This document shows, piece by piece, positions 1-61,615 of a DNA stretch of 61,615 nucleotides. The stretch comes from Plectonema cf. radiosum LEGE 06105 (GTDB lineage: Bacteria; Cyanobacteriota; Cyanobacteriia; Cyanobacteriales; Nostocaceae). A model generated the notes under the pieces. The model was not told the origin of the DNA. It saw nothing but the letters and a program-made list of their open reading frames with translations, and searched no databases. The stretch is taken from positions 1-61,615 of the forward strand of contig NZ_JADEWL010000025.1 of NCBI RefSeq assembly GCF_015207665.1, read 5' to 3'. Position numbers and translations under genes: made by a program. Within the stretch, counting starts at the first letter, position 1. Each line of letters starts with the position of its first letter.

Positions 1-118
1 GGAGATGGGGGGATGGGGAGATGGGGAGATGGATTTTTAACTACTAACTCCTAACTCCTAACTCCTAACCCCTAACTCCTAACTCCTAACTCCTAACTCC
101 TCACCTTTAACCTTTAAC
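1..118. repeat. Short tandem repeats (ACTCCTA type)
   Basis: The first bases are a G-rich run of GGGGAGAT-like units, followed by about ten near-perfect copies of an AACTCCT heptamer running up to the stop codon of the SpoIID-like gene. Such short tandemly repeated repeats are typical of Nostocales intergenic DNA. The same ACTCCTA unit recurs near 58.2 kb and 60.48 kb. No gene is seen here. Confidence 0.85.
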
Positions 119-1276
119 CTATTTAACTTCAATCGGTGCTAATGCTACATTTTTGTAGTAATGATTCAAAATTTGTAAATGGTTGTAGCCTTGATTGGCT
201 AAATAACTAGCACCGTATTGACTCATTCCTAAACCATGTCCCCAACCAAGTCCATTTAATACAAAAGTACCATCTTGTTGTTTGTTGACGGTGAAGCGGG
301 TACTATTGAGCTTAAGTGTGGTACGAACTTGTTCTCCTTTTAGCTCTTTAATACCTTTTTCACCAATAATCTGCAATTTTTTAACGCTGTTAAAAGGTGA
401 TAGTTCTACAGGTTTAATTTCTTGAACCGAGCCGATTTCAGGAAATTTTTGACTAATTTCTGTAGATGAGAAACTTTGTTGCCATTTACATCTATTACTT
501 GTACTGGTTGTATTCAAGTCGAAGTCGGGAACTGCACGCAAATAAGGTAAACTGCTTCCCCAGACATCTTCAACGTTTTCGGTATGTCCTCCAGAACAAG
601 CATGAAATACTGATTCAATAATTTGATTATTATGAGTTAATACTTGTCCTGCTGTTGCGTCTACTGCGGCGTAAATTTTGGGATCTTCTGCAATTACACC
701 TTTATAAATTTGCCATTTATCGGGAGTTCTTCCGACATCAAAAAGAGGATTTGTTTGCTCTCTCTCTCGTCTGTAAAGAGCGTAACTACGAGCAGCTATG
801 GCTTGAGCTTTTAAAGCTTCGGGATGCCATCGAGCATCCATTTCTCCACCTAAAACGCTGTAAAGATATTCTTCTAAATCAACCCAGTTGACTGCGGTTA
901 ATCCTTTTTGTGTGGGAATAACTAAAGTTCTACCACGATACCAGCGATCGCCAATATAAACAAATCCTTTTCCTTCGGGTTCAATCCAAAACAAAGCTGA
1001 TGTCCATTTGTCTAAAGCGACTCCACCGGGAACTGGTTGAGCGTAGTAAGCTTCTCTTCCTGGTAATTTCCCTAAAGAACGTCCGCTACCATCTTTGACA
1101 ATTGCAGCGGTGGAACTACCAACTTTAACTTTGTCTACATCACGCTCAATTGCTACACGCATAATTACCGATGCTTGTGCTGGGATAATCAAAATCATCC
1201 ACAACAGTACTCCGAGCCACCAATGGCGTACTTTCATCTGGGATAATATTGAAGAATAGATTAATCGGAATTTCAT
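119..1276 (-). CDS. SpoIID/LytB-domain protein
   Basis: A 385-residue protein with an N-terminal hydrophobic segment (about residues 19-35) ending in a PAQA signal-peptidase-like site, so it is probably exported. The SpoIID domain is recognisable: EEYLYSVLGGEM (135-146) holds the acidic residue expected for lytic transglycosylase activity, and the C-terminal part has the GHGLGMSQYGA signature. SpoIID-family enzymes cleave denuded peptidoglycan glycan strands; in cyanobacteria the role is less defined, probably wall remodelling. The first ATG gives 13 residues before a second Met, which would also leave an intact signal peptide. It stands alone, minus strand, with repeats at its 3' side. Confidence 0.88.
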   Translation of the reverse strand: MKFRLIYSSILSQMKVRHWWLGVLLWMILIIPAQASVIMRVAIERDVDKVKVGSSTAAIVKDGSGRSLGKLPGREAYYAQPVPGGVALDKWTSALFWIEPEGKGFVYIGDRWYRGRTLVIPTQKGLTAVNWVDLEEYLYSVLGGEMDARWHPEALKAQAIAARSYALYRREREQTNPLFDVGRTPDKWQIYKGVIAEDPKIYAAVDATAGQVLTHNNQIIESVFHACSGGHTENVEDVWGSSLPYLRAVPDFDLNTTSTSNRCKWQQSFSSTEISQKFPEIGSVQEIKPVELSPFNSVKKLQIIGEKGIKELKGEQVRTTLKLNSTRFTVNKQQDGTFVLNGLGWGHGLGMSQYGASYLANQGYNHLQILNHYYKNVALAPIEVK

Positions 1277-1445
1277 GCTATTTATAATAATCTTCTGAGT
1301 TTTCTAGGATTTATATCTGTTTGACGGACAGGAGAGCGGTAGTTTCCCCGAAAATTCGGTTTATCAAGCTAGCAATAATTATATAATAGTTGACAGTTGA
1401 CAGTGGACAGTGGACAGTTGCCTCTTGCCATTAACCTTTGACTTT

Positions 1446-3719
1446 TTACACATATAATTTTGGAGATTTGGTGGCAACATTGGCGATAATTCCGACTAAA
1501 TTTAAGTTGTGAAGAATTTGTGTAGCTTGAATTAGTTCACTTTGCTTGATTTTACCCATGCGTGCTACCATGATGATGCCGTTGCATAGGGACGCTAATA
1601 TCCTTGCATCTACGGTCTCTAATATTGAAGAAGCATCTATTAATACTAAATCGTAATTTTGGGTAAATATATCTAAAAGTTCTTTCATACGCCTGGAGCT
1701 AAGTAATTTTACTGTATCATCTGGGATTGGTCCGGCGGTTAAAACATCGATTGCAGGATGAACGGGTTGGACGTAATCTGATATGGGAGTGTTTGTCTCT
1801 TCTAATAATAATAAGGAAAGTCCCCAATCGTTGGAAAGTTCCATCATCGTGTGTAGGCTGGGATTTCGCAGGTTGGCATCAATTACTAAAACTCGTTGAT
1901 GCATTCTCGCAGCACTGACTGCTAATCCCAAGGTTGAGATTGATTTCCCTTCACCGCTTTTTGCTGAAGTAATCATTAATGATTGACAGTGGAGCGGATA
2001 TTTTAATATTTGAATATTTTGGTAAGCCATATCTAAGGTTTCGTGGGAAGGTAAATAGGCTATGGCTTCTGAAAATGAAGGGTATAACTTTTGTTTTTGC
2101 AGCGAGTGTTGCGATCGCAATTTTCCAATTGGTAAACCAAAAAGTTTTTTGGTTTCCCGAGGTGGCAAGAGTTTGGGGATTTTACCAAGTAAACGTAGGT
2201 TGGTAAACCTGGTCAATTCTTGGGGACTGTAAATAGTGTCGCTCAATAGTTCTAAAATTAAAGCTAGGGCAATGCCTAAAATGGGACCGATTACTGCACC
2301 TGTAAATAAAATTAACATTCTGGAACGACCAGTTTTAATTCCTAATTCTGGCTGTTCGAGTATTTGCCAATCAAATCCACCTTGAGCAATTTTCAGGGCT
2401 AAAGATTGACGTGCGTTCATCAGTTCTTCGAGGGTTTTACGGTTGGTTTCTACTTCCGGTAATAAACGGCTATATTCTGCAATTAAATTGGGATATCTAT
2501 TTAATTCTAAACGTATCTGACTTTCCGACTGCATCAAACTTTGTTGATTTGCTCGCAAACCTAAAGCTTCTGTTTGCAATCTGACTAAATCTTCGACTAA
2601 CTTTAAATCGACTCCTGCAAGTTGTCCTTTTGTCAACAGTGGTTGTGCTGTATTGTTAGTGAGGTTTGCTTTATCTCCCAAACTCCGTTCGGTTTCTTGT
2701 CTTAACAAAGCCATTTGACTCTGACGCTGTTCTAAAAGTTTTTGTACGGTGGGAGAATTATCAGTAAACCTTTGTCTTTCCTCTGCTAAAGCTAGTTCAG
2801 TCTTTTGAATCTCATCTAAGAGGGATTGATAACGAGTTGACTGGCTCAGACGAGAAGATATTAAAGCATTTTGGGGAGAAGCGGCTAGTTTTTCCTCTAA
2901 ATTACGATAACGAGCTTCAACATCTTGCAACTGGGCTGTGGTAGTATCAAGGTCTTTTTTGATTCCAGCCAGAGATTCTAAAAGAATTGTACTTTGTATT
3001 TGGGGGTCAAGTATGTTGTATTTCTGGCGAAAGTTTTCTAAGTTTGTTTCCGATTCAATAACTTGTTGTTTTATTTTAGGAAGTCTTTCGTTGACGAAAG
3101 CTAATCCTTTAGATAAACGTTCTTGTTGTTGTTCTCGATTAAAGTCTTGATAAACTATTTGCAATGCTTCGAGTACTTTCTGGGCTTTAACTGGGTTTTT
3201 ATCTTTAAAAGATACTTCAAATACTTCTGAGGGAACTTTATTAACTCCTGTTCCTGCTTGTATCTGAGTCACTGTTAAAGGTCCTTTTTGACCTTTTTGA
3301 CCTTTAATATCTTCTACTGTAATATTTGGATATGTCGGACGTAACAATTTCACCGCTCTTTCAATTAATTTTTTGCTCCGCATTAATTGTAATTGAGCCG
3401 TATAATCTACAACTTTAATATTAGAATCAGTAAAATCATTGTTTAAACTATTTTGATTATGGGGATTGTTTACCCCTTGATAAATATTAGAACTAACTAA
3501 TATTTGCATTGAGCTTTCACGTGTTGGTTTTACTACTACGGATATCAAAGTAGCAACGGAAATTACCATACCTGCGACACCTAAAATTAGCCAGCGTCGG
3601 CGATACAATATGATAGATAGCTGTCTAATACTAACAGCTTCTTGTGGTCTGTCAATTACCATTTGACCGTTGTCGAGACCAGTGTCAACCACCACAATAA
3701 ACCTCTCAAATCGAAACAC
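1446..3719 (-). CDS. Wzc-type polysaccharide co-polymerase / tyrosine autokinase
   Basis: A 757-residue protein with a Wzz-type chain-length domain: TM helices at about 43-63 and 468-492 bracket a long periplasmic coiled coil. A cytoplasmic BY-kinase domain follows: Walker A SAKSGEGKS (585-593), Walker A' VLVIDANLR (610-618), Walker B LVLIDAS (about 691-697). Such proteins control polymer length and export of capsule or exopolysaccharide. Unlike most BY-kinases, the C-terminus (TKSPKLYV) has only one Tyr, so the usual phosphotyrosine cluster is missing. A second initiator Met at residue 20 is possible. It is the outermost gene of the exopolysaccharide block. Confidence 0.9.
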   Translation of the reverse strand: MFRFERFIVVVDTGLDNGQMVIDRPQEAVSIRQLSIILYRRRWLILGVAGMVISVATLISVVVKPTRESSMQILVSSNIYQGVNNPHNQNSLNNDFTDSNIKVVDYTAQLQLMRSKKLIERAVKLLRPTYPNITVEDIKGQKGQKGPLTVTQIQAGTGVNKVPSEVFEVSFKDKNPVKAQKVLEALQIVYQDFNREQQQERLSKGLAFVNERLPKIKQQVIESETNLENFRQKYNILDPQIQSTILLESLAGIKKDLDTTTAQLQDVEARYRNLEEKLAASPQNALISSRLSQSTRYQSLLDEIQKTELALAEERQRFTDNSPTVQKLLEQRQSQMALLRQETERSLGDKANLTNNTAQPLLTKGQLAGVDLKLVEDLVRLQTEALGLRANQQSLMQSESQIRLELNRYPNLIAEYSRLLPEVETNRKTLEELMNARQSLALKIAQGGFDWQILEQPELGIKTGRSRMLILFTGAVIGPILGIALALILELLSDTIYSPQELTRFTNLRLLGKIPKLLPPRETKKLFGLPIGKLRSQHSLQKQKLYPSFSEAIAYLPSHETLDMAYQNIQILKYPLHCQSLMITSAKSGEGKSISTLGLAVSAARMHQRVLVIDANLRNPSLHTMMELSNDWGLSLLLLEETNTPISDYVQPVHPAIDVLTAGPIPDDTVKLLSSRRMKELLDIFTQNYDLVLIDASSILETVDARILASLCNGIIMVARMGKIKQSELIQATQILHNLNLVGIIANVATKSPKLYV

Positions 3720-4053
3720 TAATTTATGTTAATTTATGCCAAAAACTGACTTTTTTATACAGTTCAATAATTTGTTAAAAAGCTGTTAAAAACAGTATTT
3801 TATCATCTGTAAATGTTTACAACTCATGATTACCTCGATAAATCTGAAACTAATTACTTGCGACTAAGTATTTAAAATTAATTTATAATTAATTGAAAAT
3901 TAATTGAAAATTCAATTCGTGTATTCAATGTTTCCTTTGACTTTTATCTAAATACAATTTAATTAATTTAAATTAAATGAAATTAAATTAAATAATTTTA
4001 TATTGCTCAAACACACTCTATAAGTCAATAATTTGCATCTTGAATCTATTAAA
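3720..4053. other. AT-rich intergenic region
   Basis: About 330 bases of very AT-rich DNA with repeated TTAATT/AAATTAA motifs between two minus-strand genes. It should contain the promoter of the Wzc-like gene and the 3' end of the pyruvyltransferase transcript. I see no convincing ORF, RNA gene or terminator. Confidence 0.5.
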
Positions 4054-5106
4054 TTAACTAAAAGAAGAACTAACATTTTTTACAAGTTCGCTTAAAAAAT
4101 CTAAGTGTCCCCGACTATTTTTTCTTAGTTTATCTATTATAGTAAAATTAAATTTATTTTTCGCTTGAAGAATATTTTGGGGATTGGACAAAAATGCCGC
4201 AATTTTAAATCGTTTATCGGCGGGAGACCAAGCTGCGAAATCGGCTCCAATGCTGTTGAGAAAGGCTTTTGCTTTACCAGAACCACCTAAACTGTAAAAG
4301 GGTGTTCCTAATGCAAGTGCAGTTAATCCGAGATGCAGTTTGTAGGAGACAACTAAATCAAGGGAAGCAAGAAATTCCAGGGTTGACTGGGGGTCTGTAT
4401 ACATATGATATCTGATATTATTCGATTGTTGTTTGGGTACTAACTCGCTATTTATTGGCGATGATGGTAAATAAGTTTTGATAAAATGGAAAACAATATC
4501 TCTTCTGATAGATGCGATAAGTTTAAGTTGAAAGGTTAGCCATTGACACTGTAAAGTTTTCGGAATATTTATCCCTACGTTGATTCGATTACCTTGCTTA
4601 TTTTGAGCGGGAATTTGCCAAAAATCTGAGACTAAAAGTAGTACATCAGGATAATAAAAAACTTGTTTGCCAAACTGATTAATGAGAGCTTGATCTGATT
4701 CTAATCTGACAGTACAGGATTGGTGCATATCACCTTGAAAAAATTCTCGTCTCCAATATGAAAGCGTTGCATTTGCTCCGAATCCTTCTCCACCGATGGA
4801 AATTGGATATACGGGACAATTTTTCTCGATGCTAACTTGGTATAAGCGACGAAAATCTGTTTCAAAGGGTGCGGAAAAGTTTTCTACAAGAAATCCTCCT
4901 CCACCTATAATGCAAAATTTGGCATCATTAAGAAGTTCATCTAATGAATCGGTGGTTTGAAGTTGATAGCGTTGTGCTAAATTTTTATCCAAGCGATAAA
5001 CTACAGGTTTAACATCTAAACTTTTGAGATATTTAGCAAATTGAATTGCCATAATATCGTCACCATAATTACCATAATTGTAAGAACCCCAAATTGCGAC
5101 TTTCAT
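4054..5106 (-). CDS. Polysaccharide pyruvyl transferase family protein
   Basis: A 350-residue protein. The N-terminus MKVAIWGSYNYGNYGDD is the nucleotide-sugar/PEP-binding start typical of the CsaB/WcaK family, followed by the glycine-rich CIIGGGGFLVENF strand (about 65-77). The C-terminal half has the SYKLHLGLTALALGTPFYSL segment expected in the second Rossmann-like lobe. Family members transfer pyruvate ketals to sugars in secreted polysaccharides. It lies between the exporter and the Wzc-like gene on the same strand, consistent with decorating the exported polymer. The substrate cannot be inferred. Confidence 0.85.
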   Translation of the reverse strand: MKVAIWGSYNYGNYGDDIMAIQFAKYLKSLDVKPVVYRLDKNLAQRYQLQTTDSLDELLNDAKFCIIGGGGFLVENFSAPFETDFRRLYQVSIEKNCPVYPISIGGEGFGANATLSYWRREFFQGDMHQSCTVRLESDQALINQFGKQVFYYPDVLLLVSDFWQIPAQNKQGNRINVGINIPKTLQCQWLTFQLKLIASIRRDIVFHFIKTYLPSSPINSELVPKQQSNNIRYHMYTDPQSTLEFLASLDLVVSYKLHLGLTALALGTPFYSLGGSGKAKAFLNSIGADFAAWSPADKRFKIAAFLSNPQNILQAKNKFNFTIIDKLRKNSRGHLDFLSELVKNVSSSFS

Positions 5107-5166
5107 TTTTAATTGGTAATTGGTAATGGGTAATTGGTAACTGATAACTGTTAACTGTTAACTGAT
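5107..5166. repeat. Short repeats at the ABC exporter 3' end
   Basis: Tandem AATTGGT and TTAACTG/TGATAACTG heptamer-like units fill the space between the ABC exporter and the downstream pyruvyltransferase gene. The repeat runs into the exporter gene: its last codons and stop (QLSVNS*) are made of the repeat. Confidence 0.8.
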
Positions 5167-7001
5167 AACTGATTCTGTGTTTGATGATATTTCCAAAGTT
5201 TACCTTTGAGGTTTAATAATTCTTGATAAGTTCCTTGTTCGACAATGCGTCCGGATTCGAGTACGATAACTTTATCGGCTTTATAAATAGTAGAAAGTCG
5301 ATGAGCAATCGCGATCGCAGTTCTTCCTTGAGCTAATTTTTCTAAGGACTGCTGTACTAAACGTTCGCTCACCGAGTCGAGAGCGCTAGTTGCTTCATCT
5401 AAAATTAAAATCTGTGGATTGCGTAATAATGCTCGTGCGATGGCAATTCTCTGTCTTTGTCCTCCAGATAATCGTAAACCGCGATCGCCAAGTTTGGTAT
5501 CGAATCCTTGGGGTAATTCTAAAATAAATTCATAGGCATTGGCACCTCTGGCTGCTTCTATAATCGTTTCATCGTCAATATTCTCTAACCCATAAGCGAT
5601 ATTTTCTCGCACTGAGGTGTTAAATATAAAGGTATCCTGACTGACTAATGCCATATTACGACGTAGGGAACCAAGACTGTATTGGCGTAAGTCAACTCCA
5701 TCGATTAATATTTTACCGGAAGTAGGGTCGTAAAAACGTACCAATAAATCAGCTAAAGTTGTTTTACCAGAACCACTAGCACCAACTAAGGCTACCATCT
5801 GACCGCGTTGGATGGTTAAATTAATATTGTGGAGTACTAATTTTTGATCACTGTAAGCAAAATTAAGGTTAACTATTTCTATGGCTTGGTTTAAACCGGG
5901 AAAATGATGATGACCATCGATTAAATAAGCTTTATTATCAGTTCTTAAAAGTTCTTCAACAGACCTTAAAGCTCCAGAATGCATCGCAATTAAACCCCAA
6001 GAACTATTCATATGAGCAATAATTGGTAGCAAGCGGAATAAAGCAAACAAAAAAGCCAGCAGAGAGACTACATTAAGACTTCCATTTGATATCAAAGTTG
6101 AAACCGCTACCAAAATCATTGTCACCAAAATTGTCGTAGCTACCGCTTCAATTAACGGTTGTAAAAGTCCGCTAATAGTACTAGCCTTTAACCAAGCATT
6201 GGCAAAATTTTTCGCTACTCGATCAAAACGTTTGCGTTCAAATTCTTGAGTCCAAAATGCTTGTACAGTACGAATACCGCTGACAAATTCTGTGGTTTTT
6301 GCTGCTAATTCTCCCCCAGCAGATGTCATTGCAAAACTTGCTTGACGCACTCTACGAATCCAATTTGATGCTGCTACTGCGAGTAAACTAAAAAGAAATA
6401 CTGTAACTAAAGTTAATTGCCAAGAAATCACGAACATGACACAAGTGTAAGCGATGATAATGCAGCTTTTGGTGACAAAATTAATCAGTTCGTTAAAAGC
6501 AAAACTCAGATGACTAACTTCAGCAGAAAAAGTATTTATTAATTCTCCGGAACGTTTTTGAATATAGTAGGAAAGACTAAAGCTTTCAAATTGCTCAAAT
6601 ATTCGTTTGCGGAGAGTATCTACTAATCCAATTTCGCATAATTTAGCGCAATAACGTCCTAAATAGCTAAAAACGGCTCTTAGCCAAACAGTAAATAATA
6701 TTAAACCAGATATCCGCCAAATACGTTCTTGAGCAACAGCTTGAGTTCCTAAAATACCAACATCAAACCATTCAATACCAGTTTGTAATGGAGAGCGTTC
6801 GGGATTAGTTAATCCTTGTAATAAAGATGCTATCAAACCAATACCCATTGCTTCTAAAACCGCAGCTAAGATTGTCAAAAATACGGCTATAATCGCTGTA
6901 CGATAAAATGGCTTAAATGCTTTGACAATCAAATGATTTTCTTGCCATAAAATGTTAGTTTTAAGAATTTTTTTAATAAAAAAAGGCAGCTTCACGTACA
7001 T
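5151..7001 (-). CDS. ABC exporter, HepA-like (fused membrane and ATPase domains)
   Basis: A 616-residue half-transporter: a six-helix membrane domain (about 33-340) followed by an ATPase with Walker A VGASGSGKTT (406-415), signature LSGGQRQR, Walker B LILDEATSALD and the H-loop AHRLST. The long insert after the first helix and the overall organisation resemble HepA, which exports heterocyst envelope polysaccharide or its precursors in Anabaena; MsbA-like lipid exporters are the alternative. The final residues QLSVNS are encoded by a short tandem repeat and may be a recently acquired tail. It is flanked by a GT2 and the pyruvyltransferase gene, all minus strand. Confidence 0.88.
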   Translation of the reverse strand: MYVKLPFFIKKILKTNILWQENHLIVKAFKPFYRTAIIAVFLTILAAVLEAMGIGLIASLLQGLTNPERSPLQTGIEWFDVGILGTQAVAQERIWRISGLILFTVWLRAVFSYLGRYCAKLCEIGLVDTLRKRIFEQFESFSLSYYIQKRSGELINTFSAEVSHLSFAFNELINFVTKSCIIIAYTCVMFVISWQLTLVTVFLFSLLAVAASNWIRRVRQASFAMTSAGGELAAKTTEFVSGIRTVQAFWTQEFERKRFDRVAKNFANAWLKASTISGLLQPLIEAVATTILVTMILVAVSTLISNGSLNVVSLLAFLFALFRLLPIIAHMNSSWGLIAMHSGALRSVEELLRTDNKAYLIDGHHHFPGLNQAIEIVNLNFAYSDQKLVLHNINLTIQRGQMVALVGASGSGKTTLADLLVRFYDPTSGKILIDGVDLRQYSLGSLRRNMALVSQDTFIFNTSVRENIAYGLENIDDETIIEAARGANAYEFILELPQGFDTKLGDRGLRLSGGQRQRIAIARALLRNPQILILDEATSALDSVSERLVQQSLEKLAQGRTAIAIAHRLSTIYKADKVIVLESGRIVEQGTYQELLNLKGKLWKYHQTQNQLSVNS

Positions 7002-7246
7002 AGATATATTAAATAGGAAGAAGGGAGTAGGAAGAAGGGAGTAGGGAACTGTTAACAGTCAACAGGGAATAATAACGAATCATCCGGACATGATATCAAA
7101 TGATAGTTGGTCAAGTACCCCTGATAATTCACTTGGTTAAACACTAGTATGATAAATGATATATTGCTAAAAAGTTTAGAATCCTGATTAATATTACTTT
7201 TTATCACTGTTTCCTACTCCCTATTCCCTGCTTTAGAGTGTTTATT

Positions 7247-8167
7247 TTACGGTTGTTGTAATCTCTTTATTCTGGATAAAATCACAAAACGCCAAATATT
7301 TTGGATTTTTAAATTCAATTCCAAAATTAAAGCAATCAACTGCCAATATTTTTGATAACGTCTATATTTAGCAAAAAATTTCAAAGCAGAAATCATATGT
7401 ATTAAAGTCAGGTAATTGAACTTAGAACGGGTACTAGAACGTTGATATAAATGCAGTGCAGATACAGAAGGTTGAAATAAAACTCTGTACCCATTTTGCC
7501 AAGCATCTACACACAAACTTACATCTTCAAAATACAAGAAAAAGCGTTCATCAAACAACCCATATCGTTCTACATATTTGCCTGATACCATCATGAAAGC
7601 CCCAATAGCCCAATTAATTTCTACAGTTTTTTTGGGAGGAGGCATACAGGCATAATAATAATCAAAGGGATATAGTAAATTTTGGATTTTTTCGCCTAAT
7701 AAATACTTTAATAACAAAAAATTAAATGTCGGAAATCTCCTAATTGAAGGTTGAACCGATTTGTCAAGATAAAGTAACTTAGGACAAACAATTGCAATAT
7801 CGAGAGCGGAATTTAAAGTTGCTTTTAATTGAGTAATTATTTTGGGTTTGAATGTTACATCAGGATTAACTAAAACATAAACCTTACTTGGTAAAGCAGC
7901 GACAGCTCTATTATTTGCAGCACCAAAACCTAAGTTTCGCTCTCCTTTTTTTCCCACAAATATTTCTGGATATCGTCGGGTAAAATCATCCAGGATTTGC
8001 GGACATTTATCTTTCGAGGCATTATCATACACGATAACTGTACCTCTTTCTGGGTAAATTTCCTCGACCGCTTGTATACAAGATTCAATCGCACCCCTTA
8101 AAGTATCGGCGGAATTATAAGAAACAATTACAAAAGCTATATCACTTTTTGTTGTCATGGTAAACAC
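7247..8167 (-). CDS. Glycosyltransferase family 2 (rhamnosyltransferase-like)
   Basis: A 306-residue GT-A enzyme. It starts with FVIVSYNSADTL, has a conserved acidic YDNASKD segment, a VNPDV metal-binding DxD equivalent (about 109-113) and the FFLYFEDVSLC acceptor-side motif seen in rhamnosyltransferase-like GT2 proteins. It should add a sugar to a lipid-linked polysaccharide intermediate at the cytoplasmic membrane. The C-terminus carries hydrophobic, aromatic stretches that may associate with the membrane. It lies upstream of the ABC exporter on the same strand with a repeat-bearing spacer of 245 bases. Confidence 0.88.
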   Translation of the reverse strand: MFTMTTKSDIAFVIVSYNSADTLRGAIESCIQAVEEIYPERGTVIVYDNASKDKCPQILDDFTRRYPEIFVGKKGERNLGFGAANNRAVAALPSKVYVLVNPDVTFKPKIITQLKATLNSALDIAIVCPKLLYLDKSVQPSIRRFPTFNFLLLKYLLGEKIQNLLYPFDYYYACMPPPKKTVEINWAIGAFMMVSGKYVERYGLFDERFFLYFEDVSLCVDAWQNGYRVLFQPSVSALHLYQRSSTRSKFNYLTLIHMISALKFFAKYRRYQKYWQLIALILELNLKIQNIWRFVILSRIKRLQQP

Positions 8168-9401
8168 ACCTGCATCTGCATCCAGACGATGCAGCTAGTT
8201 ACAACCTATTCAGTAATTTTTACTTTTTTTGACTAGATCAATTTGATCACTCCTATGTACAATTATTTAATCCTCAATTACAGCTTGAGTCAAAATTCTA
8301 ACCTATTTTGCGTATTTTTCAGCTTTTGTCTTTTTACGAAGTAAAACAGTTTAGTATTAAATTACAATGCAAGTTGTGTATATCTAGCATCCCCCAAAAG
8401 TTGTAGATTCTCCACGCAAGCTGTTCCAATAATTGTGATTACAATGGAAATAACAATATAATCAGCTATGCATTACTCATGTAAATCTTGACGTTGTGCT
8501 AGTTCTTTTTTTGTCCACAGACAATATTCGATACATTCAATATATATAAGATGCTATTGCCAGATATCGCGATAGCAACGAGCTTGCACTAGGTGATAGC
8601 AATTGACAACGTTATTTTTAGATGAATTTTTCTTAAATAATCAAAAATTAACGACCAAATCCTAAAAAATCAAAATTTATACCTTCACTTTTATTACTGT
8701 TAGTAAGCAGCGATTAATATCAGCATTTTAAGCTTAATACTTGTCTTTCAAAGCTAATCAAGCAGAAATAGATGATTTGATTCAACTCGGCAATTTATCG
8801 AAATTAATCACCTACAAAGCCTGTATTTGTTAAAGTTGCTCAATTAACATCAAAATATTTTACTGCAACCATATTTTCAGCAGAATGTCTTTTATATTAC
8901 TTATTACCCTAAGTAAAATCCTCTAATTTTAACATTGTCTACCAAAAAAAAGATTAAAATTTTTGTAAAGATGATCAAAATTTCACTGTTCGCGAGTTGA
9001 CTTAATTAAGTAAATAAACTTATGATTGGTTTAAGTTTTTATGAAGTTAAAATAAAATAGTAGTCATAAATACTGAAAAGTGTCGAATAATTCTGATTGC
9101 TGTTGAATATCGCAACAGTGGTTCGTGACTTGGAAAATAGTGATAAAAAAAGGATATAAAACTTAAAAAACAATTGTGGAAACTGGATTTGAATTTGTAG
9201 TGCGGCTCGCACACCCCTCTGTATAGAAAACAACTATTCAGTATCCACTACAATGTGTTTTTGAAAAATTAGATGCTGTCGAGGATATTAAAATAAAATC
9301 TCAAAAAATTTCCAAATAACAGATAATTTAACACTCGCGTCACAGATTTAATTTTACCTATTATCCAATGATTTATTAACAATGGTTACTGATTCTTAGC
9401 G
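8168..9401. other. Long AT-rich divergent intergenic region
   Basis: More than 1.2 kb between the divergent GT2 and HepC-like genes. It is AT-rich and lacks a convincing gene; one 64-codon minus-strand frame (9039-9233) has no start signal or recognisable composition. A repeat fragment near 8565-8590 (CGCGATAGCAACGAGCTTG) recurs in the opposite orientation near 20126-20150. The region should hold promoters for both directions. Confidence 0.5.
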
Positions 9402-10169
9402 ATGATTCAGAAGCAAAGGTCAACATCAGTAAATTTAGTATCATATCCTAATTTAGAAACTTCTGCTAATGTTTGGAATGATAACGAGGCTAATGATTGT
9501 AACTATAACTTTGGTTATAAAATCAAGCTGAAAAATGAAAAACTTATAGTTAAACGAACTTGTAAACCTTCACAGATGCATTTGCTTTCTAATAGAAGCG
9601 AAACATTTTTAGCAGACTGGTTGCAATTTTCTCCAGCGACAATAGTAGAAATAGATTCGCAGATTGAATTAGAGCAAATTAAAATGTGGGCTAATCAATG
9701 CAGAAGATGTGGAAAAACAGTATTTTTGCGTTTATCTCAGCAAGAAAAATTAGATCAACATTTTAATCATAATCACAAGTTTAATCATCTGAATCGGTTG
9801 ATAAAGCGATGCGGTGATTTTTTAGGAGCCTTGATATTACTAATTATATTTATGCCTATTTTGATGGCGATCGCCATATTAACCCGTGTTTATTTTAAGG
9901 AACCGATATTGCAAAAACAGTGGTGTGTGGGTAAACAGGGTAAATTATTTTGTATTTATAAATTCGGTGCTAACTTGAGAAAAATTAATTTGGATATTGT
10001 AAGTAAATTACCGCAGTTATTCAATGTTCTTCAAGGTGATATGAGCCTTATCGGTAGATTTCCTTGGAGTTTAACCGAAGTCATAAAAATCAGTTCATCA
10101 CAACAGGATTATCTTAATCTTAATGTTGTTCCGGGTATTATAGGAGCATGGAAATCAGTGAACAGTTAA
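9402..10169 (+). CDS. HepC-like sugar transferase, probably 3'-truncated
   Basis: A 255-residue relative of bacterial sugar transferases (priming glycosyl-phosphate transferases), closest in layout to HepC of heterocyst envelope polysaccharide synthesis. It has an N-terminal extension, one strong TM helix (about 141-162), KQWCVGKQGKLF, and LPQLFNVLQGDMSLIGRFPW near the C-terminus. The FRTM-type motif after the YKF segment is not present and that region is short. The protein stops after PGIIGAWKSVNS, where related enzymes continue for about 40-50 residues; the stop lies inside a CAGTTAACAGT repeat. It may be non-functional or a compact variant. Confidence 0.75.
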   Translation: MIQKQRSTSVNLVSYPNLETSANVWNDNEANDCNYNFGYKIKLKNEKLIVKRTCKPSQMHLLSNRSETFLADWLQFSPATIVEIDSQIELEQIKMWANQCRRCGKTVFLRLSQQEKLDQHFNHNHKFNHLNRLIKRCGDFLGALILLIIFMPILMAIAILTRVYFKEPILQKQWCVGKQGKLFCIYKFGANLRKINLDIVSKLPQLFNVLQGDMSLIGRFPWSLTEVIKISSSQQDYLNLNVVPGIIGAWKSVNS

Positions 10170-10195
10170 CAGTGAACAGTTAACAGTTATCAAGG
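10157..10195. repeat. AGTGAACAGTTAAC short repeat
   Basis: Two to three tandem units of AGTGAACAGTTAAC. The repeat begins inside the last codons of the HepC-like gene and supplies its stop codon. Confidence 0.8.
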
Positions 10196-10201
10196 TGAAT
10201 C

Positions 10202-10975
10202 ATGAAAGTAAGTAAAGCAGCAGCACTTGCAGTTAAAAACTTAGGATATCATCAACTGGGGAAATGCAATATTTGTGGTAGCTCTACTATTTTCATTTGT
10301 ATTGATGTTAATACAGTGCGGAATAATATGTACTGTCCTGTTTGTAAAAGTTCATCTCGAAAAAGACACGTTGCTAAATTATTAATTGACAAAATTAATC
10401 CAAAAATATCTAGTTTAGCTGAGGTTTCATCAAATCAGCAGTTAAATAATTTAAGGATTTATAACGCTGATGTGAATGATGCTTTTTATAAAAAATTGCA
10501 TAATTTAAAATCCTATTGCTGTTCTAGTTATATACCAGATGTTCAACCAGGTAAAGAAATTCAAGAAAAAGTTTTTTGTCAAGATATAGAAAATTTAACT
10601 TTCGCTGATGAAAATTTCGATATAGTAATTACAGAAGATGTATTTGAACATATCAGAAATTATAAAAAAGCGTTTCAAGAGGTATATCGTGTTTTAAAAA
10701 AAGGTGGATATCATATTTTTACAGTTCCCTGCTTTTTCGATAAACCGACTTTAGTTAGAGTTGACACTTCAGGAAATGAAGATATTCATCTATTACCCCC
10801 AGAGTATCACGGTGACAAAATTCGCGGTAAAATTTTAGCATACAGAACATTTGGAATTGATATTTTTGAACTTTTAGAAAAAATGGGTTTTCAAACCACA
10901 GTTGATTTTTCTAATTATGTAGATAAACGTTATGGAATATTTGACAGTTATGCTTTTTGTTCTAAAAAACTTTAA
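10202..10975 (+). CDS. Class I SAM-dependent methyltransferase with N-terminal zinc ribbon
   Basis: A 257-residue protein. Residues 20-45 contain two CxxC pairs (CNIC and CPVC), a likely zinc ribbon. The methyltransferase core shows DIVITEDVFEHI and VYRVLKKGGYHIFTVPCF, the post-I to motif-III pattern of Methyltransf_11. The glycine-rich motif I is weak; the segment around LRIYNADVNDAFYKKL takes its place. It probably methylates a sugar or a carrier-linked intermediate in the surrounding polysaccharide locus. Only 32 bases separate it from the HepC-like gene, so co-transcription is likely. Confidence 0.8.
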   Translation: MKVSKAAALAVKNLGYHQLGKCNICGSSTIFICIDVNTVRNNMYCPVCKSSSRKRHVAKLLIDKINPKISSLAEVSSNQQLNNLRIYNADVNDAFYKKLHNLKSYCCSSYIPDVQPGKEIQEKVFCQDIENLTFADENFDIVITEDVFEHIRNYKKAFQEVYRVLKKGGYHIFTVPCFFDKPTLVRVDTSGNEDIHLLPPEYHGDKIRGKILAYRTFGIDIFELLEKMGFQTTVDFSNYVDKRYGIFDSYAFCSKKL

Positions 10976-11091
10976 AAAAGAGAGTAAGAAATAGGGTACA
11001 AGGAAGATGAGGAGAATTTTAGATAGATAATTGCTGATATTTATTAATATAGCTTAGAGCTTGACTGATAACTGATAACTGATAACTGATA

Positions 11092-12327
11092 ATGAATCCT
11101 TTAATCCTGAGTACTTTTGATATTAGTGGTGGAGCAGCTCGTGCAGCATTTCGGTTGCATAATGGACTAAAGGATATAAATATTAGGTCTCAAATGTTGG
11201 TTCAATATAAAATGAGTAGTGATAATACCGTGATTGGATCTGCAAATAAATTAGAAAAGTGGCTTAATCAAATGCGACCCACTTTAGATAATTTACCATT
11301 AAAATTTTATCCAAAACACGATTACGGAACTTTTTCGACGCAATGGTTTCCAGATTTCATTGATTCTAAAATTAAACATCTGTCTCCAGACGTAATTAAT
11401 ATCCATTGGACTTGTGGTTATCTTAAAATTGAAAGTATTGCCAAATTTAAACAACCATTAATTTGGACTTTACATGATATGTGGGCATTTACCGGAGGTT
11501 GTCAATATAGTTTAGATTGCGATCGCTATACAAAATCTTGCGGTGCCTGTGTTCAACTTCACTCTAACAAAGAACAAGATTTATCTCGTTGGGTATGGAA
11601 ACGTAAAGCTGCATCATGGCAAAATCTTGATTTAACAATCGTTACTCCCAGTCATTGGTTAGCTAAAGTTGCACGGAGGAGCTATCTATTAAAAAATTAT
11701 CCTATAAAAGTAATTCCCAACGGTATTGATATCCAAAAATATAAACCAATTGACAAAAAATTAGCGAGAAAATGGTTGAATCTTCCCTTGGATAAACAAT
11801 TAATTTTATCGGGTGCTGCTACAAATAGTTACAGAAAAGGAATCCATTTACTTGAGAAAGCGTTACAAAATTTAAGCTCTTCTGGTTACACAAATCAGAT
11901 AGAATTAGTTTTTTTCGGTTCCTTACAACCTGACGAAAAAAAGAACGGTGATTTTAACTGTCATTATATGGGGAATCTTCATGATGATATATCTTTAGCC
12001 TTAGTTTATGCCGCAGCAGACGTATTTGTTGCGGCTTCAATTCAAGATAATTTACCGAATACCGTAATGGAAGCTTTAGCTTGTGGTACTCCATGTGTTG
12101 CGTTTAATATTGGAGGAATGTCAGATATGATTGAGCATCAAGCTAACGGTTATTTAGCTCAAGATAAAGATGTTGAGAGTTTAGCTCAAGGTATTGCTTG
12201 GATATTATCAAATAATACCACAGAAAAAATTCGCGATCGCGCTCGTGAAAAAGTAGAAAAAGAATTCAAAATTGAATTACAAGCACGACGTTACTCTCAG
12301 CTTTTTGATGAAGTAGTTCATACTTAA
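11092..12327 (+). CDS. Glycosyltransferase family 4 (WcaC-like)
   Basis: A 411-residue GT-B enzyme. The N-terminal domain starts with STFDISGGAARAAFRLH, a glycine-rich loop typical of WcaC-like transferases. HDMWAFTGGC is the acceptor-domain signature. The C-terminal nucleotide-sugar domain has the EALACGTPCVAF motif with the catalytic-site Glu, preceded by AADVFVAASIQDNLPNT. It should transfer an activated sugar to a lipid-linked intermediate in the cytoplasm. Directly upstream are short TGATAACTG repeats that may carry no gene-specific signal. Confidence 0.88.
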   Translation: MNPLILSTFDISGGAARAAFRLHNGLKDINIRSQMLVQYKMSSDNTVIGSANKLEKWLNQMRPTLDNLPLKFYPKHDYGTFSTQWFPDFIDSKIKHLSPDVINIHWTCGYLKIESIAKFKQPLIWTLHDMWAFTGGCQYSLDCDRYTKSCGACVQLHSNKEQDLSRWVWKRKAASWQNLDLTIVTPSHWLAKVARRSYLLKNYPIKVIPNGIDIQKYKPIDKKLARKWLNLPLDKQLILSGAATNSYRKGIHLLEKALQNLSSSGYTNQIELVFFGSLQPDEKKNGDFNCHYMGNLHDDISLALVYAAADVFVAASIQDNLPNTVMEALACGTPCVAFNIGGMSDMIEHQANGYLAQDKDVESLAQGIAWILSNNTTEKIRDRAREKVEKEFKIELQARRYSQLFDEVVHT

Positions 12328-12474
12328 AATATATTTATTTATTTATTTATTTATTTCCTTCTATCCTAAATTTATCCCAAAAAAGTTGAGAATAATTTAA
12401 TAAGATTATTTCTTCCCTATTCCCTATTACCCATTACCCATTACCAATTACCCATTCCCTATATATCCGTGAAT

Positions 12475-13581
12475 ATGAAAGTAAATATGCAAAAATCAGA
12501 AACAAACTACTTTTATTATGCGCTGATTTTTTACAATATATTAATTTTATATCTTTTACCTTATAATGTAGAACTTCCTCACGCTAGAATATTTTTGCCT
12601 TTACTGGCAATGATTCTAATAGTGCAACTTTTGTTTAATAAAACTCAAATACTAATTACAGATATTATACTTGTATGCTCAATTTTAATTATTACCTTTA
12701 TTAACTTTTCCACATATCATTTATTTCGATATAGTTTACCAATTTGTTTAATGCTGATTGGTTTTAGCGGTTGTCCCCAAATACGCATTAAAAGAAACTA
12801 TTTAATTGGATTATGTTGGTTAACAACTGTTGCTCTAATCTACCAAATGATATTTTTTAGAAGAGTAGAGTTTGATGGTAGTTCTAGAATATCATTAAGT
12901 AATGGAGACCCGAACGTATCCGGTTTATTTATGCTGTTGTTTTTTTTCGTTTGTTGGAAAGCTAAATTTAAACCAGGAATTATTTTATCCTTAATCTCTA
13001 CCGTATTGTTTTTGAGCAGAAATTATTTTCTGAGTTTACTAATTTATTTGATAATAATTGTATGGGAACATCAATTTCTTAAAATCGCCAAAAAAATCAA
13101 CTTTACTGTATTCTTTATTTTTTCAAATTTGGTAGGATATTTAATTGGAGAGTACTTTTTAAACTTCGTACAAATAGGATATACATACGATACAAGTGCA
13201 AGCCGTTTATTTTCTTTTAATGATACATCTAATTTAGCCAGATTTGAAGCTAACAGATTTTTAGTAACATCTTATCAAAACGATTTAACTCTTGCTTTAA
13301 AAGGTTATGCAGATGGATATAATGAAGCATTCAAAAGGGTTGGTTCTTTAATTCATAATTCATTTTTAGAGGTAATTGCCTATATCGGTATCCCCTTGGG
13401 ATTTCTTTACTTTTGTGCATTTTTAAAAGTCGTTTGTGGATATTATACTCCTAATAATTATAAATTTATTTTTCCCTATTTATTTTTCTGTTTATTCTTA
13501 CATAGCGGACTTCAAGGGCTTGCTCCCCTACTTTTTGTCAGTATTTTAGCAATGTCAGTTGAAGATAATAAAGTCAGTTGA
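12475..13581 (+). CDS. Wzy-like O-antigen/exopolysaccharide polymerase
   Basis: An integral membrane protein of about 368 residues with roughly 9-10 hydrophobic helices and a large loop (about 235-300) near the C-terminal third, the layout of Wzy/EpsG-type polymerases. Sequence identity in this family is low, so the call rests on topology and on its place among glycosyltransferases. A GTG at 12469 could be used instead of this ATG. The C-terminus is cut by a 19-base tandem duplication (13557-13594): without it the frame would run on past MSVEDNKV into a longer tail. Confidence 0.72.
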   Translation: MKVNMQKSETNYFYYALIFYNILILYLLPYNVELPHARIFLPLLAMILIVQLLFNKTQILITDIILVCSILIITFINFSTYHLFRYSLPICLMLIGFSGCPQIRIKRNYLIGLCWLTTVALIYQMIFFRRVEFDGSSRISLSNGDPNVSGLFMLLFFFVCWKAKFKPGIILSLISTVLFLSRNYFLSLLIYLIIIVWEHQFLKIAKKINFTVFFIFSNLVGYLIGEYFLNFVQIGYTYDTSASRLFSFNDTSNLARFEANRFLVTSYQNDLTLALKGYADGYNEAFKRVGSLIHNSFLEVIAYIGIPLGFLYFCAFLKVVCGYYTPNNYKFIFPYLFFCLFLHSGLQGLAPLLFVSILAMSVEDNKVS

Positions 13582-13594
13582 AGATAATAAAGTC
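13557..13594. repeat. 19-base perfect tandem duplication at Wzy 3' end
   Basis: AGTTGAAGATAATAAAGTC occurs twice in direct succession. Nineteen is not a multiple of three, so the second copy shifts the frame and brings in the TGA at 13579-13581. This looks like a recent slippage event. Confidence 0.95.
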
Positions 13595-13759
13595 AATTTC
13601 TCTTTATCTCTTTCCTTTGCGTTATTTGCACGACAGTTGCTACAACGGGGGGAACCCCCGCAACGCACTGTCTTGTCTCTGCGGTTTTTTTTTCAGTCAT
13701 CTTTTAACGAAAACAGGAGTAATCATCCGGAGTATTCATAACAGGAAACCAAACAAAAA

Positions 13760-14623
13760 ATGCAGCCAAAAATATCGATAATAACACCAAGTTTTAATTC
13801 CGAAAAAACTATTGAAAAAACAATTATTAGCGTGATTAATCAACAAAGAATATCCATCGTTGAATATATTGTAATTGATGGAGGCTCTACTGATAAAACT
13901 TGCGAAATCATCAACAAATATGCTGAGAATATAAATATATTTGTATCAGAACCAGATTTGGGTGCTTACGATGCCATGAATAAAGGAATTAAACTCGCGA
14001 CAGGAGAAATTATCGGTATTATAAATTCGGATGATTGGTACCTTGAAAATGCTATCAAAACAGTAGAACAACAATTTGAGCAACATCCAGATATCGAGAT
14101 ATTATATTCACCCATCAAGAATTATTACCAGAGTGAATATATTGCTACTTTTATTCCTGGTACCTTAAATAAATTATCGATTCGCTTTACTTTAAATCAT
14201 CCATCTTGCTTTATTAAAAAATCGGCTTACATCGCAACTGGATTATATGACTTACAATACAAAATTGCAGCCGATTACGATATGATTTTGCGTTTATTTA
14301 TTAACAGATATAAATTTAATTTTATCGAAACTCCCTTAGCAGCTTACTCCCTGAATGGAATGAGTTCATCACCTTTACCGTGGGATAGAGCCAAATTAAT
14401 CAAAGAATGTTGGAAAATCAGTAATAAAGCATCTGATAATTTTCCAGAAGTTTCTCAACAACAACGCATAAAAGCTTATATCTTATGGATTATCAACGAA
14501 ATATTTGCATTGCCAGCGAGATACATTTTTAAACCACCTACAGCACGTAAATTAAAATATTTTATTCAACAATTTACTAAACAATTTACAAAAACATCTG
14601 TATCTGAATATGGTAAATGGTAA
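13760..14623 (+). CDS. Glycosyltransferase family 2
   Basis: A 287-residue GT-A protein: KISIITPSFNSEKTIEKTI at the N-terminus, VIDGGSTDKT (about 40-49) for nucleotide binding, and NSDDWY (about 93-98) with the metal-binding acidic pair. HPSCFIKKSAY and the following AADYDMILRL are typical of WcaA/colanic-acid-like GT2 enzymes. It should transfer a sugar in the cytoplasm during repeat-unit assembly. It lies 178 bases after the Wzy-like gene; the spacer holds a CTTTGCG/CTGCGG repeat. Confidence 0.88.
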   Translation: MQPKISIITPSFNSEKTIEKTIISVINQQRISIVEYIVIDGGSTDKTCEIINKYAENINIFVSEPDLGAYDAMNKGIKLATGEIIGIINSDDWYLENAIKTVEQQFEQHPDIEILYSPIKNYYQSEYIATFIPGTLNKLSIRFTLNHPSCFIKKSAYIATGLYDLQYKIAADYDMILRLFINRYKFNFIETPLAAYSLNGMSSSPLPWDRAKLIKECWKISNKASDNFPEVSQQQRIKAYILWIINEIFALPARYIFKPPTARKLKYFIQQFTKQFTKTSVSEYGKW

Positions 14624-14627
14624 TCTT

Positions 14628-14710
14628 TGGACAGTTGACAGTGGACAATTACCCATTACCCATTACCCATTACCAATTACCCATTACCAATGACAGTTGA
14701 CAGTTATTAA
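14628..14710. repeat. TTACCCA / GACAGTTGACAGT tandem repeats
   Basis: Several heptamer units (TTACCCA and TTACCAA) bounded on both sides by GACAGTTGACAGT-type units separate two glycosyltransferase genes. They match repeat classes seen across the window and contain no gene. Confidence 0.8.
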
Positions 14711-14720
14711 AATTTCTTAA

Positions 14721-15842
14721 ATGTCTAAAATATTATTTATTTCTGCCCATGCTCCTACTAATTTATATCCTCAAGCTGGACAAAAGATAGCTTTAAATCA
14801 TTTAGAGGAATATCGTTATCATAATAATACAAGTGTTGATGTTGATGTTGTTGTTATCGCAAATAAAGCTGAAATTAAGGCTGCTACAGATTTATTAGAT
14901 AAATACAGAAATCACCTTTTTCTCTATCCCCTGACAAAATCGGATAAAATTATTAGCTGTTTAACTAATTTATCTATTCCGTTTAAATTTTCTACTCGTT
15001 ATCAAACAAATGTAGCTGATAAAATTCAAGAGTTACTAGAAAAAAACACTTATGATTCAATTCATTTTGAATATTCTCACGCTGCGGTTTATCTTGATTT
15101 GATTAAACCACTGATTAACTCTAATTATACTCGAACGGTAATCAATATACACGATATTGTCACTCAATCTTTTTTAAGAAAGTCCGAAACTAATTTTATT
15201 TTAGGTGTCGAAGTAGCCAGATTATTCAAATTTGAAAAAAAGCTTTATTCTAATGTAAATCAATTATGGGTTTTATCCAAAAAAGACCGCGATATTCTCA
15301 CTTCTTTATTTAGTATTCCAGAAAATAAAATTATCATTAAACCTCCTCAACTTAGTTCTTTTATCTCTAAAATTAAACGTAATCCTGATAAAATTGAGAA
15401 AAAAAGCTTGTTATTTTGGGCTGCAATGAATCGACCTGAAAATGAACAAGCAGTAATCCATTTTACGCAAAAATGCTTTATTAAACTGCTCAAAATCGAC
15501 TCAGAATACAAACTGTATGTTGTCGGTTCCAATCCTTCTGGAAAAATTATCAACCTGCAAAATAATATTAATAATAATAATAATAATAATATAATAATAG
15601 TAACCGGATTTGTAGAAGACCCTACTCCCTATTTTGAAAAAGCACAAATCGGAATTGTACCCTTACTTCAAGGTGCGGGCATCAAACTTAAAACCTTAGA
15701 AATGCTGGCAGCAGGATTGCCGGTGATTTCTACTAATATCGGTGCTGAAGGAGTCGAATTATCAGAAAATATGTTTGTCAATGATAATCTCGAACAATGG
15801 CTTAATCTGATTATAGACTTAGCAAAAAAAAATAATCCGTGA
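14721..15842 (+). CDS. Glycosyltransferase family 4
   Basis: A 373-residue GT-B protein. The N-terminal ISAHAPTNLYPQAGQK loop and the HFEYSHAAVYLDL segment form the acceptor domain. The C-terminal QGAGIKLKTLEMLAAGLPVI and STNIGAEGVEL match GT4 enzymes of the family with a GxGIKxK nucleotide-sugar loop. An AAT microsatellite (about 15560-15597) encodes the Asn/Ile run NINNNNNNNIIIV between two core strands, an insertion-prone spot. The end, KKNNP, is short for the family, so some C-terminal residues may be lost. Confidence 0.85.
   Translation: MSKILFISAHAPTNLYPQAGQKIALNHLEEYRYHNNTSVDVDVVVIANKAEIKAATDLLDKYRNHLFLYPLTKSDKIISCLTNLSIPFKFSTRYQTNVADKIQELLEKNTYDSIHFEYSHAAVYLDLIKPLINSNYTRTVINIHDIVTQSFLRKSETNFILGVEVARLFKFEKKLYSNVNQLWVLSKKDRDILTSLFSIPENKIIIKPPQLSSFISKIKRNPDKIEKKSLLFWAAMNRPENEQAVIHFTQKCFIKLLKIDSEYKLYVVGSNPSGKIINLQNNINNNNNNNIIIVTGFVEDPTPYFEKAQIGIVPLLQGAGIKLKTLEMLAAGLPVISTNIGAEGVELSENMFVNDNLEQWLNLIIDLAKKNNP
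15560..15597. repeat. AAT trinucleotide microsatellite inside a GT4 gene
   Basis: About twelve AAT/ATA units within the coding frame; because the unit is three bases, length change keeps the frame and alters only the number of Asn residues. Confidence 0.85.
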
Positions 15843-16158
15843 TATTTATTTTCTAAACCATTGACAAGTTACTCACTTTACTATCCATTCCTAATTTTCT
15901 CAGCCGTACACCCAATTTCAAAAAACTTTGTGTCCCTCTGCGTGAACCTTTGCGCCTCTCTGCGTTCAAACATATAATTCCGATGCTAACAAATTTGAGA
16001 TAAATTATATTTATTTACATTTTTTAGTAAATACGAAAACAATACCCGATTTTTGGCATTTTTTATTTAATGAAAAAAACAATAAATGATAATCTAGACA
16101 CATTTTAAGTTAAAATTAATAACTTGGTTTGATTTATCGGCAATACTTCTGCCTAAAT
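15843..16158. other. Intergenic region with degenerate CGCAGAG-type repeat
   Basis: The first part has a CCCTCTGCGTGAACC / CTCTCTGCGTTC segment (about 15930-15970), a dispersed repeat also recognisable near 13.6, 35.1 and 55.1 kb. The rest is AT-rich and presumably carries the promoter of the following small gene. Confidence 0.5.
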
Positions 16159-16638
16159 ATGGTTCGTTATACTATTGTTCAAAGTCCAGAAATCATCCTA
16201 ACAGTTCCTGGCAAAGATTCCAACAAAGCTCGTGAAAAAGCAATGGATAAGCTGATGGAAATTATGGAAGCTGGTGATTTACCCACCCAACTCGAAGAAG
16301 GATTTGGTCCTCAGCAATTAATTGAAGTAAAAGAAGCATCAATGGATACTGCTAGCGGAGAAGATACAATTATAGAAGCAGTTCAACTTCTGAGTAATCT
16401 CGCAACTCTGAAGTTGAAAGTTCAAGAAACACGTAGCGAAGCTTTGGAAGTTCGTAAATTAGTTGATATCTTGTTTTCAGATCAATCCGTCAGTGAGGAA
16501 GAAATTTCTCACCTCAAAGAAGGTTTTAAATCTCTGAAAAATTTTGCTCAAGCTAATCTACGCTATAAAGAAGCTCGAGAAAAAGCAGAAGAAGCTCGTC
16601 AGGTACTAGATCAAGCTTTGAAATCTCCAGATAATTAG
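16159..16638 (+). CDS. Hypothetical protein, acidic coiled-coil
   Basis: A 159-residue soluble protein, rich in Glu, Lys and Ala. MVRYTIVQSPEIILTV begins a short beta segment; most of the rest is predicted helix with heptad-like spacing of hydrophobics (about 75-155). I chose this ATG because the upstream in-frame TTG (16129) would add ten residues with no family-like features. I do not recognise a domain. It is followed by a good hairpin and is convergent with the second Wzc-like gene, so it appears to be a single-gene unit. Confidence 0.75.
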   Translation: MVRYTIVQSPEIILTVPGKDSNKAREKAMDKLMEIMEAGDLPTQLEEGFGPQQLIEVKEASMDTASGEDTIIEAVQLLSNLATLKLKVQETRSEALEVRKLVDILFSDQSVSEEEISHLKEGFKSLKNFAQANLRYKEAREKAEEARQVLDQALKSPDN

Positions 16639-16661
16639 CTTGGTATAACTTGATCGATAAC

Positions 16662-16688
16662 AGACGTAGCACTGCTACGTCTCTAGAA
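16662..16688 (+). terminator. Hairpin terminator
   Basis: A perfect 10-base stem, AGACGTAGCA / TGCTACGTCT with a one-base loop, lies 23 bases after the stop of the coiled-coil gene and is followed by a short T-rich stretch. It could also serve the convergent kinase gene. Confidence 0.65.
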
Positions 16689-16691
16689 TTT

Positions 16692-18905
16692 TTAATGTAA
16701 TTTAATTTTACTTATTGAAGAGGAATTTTTAGACTCAACTAAATCATCTTCCCCTACTCTTCCGACACTCATCTTGTAATATTGTTGATAATTGCTTTGA
16801 GAAATCGCTGTTGATTCCTTAGACTTATTCGCTACCAACCCTAAAATCGCAGTACCAGATACTTGAATTTCTTCTAAGGCTTGAGCGAATGCGGTACGCT
16901 TCAATTTACCCAATCCAGCTACTAACATCACACCATTAGTATTAGCAGCTAACAAATTAGCATCAGCAAAACCAACTATGGGCGTAGTATCGTAAATCAC
17001 TAAGTCGAAACTATTATGCAACTCGTTCATCAAATCCTGCATTTTTACAGAAGCGAGTAATCTGGTAGAATCCGGTGGGATGGGACCTGCTGCCATCACA
17101 TACAAATTATCTTCAAGTGGCGATCGCTCTATGATATTGCTCCATTCCAGTTCAGAGGAAATAACATCGGTTAACCCTTGAATATTCATTAATCCCACCC
17201 GCTGATGTATAGTCGGACAGCGAAGATTTGCATCTACTAATAATACCCGTTGTCCCATTGCTGCTGCTGCTAAAGCCAACTGAATAGCCACCGTAGTTTT
17301 ACCGTCTTCCGGTGTCGCCGAACTAACCACAAGTGAACGAATCGGTGTATCCGAACCCAAAAGCAGAATATTGGTGTAGAGAGAACGAAAAACTTCAAAA
17401 AATGCCGCACGAGTTGCTTGATGAACCCGACCAAGTTGTGCATCTTGCTTGGCACTAGCAGCAAGTTCTTTACTGAAAGGAACTACTCCTAATAACGGTA
17501 ATCTGGTAGTTTCTTTCAAATCTTTAGAAGTATAGTAAACATTGCTCAACTTGTCTATAACCAAAGCAGCACCAACACCCAAAAGCAAACCCAAAGCTCC
17601 ACCCAAACCTAAGTTTCTTATAGCACTCTGGGAAATAGCTTCGGGTTGTTCAACTTTAGTCAGTTGAGGATCTAATAATCTCCAAGGCTGCTGTTTCTGA
17701 GACTTTTCAATTTCCAAAGCTTGCTGCTTGCTTAAAAACTGGTTTAATCCTTCTGTAGCAATCTGTAATTCCCGCTGGATATTTTCGTAATCGCGGGTGA
17801 CTGTTGCCAAATTTCTCAACTCTGCATTCAGTTGATTTATTTTATCAGATAAAGATAAATCGCGAGCTTGTAATGTTTGGATGCGATTTTGAAATTCGTT
17901 TTGGACTCTCTGTTCCTCTGCATTCAGCATGGGAATCAAGTTAGTTGTCTTTTGCTGTAAAGCCTGTATCGTCGGATTATTATCTGTAAATACAGCAGAC
18001 TGGCTTTGAGTCTCAATCTGAATTTTCTGAATTTCGTCGAGAATTTTCTGATAACGAGGGTTTTCGCTGAGTATGGAATTCCCTACCCGCTCTCCTGGCT
18101 GTTGCGCCAACTCCTTTTGTAACTCTTGATATTGAGCTAGCATTTGCTCGTATTGTACCCGGTTTTCTAATTGCTGTTGGGTAAAACTGGCAATTTGAGA
18201 GGATACTTGTTGAGATTGTTGTGCGGGTTCAATTAAATTATTTACACTTCTAAGGGTTCGGAGTTTATTTTGTAACTCTTCAACTCGCTGTCTTAACCCA
18301 CCGCTGGTGATTCGTCCCTGAACAAAATTAATAGCCTGATCGATATCTTGCTGACGTTCCTTCAAGCTATAGTTTAGATAAGCATCAGCAATTTCCTTTA
18401 AGACATCGCTAACAAGCTGCTGATCTCCGGCTACATATCCTACCGTTAAAATATCTTTTTGTTTCGAGCCAATAACCAAACCTTTAACAAATGATTCGTA
18501 TTCCAGATTTGGATATTTCGTCTGAAGTTTTTCTACAACTGGATTTAATATTAACGGACTTCTTAAAACTTGAATGGTTGTCGCTACATCTTTTTCTGTC
18601 TCCGGAGGTGCGATCGCATCTCTAGAACCCAAAGTTTGAGGAATGTTGGCGATCGCTTTACCTTCTCCGGTCACTGGTTGAGTTAAAATATCAAATTGAC
18701 CTTGATATATCGGAGGTTCTGACTCTGCTTTCAATACCGCAGCAGTTGTTACTACTCCCGTGACACCAACAATTAATAATGCTCTACGTCGTAAAGCTGC
18801 TCCGACTTGTCCTAAATTCAATCCACCTTCTTCAACATCATTATTTAAAGGGGTACCTGCTTGAGAAAAGAGGTAAGGATTTTTTTCTGACTTCAGCATA
18901 GTCAT
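16692..18905 (-). CDS. Wzc-type polysaccharide co-polymerase / tyrosine autokinase
   Basis: A 737-residue protein: Wzz domain with TM helices at about 41-60 and 430-450 around a long coiled coil, then a BY-kinase domain with Walker A SATPEDGKT (529-537), Walker A' LLVDANLR (555-562) and Walker B DLVIYDTTP. A C-terminal Tyr group, NYQQYYKM, followed by a Ser-rich tail, fits autophosphorylation. This is the canonical kinase of the two in the window; the one at 1.4-3.7 kb lacks the Tyr group. It should govern polymerisation and export for the neighbouring polysaccharide genes. Confidence 0.92.
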   Translation of the reverse strand: MTMLKSEKNPYLFSQAGTPLNNDVEEGGLNLGQVGAALRRRALLIVGVTGVVTTAAVLKAESEPPIYQGQFDILTQPVTGEGKAIANIPQTLGSRDAIAPPETEKDVATTIQVLRSPLILNPVVEKLQTKYPNLEYESFVKGLVIGSKQKDILTVGYVAGDQQLVSDVLKEIADAYLNYSLKERQQDIDQAINFVQGRITSGGLRQRVEELQNKLRTLRSVNNLIEPAQQSQQVSSQIASFTQQQLENRVQYEQMLAQYQELQKELAQQPGERVGNSILSENPRYQKILDEIQKIQIETQSQSAVFTDNNPTIQALQQKTTNLIPMLNAEEQRVQNEFQNRIQTLQARDLSLSDKINQLNAELRNLATVTRDYENIQRELQIATEGLNQFLSKQQALEIEKSQKQQPWRLLDPQLTKVEQPEAISQSAIRNLGLGGALGLLLGVGAALVIDKLSNVYYTSKDLKETTRLPLLGVVPFSKELAASAKQDAQLGRVHQATRAAFFEVFRSLYTNILLLGSDTPIRSLVVSSATPEDGKTTVAIQLALAAAAMGQRVLLVDANLRCPTIHQRVGLMNIQGLTDVISSELEWSNIIERSPLEDNLYVMAAGPIPPDSTRLLASVKMQDLMNELHNSFDLVIYDTTPIVGFADANLLAANTNGVMLVAGLGKLKRTAFAQALEEIQVSGTAILGLVANKSKESTAISQSNYQQYYKMSVGRVGEDDLVESKNSSSISKIKLH

Positions 18906-19932
18906 AGTAAATTTTAATTGCTTGTATTACTTACGTAATTTTTCGCTTTCATTCCTGAAAGGCACTATTTAGTTTGGTTTTCCCTTTGGGCTTTACAATA
19001 CCGATGCACCAACTTCTTTCTTAAGTGAACAAAATTTACACTCCAGACTATCTCCAAGCTTTCCTCAAAGGTTGTTAAAAACCTATCTAACAGATACACT
19101 ACCCTGCTTGAAGTATTGAAGATGTCAGCCAACTGCTCGCGATGCACTGTCTATACAGTAACATTACGTAGTTTATGTTTGTTGATTCATTTACATCTAT
19201 AATAAATTATAATTAAATTTTGATTAGTTTTTGAAAATTTTCAGATTTAGTTTTCACTACGTTAGGATAAATTTATTTCCGTAAATTCCGAACATCAGAC
19301 CCTTTATTCCTGATAAATACAGCAATTTTACCGAAATTTACCTCAATGTATTATTACTCATATCACAGAAATTTTTCCGGACAAAATCTGGGGTCAATAA
19401 ATTTACTTGCTTTTTTCATCACAACAGCTCAATTTGTCAAGTAAATAACTTTAACTCCAATCCTTCCCCCGTAGATGTTTCAATTATTTGGTTATTGAAC
19501 TGAGAACTGAGTAATTGACGAATGCTTCCTATAATATGTAAATGCCAGCGCGATCGCCTTAATAATTGGTATTTATTATTCCTCCAAATCTTTTATTTTA
19601 CACATGATGATTTACATATATTACAAAGATTGTTTAAAGAATATATGTAGAAAATATAGTTTACTTAAAGCTAAGGTTAATCTTGTTACATAAGTTTATA
19701 TCCAATATCTAGATATATTAACAGGACTTACGTGTGAAGCCAGAAACCCGGTTACTTCGTCGATATCTGATTGTAAAAACCCAGATTTTCCGTAGAAACC
19801 GGGTTTATTTGCCTAAATCCTAATTTAGATATTAACAACGGCTTGCAGCATCTATAAAAATTAACAAACAAATACCTTTATATTCTGATAAAGGGTAGGA
19901 TTCACAAAATATATAGTTTTAAACTTAATAAA
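18906..19932. other. Long intergenic region with repeat fragments
   Basis: About 1 kb between the kinase start and tRNA-Gln. AT-rich. A 60-codon minus-strand frame (18965-19147) lacks a start signal and any family resemblance. Near 19729-19805 an AACCCGGTT / AACCGGGTTT inverted segment next to GGACTTACG resembles a degraded miniature element. It presumably contains the promoter of the Wzc-like gene. Confidence 0.5.
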
Positions 19933-20004
19933 CTGGGGCGCTAGGATTCGAACCTAGGAATGGCGAGACCAAAACCCGCTGCCTTACCGCTTGGCGACGC
20001 CCCA
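19933..20004 (-). tRNA. tRNA-Gln (UUG)
   Basis: The reverse complement folds as a cloverleaf: acceptor TGGGGCG / CGCCCCA, D-arm GCCAAGCGGTAAGGC, anticodon stem GCGGG / CTCGC with loop TTTTGGT giving anticodon TTG, and T-arm CTAGG-TTCGAAT-CCTAG. The discriminator is G, and CCA is not encoded. It lies at the left edge of the accessory island. Confidence 0.96.
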
Positions 20005-20280
20005 TTAGCTTTACTCTAGTGAGTATAACAATAGGTTCGGGTAGTGTCAAGTAGTTTCGGTCTTGAATTTCTCCAAAAAACCATAGTAATCCGGTTTTGT
20101 TATGGGTAACAGAAAAATGGTATCGCGTAGTGCAAGCTCGTTGCTATCGCGAACTTTATTTCTTGAAGACTAATTAATCTTGCTATTATATTGGGATTGC
20201 TTTTACCTATTTCCAGGTTAAAAGAAATCTACAAACATAGTTTCTTTAAGAGACTGCCAATTAGTGGTTTTAATTATTTT

Positions 20281-20601
20281 ATGTCTTCTAGTAAGTCAGG
20301 CATCAACCCCAGCGTATTTTTTTTGTCTTTAACGGATTTAATTTTCAAAAAATTACGGCAGCAAAAAAACAAAATCCATGATTTCACTGAATGCGTCCGT
20401 GGAAGTGACTACGTGTTTGAGATTGCAGAAGACCCAATGAAAGCTTATATGACAGCACAAAGTAAAGATGTCAAATGTGGCGATTATATCATTTTACAAA
20501 TCGATTCCGCATCTTGTCGATATCAAGTAGAGCAAATTGATTATTATGCAAACCCGTCGGATATGTGGATGGGTTTACTTAAAAAAGTCAGAGATGATTG
20601 A
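20281..20601 (+). CDS. Hypothetical protein, small
   Basis: A 106-residue soluble protein starting MSSSKSGINPSV. I chose this ATG because the 30 residues upstream in frame look like non-coding translation. The C-terminal two thirds (IAEDPMKAYMTAQ, KCGDYIILQIDS, YYANPSDMWMGLLKKV) look like a compact conserved fold, and I expect relatives in Nostocales, but I do not recognise a function. The stop codon lies within a GATT tetranucleotide repeat. Confidence 0.65.
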   Translation: MSSSKSGINPSVFFLSLTDLIFKKLRQQKNKIHDFTECVRGSDYVFEIAEDPMKAYMTAQSKDVKCGDYIILQIDSASCRYQVEQIDYYANPSDMWMGLLKKVRDD

Positions 20602-20615
20602 TTGATTGATTGATT
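20596..20615. repeat. GATT tetranucleotide repeat (five units)
   Basis: Five perfect GATT units overlap the stop codon of the small hypothetical gene; a change of one unit would shift its last codons. Confidence 0.9.
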
Positions 20616-21537
20616 CTATTCTATATTTAAATCAATCGAATAATACAAAGAGTATTTGTATACTAGTGCTTTGTCCCATTAATTCTAATGGATAATTGAT
20701 TGGTAGTGTCCGGGTCTGGCTCCTGGTGACAAAAAGCGCTCATGTTCACCCCCCCCAAAACTAATGCGATCGAGTACCAAGTTAACTGACACAATACGAC
20801 TGAAACTACTTTCTAATTCTGACACTACAAGTAGACCGCTCTTCAATGCAACCCAACAGTTTTAATTTACACTAGCTTCACATATGTGTAAATTTGATAA
20901 ATTATTTCAACTTAGTTCATAATACTTACGTATATCTTCTAATATGAGATTTAGTTATCAATTTAGCTATACAGGGCTGCTCAAAGTAAACATCTACCGC
21001 TACACGACTCGCGATCGCAATCTGAGGGCAAAGAAATGAGGCCAAATGCGTTACTCAAAGTAATTTTACTTATTACATTAGCTAGCAGTTATTAATTTAG
21101 GACTTACGCAACCGGCACATTTTCTTGCAACGGGTGGGTGCGTAGTTGAGAAAAATTTGAACGGTTCTATAAGACTTGTAGCGCCACGCAGCACCCGTAT
21201 CCACCAGACAATTGCGGCCATTCCTACAGTTAAACAACTAAATGATAATTGCCAGCCTTCAATAATAGTTACTAATTTATCAAAAATGTCATAATTTATA
21301 AAAACATTAACTGTTTTTTAAGATACTTGTTTTTCCCAGTGTAATCACTTATGCTGGAGGCATAAAATTAACAATAGATGATTAGAAAGGAAAGTTCTTA
21401 CAATGATATCTTCAACAGGAGATACTACTATTTCGGAAAAATCAATACTAGAAATTTGGTGGGTAATTCGTAATTCGTAGTGCGAGCTAGAAGTATGCCC
21501 TTCCGGGGCAGGCTACGCCAACGCACTACAAATATTT
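20616..21537. other. Gene-poor region with decayed repeats
   Basis: More than 900 bases without a good gene. A half-palindrome of the ATTAATT type lies at about 20661-20692. A GGACTTACGCAA element end is at 21101-21112. A short frame, 21403-21480 (25 codons starting MISSTGDTTISEKSIL, with AGAAAGGAAAG upstream), ends inside a GTAATTCGTAATTCG repeat and may be the stump of a lost gene. Confidence 0.5.
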
Positions 21538-21845
21538 AACCCATCATAATTAATGAAATGGAGTACTAGCCAAAGCATTTATTCTGAGGGGTACTTGGTC
21601 TAAATTTTCTGATTGATTTTTTAGTCCTATTTATAGGACTTATGCTATCAGACCGGGAATTTGATTCCCGGTCGGGTCTCGATAATAGCCTATCAAAATT
21701 AATGAAAAAGACTACTAGTGCTTTGTCCCATTAATTTTGAATGGTTATTTTTTCTCAAAATTGTCTAGAGACGTTATGTATAACGTCTCTACAGCACGTC
21801 GGTAGACGAACAAACCCCTCATAACTTATGTGGTGGAATACTAGT
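21538..21845. repeat. Palindromic repeat group upstream of lasso cluster 1
   Basis: Degenerate copies of a roughly 58-base inverted repeat lie at 21538-21592 and 21688-21747, with a half copy at 21813-21845. The idealised form is CCCCTCAAAATTAATGTGG, about 12 bases of centre, then its reverse complement. Between them lie a GACCGGGAAT hairpin element (about 21592-21685) and a GAGACGTTATGTATAACGTCTC palindrome (about 21768-21790). The last half copy runs into the psiB1 remnant. Confidence 0.8.
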
Positions 21846-22092
21846 ATCTGTAAAAAAAAATCAAATTTCTTCCGACCTTGGTGGTGAAGCAGTGAAACCA
21901 ATTCGTATTTCACATTATCTCTTAACTACTCAGGTGTTAAACAGCCGTTGTGCTTGTCTTTGCTAAATCACAGATATTACGAAACTTACTTAGTCAATTT
22001 GGATTGAATACTACAAAAGGCTTGTAATTAGTTATTTTACAAACCTTTAAAGATTTATTTCCTTAGCATCTCTCAAAGGAATCAGATTATGA
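21841..22092 (+). pseudogene. Fused remnant of lasso B1 (PqqD-like) and B2 (leader peptidase)
   Basis: The frame from 21841 reads LVSVKKNQISSDLGGEAV; QISSDLGGEAV is identical in B1 at 29.4 kb, with most base changes at third codon positions. From 21922 it reads LTTQVLN, matching LTTQILM of B2. After two frame changes it continues as WIEYYKR and VISYFTNL, then a stop, then RFISLASLKGIRL*, matching B2's WIKYQGY, VIGYLPDL and RYIQLPSLEGIKL*. The B1 C-terminus and the B2 N-terminus with its catalytic Cys are deleted, the B2 active-site His is replaced by Ser, and internal stops are present. The final stop still overlaps the C1 ATG as ATGA, exactly as in cluster 2. Confidence 0.9.
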
Positions 22093-24110
22093 GCGGTATC
22101 ATGGGTCTTTACTATCTGGACGCTCGTCCGGTGGAACAACAAAATTTAGAGCGAATGGTTGATACATTGGTTCATCGGGGACCTGATGGTGCAGATATTT
22201 GGGTAGATGGTTCTGTAGGTTTGGGACACCGGATGTTATGGACTACTCCCGAATCAATCATAGAAAAACTACCTTTAGTCAATCATACTCACGATATGGT
22301 TATCACTTGTGATTGCCGCATAGATAATCGTGAAGAGTTGATTGCTGCATTAGAGTTAAATAACAGTTCCTCCGAGCAAATTACCGATAGTGAGTTGATA
22401 CTGGCTGCTTATGAGAAATGGTGTGGAGAATGTCCGGAACATTTGCTAGGTGATTTTGTCTTTGCAATTTGGGATCAGCGAAAGCAGAGATTATTTTGCG
22501 CTCGTGACCATATGGGGGTAAAGCCTTTTTACTATTACTATCAACCTGGTAAGATATTTGCTTTTGGTAGTGAGATCAAAGCTTTATTGTGTTTGCCAGA
22601 TGTGCCGCAAAGACTCAATGAAATTAAGGTCGGGGACTATCTCGAATCAAATTTTCAAGATAAAGTCCATACCTTCTATCAAGATATTTTGCGTCTGCCA
22701 CCTGCTTGCAGTTTAACTTTGAATGAGAAAGGATTGCAAATTTATTCTTATTGGTCTCTTGACCCAGAGCGCGAATTGTGTTTAAAATCTGATGAAGATT
22801 ATGCCCAGGCATTGCAGGAAATCTTTGCTGAAGCAGTACGATGTCGATTGCGTAGCGCTTTTCCCATCGGTTCTCATCTAAGTGGTGGACTAGATTCTTC
22901 TGCTGTCACCTGCATGGCAAGCAAAATTTTGCAGGAAGAGAATCACACTTTACATACTTTCTCGAATATATTTGATAGAGTTGCTCAGTGTGATGAACGT
23001 CCTTTTATTGAAGCTGTACTTGCTCAAGGGGAAATGATTCCTCACTACGTCCACGGCGATCAACTCGGACCTCTATCAGACTTAGAGCGAATTTTTAAAT
23101 ATCACGAGCAAGTCGTTTCTGCTCCTACTCATTTCCTGATTTGGGGATTAAACAAGGCTGTTGCGAACAACGAAGTCAGAATTATATTAGATGGCTTTGA
23201 TGGTGATAATACTCTGTCTCACGGTGAAGGTTATCTGATTGAATTAATCAGGAAACAACAGTGGTCAACCTTTGCTCAAGAAGCCAAAGATTTGCACAAA
23301 CTTGTAGGTGTTTCACCACTCAAAACTCTTCGCTGTTATGGCTTTCCATACTTGGAAGAATTAGCACGAACTGGCAAATGGATCACCTTTGTTAAAGAAA
23401 TCAATCAGATTTCTCAGCATTTTGATATTTCACCCAAAAGACTTTTCTTAGATGGTGGATTTAAACCCTTATTACCTGAATCTGTGAAATCGCTGGTTCG
23501 CTTATTACGCGGAAATAACCAAAGTACTGACAAATCTATCATTAACCGTGATTTTGTTCGTCGGATTAATTTAAAAAAGCGTATTCAAGCTTTAGAAGGT
23601 AATCGTTCCACTCAACCATTTACAGAAAGAGAAAAACACTGGCGCAATATTACTTCAGGTATATTAACCCAAGGATTAGAGACATTAGATATTTACGCGG
23701 CAGCTTTTTCCCAAGAAGCCCGTCATCCGTTTATGGATAAAAGATTGATTGAATTTTGTTTGTCTTTACCTGCGGAACAAAAGCTCAACAAAGGATGGTC
23801 TAGATTAATAATGCGTCGTGCGATGAAAAATATTTTACCTGAACAAGTCCGAAACCGTCGCACCAAAGCTAATATGTCTCCTTGTTTTCGATATGGACTG
23901 CTCAATCACGATAAACACCTTTTGGAGCAAGTCATACAGAATCATCAGAAGAGCATCGAGGGTTATGTAAATACAAAAGTATTATCTAATTCCTACGAAC
24001 AATTACTTTCTACGAGCCAAATGGAATATCCTCCAAGTTCAACAGGTGTATCACCTTGGCAAGTAGCCATGTTTGCTCTGTGGTTGCATCACTCTGAACT
24101 CAAGCAGTAA
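22089..24110 (+). CDS. Lasso peptide cyclase C1 (asparagine synthase-like)
   Basis: A 673-residue relative of AsnB: an N-terminal glutaminase-like domain followed by an ATP-pyrophosphatase domain with LSGGLDSSAVTC (264-275). Residue 2 is Ser (MSGI), not the catalytic Cys of true glutamine-dependent synthetases, so it should not produce ammonia. In lasso biosynthesis this enzyme adenylates the acidic ring residue and closes the macrolactam. The AAAGGAA ribosome site lies 8-9 bases upstream. It is a paralogue of C2, with near-identical blocks in the first 150 residues. It is followed by precursor A1. Confidence 0.92.
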   Translation: MSGIMGLYYLDARPVEQQNLERMVDTLVHRGPDGADIWVDGSVGLGHRMLWTTPESIIEKLPLVNHTHDMVITCDCRIDNREELIAALELNNSSSEQITDSELILAAYEKWCGECPEHLLGDFVFAIWDQRKQRLFCARDHMGVKPFYYYYQPGKIFAFGSEIKALLCLPDVPQRLNEIKVGDYLESNFQDKVHTFYQDILRLPPACSLTLNEKGLQIYSYWSLDPERELCLKSDEDYAQALQEIFAEAVRCRLRSAFPIGSHLSGGLDSSAVTCMASKILQEENHTLHTFSNIFDRVAQCDERPFIEAVLAQGEMIPHYVHGDQLGPLSDLERIFKYHEQVVSAPTHFLIWGLNKAVANNEVRIILDGFDGDNTLSHGEGYLIELIRKQQWSTFAQEAKDLHKLVGVSPLKTLRCYGFPYLEELARTGKWITFVKEINQISQHFDISPKRLFLDGGFKPLLPESVKSLVRLLRGNNQSTDKSIINRDFVRRINLKKRIQALEGNRSTQPFTEREKHWRNITSGILTQGLETLDIYAAAFSQEARHPFMDKRLIEFCLSLPAEQKLNKGWSRLIMRRAMKNILPEQVRNRRTKANMSPCFRYGLLNHDKHLLEQVIQNHQKSIEGYVNTKVLSNSYEQLLSTSQMEYPPSSTGVSPWQVAMFALWLHHSELKQ

Positions 24111-24247
24111 TAACTGTCATTACATTATTTTTATTTCTTATATTTGCTCTATTTCTTATACGTACCATTATTAAAAATGGGTAGAATTATCCACTTGTGG
24201 GTAGCTACCCAGGAACACAAAACAAAACACTCAAAGGAATTAAACCA

Positions 24248-24430
24248 ATGAAAAAGTCCTACGAAGCACCAAAACTAACCAATCACGGTACCGTTAACTC
24301 GATTACACAAGCTAGTGTCAAGGGTTCACCCGTTGATACTGTTTTTGGAGAAGACGGTTCAATAATTGGCAACCTTACAGGTTCATTGGACGCTTGTACT
24401 TCTGGAGATTTAATCAATTGTGGTAAATAA
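24248..24430 (+). CDS. Lasso-type RiPP precursor A1
   Basis: A 60-residue peptide. The leader follows the lasso pattern YxxPxLxxxGxxxxxT: Tyr5, Pro8, Leu10, Gly14, Thr20. With Thr at -2, cleavage after Gln21 would release a 39-residue core starting Ala22-Ser-Val-Lys-Gly; the ring acceptor would be core Asp9 (Asp30). The tail holds two Cys (50 and 58) that could form a disulfide, and ends in Lys. I chose this ATG (AAGGAA site about 9 bases upstream) over the upstream frame. The core is much longer than known lasso peptides, so a true lasso fold is not proven. Confidence 0.85.
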   Translation: MKKSYEAPKLTNHGTVNSITQASVKGSPVDTVFGEDGSIIGNLTGSLDACTSGDLINCGK

Positions 24431-24472
24431 TGACTGTTAAGTAATTCTGAAGAAGTTTTGGTTAATCGATGT

Positions 24473-24547
24473 ATTTCGACTGCAACTCGAATGTACATCA
24501 AAATCTACCTCTAACAACTGAAGTTATTACCGAACAAGTTCTAATCT
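24473..24547. repeat. Direct repeat DR1 downstream of A1
   Basis: First of two roughly 75-base direct copies, sharing CGACTGCAACTCGAATGTAC, TACCTCT and AACAAGTTCTAATCT. It begins 43 bases after the A1 stop. Confidence 0.85.
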
Positions 24548-24589
24548 AATTTGATTGTAACAGTCAGACATTAAATACCCGCATCTGCC

Positions 24590-24645
24590 GTTGAGAGTTC
24601 AAAGTCTGAGTCAATTAAGTTTGATCAAAGACTTTGAAACTCAAC
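24590..24645. repeat. Long hairpin between DR1 and DR2
   Basis: GTTGAG-AG-TTCAAAGTCT pairs with AGACTTTGAAACTCAAC around a loop of about 20 bases, a strong 17-base-pair stem with a two-base bulge. It may act as a transcription or mRNA-stability element for A1, or be the core of a small element framed by the direct repeats. Confidence 0.7.
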
Positions 24646-24703
24646 AAAACAATATCGATGAATTCCTACCAATTTGCTCGATTAAGTCAGAGTAAGCCGT
24701 TGT

Positions 24704-24782
24704 TTATTCGACTGCAACTCGAATGTACACCAAAAACTTACCTCTGACAACTGAGCTTATTACCCCAACAAGTTCTAATCTG
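24704..24782. repeat. Direct repeat DR2 downstream of A1
   Basis: Second copy of DR1, offset by about 231 bases, with scattered substitutions. No coding frame is preserved across the pair, so it is not an obvious second precursor. Confidence 0.85.
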
Positions 24783-25182
24783 TCCTCAATATAGCATCAA
24801 TTAATTAACGTATTGGTGTGATTAAACACCTGTCGCTGCGGCATGAAGTCTTTTGTGGGAGTTAATTTCAGGCGTTGCTGCTTCATAAGTATGGATCAAA
24901 TTTGATAGATAACCGAAACCTGTGTAGAGATATTACAGTGTAACCTCTCAAAATCTAAATTCATACCCGGAGGAAGCAACGCCTAATTTTAACATCCTAA
25001 TTGACACACAAAAATATTATTTTTGTATAAAAAATCACAGCCAAATCGGCGTTGAAATTTGTTTTGTAATTATGGTAAAGCTTTAAAGCCAATTTATATT
25101 TTGTTAGATAGTTAGATTTATTGCTACCGACTGACTTACTCACTTTTGACTTATTAAGGAAAATGTAATTTAACGATTTATT
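24783..25182. other. Intergenic region between A1 and K1
   Basis: It contains an inverted repeat around AGGCGTTGCTGCTTC / GGAAGCAACGCCT (about 24870-24984), inside which sits one copy of the dispersed TTACAGTGTAAC element (24895-24970, minus orientation). The remaining AT-rich part precedes K1; a minus-strand frame at 24997-25218 has no support. Confidence 0.6.
24895..24970 (-). repeat. Dispersed TTACAGTGTAAC repeat, copy 1
   Basis: About 76 bases containing AACCGAAACCTGTGTAGAG, TTACAGTGTAAC and AATCTAAATTCATACCCGG. Related copies lie at 26282-26376 and 54918-54994 in the opposite orientation. Confidence 0.85.
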
Positions 25183-26118
25183 ATGTTCACCTACTTTGCC
25201 TATAATCTTCGTATTCACTCTGAAATTTTATTTCCCGAACTAATAACTTTTGATTGTGAATCAAATCGAACCGAAAAACTACCAGAAGTAATCTTAGAAC
25301 AGCGTGAAATCAATCATGCAGAGATTGAAAATGCTGATGGTGGTAATCGTTTTGTTGGGCATTTGGAAATTAATAAATCACAGTTTTGCAGATTTTTGGT
25401 AGAATTTGGGCGCAAAATTGTCATCGAACCTACCCCAGGAATAGCACAAGATATCATTCGTCCTGGGATTCTCGGTCCAATATTCAGTGTACTACTGCGG
25501 CAAAGAGGACTGCTGACTATCCATGCTAGTTGTGTTGCGATTGATGGGGAGGCTGTTGCATTTATCGGTCATTCCGGATGGGGTAAGTCAACTCTGGCTA
25601 ATGCTTTTTACAACCAAGGATATCCTTTGCTTACCGACGATGTAATGGCAATTCAAGTAAACGAACAAAGTGAAACACATCCGATTACTTTTCCTGCTTA
25701 CCCCTGTGTTAAATTATTACCCGATGCAGCCGCTAGTTTGGGATACGATTTTGATCAGTTAGCCGTAATTAACTCAGATTTACTCAAACGTCATAACACT
25801 CTTGCGGAAAGATTCGTGCAAAAGCCTTTACCTATTAAACGAATATACGCATTAGAAAAAATTGCAGCCCCTTATCATCAAGTGGAACCGCTTTCTTGTC
25901 AAAATGCACTTGTGGAATTAGTTCGTCATTCCCGTGTTACGAATCTATTGACTACTCCAGAATTCGTCAGCGCTCATTTGCATCAATGTACGCAACTCCT
26001 GAAAAAAGTACCCGTTTATCGTTTGAAAAGATACAAAGGCTTAACAGCACTTCCCGATTTAGTAAAACTGATAGAAGATGATGTTGCTAAAAATAATCGT
26101 GTAATATCCTATACTTAA
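25183..26118 (+). CDS. HPr kinase-like protein K1 of lasso cluster 1
   Basis: A 311-residue protein of the HprK/LasK type. LLTIHASCVAI (111-120), then Walker A GHSGWGKST (129-137) and the LTDDVMAI acidic pair (152-153) match HPr kinase cores; the N-terminal part is divergent. In some lasso clusters (paeninodin type) such kinases phosphorylate the Ser at the precursor C-terminus. A1 ends in Lys, so K1's target, if any, must be elsewhere in A1 or be A2. The HAS triplet replaces the HGS of K2. It lies 750 bases after A1 across repeat DNA, so it may have its own promoter. Confidence 0.85.
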   Translation: MFTYFAYNLRIHSEILFPELITFDCESNRTEKLPEVILEQREINHAEIENADGGNRFVGHLEINKSQFCRFLVEFGRKIVIEPTPGIAQDIIRPGILGPIFSVLLRQRGLLTIHASCVAIDGEAVAFIGHSGWGKSTLANAFYNQGYPLLTDDVMAIQVNEQSETHPITFPAYPCVKLLPDAAASLGYDFDQLAVINSDLLKRHNTLAERFVQKPLPIKRIYALEKIAAPYHQVEPLSCQNALVELVRHSRVTNLLTTPEFVSAHLHQCTQLLKKVPVYRLKRYKGLTALPDLVKLIEDDVAKNNRVISYT

Positions 26119-26183
26119 AAAACTGCTAATAATAAGCTAATTTAGGTACTTGTAATAAATAACTGATTTCAACATTCATATAG

Positions 26184-26271
26184 GACTTACGCAATATGTG
26201 GCCCAAACAGTTATTTTTGCCTAGGGGTAATTCATGAATTACCCCTACTCTCATTCGGTTTTGCGTAAGTC
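26184..26271. mobile_element. Miniature inverted-repeat element (MITE), about 88 bases
   Basis: Terminal inverted repeats GACTTACGCAA / TTGCGTAAGTC flank a body with an internal perfect palindrome AGGGGTAATTCATGAATTACCCCT split around CATG. Non-coding; ends of the same type are common among cyanobacterial insertion-sequence-derived miniature elements. A solitary end is at 21101-21112. Confidence 0.85.
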
Positions 26272-26281
26272 ATGTCATATT

Positions 26282-26376
26282 CCGGTGTTGCAAAATCTGA
26301 GTATGAATTTAGATTTGGAGACGTTACAGTGTAACGTCTCTACAGAGGTTTCGGTTATCCATAAAATATCTGTAAC
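26282..26376 (+). repeat. Dispersed TTACAGTGTAAC repeat, copy 2
   Basis: Contains GTATGAATTTAGATTTGGAG, a perfect GAGACGTTACA / TGTAACGTCTC palindrome and CGGTTATCCATAAAAT. It lies directly upstream of the exporter gene and may have displaced or supplied its promoter. Confidence 0.85.
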
Positions 26377-26448
26377 ACATAGATTTTGCTCAAAACCCGA
26401 CTTGTGATGATTGATGATATTTCTGTATTAATAAAAACTATATAAATT

Positions 26449-28266
26449 ATGCAAGTAGGCAAAAAAATCAAAGAAAAATTACAAAGTACGCAGCGTCTAT
26501 TGCCTGCTTTGCGATTAGTATGGCAAAGTAGCCCTCGTTGGACAATCGCCCGCGTAATCATCCTTGTGATTCAAGGTGTACTGCCAGTAATCTCAATTTA
26601 TCTCGCCAAATTAATTATAGATACAGTCGCTGCCAGCCTCACCACTGCCGATAAAGCCGCAGCTTTTAATAATGTGATATTTTTTGTTGTCTTAGCAGCA
26701 GCAGTCACTTTATTAACTAACCTGGCTAACTCCCTCGCCCAATTAGTTACTAGCGCTCATTCCCAACGAGTAACCGATTATATGCAGGGAATAATCCAAG
26801 CCAAATCAATTGCAGCCGATTTAGAGTACTACGAAAATCCCGTATACTACGATGTATTGCAAAGAGCGCAACAAGAAGCACCTTACCGACCTCCCCAAAT
26901 CCTCAATCGTTTGGCAGATGCTGGACAAAATGCGATTTCTTTGATTGGGATGATTACTTTGTTACTGTCGCTGCACTGGGGAATACCGGGTGTTCTGTTT
27001 ATTGTTTCCCTTCCAGCGATGTTAGTACGGGTGAAATATTCTCGGATTTTGTATCGCTGGCAGCGAAAAGTTACACCAATGGAGCGTCAAGCAGGATACA
27101 TCGGCTATATGCTGACGGTAGACCAATTTGCTAAAGAAATTCGTCTATTCAACTTGGGTAGTTACTTTAGTCAGTCCTATCTTCGCATCCGCCGACAGAT
27201 ATATAAAGAAAGTCTATCTATATTAACCGGACGCTCTTTAGCTAACTTTACTGTAGAGGCGATCGCCGGTATTCTCATATTTATAATCTATTCCTATATC
27301 ATCTACCAAACTATTAATGGTGTGCTGCGTTTGGGGGATTTAGTTCTGTACTATCAAGCCTTACAACGGGGACAGGGTAATATTAAGGGTTTATTGAACA
27401 GCTTATCTGCACTTTATGAAGATAACTTGTTTCTAGCAAATCTCTACGAATTCCTCGACATTAAACCCAAGTTAATTGACCCACCAAACCCCAAACCGAT
27501 TCCTCATCCGATGAAAACTGGGATTGAGTTTGAAAATGTGGGTTTTCAATATTCTACAACTACCCGTAAAGCGCTGAGAAATATTAATCTGACAATTAAA
27601 CCAGGAGAAGTAGTAGCCTTAGTCGGGGAAAATGGTTCTGGTAAAACGACTTTAATTAAACTTTTATGCAGACTGTACGACCCCACATCAGGCAGAATTA
27701 CCATTGATGGTATCGATCTAAGTCAATTTAAAACAGAAGAATTACGCCGTCAAATCAGCGTGATTTTTCAAGACTATGCGAAATATCATTTTACTGCCCA
27801 AGAAAATATTTGGTTAGGAAACATTGACTTACCACCGCACAGCGACAGCATCATTGAAGCGGCTCGTCGTTCTGGTGCGGATGATGTAATCACGAAATTA
27901 CCCAAAGGCTACGATACTATTTTGGGTAAATTATTTGACAAAGGCGAAGAACTTAGTATCGGTCAGTGGCAGAAAGTTGCTTTAGCGCGGGCATTTTTGC
28001 GAAACTCTCAACTAATTGTGTTGGATGAACCCACTAGCGCAATGGACCCCAAAGCCGAGTATGAGGTATTTGAAAAGTTTCGTCAATTAATTAAAAATCA
28101 GTCCGCGATTTTGATCAGTCATCGTTTATCTACCGTGAAAATGGCTGACCGAATATACGTAATGGATAATGGAACAATCGTCGAAAGTGGTACCCACAAC
28201 GAACTGATGGAATTAAAGGGTACTTATGCTCATTTATTTGAAATTCAAGCAAGTCAGTATATGTAA
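26449..28266 (+). CDS. ABC exporter D of the lasso island
   Basis: A 605-residue half-transporter: membrane domain with about six helices (30-300), then an ATPase with Walker A VGENGSGKTT (392-401), Walker B LIVLDEPTSAMD and H-loop SHRLST. The signature is LSIGQ (502-506) in place of LSGGQ, a variation seen in some RiPP exporters. There is no N-terminal C39 peptidase domain, so leader removal must be done by B2. It is the only ABC exporter in the two lasso clusters and probably exports both products and gives self-protection. A 330-base spacer with a MITE and a second repeat precedes it. Confidence 0.9.
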   Translation: MQVGKKIKEKLQSTQRLLPALRLVWQSSPRWTIARVIILVIQGVLPVISIYLAKLIIDTVAASLTTADKAAAFNNVIFFVVLAAAVTLLTNLANSLAQLVTSAHSQRVTDYMQGIIQAKSIAADLEYYENPVYYDVLQRAQQEAPYRPPQILNRLADAGQNAISLIGMITLLLSLHWGIPGVLFIVSLPAMLVRVKYSRILYRWQRKVTPMERQAGYIGYMLTVDQFAKEIRLFNLGSYFSQSYLRIRRQIYKESLSILTGRSLANFTVEAIAGILIFIIYSYIIYQTINGVLRLGDLVLYYQALQRGQGNIKGLLNSLSALYEDNLFLANLYEFLDIKPKLIDPPNPKPIPHPMKTGIEFENVGFQYSTTTRKALRNINLTIKPGEVVALVGENGSGKTTLIKLLCRLYDPTSGRITIDGIDLSQFKTEELRRQISVIFQDYAKYHFTAQENIWLGNIDLPPHSDSIIEAARRSGADDVITKLPKGYDTILGKLFDKGEELSIGQWQKVALARAFLRNSQLIVLDEPTSAMDPKAEYEVFEKFRQLIKNQSAILISHRLSTVKMADRIYVMDNGTIVESGTHNELMELKGTYAHLFEIQASQYM

Positions 28267-28267
28267 C

Positions 28268-28329
28268 AAGTCGGGTTTTTTTGAGCAATATCTCTAACAA
28301 ACTCACAAAAATTGCTAAAAACCCGACTT
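28268..28329 (+). terminator. Long hairpin after exporter D
   Basis: AAGTCGGGTTTTT pairs with AAAAACCCGACTT, and inside it GAGCAAT faces ATTGCT; it begins two bases after the stop codon. Likely the transcription end of cluster 1. A half copy (GCTCAAAACCCGACTTG) lies upstream of the exporter gene near 26388-26404. Confidence 0.7.
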
Positions 28330-28427
28330 CTGAGGATTGTCATCTTGCTCGCTAGCCAATAGCGAGCTTTCCGGTATGTCCTGGCGGACACGCTTCCAAG
28401 ACCGCACTACGAATTACGAATTTATTA

Positions 28428-29126
28428 CCCCCCAAAATTAATGACATAGACCAATAGTGCTTCACCACATTAATTTTGATGGGTTTTCTCGCAAACCGAA
28501 CCGGGAATCAAATTCCCGGTCTAATAGCACAAGTCCTATGAATAGGACTAAAAAAATCAATCATAAAATTTCGTTCAAGTACCCATTAAAATTAATGTGG
28601 TGGATCAATACTACCCACCACATTAATTTTGAGGAGTATTACTTCAGTCCTATTTATAGGACTTTCGCTATTAGACAGGGACTTACAGTCCCTGGCGGAT
28701 TAAATATCCACCCCTCAAAATTAATGTGGCAGAGTAATAGTAGTCCATGTCATTAGTTATGATGGCTTAATTAATATAACCTTACTAGTAGTCGGATTTT
28801 ACCAGAAATCTTGTAGAGACGTTATATATAACGTCTCTACATTACGTCAGTAGACAAACAAAACCAATCAAAACTAATAAAAAGGACTAATAGTGGTCCA
28901 CCACATAAGTTATGAGGGGTAATCAATGTAATATTGTAGGTTGGGCTGTTCGCGCAAGCGTTGCGAAGCAAAACGTAGTGGAGCCTCGGCACCCGCGTTG
29001 GGTTGCGCTATGTCCTGTCGGACAGGCTTCGCCAACGCTTAACCCAACCTACGAAGAGGTATTTTAACTCCTCAAAATTAATGTGGCGGACTAATAGTAG
29101 TCGATTGCATTAATTCTGATGGGTTA
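28428..29126. repeat. Array of five palindromic repeats with nested hairpin elements
   Basis: Five roughly 58-base imperfect palindromes (about 28428-28484, 28581-28637, 28709-28768, 28863-28920 and 29066-29126) share arms ACCCCTCAAAATTAATGTGG and the complement, around a CTAATAGTAG-like centre. The spacers are different hairpin elements: GACCGGGAATT / AATTCCCGGTC, AGTCCTAT / ATAGGACT, GAGACGTTATATATAACGTCTC and the GTAGGTTGGG element. It fills the gap between cluster 1 and B1; a 99-codon frame inside it (28457-28756) is repeat translation. Confidence 0.88.
28936..29052. repeat. GTAGGTTGGG inverted-repeat element, copy 1
   Basis: Ends GTAGGTTGGGCT and AACCCAACCTAC are inverted; the body has internal GCG-rich hairpins. 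A shorter copy is at 50462-50529. Non-coding, mobile-looking, of a type common in cyanobacterial genomes. Confidence 0.85.
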
Positions 29127-29390
29127 AGGGAGTGCGTTAACCTCACCCTCCGGGTGAACACGTAGCGTGCGCGGTCTTCGTAGTATGATAGGACATAACG
29201 CAAACGTCCCGCCCGCTATTGGCTAGCCGAACCCTCGCTGATGAAAATGATTTTATAAAGACGCGACAACGTAATTTTAAAGAATATATGAAGTGTAAAA
29301 TAAAACATCGTAATGTCACTATACTAGGGATTATATTTAATACAGCAGAGCAAACAGCAGTAACCAATTAGCTTTTTTCAGTGAAAGAAA

Positions 29391-29708
29391 ATGAGTTATC
29401 CACAACCCGACCAACACGAAATCGTAGAATCATCATTAGTAGTAGTAGCTGAAGACCAAATCTCTTCGGATCTTGGCGGTGAGGCAGTTATTTTGAATAT
29501 GAAGAGCGGAATTTACCACGGTTTGAATGAAGTGGGTGCGCGAATTTGGAATTTGCTCGAACAACCCAAAACCGTAAAAGAAGTCAAACAGGTACTTTTG
29601 GAAGAATACGAAGTTGAAGCAGAAGCTTGCACAAATGACCTTTTCTCACTGCTGAATAATTTAAAAGCCGCAGGGTTGATTAAAGTAATAAATGAAACTG
29701 CTGCGTAA
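29391..29708 (+). CDS. PqqD-like lasso B1 (leader-binding RRE protein)
   Basis: A 105-residue winged-helix protein of the PqqD family. QISSDLGGEAVILN, SGIYHGLNEVGARIWNLLEQP and the C-terminal LLNNLKAAGLIKV follow the RiPP recognition element pattern. Such B1 proteins bind the YxxPxL part of the precursor leader and deliver it to B2. It is the only intact B1 in the window and so should serve both A1 and A2. Its stop overlaps the B2 start by 17 bases, which implies translational coupling. Confidence 0.92.
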   Translation: MSYPQPDQHEIVESSLVVVAEDQISSDLGGEAVILNMKSGIYHGLNEVGARIWNLLEQPKTVKEVKQVLLEEYEVEAEACTNDLFSLLNNLKAAGLIKVINETAA

Positions 29709-30129
29709 GTTTTGGAATCTGAGAAAGGTTGATTTTTACTTTCTATTTGTGACATTTTTGTTACTAGGAGTAATTAGGTTAGGGTTGTGGTTACTAGAGT
29801 TTCGCATTTTATTAAAAATAGTAAATAAACTGAACACGAAAAAATTGCCACTCCCTAATGCCACTCTGGGTAAAATTATTTGGGCTGTGAATGTTACAAC
29901 CCGCTATATGCCAGGTGGAGCAAAATGTTTGGCAAGGGCTTTAACTACACAAATTTTGATGAATCATAGTAGTTTTTCTCCCGAATTGTGCATAGGTGTT
30001 GCGAAAGGACACTCAGGAGAATTAGAAGCCCACGCTTGGATTAAATATCAGGGATATGTTGTCATCGGTTATCTACCGGATCTACCACGCTACATTCAAC
30101 TACCATCCCTCGAAGGAATTAAATTATGA
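29692..30129 (+). CDS. Lasso B2 leader peptidase (transglutaminase-like)
   Basis: A 145-residue protein with an N-terminal membrane-associated hydrophobic stretch (about 15-36) and a transglutaminase-fold cysteine protease domain. Cys79 in GGAKCLARAL and His114 in EAHAWIKY are the expected catalytic pair; the acidic third residue is not obvious, Asp130 in YLPDLPRY being the nearest candidate. B2 cleaves the leader after the Thr at -2 region. The ATG lies inside the B1 end, and the TGA stop overlaps the C2 ATG as ATGA. It is the only intact B2 here, so A1 must also depend on it. Confidence 0.92.
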   Translation: MKLLRKFWNLRKVDFYFLFVTFLLLGVIRLGLWLLEFRILLKIVNKLNTKKLPLPNATLGKIIWAVNVTTRYMPGGAKCLARALTTQILMNHSSFSPELCIGVAKGHSGELEAHAWIKYQGYVVIGYLPDLPRYIQLPSLEGIKL

Positions 30130-32036
30130 GCGGCATCGTAGGTATTTATTACCTTGACGGTCGTCCTTTAGACCGCGAAAACTTAACAAAAATGGTTGAT
30201 ATATTGGCGCATCGCGGACCAGATGGTGCAGATATCTGGGTTGATGGATGCGTCGGTTTGGGACACCGGATGTTGTGGACTACTCCTGAGTCTCTGTTTG
30301 AGAAGCTGCCTTTGATTAATCAAAGGGGTGATTTAGTAATTACAGCAGATGCTCGCATAGATAATCGTGAGGAATTGATAGCTGCTTTACAGATAAATAA
30401 TCGTCCTGCTGATAAGATTGCAGATAGCGAGCTGATATTGGCAGCTTACGAGAAATGGGGCGAAGATTGTCCCCAGCATTTACTAGGTGATTTTGCATTT
30501 GCGATTTGGGATGAGCGTAAACAGGTATTATTTTGCGCTAGAGACCATATGGGTGTGAAGCCTCTATACTACTATCAATCAGATAAATTTTTAGTGCTTG
30601 CTTCTGAAATAAAAGCACTGTTTTGTTTGCCAGAAGTACCGCGCCAATTGAATGAACTCAAAGTTGCTCATCACCTGACACTATTTTTTGAAGACAGGGT
30701 AAATACCTTCTACAAAGATATACTTCGGTTAGCGGCAGCCCATTCATTAACCGTAAACTCAAGAAGGTTAGAGGTTAAATGTTACTGGAAGTTAGACCCG
30801 AAGCGCGAGATTAAGCTTAATTCCCATCGGGAGTATGTTGAAGCTTTTCGCGAAATCTTTACCGAAGCAGTACGTTGTCGTCTACGTAGCGCTTTTCCTG
30901 TAGGGTCTACTTTGAGTGGTGGACTTGATTCCTCTTCCATTACCTGTACGGCACGTATGCTGTTAGCTGAATCGGGAAGAAAACCGCTGCATACTTTTTC
31001 AGCAATTTTCCCTAATTTACCTCCTGATGCGCTGCAATGGATTGACGAACGTTATTTTATCAATGCCGTACAATCTCTAGGAGGCTTTGAGTTTCATAAT
31101 ATCCATGCAGACTATCTTAATCCTCTGGTAAAACCGCTTTGGCAAGATGATGAGCCAGTTTATTCTCCAAATTTGTATATTCATTTAGCACTTTACGAAT
31201 CTGCACAATCAAACGGTGTTCGTGTATTTTTGGATGGAATAGATGGGGACAGTACGATTTCTCATGGATGGGCGCGTCTGACAGAACTGATCTATGGAGG
31301 TAAATGGAGAACTTTACGTAATGAGATGAAAGCGGCTTCTGAGTTGTCTGGAATATCTCAGCAGCAACTTCTATGGAAATATGGTTTTCAAACCCCTATC
31401 CAAGAACCTGCGTTACGCCTTTGGCAAATATTACAACAAAATCCGAAATCTACTTTTACATTTAATCAAATCATTAATGATACGTTTTCTCAACGAATCG
31501 GATTAGCACAAAACATCCAATCCTTAACAAAGGAAGTTCCATTTCTAAATTTTAGTGCTAGACAGATACATTCTTCAGGGTTGAATGCTGGTATTCATCA
31601 ATATGTTCAGGAATTGGCTGATAAAGTTACTGCTTCTCATTGCCTAGAAGCTCGTTATCCATTTTATGATAAACGACTGATTGAATTTTGCGTAGCTCTA
31701 CCTTCATCCCAAAAATTTCGCCAAGGTTGGACGCGAATAATTTTACGTCAAGCAATGAGAGATATTCTACCTCCACAAGTGCATTCGCGCACCGGCAAAG
31801 GAAGACTAAGCTTCAATTTTCAAGACAAATTATTAAAGTATGAGCAAAAAACTATAGAAAGGGTATTTGAAGAAGCCAATCAATTAAATAAGTACGTGAA
31901 TTTATCAGCACTTCACACAGCTTATCATCGTTACGCGGCTCATCCTTTACAGACACAAATAAAGGTAGATGCCATTGCTGTATTCTGTGCGGTAACGCTA
32001 TCTCAGTGGTTGAATCAAGCAAATCTCAATACTTAA
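30126..32036 (+). CDS. Lasso peptide cyclase C2 (asparagine synthase-like)
   Basis: A 636-residue AsnB-like protein. As in C1, residue 2 is Ser (MSGI), so no glutaminase nucleophile is present. The ATP-pyrophosphatase motif is LSGGLDSSSITC (263-274), with conserved RLIEFC and acidic residues further on. It should form the ring of A2. The N-terminal 150 residues are very close to C1 (for example HRGPDGADIWVD and GLGHRMLWTTPES are shared); the C-terminal halves, which contact the precursor core, diverge more. C2 is about 37 residues shorter. Translation is coupled to B2. Confidence 0.93.
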   Translation: MSGIVGIYYLDGRPLDRENLTKMVDILAHRGPDGADIWVDGCVGLGHRMLWTTPESLFEKLPLINQRGDLVITADARIDNREELIAALQINNRPADKIADSELILAAYEKWGEDCPQHLLGDFAFAIWDERKQVLFCARDHMGVKPLYYYQSDKFLVLASEIKALFCLPEVPRQLNELKVAHHLTLFFEDRVNTFYKDILRLAAAHSLTVNSRRLEVKCYWKLDPKREIKLNSHREYVEAFREIFTEAVRCRLRSAFPVGSTLSGGLDSSSITCTARMLLAESGRKPLHTFSAIFPNLPPDALQWIDERYFINAVQSLGGFEFHNIHADYLNPLVKPLWQDDEPVYSPNLYIHLALYESAQSNGVRVFLDGIDGDSTISHGWARLTELIYGGKWRTLRNEMKAASELSGISQQQLLWKYGFQTPIQEPALRLWQILQQNPKSTFTFNQIINDTFSQRIGLAQNIQSLTKEVPFLNFSARQIHSSGLNAGIHQYVQELADKVTASHCLEARYPFYDKRLIEFCVALPSSQKFRQGWTRIILRQAMRDILPPQVHSRTGKGRLSFNFQDKLLKYEQKTIERVFEEANQLNKYVNLSALHTAYHRYAAHPLQTQIKVDAIAVFCAVTLSQWLNQANLNT

Positions 32037-32116
32037 TTTTCTTAGTTAAATTAAGAGTTAATTGGAACTTTTGGGTTCTACACAACTCCAAAGCTTCTAT
32101 GTTTTGCACAAATTAT

Positions 32117-32216
32117 TTGAATTTATATTGTTTGAACTTATATTAAGCACTATTTAAAAGTGCGTCTTTTGTTCAGTTATCTGAATTTATATTTAAGCAC
32201 TTATTTCAAAGTGCAA
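32117..32216 (+). promoter_or_regulatory. Two hairpin-forming repeats upstream of A2
   Basis: GAATTTATAT followed by AAGCACTATTTAAAAGTGC occurs at 32117-32163, and a related GAATTTATATTTAAGCACTT...AAGTGC at 32183-32214. Each can fold as GCACT / AGTGC. They lie between the C2 stop and the A2 ribosome site and may raise or time precursor expression. Confidence 0.45.
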
Positions 32217-32255
32217 CTACTTCATTTTGTCAATTTACTTAGAGGACAATCAATC

Positions 32256-32438
32256 ATGGCTAAGAATTGGAATGTACCCCAGTTAACTACCTTTGGTTCT
32301 GTAGAAGAGCTAACACAGGTAAAATTTGCAGGTTCTGACGATGGAACCGCATTAGACATCGATGGGCCTAACAATAATACAGGTGTGATCAGCATTGGTG
32401 ACCAATTTACTGGTATTACATTAGTTCCTGTTTCGTAG
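32256..32438 (+). CDS. Lasso-type RiPP precursor A2
   Basis: A 60-residue peptide with Trp5, Pro8, Leu10, Gly14 and Thr20 in the lasso leader pattern (Trp in place of the usual Tyr). Cleavage after Gln21 would leave a 39-residue core starting Val22-Lys-Phe-Ala-Gly, with core Asp7 or Asp8 (residues 28-29) as ring acceptor; Val as first core residue would be unusual. The last residue is Ser, the position modified by HPr-kinase-like enzymes in paeninodin-type lasso peptides. AGAGGA lies about 10 bases upstream of this ATG; an upstream in-frame start at 32160 lacks such a site. Confidence 0.85.
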   Translation: MAKNWNVPQLTTFGSVEELTQVKFAGSDDGTALDIDGPNNNTGVISIGDQFTGITLVPVS

Positions 32439-32478
32439 TTGAAATTGAATTAGTTTTAGTTTTTTAAACGTTTAAATC

Positions 32479-32523
32479 GAGGAAATCATAAAAATACTAA
32501 CTTAGGCTTTCTATGATTTTCTC
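32479..32523 (+). terminator. Hairpin between A2 and K2 (first)
   Basis: GAGGAAATCATA pairs with TATGATTTTCTC (one G-T pair). Its place just after the precursor suggests partial termination or mRNA protection, giving more A2 than K2 mRNA. Confidence 0.55.
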
Positions 32524-32591
32524 TTCTTTACGAGTAATAAAAATCTAAATACTATTTCAATTACTTAATAGTAACTTGCTATTAATTCCAC

Positions 32592-32621
32592 GGGGAGTTA
32601 GTCTTTTGACTTAAACTCCCC
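32592..32621 (+). terminator. Hairpin between A2 and K2 (second)
   Basis: GGGGAGTTAGTC and GACTTAAACTCCCC fold around TTTT with a two-base bulge. There is no run of T after it, so attenuation or mRNA stabilisation is as likely as full termination. Confidence 0.5.
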
Positions 32622-32660
32622 ATTCTCTAGAAAAATTATCCAACCAATAAGATAATCGAT

Positions 32661-33587
32661 ATGCAAAGTAAAAATATTTACTATGCTTATGGTTTAACCA
32701 TACACTCCGAAATCTGTATACCAGAATTTGTTTGTGCAGAGCTAGATGCAGTTGCAAGCGATGTTACCGTATGTGTAAAACACGGCATTTCCCTTGATAA
32801 TTATCTGGCTTCAGAGATTCTTAATCAATACGGCTATCTAAATATAACCCTTAAAACGGCAACAGTTTTTGTACAAGGTATGGGTCTCATCTTCGTTGAA
32901 GATGGGAATAAAATTGTTATCATTCCTCAACCAGATGCTTCTGAAGAAATCATTCGCCTTTACCTTGTAGGAACGGTTATGGCAATCCTGCTCTATCAAA
33001 GGGGCTTGTTAGTTTTACATGGAAGTGCAGTTGAGATAGAAGGTAATTGTGCAATTTTCTTAGGTGCATCTGGTGCAGGTAAATCTTCCACAATAGCTGC
33101 TCTTAATGCTCATGGATATTCAATTATTGCCGACGATGTAGCAGCAGTCAATACAACTAAAAAACCTAATACTGTATATCCTGCCTTTCCGCAAATCAAG
33201 TTAGGTTCAGAACTTTGTACCTCTTTAGGTTATGATTTTGATTCGCTGCATTTTTTAGGTTTAGAAGAAAAGCGCGGCTACCGTTTAAAGCAAGGCTTTA
33301 ATCGAACACCATTACCAATTAGACGTATCTATACCCTTGCTTTTGGTGAAGAATTTAGCATTACCCCGCTCAAACCACAAGAAGCAGTCATCGAACTAAT
33401 ACGCCACTCTCGTCCTACAACGTTGTATCATAATGGTGGTGCCTCTCACTTTTTACAATGTGCGGCTTTAGCTAAAGAGTGTACTATTCATCGTCTGGTA
33501 CGACCTCGCAACCTGTCATTGTTGCCGGAGTTAGTTAAATTAGTTGAGGAACATGTTGCGTCTGATTTAGCTGCAACTATAGTTTAA
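32661..33587 (+). CDS. HPr kinase-like protein K2 of lasso cluster 2
   Basis: A 308-residue HprK/LasK-type protein: LLVLHGSAVEI (116-126), Walker A GASGAGKSS (135-143) and the IADDVAAV acidic pair (158-159). It is a paralogue of K1, with the same layout including LPIRRIYTL and AVIELIRHSRPT. In paeninodin-type clusters such kinases phosphorylate the precursor C-terminal Ser; A2 ends in Ser, so A2 is a plausible substrate. A nucleotidyltransferase-like gene follows, which could extend the phosphate. The reaction itself is an inference. Confidence 0.87.
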   Translation: MQSKNIYYAYGLTIHSEICIPEFVCAELDAVASDVTVCVKHGISLDNYLASEILNQYGYLNITLKTATVFVQGMGLIFVEDGNKIVIIPQPDASEEIIRLYLVGTVMAILLYQRGLLVLHGSAVEIEGNCAIFLGASGAGKSSTIAALNAHGYSIIADDVAAVNTTKKPNTVYPAFPQIKLGSELCTSLGYDFDSLHFLGLEEKRGYRLKQGFNRTPLPIRRIYTLAFGEEFSITPLKPQEAVIELIRHSRPTTLYHNGGASHFLQCAALAKECTIHRLVRPRNLSLLPELVKLVEEHVASDLAATIV

Positions 33588-33627
33588 GTGAGAAATTTCT
33601 AAATAAATTGGCGCTTTATTACCACTA

Positions 33628-33713
33628 CTACACAAACAAAGTCCACCTGCGTGGACTATATCAAATAACCCGCGTAGGCGGGTTTTGCCTGTGTAGCTGC
33701 GACTTCTAGTCGC
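33628..33713. repeat. Hairpin-rich element between K2 and N
   Basis: CTACACA at 33628 and TGTGTAG ending at 33696 are inverted ends; inside are GTCCACCTGCGTGGAC (33641-33656) and AACCCGCGTAGGCGGGTT (33667-33684), and just outside is GCGACTTCTAGTCGC (33699-33713). A small non-coding repeat that may also act as a terminator for K2. Confidence 0.8.
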
Positions 33714-33781
33714 CATTTTAAATTAATAAAATTAAATTCTAAATAAAATAGTAAAAATTATTAAAACCAATTATTACACTT

Positions 33782-34912
33782 ATGAAAACTTTATCTAAAC
33801 TCGATACCAAAAACCAATTAATCAATACTTGTCCTGAAATAGAATTACTTCTATCTTGCCTCAACCCCGATATCAATAATGCCATAACAGAACGCATCAA
33901 AACTTTAATTAAACAAAATATAGATTGGCAATATTTAACCCAAACAGCAGATAGACATGGGGTGTTATCCCTAGTGTATTCTCGTCTCAATAATATTTGT
34001 CCACAAGCTCTACCAGAATCAGTTCTAAATCAATGGCGCAGAAATTTTCAATATGTTGCCCAACGTAACTTATTTTTAACAGGAGAATTAGTTAATCTTC
34101 TCAAGTTATTAAAAGAAAAAAATATCGTAGCTCTACCTTATAAAGGTCCAATTTTAGCTAGTTTAATTTACAAAAATGTAGCCTTACGACGCTTCGGGGA
34201 TTTAGATATTATCGTGCAAGAAAAAGATATTTTTGCAGTCAGAGAATTACTGATAGCTCAAGGATATCTACCCAAAATAGAAATGACTGACGCGGAGTTA
34301 GTGAAATATCTAAACTCTAAAACCGAACATACTTATGATTTTATTCATAACGATAAAAACGTCTTTTTAGAAATTCACTGGCGAATTGCACCGAAGTATA
34401 TTACTCCTATCGCTGCGAAAGATTTGTGGGAAGATTTAGAACCTTTTTCTCTTGCTGGTACAACTATAAATAATCTACCTTTAGAATGTTGGCTACCAAT
34501 CCTTTGCGTGCATGGTTCCAGACATATGTGGGAAAGACTATCATGGCTGTGCGACATTGCAACACTGATTCATAAAAACCCAGATATAAATTGGGAAAAA
34601 GTAGTCCAAAAGGCTAATCTTTGGGGTTGTCAACGAATGCTATTCTTGGGACTATTCATGTCTCATGAATTATTTGGAGTTGACTTACCACCAGAAATTT
34701 GGCAGCAAATGAAGAAGGTTGAGCCTATCATAAAAGGTATTGTTCCTCAAGTATATCAACAGCTTTTTGCTGAAGTTAGAACTTCCGATAAATTTATGGG
34801 AAGAACGTTTTATCATATTCAGGTCAGAGAACGTTTAAACCATAAGATTTTGTATATTCAATCTTTTCTTTACTGGTTGGTAAAGGGGAAAAAGGAGTTG
34901 GGTGAGGGGTAG
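33782..34912 (+). CDS. Nucleotidyltransferase-family protein N of lasso cluster 2
   Basis: A 376-residue protein of the NTP_transf_5 type. The active site RRFGDLDIIV (136-145; GDLD 139-142) is the GD(x)D pattern of this superfamily, preceded by ALPYKGPIL and followed by FLEIHWRI. Similar genes stand beside HPr-kinase-like genes in several lasso clusters; in the pseudomycoidin cluster the pair has been linked to further modification of a phosphorylated peptide. Here it follows K2 and is absent from cluster 1. Its role on A2 is inferred from context; it could instead act on an unrelated substrate. Confidence 0.82.
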   Translation: MKTLSKLDTKNQLINTCPEIELLLSCLNPDINNAITERIKTLIKQNIDWQYLTQTADRHGVLSLVYSRLNNICPQALPESVLNQWRRNFQYVAQRNLFLTGELVNLLKLLKEKNIVALPYKGPILASLIYKNVALRRFGDLDIIVQEKDIFAVRELLIAQGYLPKIEMTDAELVKYLNSKTEHTYDFIHNDKNVFLEIHWRIAPKYITPIAAKDLWEDLEPFSLAGTTINNLPLECWLPILCVHGSRHMWERLSWLCDIATLIHKNPDINWEKVVQKANLWGCQRMLFLGLFMSHELFGVDLPPEIWQQMKKVEPIIKGIVPQVYQQLFAEVRTSDKFMGRTFYHIQVRERLNHKILYIQSFLYWLVKGKKELGEG

Positions 34913-35310
34913 TAGTTTAAAGATGAATAGGACTTAGGCACAGACTAAGTGTTTACGTCATTGCGAGCGAAGCATTAGCGCAGCATCTCCCAAGGTGTGT
35001 TTTATCACCGAAGTGCGTTTCTCGTTACGAATGCGTAATATCAAATCCGTTTGTATCGGAATTATATATTTTTAACGCAAAGTGACGCGGAGTTAAGCGC
35101 AGAGGAACGCAGAGTTTTTTTGCACATACTTTTTATCATTCCGATGTAAGCGTAAAGGATATAAGTCCTGATAAATTTTCAATATAAATAATCGTATACA
35201 ATTAATTGCTCAGTGAGCGTACTCTCGATTAATAATTATAGAGAAATAATGTGTGTAAAATGCTAAAAGTAATGAATAAAATGTGCTTGTTATATTTGTT
35301 GTTATTTAAA
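34913..35310. other. Intergenic region at the right edge of the lasso island
   Basis: It contains an ACGCAAAGTGACGCGGAG...AACGCAGAG repeat (about 35076-35114), related to segments near 13.6, 15.9 and 55.1 kb. The rest is AT-rich and contains no convincing gene. It marks the convergent boundary between the island and the minus-strand polysaccharide block. Confidence 0.55.
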
Positions 35311-36750
35311 CTAGTTATCTACGTCTAAAGCTGATTGCATACTAAGCAAACGCTCATGTTTAGCAATTCGCCGCTCGTGCCATTGCAGACCAATCATAAT
35401 AGCTATCACCATCGTTTGAGCCGGTTCTTCCATTTGGGTGATAATCCAGCCATAGACAAACAGCGTCATCAGATTAAATCGAGAAAAGTCATCCTTAGCA
35501 ATACGAGTCCATACGATATAACTAAGATATAAATAAACTCCCAAACCTAAAAATCCTAAATCTCCCCAAATACCAGCCCAGCTAAACATGGGAATAAACA
35601 AAGAAGATTCCTGAACAAGCCAATCATTTTGGAGTGCATTCCAAGTTTCGATGCTGGCTGGATGAATTGTAGCTCCTAAAGCAACCAGCATACTTTGATA
35701 ATCTCGCATTACCCATCCCCCTAATCGTCCAATAGTATGTCCTGGTCCAATACCTAAAAACCAGTTTAAAGGAGACTGGAAATGGGAGATAACAATGCGA
35801 ATTCCTGCCAATTTACTATTAACAGCCTGACCATTAGGGCCATAAAGATGAGTTCTTCCCGCCCAGTATTTAATAGCATCTAAACCTGGTAAATCTAAGT
35901 TTTGTACCGCCCAAATAAACACCACCAAAACGAGAATAAAGCTGATGGCGTATGTAAGCGTCTTGCTCAAATTATTAAATTTAGTGAACAATAAAAGTAA
36001 CCAGGCTACAAAAAAAGTCAGAAGAATTTGCTTTGAGTCAGAAATCAGCACTTGATAAAACGCCGCTAATATCCAAAATATTCGCTGCCATATAGGAGCT
36101 GTTTTCGCATTGAAAAAATAGTATAAAGCAACGGCTAATGAAATAGAACAAGATACATAATTACCTGCACCTGATAAATAAAAAACACCTTGAACTGCAT
36201 CTTCAGGAGTGTAGGGTAATCGAGGAATCATGCCAGTATCTATTAAAGGTTTTTGAATAAAAGCAGTAAATAAATTAATTACGCAAGAAACTAGTAGCCA
36301 AGCCCTGATTTTTTGATAATTTTCTTTCGATAGAGGTATACAAATTATTGTTAATAATACTAGGAAAGGTTCGACAAGTATCATGTAATTCAAAAATATA
36401 TTAATCTCACCAGCCTTATTTAAGAATGCACTGGCTACCATAACTCCAAGCAGAAGCACACAGGCAGTAATTAATTCCCATGAAATTGCAATTTGTGTTC
36501 TATCCTTAGTGCGTGTCTTGCGTATCGCAACAAAAAGAGCAAATGGAGCTATCAAAAAATGTAAAAAATTGATAGCTGAAGGGGCACCAGCGGCTGCAAT
36601 TATTCTAGGAAAAAAAGTAGTGACAAATGTAATTAATATTAATGTTACAGTTGTCAGATGTAGTGTTTTTCTGTCTTTAAGTATCTGTCGCTTTCCGGAA
36701 GATATTGAGTACATATTCTTGCGACCAAAGTCATTTTGACAATTAAGCAA
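35311..36750 (-). CDS. O-antigen ligase/polymerase-like membrane protein
   Basis: A 479-residue protein with about 11 hydrophobic helices. A long outside loop (about 285-380) containing WAGRTHLYGPNG and WFLGIGPGHTIGRLG is where Wzy_C/WaaL family proteins carry their catalytic residues. It is probably the polymerase or ligase of the second exopolysaccharide block. It is last in a run of minus-strand genes and ends close to the lasso island. Confidence 0.8.
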   Translation of the reverse strand: MLNCQNDFGRKNMYSISSGKRQILKDRKTLHLTTVTLILITFVTTFFPRIIAAAGAPSAINFLHFLIAPFALFVAIRKTRTKDRTQIAISWELITACVLLLGVMVASAFLNKAGEINIFLNYMILVEPFLVLLTIICIPLSKENYQKIRAWLLVSCVINLFTAFIQKPLIDTGMIPRLPYTPEDAVQGVFYLSGAGNYVSCSISLAVALYYFFNAKTAPIWQRIFWILAAFYQVLISDSKQILLTFFVAWLLLLFTKFNNLSKTLTYAISFILVLVVFIWAVQNLDLPGLDAIKYWAGRTHLYGPNGQAVNSKLAGIRIVISHFQSPLNWFLGIGPGHTIGRLGGWVMRDYQSMLVALGATIHPASIETWNALQNDWLVQESSLFIPMFSWAGIWGDLGFLGLGVYLYLSYIVWTRIAKDDFSRFNLMTLFVYGWIITQMEEPAQTMVIAIMIGLQWHERRIAKHERLLSMQSALDVDN

Positions 36751-36814
36751 TTATTTATCTTTTTGTAAAAAAAGTAAAATATTATAGTATTCTTTTTTTT
36801 ACTGATTTTTCCAC

Positions 36815-37945
36815 TTATAACACAGAATATAATTTGAGATATTGATGTGCTACTTTTTCTTTTGAAAAACGAACATCCACACAAATATTCTCAAAATTAG
36901 GAGGACAATTATGAGTTAGGCAATCATTAATAGCTTGTGCCAAATTTTCTATAGAGTTACCTTGTAAATCAAAATAAGTACAGTTAAAATTACCAATTTC
37001 TCTAAATATAGGAATATCAGAACATACCACTTTACAACCTAGATAAAGTGCTTCAGCCAGTGGTAAACAAAAGCCTTCAGTGGAAGAAGGAACTACCAAA
37101 AGCTCACAGTTATCATACAGCCAGCAGAGTTCTTCGTCATCTATTGATGACAGCATCTGTATCTGTTCTTCTAAAGAAAGTGTGCGGATTAAATTACCAA
37201 GGTTTTCCGTTTCAAGTCCAGAACTACCAACTAAAATCAGTTTGGTTGAATTTTTGAGTTGATTATTTTTTAACAAGAGAGAATAAGCTTGGATTAAAAT
37301 ATCTAGATTTTTATTTTTACGATGTTGAGCTACAGCAAGTAAGAAAGAAGAATCAAGATTAGTATTTATATCTTGAGGAACTTTAGCTTCTAGTTTGCTA
37401 AAGTCTACATAGTTATAAACTACACTGGTTTTTTTCCGCCGATCAACATAAGAAAAATATTTTTTTAGAGATTTTAATGTTTCTTGAGAAACGCAGGAAA
37501 GTCCATCACTATTTTGAATACATTGCTGCAAAAATAATTGATTAAACAAAACATTTGGATAACCAAAGTTTTGGGGAAATTCATAAGGATATAAGTCATG
37601 AATTGTAGCGACAACTGGACAAGGAAAAAGTGGGCGAATGAATGGTAAAGGAAAAGAAAGATGAACAATATTTGATTTGAGTTGTTTGGCAAGCTTTGGT
37701 AGTCCAGTTATATACCAAACATTTCGAGAGATTGAGCTATTTTTGATATCGATGGTAACTAATTCAATTTTTTTTGAAGCGATATTAAAAGATGTTTTAA
37801 AATAATCTTTTTGCCATGTTCCTATTACCAAAGTTATTTTATCAACTTGAGCGTTATCTGCAAGACATTGTGCAAGATTGACCGCGTGTCTACAAACTCC
37901 GGTAGGTTTGGTCGGTCTGTGTAAAGCAGCAATTAGAATATGCAT
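36815..37945 (-). CDS. Glycosyltransferase family 4
   Basis: A 376-residue GT-B protein: MHILIAALHRPTKPTGVCRH at the N-terminus, TIHDLYPYEFPQNFG acceptor motif, and ELLVVPSSTEGFCLPLAEAL with the nucleotide-sugar-binding glutamates near residue 290. Mannosyltransferase-like GT4 enzymes share this pattern. It lies 65 bases upstream of the membrane protein gene on the same strand and is likely co-transcribed with it. Confidence 0.88.
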   Translation of the reverse strand: MHILIAALHRPTKPTGVCRHAVNLAQCLADNAQVDKITLVIGTWQKDYFKTSFNIASKKIELVTIDIKNSSISRNVWYITGLPKLAKQLKSNIVHLSFPLPFIRPLFPCPVVATIHDLYPYEFPQNFGYPNVLFNQLFLQQCIQNSDGLSCVSQETLKSLKKYFSYVDRRKKTSVVYNYVDFSKLEAKVPQDINTNLDSSFLLAVAQHRKNKNLDILIQAYSLLLKNNQLKNSTKLILVGSSGLETENLGNLIRTLSLEEQIQMLSSIDDEELCWLYDNCELLVVPSSTEGFCLPLAEALYLGCKVVCSDIPIFREIGNFNCTYFDLQGNSIENLAQAINDCLTHNCPPNFENICVDVRFSKEKVAHQYLKLYSVL

Positions 37946-37988
37946 AAGAGCTTATGAGCTATAAAATTAGAATTTACAAAAGCAATTA

Positions 37989-39245
37989 TTATTTCAAGAC
38001 ATTTACTATGTTTTTCTCTTTGCGAATGGCAATATCTTTATAAACGAGAGCCAAACGTTCACCTCTATATTCCCAAGTAAAAGCTTCTCTGGTTAACTTT
38101 TGTCCGGCTTTCCCCATCCGCAGTCGTAATTCTGAATTATTAGCAAAAGTCACCATTGCCTGAGATAAGTCATTAACTGCTTGTTCTGGATTAATTGCAC
38201 GTACCTTAAAACCACTTTCTTCAGTTAATAGTAAAGCAGGTCCTCCCAAATCTAAACAAATCACCGGACGACCTGCTGCCATTGCTTCCATACATACCAA
38301 TCCACCAGAATCGTGTAAGCTCGGATGAACCAGTACGTGGCATTTCCCTAACTTTGCTAAAGTCTCATCACGAGGTAGCTCACCCCAGAATTTTACTTGT
38401 TGAGCAATTCCTAATTCTTGAGCCAGCATTTGCAAACGATCGCGTTCCGGACCACTTCCTAAAATCCAGTATTCGGCACTCGGTAAGTTTGCCAAAGCAA
38501 AAGCTTTGATCCCTAGATGAAAGCCTTTCCAGTGCAGTAATCTGCCGATACTAATAAATCTAAGTGGTGAAGGATCAGGCATTTCGTATTTACCAAGATG
38601 AGCTATTTCCGCGTGCGTTAGTCCGATTGCAGGCATAATTTGCACATCATTCACTCCCATTTTGTAAATTCGTTTAGCTGTATCCTCGGTAGTGGCACTA
38701 ACGACAGCACTTTTTTTTGCAGTCAGGTGTACGAATGGATCAAGTTCCCCTAAAGAGCGAGTTAAGTTCCTTGCAATTTCATAAGCTTTGGCACGTAAAC
38801 TAAAATCTTTCCAAAAAGCTTTGGGTGCTGTTTCCCCTCCACCAACAGGTCCCCAAACAAACGGAACATCTAGGAGCGACAAAAAGCTAGGATTTGAATA
38901 TTTCACAAATGTCACATGATGCATAGCATCAAAGCCAATTTCCCGGTGTAGACGACGGGCAACAAAGTATGCTTGAATCTGCCACAGATAATAATGGATT
39001 TGCATTGCACCGCTCGACCCCCAACGCCAGAGGTCACTTAATACAGGTATATTAAAATATACAAAGTGCATATTAGGTACTGGATTTTGCGCTAATTCAG
39101 CTTCAATCACTTCTCCACTTTCTTCAAAGCGAGTTAAAACCCAGACTTCATGATGATTGGCAACCTCGCGAGCAACATTCCAACCCACACCCCGCTCGGA
39201 ACCCTTACCTGGTTCGCATGAGTAGGCAGATATCAAAATTTTCAT
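37989..39245 (-). CDS. Glycosyltransferase family 4
   Basis: A 418-residue GT-B enzyme. The start, ISAYSCEPGKGSERGVGWN, is the hallmark of one GT4 branch found in exopolysaccharide loci. RFISIGRLLHWKGFHL opens the C-terminal domain, and HPSLHDSGGLVCMEAMAAG has the catalytic-site Glu. The protein is complete and the gene follows its neighbour with a 43-base spacer. Confidence 0.9.
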   Translation of the reverse strand: MKILISAYSCEPGKGSERGVGWNVAREVANHHEVWVLTRFEESGEVIEAELAQNPVPNMHFVYFNIPVLSDLWRWGSSGAMQIHYYLWQIQAYFVARRLHREIGFDAMHHVTFVKYSNPSFLSLLDVPFVWGPVGGGETAPKAFWKDFSLRAKAYEIARNLTRSLGELDPFVHLTAKKSAVVSATTEDTAKRIYKMGVNDVQIMPAIGLTHAEIAHLGKYEMPDPSPLRFISIGRLLHWKGFHLGIKAFALANLPSAEYWILGSGPERDRLQMLAQELGIAQQVKFWGELPRDETLAKLGKCHVLVHPSLHDSGGLVCMEAMAAGRPVICLDLGGPALLLTEESGFKVRAINPEQAVNDLSQAMVTFANNSELRLRMGKAGQKLTREAFTWEYRGERLALVYKDIAIRKEKNIVNVLK

Positions 39246-39304
39246 ATCAATAGCACCTCTTAATAAAGTAAATTTTTATACTACTATCTTGTTGCGGCTA
39301 ATTT

Positions 39305-40438
39305 TCATGAATTATTTACTGTTAATTGTTTGTTGAATATTAATTTTTCATAAATTTGAGCTATTTTTTCTGCTGTTTCTTCCCAAGTAAACCATTTGGC
39401 TCTTACTAATCCTTTTTTGACTAATTCCTGATAGTAATCTGGATTATTGTAAAGATGAAATACTGCATCTGCTATTGCTTGAGTGTCCGTGGGTTCAACC
39501 AAAATTCCCGCATCTCCTACCACTTCTGGCATTGCTGATACCTTTGAACTGATAACTGGAATACCGCAAGCCATTGCTTCTAAAAGTGTAATCCCAAATC
39601 CTTCATGTAAAGAAGGCGCTACCAATATATCGGCAGCATTATAAATTTCTCGCAAACCTTCTTTATCTGGCTTGCCTAAATAACTGATATAACTTTCTAA
39701 TCCTTGAGCCTGAATATAAACTTTTTGTTCCTCTGTAAAATCTGTACCTACTTTCCAAAAATGAAAAGATAATTTATTTTCCTTGAGAATATTTATTGCT
39801 TTCAAAATGTTAGTAATATTTTTTCGGGGATGATTGGAACCTACATTTAATAGACATAAAGTTTCTGAAGAAATACCTTGTTTATTTCGGAAAGATTCAA
39901 TTTTTTCGTTCGGGAATATTTGAAAAATATTATCAACAGCATTAGGAATTACAGAAATATATTCTGGTTGAATATCTAATATTTTGGTAGTGTCTTTAGC
40001 TGTCATAGAAGAAACAGCAATAACGCTATCAGCTTTTTTCATCCCTTTGATAGCATACAACCACATAGCACGGCTGATAAAAGGTAATTCTACCGAATTT
40101 TTTAGATTATCCTTGTAGTAAAAATTAATCAGGTCGTGGCAAGTGACGATAACATTTTTATTTTGATTCTTTAACCAATAAGTAATATGTGCTTCGCTGG
40201 GATCTATAATATGAAAAATATCGGCTGTTTGCTGCGCTACTTGTTGCGGAAAACGCCAAAAACGTTCGTAGTATTTTTTAATTCTCAGAGATAAAGAACT
40301 ACTTTTTCTATCAATTGGTTGTGGTTTTAGATCCACTATCTCCCAGTTTGGGCGTACCGATCGAAGTCCTGAAATGATGCCATTAGTATAAACATCCATG
40401 CTAAATTCAGGCATCATTCGTACAATTGCTACACGCAT
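39305..40438 (-). CDS. Glycosyltransferase family 4
   Basis: A 377-residue GT-B protein: MRVAIVRMMPEFSMDVYTNG at the N-terminus, VTCHDLINFYY, ISVIPNAVDN, LNVGSNHPRKN and SLHEGFGITLLEAMACGIPV in order. Mannosyl- or glucosyltransferase activity on a lipid-linked oligosaccharide is likely. Its C-terminus, KQLTVNNS, resembles translation of the CAGTTAAC-type repeat found at other gene ends here. Confidence 0.9.
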   Translation of the reverse strand: MRVAIVRMMPEFSMDVYTNGIISGLRSVRPNWEIVDLKPQPIDRKSSSLSLRIKKYYERFWRFPQQVAQQTADIFHIIDPSEAHITYWLKNQNKNVIVTCHDLINFYYKDNLKNSVELPFISRAMWLYAIKGMKKADSVIAVSSMTAKDTTKILDIQPEYISVIPNAVDNIFQIFPNEKIESFRNKQGISSETLCLLNVGSNHPRKNITNILKAINILKENKLSFHFWKVGTDFTEEQKVYIQAQGLESYISYLGKPDKEGLREIYNAADILVAPSLHEGFGITLLEAMACGIPVISSKVSAMPEVVGDAGILVEPTDTQAIADAVFHLYNNPDYYQELVKKGLVRAKWFTWEETAEKIAQIYEKLIFNKQLTVNNS

Positions 40439-40495
40439 TACTAATCTCTAATCCTTGAAATAAAATATCATCTGGTTTATTTAAAAAGCACTAAT

Positions 40496-41674
40496 CTATC
40501 TAAGCTTTTCCTCTCCTATTGTATAAATCCCACCTTGTGGTTCAAGTAACTTTTGCCACAATTTAATTAATCGTTCGGCAATCTTTTCATGGGTGTAATA
40601 CTGATAAACTCTTTCCATCCCATAGCGTCCAGCTTCTTTGCGCCATTCTGGTTCGCAAATCATTTTTGCTAAAATATCCGCTAGTTCCCCAGCATTCTCT
40701 TCGGTAAATACTAAGTCAGGTCGTCCAATTACGTTGGGAATTTCACCAGAACTCGATCCAATAACAGGAACACCCATTGCCATTGCTTCAATCAATACAT
40801 GACCAAATTGCTCTTTCCAAGTTGGAGTAGTTCGTGATGGTAAAACTAACACATCAAATTTACTAATTTCTTCAGCGGCTTTACTGTGAGGAACTGCACC
40901 TTGCCAAGTTACAAGTTGGGCAATTTGTTGTTTTTCCGCTTCTTTTCTCAAAGCTTCTTCATCATTACCAGAACCGCAAAGTATAATCCGGAACTTTAAA
41001 CCCTGTTCTTGTAATTGACGTGCAGCAGCAAATATTAGGTCGATACCCTTTTGATGTGCCAATCTTCCCAAGAAGCCGATTTTTAATTCATCGCCTTCCT
41101 GCTGTTGCGATCGCAAATCAGCACTAAACAACTGGGTATCTACTCCCAACTGAGGCATAACTTCTATTGTTCCGGTATAACCCCACCCAGGTAACAAATT
41201 CGCACCGTCTTGATTACCAGCAACAATCAACTTTGCCGTATCTAAAACGTACTTGCGAACCCAGTGACGTGGTAAAGGTAAACGACGTTCCTGGTTTTCC
41301 CAACCAAACAGAACTAAAGGTTTACCAGTTAACCGACTGCAAATTGCAAACTCAAGCGCACATAGCGAAAAAACTTCTAATTCTACGTGTAGTACATCTG
41401 GCTGAAAATCTTTGATTACCTCTTGGATTTTTCCAGGTGCAAACATATAAGCGCCCCCTTTCCCAGGATACGATACGGGAGCGCTATAGTATTTAATATT
41501 ATCGTAAGGTGTCTCTAATGGAAGTTCGCGATTCCACTCTAGTGCTTTCCAGTTGCTCGGAGCTAATAAACCAACTTCAGCTTGACCAGTTTTTGCGATC
41601 GCATCAAGCTTGCCTTGATTAACTCCGACCACATAAGCGTGACTGACAAAAAGTATACGTAACGGATTAGTCAT
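40496..41674 (-). CDS. Glycosyltransferase family 4
   Basis: A 392-residue GT-B enzyme. ILFVSHAYVVGVNQGKLDAI at the start, IGFLGRLAHQKGIDLI at the C-terminal domain entry, and KEQFGHVLIEAMAMGVPVIG with the catalytic-site Glu. The ATG overlaps the stop of the upstream GT2 by four bases (ATGA), so the two are translationally coupled and likely act in sequence on the same repeat unit. Confidence 0.9.
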   Translation of the reverse strand: MTNPLRILFVSHAYVVGVNQGKLDAIAKTGQAEVGLLAPSNWKALEWNRELPLETPYDNIKYYSAPVSYPGKGGAYMFAPGKIQEVIKDFQPDVLHVELEVFSLCALEFAICSRLTGKPLVLFGWENQERRLPLPRHWVRKYVLDTAKLIVAGNQDGANLLPGWGYTGTIEVMPQLGVDTQLFSADLRSQQQEGDELKIGFLGRLAHQKGIDLIFAAARQLQEQGLKFRIILCGSGNDEEALRKEAEKQQIAQLVTWQGAVPHSKAAEEISKFDVLVLPSRTTPTWKEQFGHVLIEAMAMGVPVIGSSSGEIPNVIGRPDLVFTEENAGELADILAKMICEPEWRKEAGRYGMERVYQYYTHEKIAERLIKLWQKLLEPQGGIYTIGEEKLR

Positions 41675-42741
41675 GCCAACTCCTGTTTTGGTAACTTTGT
41701 GTTACACTTTTTCGTAAAGTTGATTAATTTGGGACGCTGATGCGGAACAAATAACCAAGTAATTCCCATTTTTGCAAGTGGTAAAGGTAACAACCCCACC
41801 CATATAAACCACAGACTGAAAATTATTTTTTTGAGCAAGTTGTGGTCGGAATATTTCCACAGCGAACGGATACCCATGTAAATTAAGGAGAGAGCTTTAT
41901 CTGAAGGAATGGGGTGATTTTGAGGATCTAAACGCAAAGAAGACATCCGCGACCACAAACGTCCTATAGAACGCTGTTCCAAATCATTTGGTAGTTCATA
42001 GCCGAATTCATTTGCCTTTCGCGTTAAAAGTTCGTAATTTTGCACATCGTGCCGCACAAATCTGTGAAAACGCTCCCCAGTTAACGTAGCTAAAGCCCAT
42101 TGATTACTCGTATGAATCCGATAAGCTGCTAACGGTTCTTCAATTGCTACAACTTCTCCATAAAAAGGAATCAGCATTGAAAGATAATCGTCAGCAGTCA
42201 ATTTGTACTCGTCAGGAACGGGAAAAACTTCGGATAGCGCTTTGCGGTTAATAGCATTACCGCTAGTAGCTACACCAACATAACGACTATATTCAAGTGT
42301 AATTTTCCAGACTTCACCGCAGGATAATTTTTTCCCACCCTGGGGATAAGAAAATCCTAAAGATTGCCTATTGCTATCTACTACTGCCAAACGGTAATGT
42401 ACCTTAGCAAGATTTGGTTTCCAAACTGAAACAACACGTTCTACTGCATTTGAATAAAGATAGTCATCAGCATCTAAAAAGATGATTATGTCACCTTTAC
42501 TAATCGCAAATCCGCTGTTAAAAGCTGCGGCTTGTTTACCATTTTCTTGATGGTAAATAGGAATGATCTTATCCCCATAAGAGGCAATAACATCGCGGGA
42601 ATTGTCGGTGGAACAGTCATCAACAACTATAACTTCAGTGTGAGGGTAAGTTTGATTTATAGCACTGTCAATTGCTTCTGGTAAAAAGCGTTCGTAATTA
42701 TAATTATTGATAATAATACTACATAAAAGTTTATGCTTCAT
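41671..42741 (-). CDS. Glycosyltransferase family 2
   Basis: A 356-residue GT-A protein: IIINNYNYERFLPEAIDSAI, VDDCSTDNSRDVI (about 39-51) for nucleotide binding and FLDADDYLY (about 89-97) with the metal-binding acidic residues. The C-terminal part includes a hydrophobic helix (about 310-330). Overlaps the downstream GT4 by four bases. Confidence 0.9.
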   Translation of the reverse strand: MKHKLLCSIIINNYNYERFLPEAIDSAINQTYPHTEVIVVDDCSTDNSRDVIASYGDKIIPIYHQENGKQAAAFNSGFAISKGDIIIFLDADDYLYSNAVERVVSVWKPNLAKVHYRLAVVDSNRQSLGFSYPQGGKKLSCGEVWKITLEYSRYVGVATSGNAINRKALSEVFPVPDEYKLTADDYLSMLIPFYGEVVAIEEPLAAYRIHTSNQWALATLTGERFHRFVRHDVQNYELLTRKANEFGYELPNDLEQRSIGRLWSRMSSLRLDPQNHPIPSDKALSLIYMGIRSLWKYSDHNLLKKIIFSLWFIWVGLLPLPLAKMGITWLFVPHQRPKLINFTKKCNTKLPKQELA

Positions 42742-42850
42742 ACTTAATAGCCTTACTTATTTTTAATAAATAGTTTTGGATACACCATAATTTATATCTC
42801 GAACAAATCATCTATTAAGGGCTTTTAGTACAACAACAAGTACTTTGTAT

Positions 42851-43771
42851 TTAACCTCTATCAGATTCGCCTCCGAAATGTAGTCGTATTCTTTCAGTGA
42901 TCATTACATATCTAATAAATAAAATTAACTTAGTTAATTCTATCTTCTGCAAAGTATCAGTAGCTCGTAATTCTGATGATTTAAAAATATTTTTACCAAA
43001 TAATGCTCGTAAACTCTGTTCTATAGAATCCATAAAATCCCAAATCAAATATTTGGCAAATAAGGAAAAAGAATATATATTTTGTTTTTTTTGTAAATCA
43101 TACTGACCGCCAACTAAACGTGCATATTTTTTTTGCATTTGAGTATAAGTATATCTTGCAGGATGACATACACATGTGTCTTCTGCATAAATTAACTTGT
43201 ACTGAAATGAAACTCTATTACCCCACTCCCTATCTCCATTTGACTTAAGCCCATTGTTGAAACCACCAATAGAATCAATAACACTTTTAAAGGTAAATAC
43301 ATTTGCTGTCGCGCCGAATTTGTCTTTTTCAATAAAATATTGTTGTGGAAAAGCTGTAATACTATCGTATAATTCTATGATAGTAGGCTGAGTTTGATTT
43401 TTAAATATTACTTCTATTTTTCCTCCTACTAGTCCACAATTTGATGTTTTTAATAATTTGGTTGTACCTTTTTCTATCCAATCCAAAGACGGAATACAGT
43501 CTGCATCAGTAAAAGCAATAATATCTCCTTTTGAAATCGTAATTCCTTTATTACGTGCGACATAGGAACCAGGTTTGTTTTCATAAGTATACTTTGCTTG
43601 ACTGAACTGATTGACTACACTTTTGATATCTTCGGTAGAAGCATTATCAACGACAATTACTTCATACAAGTCTTTTGAGTAAGTCTGATTTTCTAAAGCT
43701 TGTAAGCAAAGCTTAAGGCGTTCGGAATCATTGTAGACTGGTATGATTACAGAGACAAAATTAGCAGACAT
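42851..43771 (-). CDS. Glycosyltransferase family 2
   Basis: A 306-residue GT-A protein: VSVIIPVYNDSERLKLCLQA, VVDNASTEDIKSV, AFTDADCIPSLDWI (acidic metal site about 91-95) and a later NGDREWGNRV acceptor-side segment. It is closest to GT2 enzymes with an internal NGD-x-E/W-G pattern. It should add one sugar of the repeat unit. Confidence 0.88.
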   Translation of the reverse strand: MSANFVSVIIPVYNDSERLKLCLQALENQTYSKDLYEVIVVDNASTEDIKSVVNQFSQAKYTYENKPGSYVARNKGITISKGDIIAFTDADCIPSLDWIEKGTTKLLKTSNCGLVGGKIEVIFKNQTQPTIIELYDSITAFPQQYFIEKDKFGATANVFTFKSVIDSIGGFNNGLKSNGDREWGNRVSFQYKLIYAEDTCVCHPARYTYTQMQKKYARLVGGQYDLQKKQNIYSFSLFAKYLIWDFMDSIEQSLRALFGKNIFKSSELRATDTLQKIELTKLILFIRYVMITERIRLHFGGESDRG

Positions 43772-43804
43772 TATTGTTTGTTTCCTAAGTTATGTTTGTT
43801 TGCA

Positions 43805-45079
43805 CTAACAGGTTTTAACCAATGCTGTCAAAGCAGTTTTGCTGTCGGTATCTGGATGAAGTAGGTTCTGATAAATTTTAACTAATTGGTCATTTAATTT
43901 ATTAATGTTGTAATATTCTTCTACAAATGCGTGACCTAATTTACCGATTTCAGTCCATAGTTCTGGATGTTCAATCAAATAACTCAACTTTTGAGCTAAA
44001 GCATCTACATCTCTCTCAGGAACTAAAAAACCAGAAACACCATCTTTGACTAATTCAGGAATTCCACTATGCTGAGTGCTGACAACTGGCAAGCCCATAG
44101 CCATTGTTTCCATTAACACAACCGGAATACCTTCTTGATCGCCATCTGGGGTAGTAATACTAGGAGCCATGAAAATATCTGCATTAGTCAGAATTTCTAT
44201 TATTTCTTCCTGCTGTTTCCAGCCAAGCAGTCTAACATTTTCATTAATACCGAATTCTTCAATCAATTTCTGTAACTGTTCTCTGAGTGGGCCGTCACCT
44301 ATAATACTGTACTTAAGATGCGGTTTATCTTTTACTAATTTGGCAACTGCACGAATTCCATATTCTATGCCTTTTTTTTCAACCAATCTGGCAATTGTTA
44401 CTATTTCCACTCGACCATTAGCCTTCGGTTTCCGTAAAGCAAAGGTAAATTTTTTGCAGTCAATTCCCATATGATGTACAATTATTTCACAATTACAACC
44501 AATTTCAATTAATCGACGTTTCCAACGTTCGCTAATTGGCAAGAAAATATCATCAAATTGAAATAGAAAATCGTATGCTTTGTCTCCATACTTTTTCAGA
44601 AAAATTGTTATATCGTAACCATGAAATGTAGTACTTAACTTACCTTGAATAACACCAATATCTCGTAAAAAAGCAGCTTTTAATCCATTTGGTCCAAAAT
44701 GACAATGAATGATGTCGTATTTTCGTTCCTTGCCTAATAAATAACCAGCTGCATAGAACAAAGTTAAGTTAGAAGCTACACTCCCATATTTCAAAAAATT
44801 TAGTGATTTCAACAAAATTATAGGATTTGTAATAAACTTTGTGAATAGGAATATGAATATAGTTAAGATTCGCCAGAAACGATTTTCAGGTCTTTCAATG
44901 TAGTAAGTGCGGTCAAGAAGATGATACATTGTCACTTCTGGGTGCATTTTTGAAGTATCAGTTGGTCGTTCAGCGTAAATATCAACCTCATGTCCTCGAT
45001 CAATGAGACCTGTTATCTGATTTAAGATAAAGGTTTCAGATAAACTAGGAAATTTACTGATAAAGAAGGCAATTTTCAT
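43805..45079 (-). CDS. Glycosyltransferase family 4 (WcaL/colanic acid-like)
   Basis: A 424-residue GT-B enzyme: MKIAFFISKFPSLSETFILN is the characteristic start of WcaL-like transferases. HCHFGPNGLKAAFLR and TTFHGYDITIFL form the acceptor domain, and DGDQEGIPVVLMETMAMGLP holds the catalytic-site Glu. The ending ALTALVKTC is slightly long and low in homology. It is downstream of the flippase gene on the same strand. Confidence 0.9.
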   Translation of the reverse strand: MKIAFFISKFPSLSETFILNQITGLIDRGHEVDIYAERPTDTSKMHPEVTMYHLLDRTYYIERPENRFWRILTIFIFLFTKFITNPIILLKSLNFLKYGSVASNLTLFYAAGYLLGKERKYDIIHCHFGPNGLKAAFLRDIGVIQGKLSTTFHGYDITIFLKKYGDKAYDFLFQFDDIFLPISERWKRRLIEIGCNCEIIVHHMGIDCKKFTFALRKPKANGRVEIVTIARLVEKKGIEYGIRAVAKLVKDKPHLKYSIIGDGPLREQLQKLIEEFGINENVRLLGWKQQEEIIEILTNADIFMAPSITTPDGDQEGIPVVLMETMAMGLPVVSTQHSGIPELVKDGVSGFLVPERDVDALAQKLSYLIEHPELWTEIGKLGHAFVEEYYNINKLNDQLVKIYQNLLHPDTDSKTALTALVKTC

Positions 45080-45103
45080 GATAACTTTACTGGTAAATAA
45101 TAA

Positions 45104-46630
45104 TTAATTTTCTCTCGTCTTTCTTTTAAAAACTTTGGTAAATTGAAACATTTCTAATAAGGTTGTTTTGCCATTAGGGAGAACAATCCATATTCCGAAG
45201 TAAGCCAAACAATATAATAGCCAATCTATAAACAAGCCAATTATTAAATTTGTGTTAATTGATATTAGCTGATTGGTTATAATAATTATTACTGCTGCCG
45301 CACCTAAGGAAGCCAATACTGGTCTCAATAAAGTGCTTATCAAATCAATATTCCGTAGTTGTGTTCCTCTGTAGCAGTAAAAAAATCTAGGTAAAAATTG
45401 AAGAATTAGATATAAGCTATAGCCTCTCGCCACACCAATAGCACCCCAACGGATACTAATTATAAAAACAATTACATTTATTATGGATGAAACTATTCCC
45501 CATAGGAACTGACGGTCTGTTCGACCCAGAGACTGATAGACCCATCCATCAGCAACATTAAACGTACCAATAAAAGCAGCTGGCATCAAAGACCGAAAGA
45601 TTGGAACTGCTTCTAACCATTGCTTTCCTAAAGTTAAAAGTATTACTTTATCGGCAGAAGCAAACATAAACGCAACAATTGGCATGCCAATAGTGGTAAT
45701 TAATAAAATTGCTTTATAGTAATACCTACGGTATTTTTCAGGTTCCGACTGTAAACTACTTAGTGCTGGAAGAGCAACAGTTGAAATCGGAGCATTAATT
45801 TGATTAATTGGTAGCAGTAGTAATTTGTAAGCCTGAGCGTAAAGACCCAACTGCTGCGGACCCCAGTACTGACCAATTAGTATATTGTCTAAGTTTCGAG
45901 AGAAGTAATTAACAATGTTAAAACCAGTCATGTTTCCACCGAAAGCTAACATTGAACGAATGCCAGAACGTCTTAGTGGTACTCCAGGTCTCCAACTACA
46001 AGCAACCCAAACTCCGATTGCATTGGCAATCGCAGTTGCTATCTGCATGAATACTAATGCCCAGTAACCTAAACCATACCAGGCAGATATCATCGCAGTC
46101 ACTACCCCAGCCAACATTGAAGTAATCTCAATCTTCGCAAGGCTAGTAAAGCTCATCTGCCTTTTTAGTAGGGCTTGGTGCTGGACAGTTAAACCACCCA
46201 AAATAAAGCTACTTGCTAAAGCAAGAGTAATCCAAGTTAAGCGTGGCTCTTTATAAAACCATGCGATAACAGGTGCTAATCCTGCAACTACCAACCCAGT
46301 AACACAACTGATTGCAAAGTTAATCCAAAATAAGGTGCTAACTTGCTTATGATTAATTTCAGCTTTTTGGATTGTTGCTGTTGAGAGACCTAAGTCTTTA
46401 AACAGTTCAGCAAATCCAATCACAACAGTAACCATGCCTATTAAACCGTAATCTTCTGGTACGAGCAAGCGTGCTAAGACAACGGTGGAACCCATCTGTA
46501 ATACGAATTTAGTTATCTGAGCAGCCATTGTAACTGCACCACCGCGAACAGAACGACCTTTCAGGTCTGCTTTAAGATGGTCGGTGCTGAAATACTGTTC
46601 GTTATTTACCTTAGATGAGACATTTTTCAT
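45104..46630 (-). CDS. Wzx-like lipid-linked oligosaccharide flippase
   Basis: A 508-residue integral membrane protein with about 12-14 helices. GSTVVLARLLVPEDYGLIGM near the N-terminus and the FSRNLDNILIGQYWGPQQLG segment (about 245-262) are typical of WzxC/MOP-superfamily exporters. It moves polyprenol-linked repeat units across the cytoplasmic membrane for Wzy-type polymerisation. It lies 24 bases upstream of a GT4 gene, supporting a common transcript. Confidence 0.9.
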   Translation of the reverse strand: MKNVSSKVNNEQYFSTDHLKADLKGRSVRGGAVTMAAQITKFVLQMGSTVVLARLLVPEDYGLIGMVTVVIGFAELFKDLGLSTATIQKAEINHKQVSTLFWINFAISCVTGLVVAGLAPVIAWFYKEPRLTWITLALASSFILGGLTVQHQALLKRQMSFTSLAKIEITSMLAGVVTAMISAWYGLGYWALVFMQIATAIANAIGVWVACSWRPGVPLRRSGIRSMLAFGGNMTGFNIVNYFSRNLDNILIGQYWGPQQLGLYAQAYKLLLLPINQINAPISTVALPALSSLQSEPEKYRRYYYKAILLITTIGMPIVAFMFASADKVILLTLGKQWLEAVPIFRSLMPAAFIGTFNVADGWVYQSLGRTDRQFLWGIVSSIINVIVFIISIRWGAIGVARGYSLYLILQFLPRFFYCYRGTQLRNIDLISTLLRPVLASLGAAAVIIIITNQLISINTNLIIGLFIDWLLYCLAYFGIWIVLPNGKTTLLEMFQFTKVFKRKTREN

Positions 46631-46940
46631 AAATATAAGTCATAAGATAAAGGCCGCACCAAAACTATCAAAAATTTACTTATAGATTTAGAATACTCTT
46701 TTTCTCTTTCACAACTAATTATTTCAAATAGTTAAAATTACTTTCTATTCAAATATTAACTATCCGGATATTTACTTAGATTTATTTAATCAACAAATCT
46801 ACCAGAAAAATGAAACATCCGATAACCAATCAATAAAAACTAAACATAACTAAACCATAAATGAAATTGCCAAGTTCCTTTGCTATTCAACTTAATTAAG
46901 CTTCAATAAACAAGTACTTGACAATACAATTAAGCATCCC
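46631..46940. other. AT-rich spacer between Wzx and GT26 genes
   Basis: About 310 bases of AT-rich DNA with no gene, no strong hairpin and no recognised repeat. It probably contains the promoter of the Wzx-led transcript. Confidence 0.45.
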
Positions 46941-47735
46941 TTAATCCAAGTCACTAGCAGAATTAGAAACTGAATAATTACTACTGATTAACTGCTTCAT
47001 TGCCAACCACATAAATGGTGGAATTGTCTTTGTATATCTACTTCCAAGACGACGAGGTTCTTGCACCCATCTATACAACCATTCAAATCCAGACTCTCTG
47101 ATTATACGAGGAGCCCTTTTATGAAGCCCTGCATAAACTGGAAATGCTCCACCCAAACCAATCATCACTGCTTGAATTTTATCTTTATGTTCAGTCATCC
47201 ACTTTTCCTGTTTTGGACAGCCTAAAGATACAAACACTATCCCGGCACCACTCTCATTAATCTTTTTAATCAAAGCTTCGTCTTCAGTTTCTGTAAGCGG
47301 ACGAAATGGTAGCGGTTCCATTTCGGCAATTTTTAAGTCAGGATATTCTTTCTCTAACTTGCTTCTCATTCCGGAAAGAATTTGCGATTGAGAACCTACA
47401 AAATAGACACTAATATTCTGTTTTGGTGCTGATTTGCATATAGAAGCTAAAATATCCAACCCTGCAACTCTATCTTGATAAGTCGCTCCTAACTTTTTCA
47501 TCATCCAAACTAAAGGCATCCCATCCGGAGTTACCATATCAGCATCTTTTAATACTCTGGCAAACTCCGGGTTCCAGTGAGCTTCCATCAGCATATGTAC
47601 ATTAGCTACACACACTGTCTTACTTTCACGTTCACTTGCCCACTCAAGAATAGTTTTTATTTGCTCATCTAAACGCAAAGCAGTAATCGGAAAATCTAGC
47701 ACTTCCCGAGTCGGCAGAACAGATGCCTTCACCAT
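46941..47735 (-). CDS. WecG/TagA/CpsF family glycosyltransferase (GT26)
   Basis: A 264-residue protein with the family signatures: VANVHMLMEAHWNPEF, ADMVTPDGMPLVWMMK (about 85-100, with the catalytic Asp region) and IVFVSLGCPKQEKWM, followed by GGAFPVYAG and RAPRIIRESGFEWLYRW. GT26 enzymes add the second sugar to undecaprenyl-linked intermediates in wall teichoic acid and exopolysaccharide synthesis. It begins the minus-strand block. Confidence 0.92.
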   Translation of the reverse strand: MVKASVLPTREVLDFPITALRLDEQIKTILEWASERESKTVCVANVHMLMEAHWNPEFARVLKDADMVTPDGMPLVWMMKKLGATYQDRVAGLDILASICKSAPKQNISVYFVGSQSQILSGMRSKLEKEYPDLKIAEMEPLPFRPLTETEDEALIKKINESGAGIVFVSLGCPKQEKWMTEHKDKIQAVMIGLGGAFPVYAGLHKRAPRIIRESGFEWLYRWVQEPRRLGSRYTKTIPPFMWLAMKQLISSNYSVSNSASDLD

Positions 47736-48230
47736 AGGTCACTCCTTGTGTAACAACTTTAATAGCTAAGAGTATTCGACCAAACCACCGCTCTATAAAA
47801 AGTTTTGTTTTAGCCTTTTTTTACTTGCTTAAAACTCAGGGAATGGTCGTTACTTGACACAGGTGGATGCAGTGGCTTTTAGCGTTAATTTTAGCTTCCC
47901 TGGTAGTTACTTAATTATCTTACCTTACAGTATATTAGTTTACTAGTAAAAAACAGCACTTTCAGTTGTTTTGAGTAAACTTTATATTAACTTTACAAAA
48001 ATCAGAAGTTAAGTTTATAGTAGCATTACAATTACTACAAATTCTACTTATAAATACTAGTCAAAAATTTCATAAAAACCATGATAAATCGAGAAAAGCC
48101 TGTAAAAGAAGATTATTACTTGTAAAATAAATACTGATAAAAAATATTACAAATATTTTAAGTATTTATGAAAATATATTGCTCAAGTAACTAAACTACT
48201 TAGTTTTTAAATACTTGTATCAGACCTATC
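47736..48230. other. AT-rich intergenic region upstream of the GT26 gene
   Basis: About 500 bases, AT-rich, no clear ORF or repeat. It should contain the promoter for the second polysaccharide block. Confidence 0.45.
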
Positions 48231-48464
48231 CTATTTATTGTTAATCGCATAAAAATCTGCAAAAAAATGGGGGAAGATTGATTTTTCTTCCCCCTGTCTA
48301 TTATTCTTGGTATTCTCTTGTTTATTCTCTTCTTTACTCTTTTCTTTTAGCCTTTTTCGTAGCATTTGCTGCTGTTTTTTGAGTTGTCGCTTTCTCGCAG
48401 CACCACCTTTACCCTTATCATTTCTCCCTTGTTTGCGGGGAGACTCCCATCTTTTGAGTCGCAT
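48231..48464 (-). CDS. Small basic hypothetical protein
   Basis: A 77-residue protein; the first 45 residues (MRLKRWESPRKQGRND, then KGGAARKRQLKKQQQ) are very rich in Lys, Arg and Gln, suggesting nucleic-acid or ribosome binding. An AAGGA site lies about 9 bases upstream. The last 20 residues are translated through a hairpin that looks like the gene's own terminator (48261-48294), so the true end may be different or the gene may have lost an earlier stop. No family recognised. Confidence 0.5.
   Translation of the reverse strand: MRLKRWESPRKQGRNDKGKGGAARKRQLKKQQQMLRKRLKEKSKEENKQENTKNNRQGEEKSIFPHFFADFYAINNK
48261..48294 (-). terminator. Intrinsic terminator (minus strand), inside the small ORF 3' end
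   Basis: On the minus strand GGGGGAAGA pairs with TCTTCCCCC around an eight-base loop and is followed by ATTTTTTT. This is a textbook terminator; it lies before the stop codon of the small basic ORF. Confidence 0.75.
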
Positions 48465-49270
48465 GATTTAATTTCCTTTTTTTTGCTCTATCTATACTAA
48501 ATTTTTGTGTTTATTTTCTAAATTATAACATAACTTAAAGATATTAATCTCAGCTAATTCTTCTGATTAGATTTACTAATGATTTAACAATTTTAAATCA
48601 TTATATAAATTTGAAATGACAAAAAAATTTTATTTAATACCTATTTTGGTGATAATTTACAAAATTTTAGCAATAACCATAATTAGAAATTTTAGTAGTA
48701 AAAAATTGTCATTAATCCTACGTATTATTACTGCTTAATAATGCTCCCGGTTTATGATTATATCTTTAATATATATTATGGACTTTGACTATGATAATCA
48801 GACTAAAAATCCTCAGACAGATCAAAAAGATAATCTAAAAATTACCAATTCATTTAGTATTGTTGTTAACCGAATAAATTATTGGTTTAAATGTCAGTAC
48901 TCAGATTATTTTAAGTATAAATAGAATAAACATTCAAAATTTCCCATTCTCACTCCTAGTAATAAACCACAAAGGTAGTACTAAGATGAATACATCGTCT
49001 CTTGAATATTTTCCGGAAATCAATGTATAACTTTTAAAATAATCAAATGCAGTCGAGCAAACTGCCATAGGCGTTCACCTTACTGTGCGGCTTAGCCTTG
49101 CCCTTCGGCATCGCAATCCGATTTGAATATAAAGCTTATGGTTAGTACTCCGCCACATTAATTTTGGCGCAAGATACAGGCTGTTGTGGGATGGGTATCC
49201 CTGCCCGTCCGAATCTGCCTCATAAAGATGAAATATGCTGTATGAATTAACCTTAATACACTCAAATACC
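48465..49270. other. Gene-poor AT-rich region with half palindrome
   Basis: AT-rich DNA. A small frame is listed separately. At about 49139-49166 (ACTCCGCCACATTAATTTTGG) lies a half copy of the palindromic repeat seen in the lasso island. A minus-strand frame, 49075-49272, covers this repeat and is not supported. Confidence 0.5.
48778..48924 (+). CDS. Possible small protein (48 residues)
   Basis: A frame reading MDFDYDNQTKNPQTDQK and ending YSDYFKYK, polar first and aromatic later. Codon use is plausible, but there is no clear ribosome site and no recognised family. It may be a stump of a longer gene or non-coding. Confidence 0.2.
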   Translation: MDFDYDNQTKNPQTDQKDNLKITNSFSIVVNRINYWFKCQYSDYFKYK

Positions 49271-49304
49271 AAAAAAGCTTTTCTATTGATACTAGAAAAG
49301 CTTT
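49271..49304 (-). terminator. Terminator of tRNA-Leu(CAA)
   Basis: On the minus strand AAAGCTTTTCTA and TAGAAAAGCTTT form a 12-base-pair stem around GTATCAA, followed by a further run of T. It lies 45 bases after the tRNA 3' end. Confidence 0.8.
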
Positions 49305-49348
49305 AACTACAATATAATGCTCTATTTTAAACTATCAAATAATTGCAA

Positions 49349-49430
49349 TGGGCCGGGAGAGACTCGAACTCTCACACCTTTCGGTGGCAGATTTTGAGTC
49401 TGCTGCGTCTACCAATTTCGCCACCAGCCC
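49349..49430 (-). tRNA. tRNA-Leu (CAA)
   Basis: Reverse complement folds as a class II tRNA: acceptor GGGCTGG / CCGGCCC, anticodon stem GCAGA / TCTGC with loop CTCAAAA giving anticodon CAA, long variable arm (CACCGAAAGGTG) and T-arm with GTTCGAG. The first 22 bases of the tRNA also encode the last seven residues and stop of the M48 protease reading frame. Confidence 0.96.
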
Positions 49431-50299
49431 TTGGGTGCAACTTCATCATTATACCCTATTTTTGCTGAATGCAACAACTTTTCATAATCTTTACTGCTTG
49501 CCCACCGATCAATTTCTCTAGCACGCAGTACTGGTACGGGATGGGTGAGTTGTGCGGTTCTGGCAACTTTGACCATTTCTCCGAGTTCGTTCTTACTGAT
49601 ATCGTCGTAAGCGCGGGCTTGCTCGATAAAAGCATCAAGATTGAGTTGTGGTGCAATGGTGGGAGAACCACCGGCTAATTTCATCAACACCGACATGACG
49701 ACTTTGGGATCTTGAGTTGCTAACAATGCAGCGCGATCGCAAGTAAATTCTGCACAACGAACCCATTCCAAAAGTTGGGCTTGAATGGCTTGTGCCAAAA
49801 CTGCACCAACGGTAGGTACGGTTGTTGCAGCCAAAATCAATATATTGACTGGTGTGAGATAAACACTATGGTCACACTTAAGATGTCCTAACTCATGAGC
49901 AATTACTGCTTGAGTTTCTTGGGGTGTGAGCATATCAATTAAGGAAGTGTGCAGCACCACAAAAGGTTGCTTACCGCGCATCGCAAAAGTATAAGCATTG
50001 GGAGCCGGATGTTGCTTAATGTAGAGTTGGGGAGGTTCAATATCAAGTATTTTACAGGCTTCTAACAAAAGTTTGTGTAGATCGGGTAGTTGTTTATCAC
50101 TGACCAAAACGCTAGAAGCAATATTTTCTACATAAAAAACTTGTTCTGCCACCGGACCTAAAAAATTCCGTACCATCATATCAATACCAGGAATCTGCTT
50201 AAGCGCTTCGGTAGCTTCTTTATCCAGAGGATGACGAAAATAGTCTGCTTTCAGACCGATTAATTGGGATTTTGCGAATGAGGACATGGGAAGTTGCAA
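49409..50299 (-). CDS. M48-family metallopeptidase
   Basis: A 296-residue protein with the zinc motif VIAHELGHLKCDH (about 145-157; His, Glu, His) and the downstream EFTCDRAALL Glu ligand. A hydrophobic segment after the active site (about 160-185) would anchor it in the membrane, as in HtpX/Ste24-like enzymes that degrade misfolded membrane proteins. Start at Met1 or Met5. The reading frame runs 22 bases into the tRNA-Leu gene, so the last residues GWWRNW and the TAG stop come from the tRNA acceptor and D-arm. Confidence 0.88.
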   Translation of the reverse strand: MQLPMSSFAKSQLIGLKADYFRHPLDKEATEALKQIPGIDMMVRNFLGPVAEQVFYVENIASSVLVSDKQLPDLHKLLLEACKILDIEPPQLYIKQHPAPNAYTFAMRGKQPFVVLHTSLIDMLTPQETQAVIAHELGHLKCDHSVYLTPVNILILAATTVPTVGAVLAQAIQAQLLEWVRCAEFTCDRAALLATQDPKVVMSVLMKLAGGSPTIAPQLNLDAFIEQARAYDDISKNELGEMVKVARTAQLTHPVPVLRAREIDRWASSKDYEKLLHSAKIGYNDEVAPKGWWRNW

Positions 50300-50461
50300 G
50301 CTCTACTAAAACGAAACTATGTTTTGGGGCTAGTCATACAACAAGTCCCTGACAAATAGTATAACGACTAGTAAGGTAGACGAGCCACCGTCCCTACTTG
50401 TTCGTTACTAGTTATCCCAATTACAAGATTGAGTAACTAACCAGGGTTAAGAAACCTCTTC

Positions 50462-50529
50462 GTAGGTTGGGCTAAGCGAAGCGCAGCCCAACGCGGATGT
50501 TGGGTTTCACTCCGTTCAACCCAACCTAC
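50462..50529. repeat. GTAGGTTGGG inverted-repeat element, copy 2
   Basis: GTAGGTTGGGCT at one end and TTCAACCCAACCTAC at the other flank a short GC-rich body. Shorter relative of the element at 28936-29052. Confidence 0.85.
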
Positions 50530-50556
50530 AATTGCTTCATCCCGATGAACAAGCAA

Positions 50557-51951
50557 TTATCCAGAAATAGAAGCAGCTCCATTAGTATCTTGAATGGAAT
50601 TTTCTACATCTGCTTCAACCTTTTCTATACGCTCGATTTTTGCGCCTATTTTCTGCAATTTTAAATCGAGTCTATCGTAACCACGGTCAAGGTAATTCAA
50701 TCCCTTAATTGTAGTTTCACCGCTTGCGGCCAAACCAGCTACCACCATAGCAGCAGCGGCTCGTAAGTCAGTACCTTCCACAGGTGCGCCAGACAGTTCC
50801 GATACTCCTCTCACAAAGGCAGAATTACCTTTGACACGAATATCTGCTCCCAAGCGATTTAATTCGGAAGCATGACGCAAACGGTTTTCAAATACGGTTT
50901 CATTAATGATACTATCGCCGTTGGCAATGGCTAGCAAGGACATAAACTGCGCTTGCATATCCGTGGGAAAACCTGGATGAGGCATAGTATCAATGTCTGT
51001 TGCCTTTAAAATTTCCGCCGGTTTAATACGTAAACAATCTCGTGCTTCTTCAATTATAGGTACTCCAATTTCCTGCAATTTGGCAATTATCGGCATTAAA
51101 TGCTCTGGCATTACAGGTGATAAAATTAATTCCGAACGAGTGATTGCTGCTGCAATTAAAAATGTACCAGCTTCGATACGGTCGGGAATTACGTTGTAAT
51201 CGGTAGAATGTAATTGAGTAACCCCTTGAATCACAATTTTACTGGTTCCGGCTCCTTCAATTTTGGCACCCATCGAGATACAAAAGTTTGCCAAATCCTC
51301 CACTTCTGGTTCTCGTGCGGCGTTTTCAATAATCGTTTCACCGTCTGCTAAAGTCGCAGCCATCATTAATGTTTCGGTCGCTCCAACGCTGGGAAGGTCT
51401 AAGTAAATTTTGGCACCTTTAAGTCTGCGACTGCCATCGCTAACGCGAGCATTACAAATACCATGTTCGATTTGAACTTCGGCTCCCATTGCTTGCAAAC
51501 CCCGGACGTGAAGGTCTACAGGTCTTGCTCCAATAGCACAACCGCCGGGTAAAGGCATTTGCGCTTCTCCCAACCTTGCTAAAAGCGGACCGATCGCAAA
51601 GAAACTTGCTCTCAACTGAGTAACTAACTCGTAAGGAGCTTTGGAGGTAGTAATTTCACTGGCGTTTATGTCTATAATATTGCCATGACGTTGCAGACGC
51701 ATACCCAAAGCCGACAAAACTTCACCCATCCGCGATACGTCTGCTAATAAAGGAACGTTACGGATGCGACAATCTCCCGAACATAGCAAAGCCCCAGCCA
51801 TCAGCACTAAAGCAGAATTTTTAGCTCCGCTAATCGTTACATGACCTTCTAAATTCCGTCCACCCAACACTTTCAAGACTGAGGAGTCTGCTAAAGGAGA
51901 TGAATTTGTCTTTGGGAAACCGTTAGAAGTATTAATAATCCTATCCTCCAT
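50557..51951 (-). CDS. murA: UDP-N-acetylglucosamine 1-carboxyvinyltransferase MurA
   Basis: A 464-residue enzyme of the EPSP synthase fold that transfers enolpyruvate to UDP-GlcNAc, the first committed step of peptidoglycan synthesis. [20 protein letters not shown] carries the conserved Lys-Asn pair; [15 protein letters not shown] holds the catalytic, fosfomycin-reactive Cys. Later DRIEAGTF and [12 protein letters not shown] are further family signatures. The first 25 residues are a non-conserved N-terminal extension common in cyanobacterial forms. Confidence 0.96.
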
Positions 51952-52185
51952 ACAGAAGAAGTTAATGAATTTTATAAAGAAAGCAAGTTGGTTTTGATTC
52001 TACAGTAAAGATTCCATTTGTCTACATATCGGTGATACATATACTCAGGAATCGGGGACTACCGACGATGCGGTTATCTCCAGAGCAATCGAGCTATTTT
52101 CTTTTTCCCAATATTTTCTTCCCAGAATTATTAACTTGACAAAACTAAATAATTAAGTAAAAATGAAAAACTGTCAACTTTCTTT

Positions 52186-52269
52186 GCGGGACTGGCGGAA
52201 TTGGTAGACGCGCTAGATTCAGGTTCTAGTGCCTCACAAGGCTTCCGGGTTCAAGTCCCGGGTTCCGCA
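52186..52269 (+). tRNA. tRNA-Leu (CAG)
   Basis: Class II cloverleaf: acceptor GCGGGAC / GTTCCGC with A discriminator, D-arm GGCGGAATTGGTAGACGC, anticodon stem CTAGA / TCTAG with loop TTCAGGT giving anticodon CAG, variable arm and T-arm CCGGG-TTCAAGT-CCCGG. CCA is not encoded. Confidence 0.96.
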
Positions 52270-52274
52270 TTTTA

Positions 52275-52395
52275 GAAAGGCAAGAGGGAAAAGGGAGTAG
52301 GGAGCAGGCAAGAGGGAAGAGGGAGCAGGGGAAAATAAGGCAAGAGGGAAAAGGGAGTAGGGAGCAGGGAAAAGGGAGTAGGGAGCAGGGGAAAA
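52275..52395. repeat. Purine-rich tandem repeats
   Basis: Irregular repeats of GGGAAAAGGGAGTAGGGAGC and GGCAAGAGGGAA between tRNA-Leu and the RNA methyltransferase gene. Non-coding. Confidence 0.85.
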
Positions 52396-52432
52396 TATTT
52401 ATAATCTAAAATCTAAAATCTAAAATCCAAAA

Positions 52433-53224
52433 TTGAATGTGCTGAGTAGTTTACAAAATCCTCTGGTAAAACAAATTCGCAAGCTCCACTCTACCAAAGA
52501 AAGGCATAAGCAGCAGTTATTTTTGTTAGAAGGGACGCATTTATTGCAAGAAGCTTGCACCCTTGATTATCCCTTGGATATTGTCTGCTGCACTTTGCAG
52601 TGGCAAGCAACCCATGAACAACTTTGGCAGCAAATTGTGGACAAGTGCGATCGCGCTGTTGTTGTTAGCGAGGATGTAATCAAAACATTAGCTACCACCG
52701 TACAACCGGATGGTGTGGTAGCAACAGCCAAACGGGGATATCAGATTAGGGAAATACCCTTTAGCGGCTTGCAAATAGCGCTGGAAGCTGTACAAGATCC
52801 CGGTAATCTAGGAACTATCATTCGTACCGCTGCTGCTGCTGGAGCATCGGGTTTGTGGTTAAGTCAGAATAGTGTAGATTTAGATAATCCCAAGGTATTG
52901 CGTGCTAGCGCTGGACAATGGTTTCGATTGCCGATGCAGGTAACTGAGGATTTGAGCGCAACAGTAATCACAGCTAAACTCGCTGGTATACAAGTAATTG
53001 CAACTTTACCAACTGCAAATTTAACTTATTGGCAGGTAGATTGGCAAAAACCAAGTTTAATTTTATTGGGTAATGAAGGTGCTGGGCTATCGACTGAGTT
53101 AGCAGAAATGGCAGATTTAAACGTGAAAATTCCGCTTCAACCAGGGGTAGAATCCTTAAATGTAGCGATTACAGCCGCCTTAATTTTATACGAAGCACAG
53201 CGTCAAAAAAATTATACATTTTGA
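52433..53224 (+). CDS. TrmH/SpoU-family RNA 2'-O-methyltransferase
   Basis: A 263-residue SPOUT enzyme: substrate-binding N-terminal domain (FLLEGTHLLQEA), then ALEAVQDPGNLGTIIRTAAA, LLGNEGAGLS and IPLQPGVESLNVAITAALIL, the three knot motifs with AdoMet-binding residues. It should 2'-O-methylate rRNA or tRNA. The start is uncertain: TTG at 52433 gives MNVLSSLQNP, while GTG at 52439 is an alternative; no ATG fits. Confidence 0.92.
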   Translation: MNVLSSLQNPLVKQIRKLHSTKERHKQQLFLLEGTHLLQEACTLDYPLDIVCCTLQWQATHEQLWQQIVDKCDRAVVVSEDVIKTLATTVQPDGVVATAKRGYQIREIPFSGLQIALEAVQDPGNLGTIIRTAAAAGASGLWLSQNSVDLDNPKVLRASAGQWFRLPMQVTEDLSATVITAKLAGIQVIATLPTANLTYWQVDWQKPSLILLGNEGAGLSTELAEMADLNVKIPLQPGVESLNVAITAALILYEAQRQKNYTF

Positions 53225-53232
53225 ATTCAAGT

Positions 53233-53475
53233 TTATTTATCTTTATCTTTACTTTGAAAATATTGTTCAATATCAGCTACCGCATCTTCCCAATCAGCTA
53301 AATCAAATATTGGTGAATCCTCAACAGTTTGTTCTTCAAGAATGGGATCGACTGCTAATTCCGGTGCAATCTGTTCTTCTGTTTGATTTTCTTCTAACAA
53401 ATGTTGCAAATGCTCTAAAGTTTCTTGGAACTCTTTTGCAGCACTTTGACGTTTTCCTTGCTCGTTTTGCTCCAT
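53233..53475 (-). CDS. Small acidic hypothetical protein
   Basis: An 80-residue acidic protein, mostly helical: QETLEHLQHLLEE (a likely coiled coil), then PIFDLADWEDAVADIEQYFQ. I expect relatives in other cyanobacteria but recognise no function. It is convergent with the RNA methyltransferase gene, only 8 bases away. Confidence 0.7.
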   Translation of the reverse strand: MEQNEQGKRQSAAKEFQETLEHLQHLLEENQTEEQIAPELAVDPILEEQTVEDSPIFDLADWEDAVADIEQYFQSKDKDK

Positions 53476-53882
53476 AATAAATATCTCGTTTCAGATTAAT
53501 CCTTTATATCATGTCCGGTTAAATACTATAAAGGGAATAGGGAATAACAACTAATCATCCGCACATGATATTAATACACTAATCGTCACAGGGAGAATTA
53601 CATAATTTATCAGTGTATTTGTTTATAAGAATCTAACCTCAGAATGCGTTTAAATTCTGCTTACTGAGATAAAATACGCAATAATAGTTACTATTATATA
53701 AATTAGGCTTGTATCTAAGGTGTATTCTAGGCAGTTATTACGAGATTATATAAGCCGTATCAACACTGAAGTCGATTGTATCTTTTGTCGATTATTAATT
53801 GAATATAGCGCTGTTACCCAAGTCTTAATTGATTGAGTAATACAGCTTTTATGAAATTGTTTTTAGAAGGGAGACTTGAATA
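53476..53882. other. Intergenic region upstream of the peptidoglycan-binding protein
   Basis: About 400 AT-rich bases between divergent genes. No RNA gene or repeat array recognised. The plus-strand gene has a strong GAAGGGAG ribosome site just before its ATG. Confidence 0.5.
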
Positions 53883-54404
53883 ATGAATCGTTTTGCTTTG
53901 AAATCTTCTCGCTGGATTTTGTCTGCTGCTATAGTTTGCTCGATTGTAGGTGTAGCAAGTTCTGCTCAAGCACTTGTAATGAAAAGAGGTTCCACTGGTT
54001 ACAACGTCAGAATTATCCAAAATACCCTTAAATCACAAGGTTTCATGTCCAGCAGCGTCAACTCTACGGGATACTACGGTTCAATTACACAAAGAGCTGT
54101 AATGAATTTTCAACGCGCTCGCGGTTTAAGAGCAGACGGTGTAGTTGGATCTCAAACCCTCAGAGCAATGGGATTAGCTGGTACAGGTGGTTCCATAGAC
54201 TCCTCTCCAGCAGGTACCAAAGCAATTGTGAGAGTTAGTAATTTTCTGAATGTACGTTCCGGGCCTGGTACTGGTTACAGCGTTAAACGGAGATTATCTT
54301 CTGGAGAAGGAATTTTCATCTTCGCTGAAAGTAACAACGGTTGGTATAGAATTTCCAACGGAAACGAATGGGTACACTCTCGATATATCGAAAGAACCAA
54401 CTAA
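53883..54404 (+). CDS. Secreted peptidoglycan-binding and SH3b-domain protein
   Basis: A 173-residue protein. Signal peptide about 1-30 (SRWILSAAIVCSIVGVASSAQA), peptidoglycan-binding domain 1 (about 33-98; YNVRIIQNTLKSQGF and TQRAVMNFQRARGL followed by DGVVGSQTLRAMG), then a bacterial SH3 domain (about 113-172; LNVRSGPGTGYSVKRRLSSG and WYRISNGNEWVHSRYI). It should bind the cell wall, but has no catalytic domain. A hairpin terminator follows. Confidence 0.9.
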   Translation: MNRFALKSSRWILSAAIVCSIVGVASSAQALVMKRGSTGYNVRIIQNTLKSQGFMSSSVNSTGYYGSITQRAVMNFQRARGLRADGVVGSQTLRAMGLAGTGGSIDSSPAGTKAIVRVSNFLNVRSGPGTGYSVKRRLSSGEGIFIFAESNNGWYRISNGNEWVHSRYIERTN

Positions 54405-54452
54405 TAATAAAAAACTTGATATCCTAACAAAATTTAACAGATTTTCACTATT

Positions 54453-54480
54453 AGCCTAGAGTTATAACTCTGGGCTTTAT
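54453..54480 (+). terminator. Intrinsic terminator
   Basis: AGCC-T-AGAGTT and AACTCT-G-GGCT form a stem around AT, followed by TTTAT; located 48 bases after the peptidoglycan-binding gene. Confidence 0.75.
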
Positions 54481-54550
54481 AGTGTAATTTAATATTCATC
54501 CGAAAAGCCTATCATAACTAGATTAAGTTTAAAGAAACTAAGTATACACT

Positions 54551-54820
54551 TTATTCTTGCTCTTGCTCTAGTAACCTATCAAGCTTATTCTCTATCGTAT
54601 TCAGTTTTCTCAGAATAGTAGGACGGTGATTATCTAAAGAAACTAATAAGTTAGTGACACCTTCTTGTATATTTGCTAACCGTTCTACTGCACTTTGAAG
54701 CTGTACCATACCGGAGCGCAATTCTTGACGCTCAAATCTAGCTTCAGTCATTGCATCTAACATAGCTTGAGCAGTTCTAGCATTACTCTCAACTAGCTGT
54801 TGAAGTTCTTCATTTGTCAT
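54551..54820 (-). CDS. Small coiled-coil hypothetical protein
   Basis: An 89-residue helical protein: LQQLVESNARTAQAMLDAM, MVQLQSAVERLANIQEGV and ILRKLNTIENKLDRLLEQE have heptad spacing, so a coiled coil is likely. Similar small proteins are frequent in Nostocales genomes; function unknown. Confidence 0.7.
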   Translation of the reverse strand: MTNEELQQLVESNARTAQAMLDAMTEARFERQELRSGMVQLQSAVERLANIQEGVTNLLVSLDNHRPTILRKLNTIENKLDRLLEQEQE

Positions 54821-55302
54821 TTCGCTTACTTGTTAAACTTTTATGATTATTTACTCTTTTATTTCCTCTATTATATTCAATCAAATTTTTAAATAAAAAA
54901 TATCGGCATTGCAGAATCCGGGTATGAATTTAGATTTTGAGACGTTACAGTGTAACGTCTCTACACAAGTTTAGGTTATCGATAAAATTTGATATGACCT
55001 TGCGGTCACGCTCCGCTAACATACTTGTTTTCGGCAATACCAAACATATATATTTACTCCCTTCCTTCTCAGCGTCACTTTGCGCTAGCCTTCGCGTACC
55101 TTTGCGTTTAAAAAACTATATTTATTATAATTTGCTAATATTTTTAAAAAACTATTTCTACAACCATTAAACCACTCTTCATCCGACAAAAACTTCAATA
55201 TATCATAGTAAAAATACTGAAGCGCCATGTTCATAATAAAAGTTATATTCAAAACTCGGCATAAAAAGTGTGCAAGGAAAAGGGTGTATCTATCTACTTA
55301 TT
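54821..55302. other. Intergenic region with dispersed repeats
   Basis: Contains copy 3 of the TTACAGTGTAAC element (54918-54994) and a CTTTGCGCTAGCC / ACCTTTGCGTTT segment (about 55075-55110) of the CGCAAAG family. A plus-strand frame 54937-55170 is repeat translation. Confidence 0.6.
54918..54994 (+). repeat. Dispersed TTACAGTGTAAC repeat, copy 3
   Basis: CCGGGTATGAATTTAGATTT, a GAGACGTTACA / TGTAACGTCTC palindrome and TAGGTTATCGATAAAATTTG; nearly the same as copies at 24895-24970 and 26282-26376. Confidence 0.88.
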
Positions 55303-56748
55303 ATGAATCAACCCCAAATCCCTTCTTGGCAGCAGGTTCGCGCTACATTCCAACAAATTTGGGGTTATGAAGATTTCCGTCCACCCCAAGGCGAGATTGT
55401 CCAAAGTCTACTCGCAAAAAAAGATACTATAATTATCATGCCCACAGGCGGAGGTAAATCAATTTGCTTCCAGCTTCCCGCATTGTTGCAAACAGGTTTA
55501 ACTTTGGTGGTTTCTCCCTTAGTAGCACTGATGGAAAACCAAGTACAAGAATTGAAAGAACGCAAACTTTCCGCAGCACTATTACACAGTCAATTATCTC
55601 CTTCCCAACGTCGTCAAACTCTACAAGCTTTAGAAAGACAACAACTGAGATTGCTTTACCTGTCTCCAGAAACATTACTCAGTCCCCCGGTTTGGGAAAA
55701 ATTATCTCACCCAGAACTTGAAATTAACGGCTTAATATTAGATGAAGCCCATTGTTTAGTACAGTGGGGCGATACCTTTAGACCAGCTTATCGAAGATTA
55801 GGGGCAGTAAGACCAGCGCTACTCAAGTCAAAAAGAAGAGGAACAAAAATAGCGCTAGCCGCTTTTACCGCCACCGCTGACCCTTTAGCCCAAACTGTAA
55901 TTTCAGAAACTTTGCAGTTACACCAACCTACTGTATTTAGGTTGAATCCTTATAGAGATAATCTTAACCCAAACGTCCGGATTATTTGGACTCCCCAAGG
56001 AAGAACGCAACAATTATTAAAATTTATTCAAAAAAATCAACAAACAACTGGATTAGTTTACGTTCGCACACGACGAGATAGCGAAGATTTAGCCCAATGG
56101 TTGACACAACTTGGTTATAGCACTACTAGTTATCATGCTGGATTGGGTGCAGAAGAAAGACGAGAAGTTGAAGCTAAGTGGTTGAGTGGAAAAATTCCGT
56201 TTGTAGTTTGTACCTCAGCTTTCGGTATGGGAATTAATAAACCCGATGTTCGATGGGTGATTCACTTTCAGGCTCCATTATTACTATCGGAATACGTACA
56301 GGAAATTGGGCGTGCTGGAAGAGATGGAAAACCAGCAGAAGCGCTAACATTAATTAGCGAACCTACCGGATTCTTGAATCCAGAAGACAAGCAAAGACAG
56401 AGATTTTTTGAAGACAAGCTGCGTGAACAAAGGCTTACAGCCAAACAATTAATTAAAAAATTACCACCGATTGGAGAAGTGGATGCAGTAGTGCGAAAAT
56501 TTCCCGATGCTGCGATCGCGCTTTCCTTACTCCATAGCATGGGTCAATTAAACTGGACTGACCCATTTCACTATATTATTAAAAACAACTCAAAAACTGA
56601 AAAACATCAGCAATTACAAGCAGGCAATCAAATACAGCAGTATCTAACCACAAAAAAATGTCGTTGGCAATTTTTATTAACCGCTTTTGGATTTGAGAAA
56701 GAAGCAGAAAATCTACGTTGCGGACATTGTGATAATTGTAAAAAATAG
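55303..56748 (+). CDS. RecQ-family ATP-dependent DNA helicase
   Basis: A 481-residue superfamily 2 helicase. FRPPQGEIVQSL is the motif 0 region, MPTGGGKS the Walker A, ILDEAHCL the DEAH box, AFTATADP motif III, and YVQEIGRAGRDGKP motif VI. Four Cys near the end (KKCRW, LRCGHCDNC) form the RecQ zinc site. It lacks the C-terminal HRDC domain of E. coli RecQ and is short for the family. I chose the ATG at 55303 over GTG at 55270, which adds 11 residues of no conservation. Confidence 0.92.
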   Translation: MNQPQIPSWQQVRATFQQIWGYEDFRPPQGEIVQSLLAKKDTIIIMPTGGGKSICFQLPALLQTGLTLVVSPLVALMENQVQELKERKLSAALLHSQLSPSQRRQTLQALERQQLRLLYLSPETLLSPPVWEKLSHPELEINGLILDEAHCLVQWGDTFRPAYRRLGAVRPALLKSKRRGTKIALAAFTATADPLAQTVISETLQLHQPTVFRLNPYRDNLNPNVRIIWTPQGRTQQLLKFIQKNQQTTGLVYVRTRRDSEDLAQWLTQLGYSTTSYHAGLGAEERREVEAKWLSGKIPFVVCTSAFGMGINKPDVRWVIHFQAPLLLSEYVQEIGRAGRDGKPAEALTLISEPTGFLNPEDKQRQRFFEDKLREQRLTAKQLIKKLPPIGEVDAVVRKFPDAAIALSLLHSMGQLNWTDPFHYIIKNNSKTEKHQQLQAGNQIQQYLTTKKCRWQFLLTAFGFEKEAENLRCGHCDNCKK

Positions 56749-56866
56749 GGAATGGGTAATTGGTAATGGGGGATGGGTAATGAGTAATGGGTAAGAGTGA
56801 GAAATGTAGTGGGAGCGTCTCGCTCCCTGCCGACAATAACGTGAATTTAATTTTCTTCCTACCTCC

Positions 56867-56982
56867 CCAATTACCAATTACCAATTACCAATTACCAATT
56901 CCCAATTACCAATTACCAATTACCAATTACCAATTACCAATTACCAATTACCAATTACCAATTACCAATTACCAATTACCAA
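56867..56982. repeat. CCAATTA heptamer tandem array
   Basis: About sixteen nearly perfect copies of TTACCAA in a row, ending one base before the pheS stop codon. There are no spacers, so it is a short tandemly repeated repeat and not a CRISPR array. Copy number probably varies between strains. Confidence 0.95.
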
Positions 56983-56983
56983 T

Positions 56984-57979
56984 TTAAAATTGCCGTAAAA
57001 ACCGCAAATCGCTAGTATAAACGCGGCGAATATCATCGAGTTGATGTAGTACCATTGCAAAACGCTCCACACCAAAACCAGCGGCGAATCCGGTGTATAC
57101 TTCTGGGTCATAACCTACAGCTTTCAACACATTGGGGTCTACCATTCCGCAACCCATTACTTCTAACCAGCGTCCGTTCCAGCGTAAATCAACTTCTGCT
57201 GAAGGTTCGGTGAATGGGAAGTAACTAGCACGGAAGCGAATATCTTCTACCTCACCGAACATCGCTTCTAAAAACTCCTTAACAGTACCTTTAAGGTCGG
57301 TAAAAGTTAAACCTTCGTCAACTGCTAAAAGTTCAATTTGATGAAAAACAGCCGCGTGAGTTGCGTCTACATTATCTCTTCGATAAACTCGTCCCGGTGC
57401 AACAATCCGAATCGGTGGTTCACTTTCTTCCATGAAGCGAATTTGCACCGAGGAAGTATGAGTCCGTAACATATTTCCATCAGGAAGATAAAAAGTATCC
57501 TGCATATCGCGGGCTGGATGATCTGGGGGAGTATTTAGGGCTTCAAAATTATAATAATCGCTTTCCATCTCCGGACCCGCAGCTACCGTATAACCCATGC
57601 CCACAAATATATCCAGCGCTCGGTCAATTACACCATTTAACGGATGAATCCGACCTTGAGGACGAAAAACACCCGGCATTGTCACATCAATAGTTTCTGC
57701 TTCAATTTGCGCTTGGATTTTCGCCGTTTCCAAAGCCACACGCTGCTGATCTAAATTATTTTGTAAAGCTTCCTTAACAACATTGGCGATCGCCCCAATT
57801 TGGGGTCTTTCTTCCGCGCTTAATTTTCCCATTTCGCGCAGCAGAACTCCCAATTGACCTTTTTTACCCAAATAATCAACCCTGAGTTTCTCCAATATTT
57901 CCAAAGAATCAGCATCGGCGATCGCCTTTTGAGCTTCAATACGTAATGCTTCTAATTGAGATTGTAAATCGCTAGTCAT
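56984..57979 (-). CDS. pheS: Phenylalanyl-tRNA synthetase alpha subunit
   Basis: A 331-residue class II synthetase subunit: N-terminal coiled coil (about 1-90), [19 protein letters not shown], motif 2 region [30 protein letters not shown] and motif 3 [20 protein letters not shown]. It charges tRNA-Phe together with the beta subunit, which is not in this window. The 3' end touches the heptamer array. Confidence 0.97.
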
Positions 57980-58335
57980 TAGTATTTAGTTATGAGTTAT
58001 GAGTTATGAGTTATGAGTTATGAGTCATTCAAGACTAGCAAACCAACTCACAATAGTAATAATGCCATTGATAAGCTAAAAACAACCATCAAACGGGAAT
58101 TGGATATGAGTTATCTCCTAGTAGTCTATTGCATTAGTTTTGATAGGGTTTTATATTCCGTAGTGCGAGCCGGAAAGCTCGCTATTGGCTAGCGAGCTAG
58201 AAGCATAACTCATAACTCCCTTGCTCATAACTCCTAACTCCTCACTCCTAACTCCTAACTCCTAACTCCTAACTCTTCACTCATAACTGCTAAATTGACT
58301 AATGACAATTAAAACTTCGTAAATAGTAAATAATA
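57980..58335. other. Intergenic region of short repeats
   Basis: Directly repeated ATGAGTT units (57991-58024), a half palindrome of the island type at about 58118-58150 (TAGTCTATTGCATTAGTTTT), a GTGCGAGCCGGAAAGCTCGC hairpin and ACTCCTA tandem repeats (about 58215-58280). No gene is seen. Confidence 0.75.
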
Positions 58336-59133
58336 ATGAAATTATTAATTTCTAACGATGATGGTGTTAACCATGAGGGTATACGTGCTTTAGCAAATAC
58401 GATGGCAGAAGCTGGTCATGATGTGAGTGTAGTTTGCCCGGATAGAGAACGTTCGGCTACGGGACATGGATTGACTTTGCATACTCCGATTCGCGCTGAA
58501 GTTATCAAATCTGTGTTTCATCCTAATATCAAGGCTTGGGCTTGTGATGGGACTCCCTCGGACTGCGTAAAATTAGCGCTGTGGGCTTTATTAGATTCAC
58601 CTCCCGAATTGGTTCTTTCTGGGATTAACCAAGGTGCTAATTTGGGAACGGAAATTCTGTATTCTGGTACTGTTTCGGCAGCGATGGAAGGTTTGATTGA
58701 AGGAATTCCCAGCATTGCATTCAGCCTTACTAGTTACTCTTCCAAGGACTTTGAGGGTGCGGCGAATTTTGCCAAAATACTTGTAGAACAACTTGCCCAA
58801 AAACCTTTACCTTCAGCGATGTTACTCAATGTTAATATTCCGGCAGTGGAATCCTCCCAAATTAAAGGGGTTAAATTCACCCGTCAAGGAGTACGACGCT
58901 ACGTAGATGTATTTGATAAACGAGTAGATCCACGGGGTAAAACTTACTATTGGTTAACCGGAGAAGTTCTTGAAGATGTAGAACCACCCGTTTCGTTTAA
59001 TTTATCCGAAAATATACCGATTGATGTCCATGTTATCCGTGAAAACTACATCAGTATAACTCCTTTACATTACAATCTTACTTATCCAAATGGACTAAAT
59101 GATTTACTGTGTAGGGAATTCAAGTTTGATTAA
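58336..59133 (+). CDS. surE: 5'/3'-nucleotidase SurE
   Basis: A 265-residue SurE-family phosphatase. [20 protein letters not shown] carries the metal-binding Asp-Asp; [17 protein letters not shown] and [20 protein letters not shown] (metal-binding Asn and Ser) complete the active site. It hydrolyses nucleoside monophosphates and may act in stress survival. Complete at both ends. Confidence 0.96.
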
Positions 59134-59433
59134 CATATTTAATCTCAGAAATTTGCCGCTTTTTCGGAGGTTAAATGCATTACTGCAAAATATAGGTTAT
59201 AAAGTAAAAACGTCTTTAAAGATAATCTTTAGACGTATAGTTAAATTACTTATAATCTAAGTATAAAAGAGACTCGCAGACCGATGCGAAAAAACTCTTG
59301 AAAAACATATGCTGTATTTATATGTATTTATAATTTATCCTTCCACAAGAACGGGTAAAACAGCATTAGTTAAACTATAGCGGAGTAACATTTTTTGTAT
59401 TGTTCGCCCGCTGAATCTTGACAAACAATACCC
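59134..59433. other. Intergenic region with a hairpin
   Basis: Contains a hairpin at about 59209-59236 (ACGTCT-TT-AAAGAT facing ATCTTTAGACGT) without a T run, possibly the surE transcript end. The remainder is AT-rich with no gene. Confidence 0.5.
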
Positions 59434-60330
59434 ATGTCTAGGATGGAGAATCAATTTACCGTAAAATTTTGGGGTGTTCGTGGCAGTATTCCCTGCCCGG
59501 GGCTACAAACCGTCCGTTATGGAGGCAATACTCCTTGCGTCGAGATGCAAGTGGGCGACAAACGCTTTATTTTCGATGGGGGTACGGGAATTCACGTTTT
59601 AGGACAATCTTTGTTGCCTAAAATGCCCTTGGAAGCTTATCTGTTCTTCACTCACTCTCATTGGGATCACGTACAAGGATTTCCGTTTTTTACTCCTGGA
59701 TTTGTTGCAGGCAATAAATTTCATATTTATGGCGCAATAGCACCTGATGGTTCTACTGTAGAACAACGTTTAAACGACCAGATGCTGCACCCCAACTTTC
59801 CTGTACCTTTGCAAATTATGCAGTCCAATTTGGATTTTTATGAGGTAAAACCTGGAAAAACAATTCATATCGAAGATATTGCGATAGAAACTGCACCATT
59901 AAACCATCCAGGAGAAGCAGTGGGATATCGAGTGAATTGGCAAGGTGGTTCTGCTGCTTACGTTACAGACACCGAACATTACCCCGATAAGTTGGATGAG
60001 AATGTTTTAAAGCTTGCTGATAATGCCGATATTTTGATTTACGATTCAACTTATACTGATGAAGAATATTATTCACCAAAATCGCCTAAAATTGGCTGGG
60101 GACATTCCACATGGCAAGAAGCCGTCAAGGTTGCCAAAGCCGCTAACGTTAAAACTTTAGTAATTTTTCATCACGATCCAGCCCATGACGATCAGTTTTT
60201 AGACGCTATTGGACAACAAGCCATCAATGAATTTCCTGGTGCAGTCATGGCAAAAGAAGGAATGGTACTAAACGTTCCGATGAATGTCGCTTTATCAAAA
60301 ACTTTTCCTATTAGTCGGTCTTTGACATAA
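59434..60330 (+). CDS. MBL-fold metal-dependent hydrolase
   Basis: A 298-residue metallo-beta-lactamase-fold protein: FWGVRGSIPCPG at the N-terminus, then THSHWDHVQGFPFF (HxHxDH zinc site), later TDTEHY and a final FHHDPAHDD. This layout is found in the PhnP/RNase Z-like group with the GSIP start; substrate unknown, with cyclic nucleotides or phosphodiesters as possibilities. Met4 is an alternative start. Confidence 0.88.
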   Translation: MSRMENQFTVKFWGVRGSIPCPGLQTVRYGGNTPCVEMQVGDKRFIFDGGTGIHVLGQSLLPKMPLEAYLFFTHSHWDHVQGFPFFTPGFVAGNKFHIYGAIAPDGSTVEQRLNDQMLHPNFPVPLQIMQSNLDFYEVKPGKTIHIEDIAIETAPLNHPGEAVGYRVNWQGGSAAYVTDTEHYPDKLDENVLKLADNADILIYDSTYTDEEYYSPKSPKIGWGHSTWQEAVKVAKAANVKTLVIFHHDPAHDDQFLDAIGQQAINEFPGAVMAKEGMVLNVPMNVALSKTFPISRSLT

Positions 60331-60404
60331 AGCTTTTTTCTCAAATTAATAATAGATTTGGATTAAATTGGTATTCGAGAGCCTTAGTTAAACTATGGCG
60401 CATT

Positions 60405-60520
60405 GGGAATAGGTAATAGGTAATGGGTAATAGGTAATGGGTAATGGGTAACGGTTGAAATTCTAATTCCTCACTCCTAACTCATAACTCCTAACTCCTA
60501 ACTCCTAACTCCTACTCCCG
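60405..60520. repeat. GGTAATG and ACTCCTA tandem repeats
   Basis: Two groups of short tandem units upstream of ribF: TAATGGG/TAATAGG copies at about 60408-60450 and ACTCCTA copies at about 60469-60515. Confidence 0.85.
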
Positions 60521-60551
60521 CTATTGATCAACCTCTCGTCCCAAAATCGAC

Positions 60552-61550
60552 GTGCCAAATCTGTCTCAAAATGGGTGTTCTGTGTGGGTTACTTGTTCAA
60601 CCGAATTAATTAAAACTCCTACTGCTGTTGCTCTTGGTAAGTTTGATGGCGTTCATCGCGGTCATCAAAAGGTAATTCAGCCAATTTTGCACAAACCAGC
60701 AGACGCAGAACATACTTACTCATCAGTTGTTACATTTTCCCCCCATCCTCAAGAGTTTTTTACGGGAAAACCCAGAAGATTGTTGACTCCTTTGGATGAG
60801 AAAATCCAACAGTTAGAACTACTTGGGGTCGAACAACTTGTGTTAATCCCCTTCAACAAAGAATTAACTGCTTTGACTCCCGAACAGTTCGTAGAGCAAA
60901 TTATCGTGGAAAAATTGCAAGCCTCTAGAATCAGCGTCGGACAAGATTTTTGCTTTGGTTCCCAACGTAGCGGTACCGCAATAGATTTACAGATACTCGC
61001 CGCTAAGTACGGTATTCCTGTTACCATTGTTCCTTTGGAAACTCACCCAGATGATTCACCTCTTATAGAAGAGGAAACCCGCATCAGCACTTCACTTATT
61101 CGTCAAATTCTCGAAATTGGAGACATGGAAAGAGCCAACCGACTGCTCGGAAGAGCTTATACCCTTATCGGTACAGTAGTTAAAGGACAGCAGCTTGGTA
61201 GAACTATCGGTTTTCCCACAGCCAACTTGCAATTACCACCAGATAAGTTTTTACCCCGAAAAGGAGTTTATGCTGTCCGGGTTAGCAGTGCGATCGCGAC
61301 AAATGGTATAACCTTGAAAAACCATTGGGCAGTGATGAATATTGGCGATCGCCCCACCGTCAATGGTACTAATCTGACAGTAGAAGTACACCTTTTAGAT
61401 TGGTCAGGAGATTTATATGAGCAAAAACTGCAAATACAATTAGAAAAATTTCTCAGACCAGAACAAAAATTTGCCAGTTTAGAAGCACTCAAAACTCAAA
61501 TCCAACTTGACTGTACCATTGCCAGAAAATTTTTCACTACCGAATGTTAG
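60552..61550 (+). CDS. ribF: Bifunctional riboflavin kinase / FMN adenylyltransferase
   Basis: A 332-residue RibF. The FMN adenylyltransferase domain has ALGKFDGVHRGHQKVI (nucleotide-binding loop and HxGH) and ISTSLIRQIL; the riboflavin kinase domain has GRTIGFPTANLQLP and later RPTVNGTNLTVEVHLLDW. It makes FMN and FAD from riboflavin. The GTG at 60552 gives PNLSQNGCSVWV; a second GTG at 60582 is possible. The gene ends 65 bases before the window edge. Confidence 0.95.
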   Translation: MPNLSQNGCSVWVTCSTELIKTPTAVALGKFDGVHRGHQKVIQPILHKPADAEHTYSSVVTFSPHPQEFFTGKPRRLLTPLDEKIQQLELLGVEQLVLIPFNKELTALTPEQFVEQIIVEKLQASRISVGQDFCFGSQRSGTAIDLQILAAKYGIPVTIVPLETHPDDSPLIEEETRISTSLIRQILEIGDMERANRLLGRAYTLIGTVVKGQQLGRTIGFPTANLQLPPDKFLPRKGVYAVRVSSAIATNGITLKNHWAVMNIGDRPTVNGTNLTVEVHLLDWSGDLYEQKLQIQLEKFLRPEQKFASLEALKTQIQLDCTIARKFFTTEC

Positions 61551-61615
61551 TTTAGTCCAACTCTGGGAACAATAAATGAAGATGGGGAGATTGGGGGATG
61601 GGAGGACAAGGGGAT
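61551..61615. other. Window end with G-rich repeat
   Basis: GATGGGGAGATTGGGGGATG-type repeats, of the same sort as the first bases of the window. Nothing else is visible. Confidence 0.6.

Follow-up and report, generated by a model that had tools for sequence, protein, structure and literature searches.

The window, meaning the whole stretch of 61,615 nucleotides analysed here, contains a duplicated lasso operon that is probably organised as one shared chassis with two exchangeable cassettes, B1, B2 and D serving both. The chassis would comprise B1, B2, exporter D and N along with roughly the first 130-170 codons of either cyclase gene, and each cassette the 3' part of C plus A and K. The basis for this reading is seen in the sequences themselves, namely a pseudogene upstream of C1, mosaicism of the cyclases, conservation of D in relatives and the pattern in which B2 has been lost.

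Gene content and order

The order psiB1B2-C1-A1-K1-D followed by B1-B2-C2-A2-K2-N, given in a first-pass annotation of this DNA, was borne out, with all genes on the + strand.

21799..21894, + strand: psiB1, remnant of an RRE (PqqD-type) gene, aligning with B1 residues 2-33
21922..22086, + strand: psiB2, leader peptidase remnant with in-frame stops, aligning with B2 residues 84-144
22089..24110, + strand: C1, lasso cyclase, open, 673 aa (NF033535, 1017 bits)
24248..24430, + strand: A1, precursor, 60 aa, Tyr-type leader (YEAPKL) (NF033528, 41.7 bits)
25183..26118, + strand: K1, HPr-kinase-like tailoring enzyme, 311 codons (weak kinase matches; tree)
26449..28266, + strand: D, ABC exporter (sequence matches; kept in relatives without cluster 1)
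29391..29708, + strand: B1, RRE, Asn/Asp at two leader-discrimination positions (NF033536, 81.7 bits)
29692..30129, + strand: B2, leader peptidase (NF033537, 98.7 bits)
30126..32036, + strand: C2, lasso cyclase, 636 aa (NF033535, 847 bits)
32256..32438, + strand: A2, precursor, 60 aa, Trp-type leader (WNVPQL), C-terminal Ser (NF033528, 28.2 bits)
32661..33587, + strand: K2, HPr-kinase-like tailoring enzyme, cassette type matching the 3' part of C2
33782..34912, + strand: N, nucleotidyltransferase-like protein, assigned to the resident chassis (PF14907, 215 bits)

Each cluster has its own precursor, cyclase and HPr-kinase-like gene, as had been claimed, the kinase similarity of K1 and K2 being weak and under curated cut-offs. 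Both cyclases, which are Asn-synthetase-like, exceed the curated cut-off of NF033535 (lasso cyclase, 525 bits). A1 is over that of NF033528 (lasso precursor, 33 bits) and A2 under it, its leader motif nonetheless being present. Genes passing the cut-offs of NF033536 (B1, 80 bits) and NF033537 (B2, a transglutaminase-like peptidase, 33 bits) are found in cluster 2 only. A lasso precursor is expected to combine a Y/WxxPxL leader with Thr at -2 and an Asp or Glu acceptor at core position 7-9. For A1, cleavage is predicted at TQ/A, read by eye, and the predicted acceptor is Asp9, while a similar reading of A2 predicts Asp7 or Asp8 as acceptor and Val as first core residue. A1 lacks the C-terminal Ser of A2. 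No second copy of A1 was seen by eye in three frames between A1 and K1 (24430-25182).

Cluster 1 had been described as lacking an intact leader-binding protein and peptidase, and the B1 and B2 remnants before C1 confirm this as a real pseudogene. None of 1000 dinucleotide shuffles reached the alignment score of either psiB1 or psiB2, and the B1 piece was also matched, with 15.2 bits, by a profile from 54 B1 sequences that included the window's own; the psiB2 piece was not among the matches of a corresponding B2 profile. Residues 34-105 of B1 and 1-83 of B2 are unrecognisable upstream of C1.

Loss of B2 in two-cyclase loci

A cyclase without an intact B2 in cis was found in 7 of 8 two-cyclase loci versus 1 of 41 one-cyclase loci (Fisher p = 7e-7, a value that overstates independence, given the small number of B2-less clusters and the relatedness of some of them). 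These 49 scorable loci were gathered through C. From 78 loci, 51 were used (L022-L072) and 27 (L073-L099) were omitted as distant Asn-synthetase relatives with best identity of 23-36%; L023, L027 and L047 were excluded from the one-cyclase count for too little upstream DNA. L052, with ~320 upstream bases, was scored as B2-less on a B2 remnant (profile positions 3-40) directly before C. L023 and L027 were used as B-less Rhizonema clusters, no B2 having been found in their 492 and 615 upstream bases, and each of the two genomes has a single B2 that adjoins the other cyclase. Ten genomes were chosen because they contain loci of this kind. In nine of them two cyclases exceed the cut-off, and since a single B2 was found in seven of the nine, no second B2-family supplier is known there.

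The B-less Rhizonema clusters are under purifying selection as judged by omega (simple pairwise Nei-Gojobori estimates) of 0.19-0.20 for C and 0.18-0.27 for K, and C of the B2-less Calothrix clusters has an omega of 0.15; the values for complete clusters are 0.09-0.15 for C and 0.14-0.21 for K. B1 of the two B2-less Calothrix clusters differs by 2 synonymous versus 7 nonsynonymous changes, a hint of relaxation.

Of 120 genomes sampled across the order, 16 gave a cyclase at E <= 1e-120, with only 8 cyclase candidates scored in some genomes. All 13 one-cyclase genomes have at least one B2 match, that of G072 being split over two frames, and the three two-cyclase genomes have one B2 (G030) or three each (G070 and the window genome). 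Cyclases outnumber B2 in 1 of the 16, so that such an excess is rare in the broad sample; the strong pattern stems from the loci gathered through C. The B2-less cyclase of G030 is the sole cyclase of the stretch analysed, with a B1 on the opposite strand, and constitutes, besides L070, a second one-cyclase locus without B2 that lies outside the 49 counted.

Residues of B1 and leader types

The window B1 has Asn42 and Asp79 at the two discrimination positions (PbaB1 numbering). In a published study, an RRE mutant with an Asn/Asp pair bound Tyr- and Trp-type leaders (PMC13381572). The pair in the sole intact B1 accordingly suits a leader of the Tyr type such as that of A1. The same source reports that LppB, with an Asn/Asp pair, failed to bind the Trp-type precursor PbaA (PMC13381572), and the pair alone is therefore no guarantee that B1 reads A2. 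Because loss of B2 in cis is almost confined to two-cyclase loci, B-less clusters elsewhere are constrained and the two residues of B1 are compatible with the leader type of A1, action of B1/B2 on cluster 1 in trans is supported indirectly. These observations fit the earlier proposal that one B1/B2 pair serves both precursors, against which stands the reading that cluster 1 is decaying here.

Exporter D in relatives

Four other genomes of the same genus have lost cluster 1 or have it in broken form, and D is kept in them beside an exporter-less cluster 2. G005 (L053) and G004 (L038) have a cluster 1 scar with the tail of K1, then D (98% and 97% identical to that of the window), then the exporter-less cluster 2. 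Broken pieces of B1, B2 and C1 precede D in G007, and in cluster 1 of C. parasitica (G001/L036) the 5' part of B1 is broken, B2 is frame-broken and K1 is interrupted. All 10 pairs compared give D an omega of 0.039-0.075, with 0.044 for L053/L038, both of which have the cluster 1 scar. Since D is constrained in relatives with cluster 1 gone or broken, the sequences give good support to the suggestion that D serves cluster 2 too.

The same relatives bear on the main rival explanation, which we judge unlikely: that cluster 1 is a decaying relic in which A1 is never matured and C1, A1 and K1 are intact through recency, with D alone in use, by cluster 2. The four genomes, with D retained and cluster 1 damaged or largely lost, agree with it, and the cluster 1 of the window may be following the same path. 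However, the reading frames of C1 (673 codons), A1 and K1 (311 codons) are open, whereas the B1/B2 upstream of C1 has been lost over most of its length, and the end branches of the C1 3' part and of K1, at 0.30 and 0.49, do not exceed the 0.37 and 0.75 of L024, which lies in a locus with B1 and B2. The C1 cassette is also of a type different from that of C. parasitica cluster 1, and constraint persists in the B-less Rhizonema clusters.

Other lasso-type genes in the genome

A genome-wide search revealed further B1/B2-type genes and D as the sole exporter match at E <= 1e-150. Two B2-N fusion genes are located on contig C138, at C138:75297 and C138:89608, and two more PqqD/B1-type genes above the Pfam cut-off at C138:96817 and C6:4433, the latter a B1-precursor fusion. 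It is quite improbable that these lasso-like clusters, and not cluster 2, supply cluster 1 with B1/B2: the genes exist, but the B2 parts of the C138 fusions are only 31-32% identical to the window B2, the extra genes adjoin divergent cyclases with a best stretch of 280-300 bits, far below the family cut-off, and most two-cyclase genomes searched (7 of 9) have one B2 in all. Supply of both clusters by the intact B1/B2 of cluster 2 is preferred.

Mosaic cyclases and probable exchange of cassettes

Both cyclases look mosaic, with codons 1-130 of the resident genus and the rest of C, together with K, apparently from other lineages; A probably belongs with the foreign-lineage part, and B1, B2, D and N appear to follow the resident genus. 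In trees of codons 1-130, a range chosen after the sliding identity (step near codon 150) had been seen, the window cyclases fall with the resident genus (clade support 99/94), and type-1 grouping of C1 and type-2 grouping of C2 are rejected (p 4e-45 and 4e-7); the clades submitted to AU tests had been defined with knowledge of earlier trees. For the 3' part of C, resident grouping is rejected (p 2e-48, C2 set), as is grouping of C1 with L036 C1 (p 8e-5), and the 3' parts of window C1, window C2, L053 and L038 are each placed with a different distant group. Resident grouping is likewise rejected in the K tree (p 0.003). B2 and N are in resident clades (support 98 and 99), donor grouping being rejected with p 3e-94 and, with 2 donor rows only for N, 4e-53.

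The identity between window cluster 2 and L053 is 86% in B1, 89% in B2, 97% in C(1-130), 98% in D and 91% in N, versus 43% in C(170-end), 14% in the A core and 42% in K. Among 30 pairs with at least 90% identity in C codons 1-130, identity in the rest of C is < 60% in 12, >= 80% in 17 and between these values in 1. Nine of the 12 low-identity pairs are within the window's genus, and three such steps are outside it.

The junction lies near codons 130-170 of C1 (about 22480-22600) and 120-170 of C2 (about 30480-30640). It is not sharp, the informative-site cut falling at codons 120-132 for C2, 131-132 for C1, 159-166 for L038 and 225-229 for L053, and the DNA similarity of cluster 2 ending only near 30950. 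The DNA trees exclude L070, which is too distant. With codons 1-276, they rejected donor grouping for C2 (p 6e-4) and did not reject it for C1, the constrained tree scoring 10 log units higher (p 0.63). Quick protein trees limited to codons 1-270 favoured neither the resident nor the donor grouping of C2, both constrained trees outscoring the free one. Very fast evolution of the C 3' part, A and K beside a conserved remainder, with no recombination, is scarcely credible, for although the gradual junction suits it and faster change is expected in these parts because they face the variable core peptide, the identity of the rest of C is bimodal among the pairs above and the 3' parts scatter among distant groups, a tree that groups the residents together being rejected.

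Proposed explanation

The first-pass annotation had described two complementing clusters, which holds for the gene complement and misses the single resident chassis with two C-A-K cassettes of apparently foreign origin. The ancestral unit was probably B1-B2-C-A-K-D-N, and a second B1-B2-C-A-K would have become located between D and N, after which the redundant B1/B2 before C1 would have decayed. Cassettes would be replaced by recombination with the left edge inside the conserved 5' region of C and the right edge between K and whichever chassis gene follows. The B1 still intact would bind both leaders and B2 would cleave both, C1/K1 and C2/K2 would each finish their own core, and D would export the two products. 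We infer this processing of A1 in trans, the making of two products and their export by D, as well as the event order and the chemistry, from the comparisons above.

Lasso loci of Nostocales may well be plug-in loci more generally, in which a general chassis takes cassettes via homologous recombination in the conserved C 5' part, so that chimeric cyclases arise naturally. Loci with tandem chassis would then lose surplus copies of B1/B2 or D, since any cassette can be served by these in trans. B1, B2 and D would then be generalists, and cyclase specificity would reside in residues after about 130-170. If the explanation offered for the window is true, it offers a precedent from nature for exchanging lasso products on an unchanged chassis and indicates where a chimeric lasso cyclase may tolerate a junction. 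With one B1, two cyclases and a pair of opposite leader types in one locus, promiscuity of RREs, leader peptidases and exporters would also become directly testable. Genome mining that proceeds cluster by cluster would call such loci incomplete though the missing parts adjoin them.

Comparison with known systems

The full gene set A, B1, B2, C, D, K and N occurs in lasso clusters of the paeninodin/pseudomycoidin type. A publication on these clusters describes separate B1 and B2, K and N, phosphorylation of the C-terminal Ser by K, and also B2-N fusions (PMC8498205). The window is similar in its gene set, with K1 and K2 as candidate kinases, in the C-terminal Ser of A2 and in the B2-N fusions elsewhere in the genome. 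It differs in that a single intact B1/B2, a single D and a single N accompany two C-A-K sets, and further in its mosaic cyclases, its long cores and an A1 that does not end in Ser.

The RREs of paeninodin-like lasso peptides, which are phosphorylated at the C-terminus, are described in another study as having a conserved Gly at PbaB1 position 42 and a less conserved Gln79 (PMC13381572); this Gly is absent from the window B1. It also reports on RiPP clusters that lie side by side in Bacillota, with leaders of the Y/WxxP type and RREs of the PqqD type, and in which two RREs evolved mutual precursor exclusion (PMC13381572). The window resembles them in its neighbouring clusters, leaders and RRE type and in the same two RRE positions being at issue, and differs in that one Asn/Asp RRE is confronted with two leaders, a Tyr-type and a Trp-type.

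Among the matches listed from the open-licence literature (titles and abstract openings), no description was found of cassette exchange in lasso cyclases or of B1/B2 common to lasso clusters. Cyanobactin pathways of cyanobacteria combine conserved machinery with exchanged core-coding segments of the precursor. The window likewise keeps machinery and swaps product-coding segments, but whereas the exchange in cyanobactin pathways is of the precursor core segment, the part exchanged here appears to take in the kinase and the greater part of the cyclase.

Gene content of the locus

The locus lies on contig C271 of a draft genome of 7.6 Mb in 323 contigs and comprises two lasso-type clusters with the genes listed below.

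Genes of the two clusters
21799-22086, same strand as the rest of the locus, psiB1B2, remnant of B1 and B2
22089-24110, same strand, C1, lasso cyclase
24248-24430, same strand, A1, precursor
25183-26118, same strand, K1, HPr-kinase-like
26449-28266, same strand, D, ABC exporter
29391-29708, same strand, B1, leader-binding RRE (PqqD-type)
29692-30129, same strand, B2, leader peptidase
30126-32036, same strand, C2, lasso cyclase
32256-32438, same strand, A2, precursor
32661-33587, same strand, K2, HPr-kinase-like
33782-34912, same strand, N, nucleotidyltransferase-like

Pairwise identity between the clusters was 51% for C1/C2, 38% for K1/K2 and 34% for A1/A2. In psiB1B2, B1 residues 2-33 and B2 residues 84-144 were recognisable, the B2 piece containing stops, and no recognisable counterpart was found for B1 residues 34-105 or B2 residues 1-83. 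The match scores of the B1 and B2 pieces alike were reached by 0 of 1000 shuffles. The gene calls and the shuffle test confirm the gene content and order, and the B1/B2 remnant upstream of C1, reported in the first-pass annotation. The non-coding DNA 5' of the two clusters (21535-21850 and 28409-29125) shares several similar stretches of about 71-84% identity.

Retention of exporter D in the genus

Eight genomes of the genus were searched, the window genome among them. Two (G002 and G006) carry at this place a single unit, B1-B2-C-A-K-D-N, which is likely the ancestral layout. In Rivularia sp. T60_A2020_040 (genome G005, locus L053) and Richelia sp. SL_2_1 (genome G004, locus L038), with an upstream flank 91-95% identical to the window, the DNA corresponding to 20607-26059 is replaced by about 270 bases, leaving the K1 tail. 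The D proteins are 98% and 97% identical, respectively, to that of the window and are followed by B1-B2-C-A-K-N without an exporter, N being split over two frames in G004. In cluster 1 of Calothrix parasitica NIES-267 (genome G001, locus L036) C1 is open, the 5' part of B1 is broken, B2 is frame-broken and K1 is interrupted, whereas D is open, as is cluster 2. G007, an 84% complete genome in short contigs, has broken B1, B2 and C1 fragments followed by D, and G003 matched neither D at E <= 1e-150 nor B2 at E <= 1e-5. The comparison of related genomes showed that an exporter-less cluster 2 beside a kept D recurs where cluster 1 is broken or gone. The omega of D was 0.039-0.075 in 10/10 pairs of five genomes and 0.044 for L053/L038, which have the scar in common. 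These sequence comparisons support D as the exporter of at least cluster 2.

Loss of B2 in cis

The loci examined (n = 52, the window and L022-L072) comprise 8 with two cyclases and 44 with one. One cyclase lacks an intact B2 in cis in 7/8 two-cyclase loci (window, L029, L036, L043, L048, L052 and L064; the exception is L066), while B1 and B2 are both present in 40 of the 41 one-cyclase loci with enough upstream DNA, L070 being without B2. A missing B2 in cis is associated with having a second cluster (Fisher p = 7e-7; a single loss may account for L048, L052 and L064, and the window is related to L036).

Whole-genome searches of ten genomes chosen for such loci gave two cyclases above the cut-off with one B2 in seven (G001 and G009-G014) and two of each in G008 and G015, the second B2 of G008 lying megabases away. 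In G016, the genome of L070, a single cyclase exceeds the cut-off and the sole B2 is on another contig; the window genome has two cyclases and three B2. In an order-wide sample of 120 genomes, B2 genes were fewer than cyclases in one of three two-cyclase genomes (G030, where the B2-less cyclase and a complete cluster lie on different contigs), and 0/13 one-cyclase genomes were without a B2 match. In one of the one-cyclase genomes (G072) the sole B2 match (L176:5273-5727) spans two overlapping frames, perhaps through a sequencing error.

The main rival explanation, less likely though plausible, is that cluster 1 is decaying with only D in use. Against it, C1, A1 and K1 are open, the branch lengths of C1 and K1 are ordinary, and B-less clusters elsewhere are under constraint. 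For the second cluster of three Rhizonema genomes, without B2 before C, omega was 0.19-0.20 for C and 0.18-0.27 for K, and for two B2-less Calothrix clusters it was 0.15 for C, compared with 0.09-0.15 (C) and 0.14-0.21 (K) for complete clusters. Such values indicate that the B-less clusters remain under purifying selection. Pointing the other way, B1 of the two B2-less Calothrix clusters has 2 synonymous and 7 nonsynonymous changes, a number too small for a verdict that nevertheless hints at relaxation.

Related genes elsewhere in the genome

Contig C138 carries two B2-N fusion genes and one B1 near divergent cyclases, and contig C6 a B1 fused to a precursor near a divergent cyclase. Since the B2 parts of the fusions are 31-32% identical to the window B2, and the best stretch of the cyclases scores 280-300 bits against a cut-off of 525, these genes look like another lasso-like group. 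Only one exporter matched D at E <= 1e-150. The search therefore revealed neither an intact B1/B2 pair apparently reserved for cluster 1 nor another exporter close to D, although other B1/B2-type genes do exist.

The C138 fusions (L018:13195-14919 and L019:9545-11275) are alike, lie about 14 kb apart and each stand 5' of a divergent cyclase; a B1 above the Pfam cut-off was found beside the second only. On C6, a single 181-aa frame (L020:4166-4708, minus strand) combines a PqqD-type RRE (57.6 bits to NF033536, below the cut-off of 80, and above the Pfam cut-off) with a lasso leader near the C-terminal end (NF033521, 22.8 against a cut-off of 19) and a short core, and is by these matches a predicted natural RRE-precursor fusion adjoining the divergent cyclase. 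Contig C38 carries a third K-like gene (33% identity to K1 across 208 residues) and, within a few kilobases of it, a gene for an ABC transporter (L173:2731-3705 and 8060-8998); no cyclase was found in this 9-kb stretch.

Mosaic cyclases and probable cassette exchange

At the DNA level, cluster 2 resembles the clusters at the same position in G005, G004 and G001 across B1, B2 and the 5' part of C2; the similarity ends at 30938-30953 and returns at 33721-33769, just 5' of N. Compared with L053, protein identity is 86% for B1, 89% for B2, 97% for C(1-130), 98% for D and 91% for N, and drops to 43% for C(170-end), 14% for the A core and 42% for K. Control pairs are without a step (L037/L071, 77-93% throughout; L050/L069, 93-98%). 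Outside the genus, L049/L068 show the same step (C 93 to 41%, K 38%, D 96%), as does C of L064_c2/L066_c2 (93 to 52%), a comparison that covers C only. C of L026/L042 also drops (93 to 48%), yet D (62%) and N (38%) are divergent as well, so the difference there extends beyond the cassette. Among 30 pairs at least 90% identical in C codons 1-130, the rest of C is below 60% in 12 (9 within the window's genus), at least 80% in 17 and between in 1.

Groups for the tree tests were defined with earlier trees already known, which the p-values do not take into account. For C codons 1-130, both window cyclases group with their own genus (support 99/94) and donor groupings were rejected (p = 4e-45 for C1, 4e-7 for C2). 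For the 3' part, C2 joins L056, L058-L061 and L065 (a group of 7 rows, support 99), whereas C1 joins L022-L029 and others (11 rows, support 98); holding the residents together was rejected (p = 2e-48), as was grouping C1 with the C1 of L036 (p = 8e-5). K2 groups with the same donors as the C2 3' part (resident grouping rejected, p = 0.003). B2 (support 98), N (99) and B1 (90) group with residents, donor groupings being rejected with p = 3e-94, 4e-53 (two donor rows only) and 5e-4, respectively. From the trees and identity steps, therefore, C1 and C2 have the look of natural chimaeras, and the two C-A-K sets that of cassettes placed on a resident chassis. The position of A and its Trp- or Tyr-type leader, rather than a tree, suggest that it moved together with C and K.

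A protein of about 400-430 aa with a C-terminal B1-like (PqqD) domain adjoins D in L022 (16018-17250), L024 (14512-15765), L026, L028, L029, L043 and L066, loci with the same cassette type as C1. The two given a family scan also have a weak phosphoribosyltransferase match. No such protein was found beside the window D.

Leader types and B1

The A1 leader is of the Tyr type (YEAPKL) and that of A2 of the Trp type (WNVPQL). According to Popov et al. 2026 (PMC13381572), Trp-type and Tyr-type RREs differ at two positions, Gly42/Gln79 in PbaB1 versus Asn33/Asp70 in LppB; PbaB1 G42N/Q79D keeps the Trp-type ligand and gains the Tyr-type, and actinobacterial FusB1 is promiscuous. The authors also report that LppB tolerates Trp in its own leader and does not bind the Trp-type precursor PbaA; the Asn/Asp pair alone is thus not enough. 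In its alignment with PbaB1 (9x90, E 7e-15), the window B1 has Asn and Asp at these positions. Among 54 B1 proteins compared, 3 of which had no leader found, the second position is Asp in 44/44 Tyr-type clusters and Glu or Gly in the 6/6 other Trp-type clusters, which are related and so represent few independent events. Among Trp-type clusters, Asn/Asp occurs in the window alone. Most simply, the resident B1 would be a Tyr-type RRE that suits A1 well and has come to face a cassette-borne Trp-type precursor.

Proposed working and comparison with known systems

Gene content, the remnant, D retention, the B2-loss pattern and mosaicism are the observed basis of the model. B1 would present either leader to B2 for cleavage, C1 and C2 would close the A1 and A2 cores, respectively, and K1 or K2 would modify its core. 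The pseudomycoidin cluster (PMC8498205) suggests by analogy that N may add to a phosphorylated end, and D would export the products. Of the first-pass proposal that one B1/B2 pair and one D serve both precursors, the use of D by cluster 2 is well supported, D being kept and constrained beside an exporter-less cluster 2 in relatives; processing of A1 by B1/B2 in trans, the chemistry and export of both products by D are what we infer. Neither two C-A-K cassettes with a single intact B1/B2, a single D and a single N nor cyclase chimaeras arising by cassette exchange were described in the titles and abstract openings of the open-licence literature among the matches listed; the parts themselves are known lasso genes.
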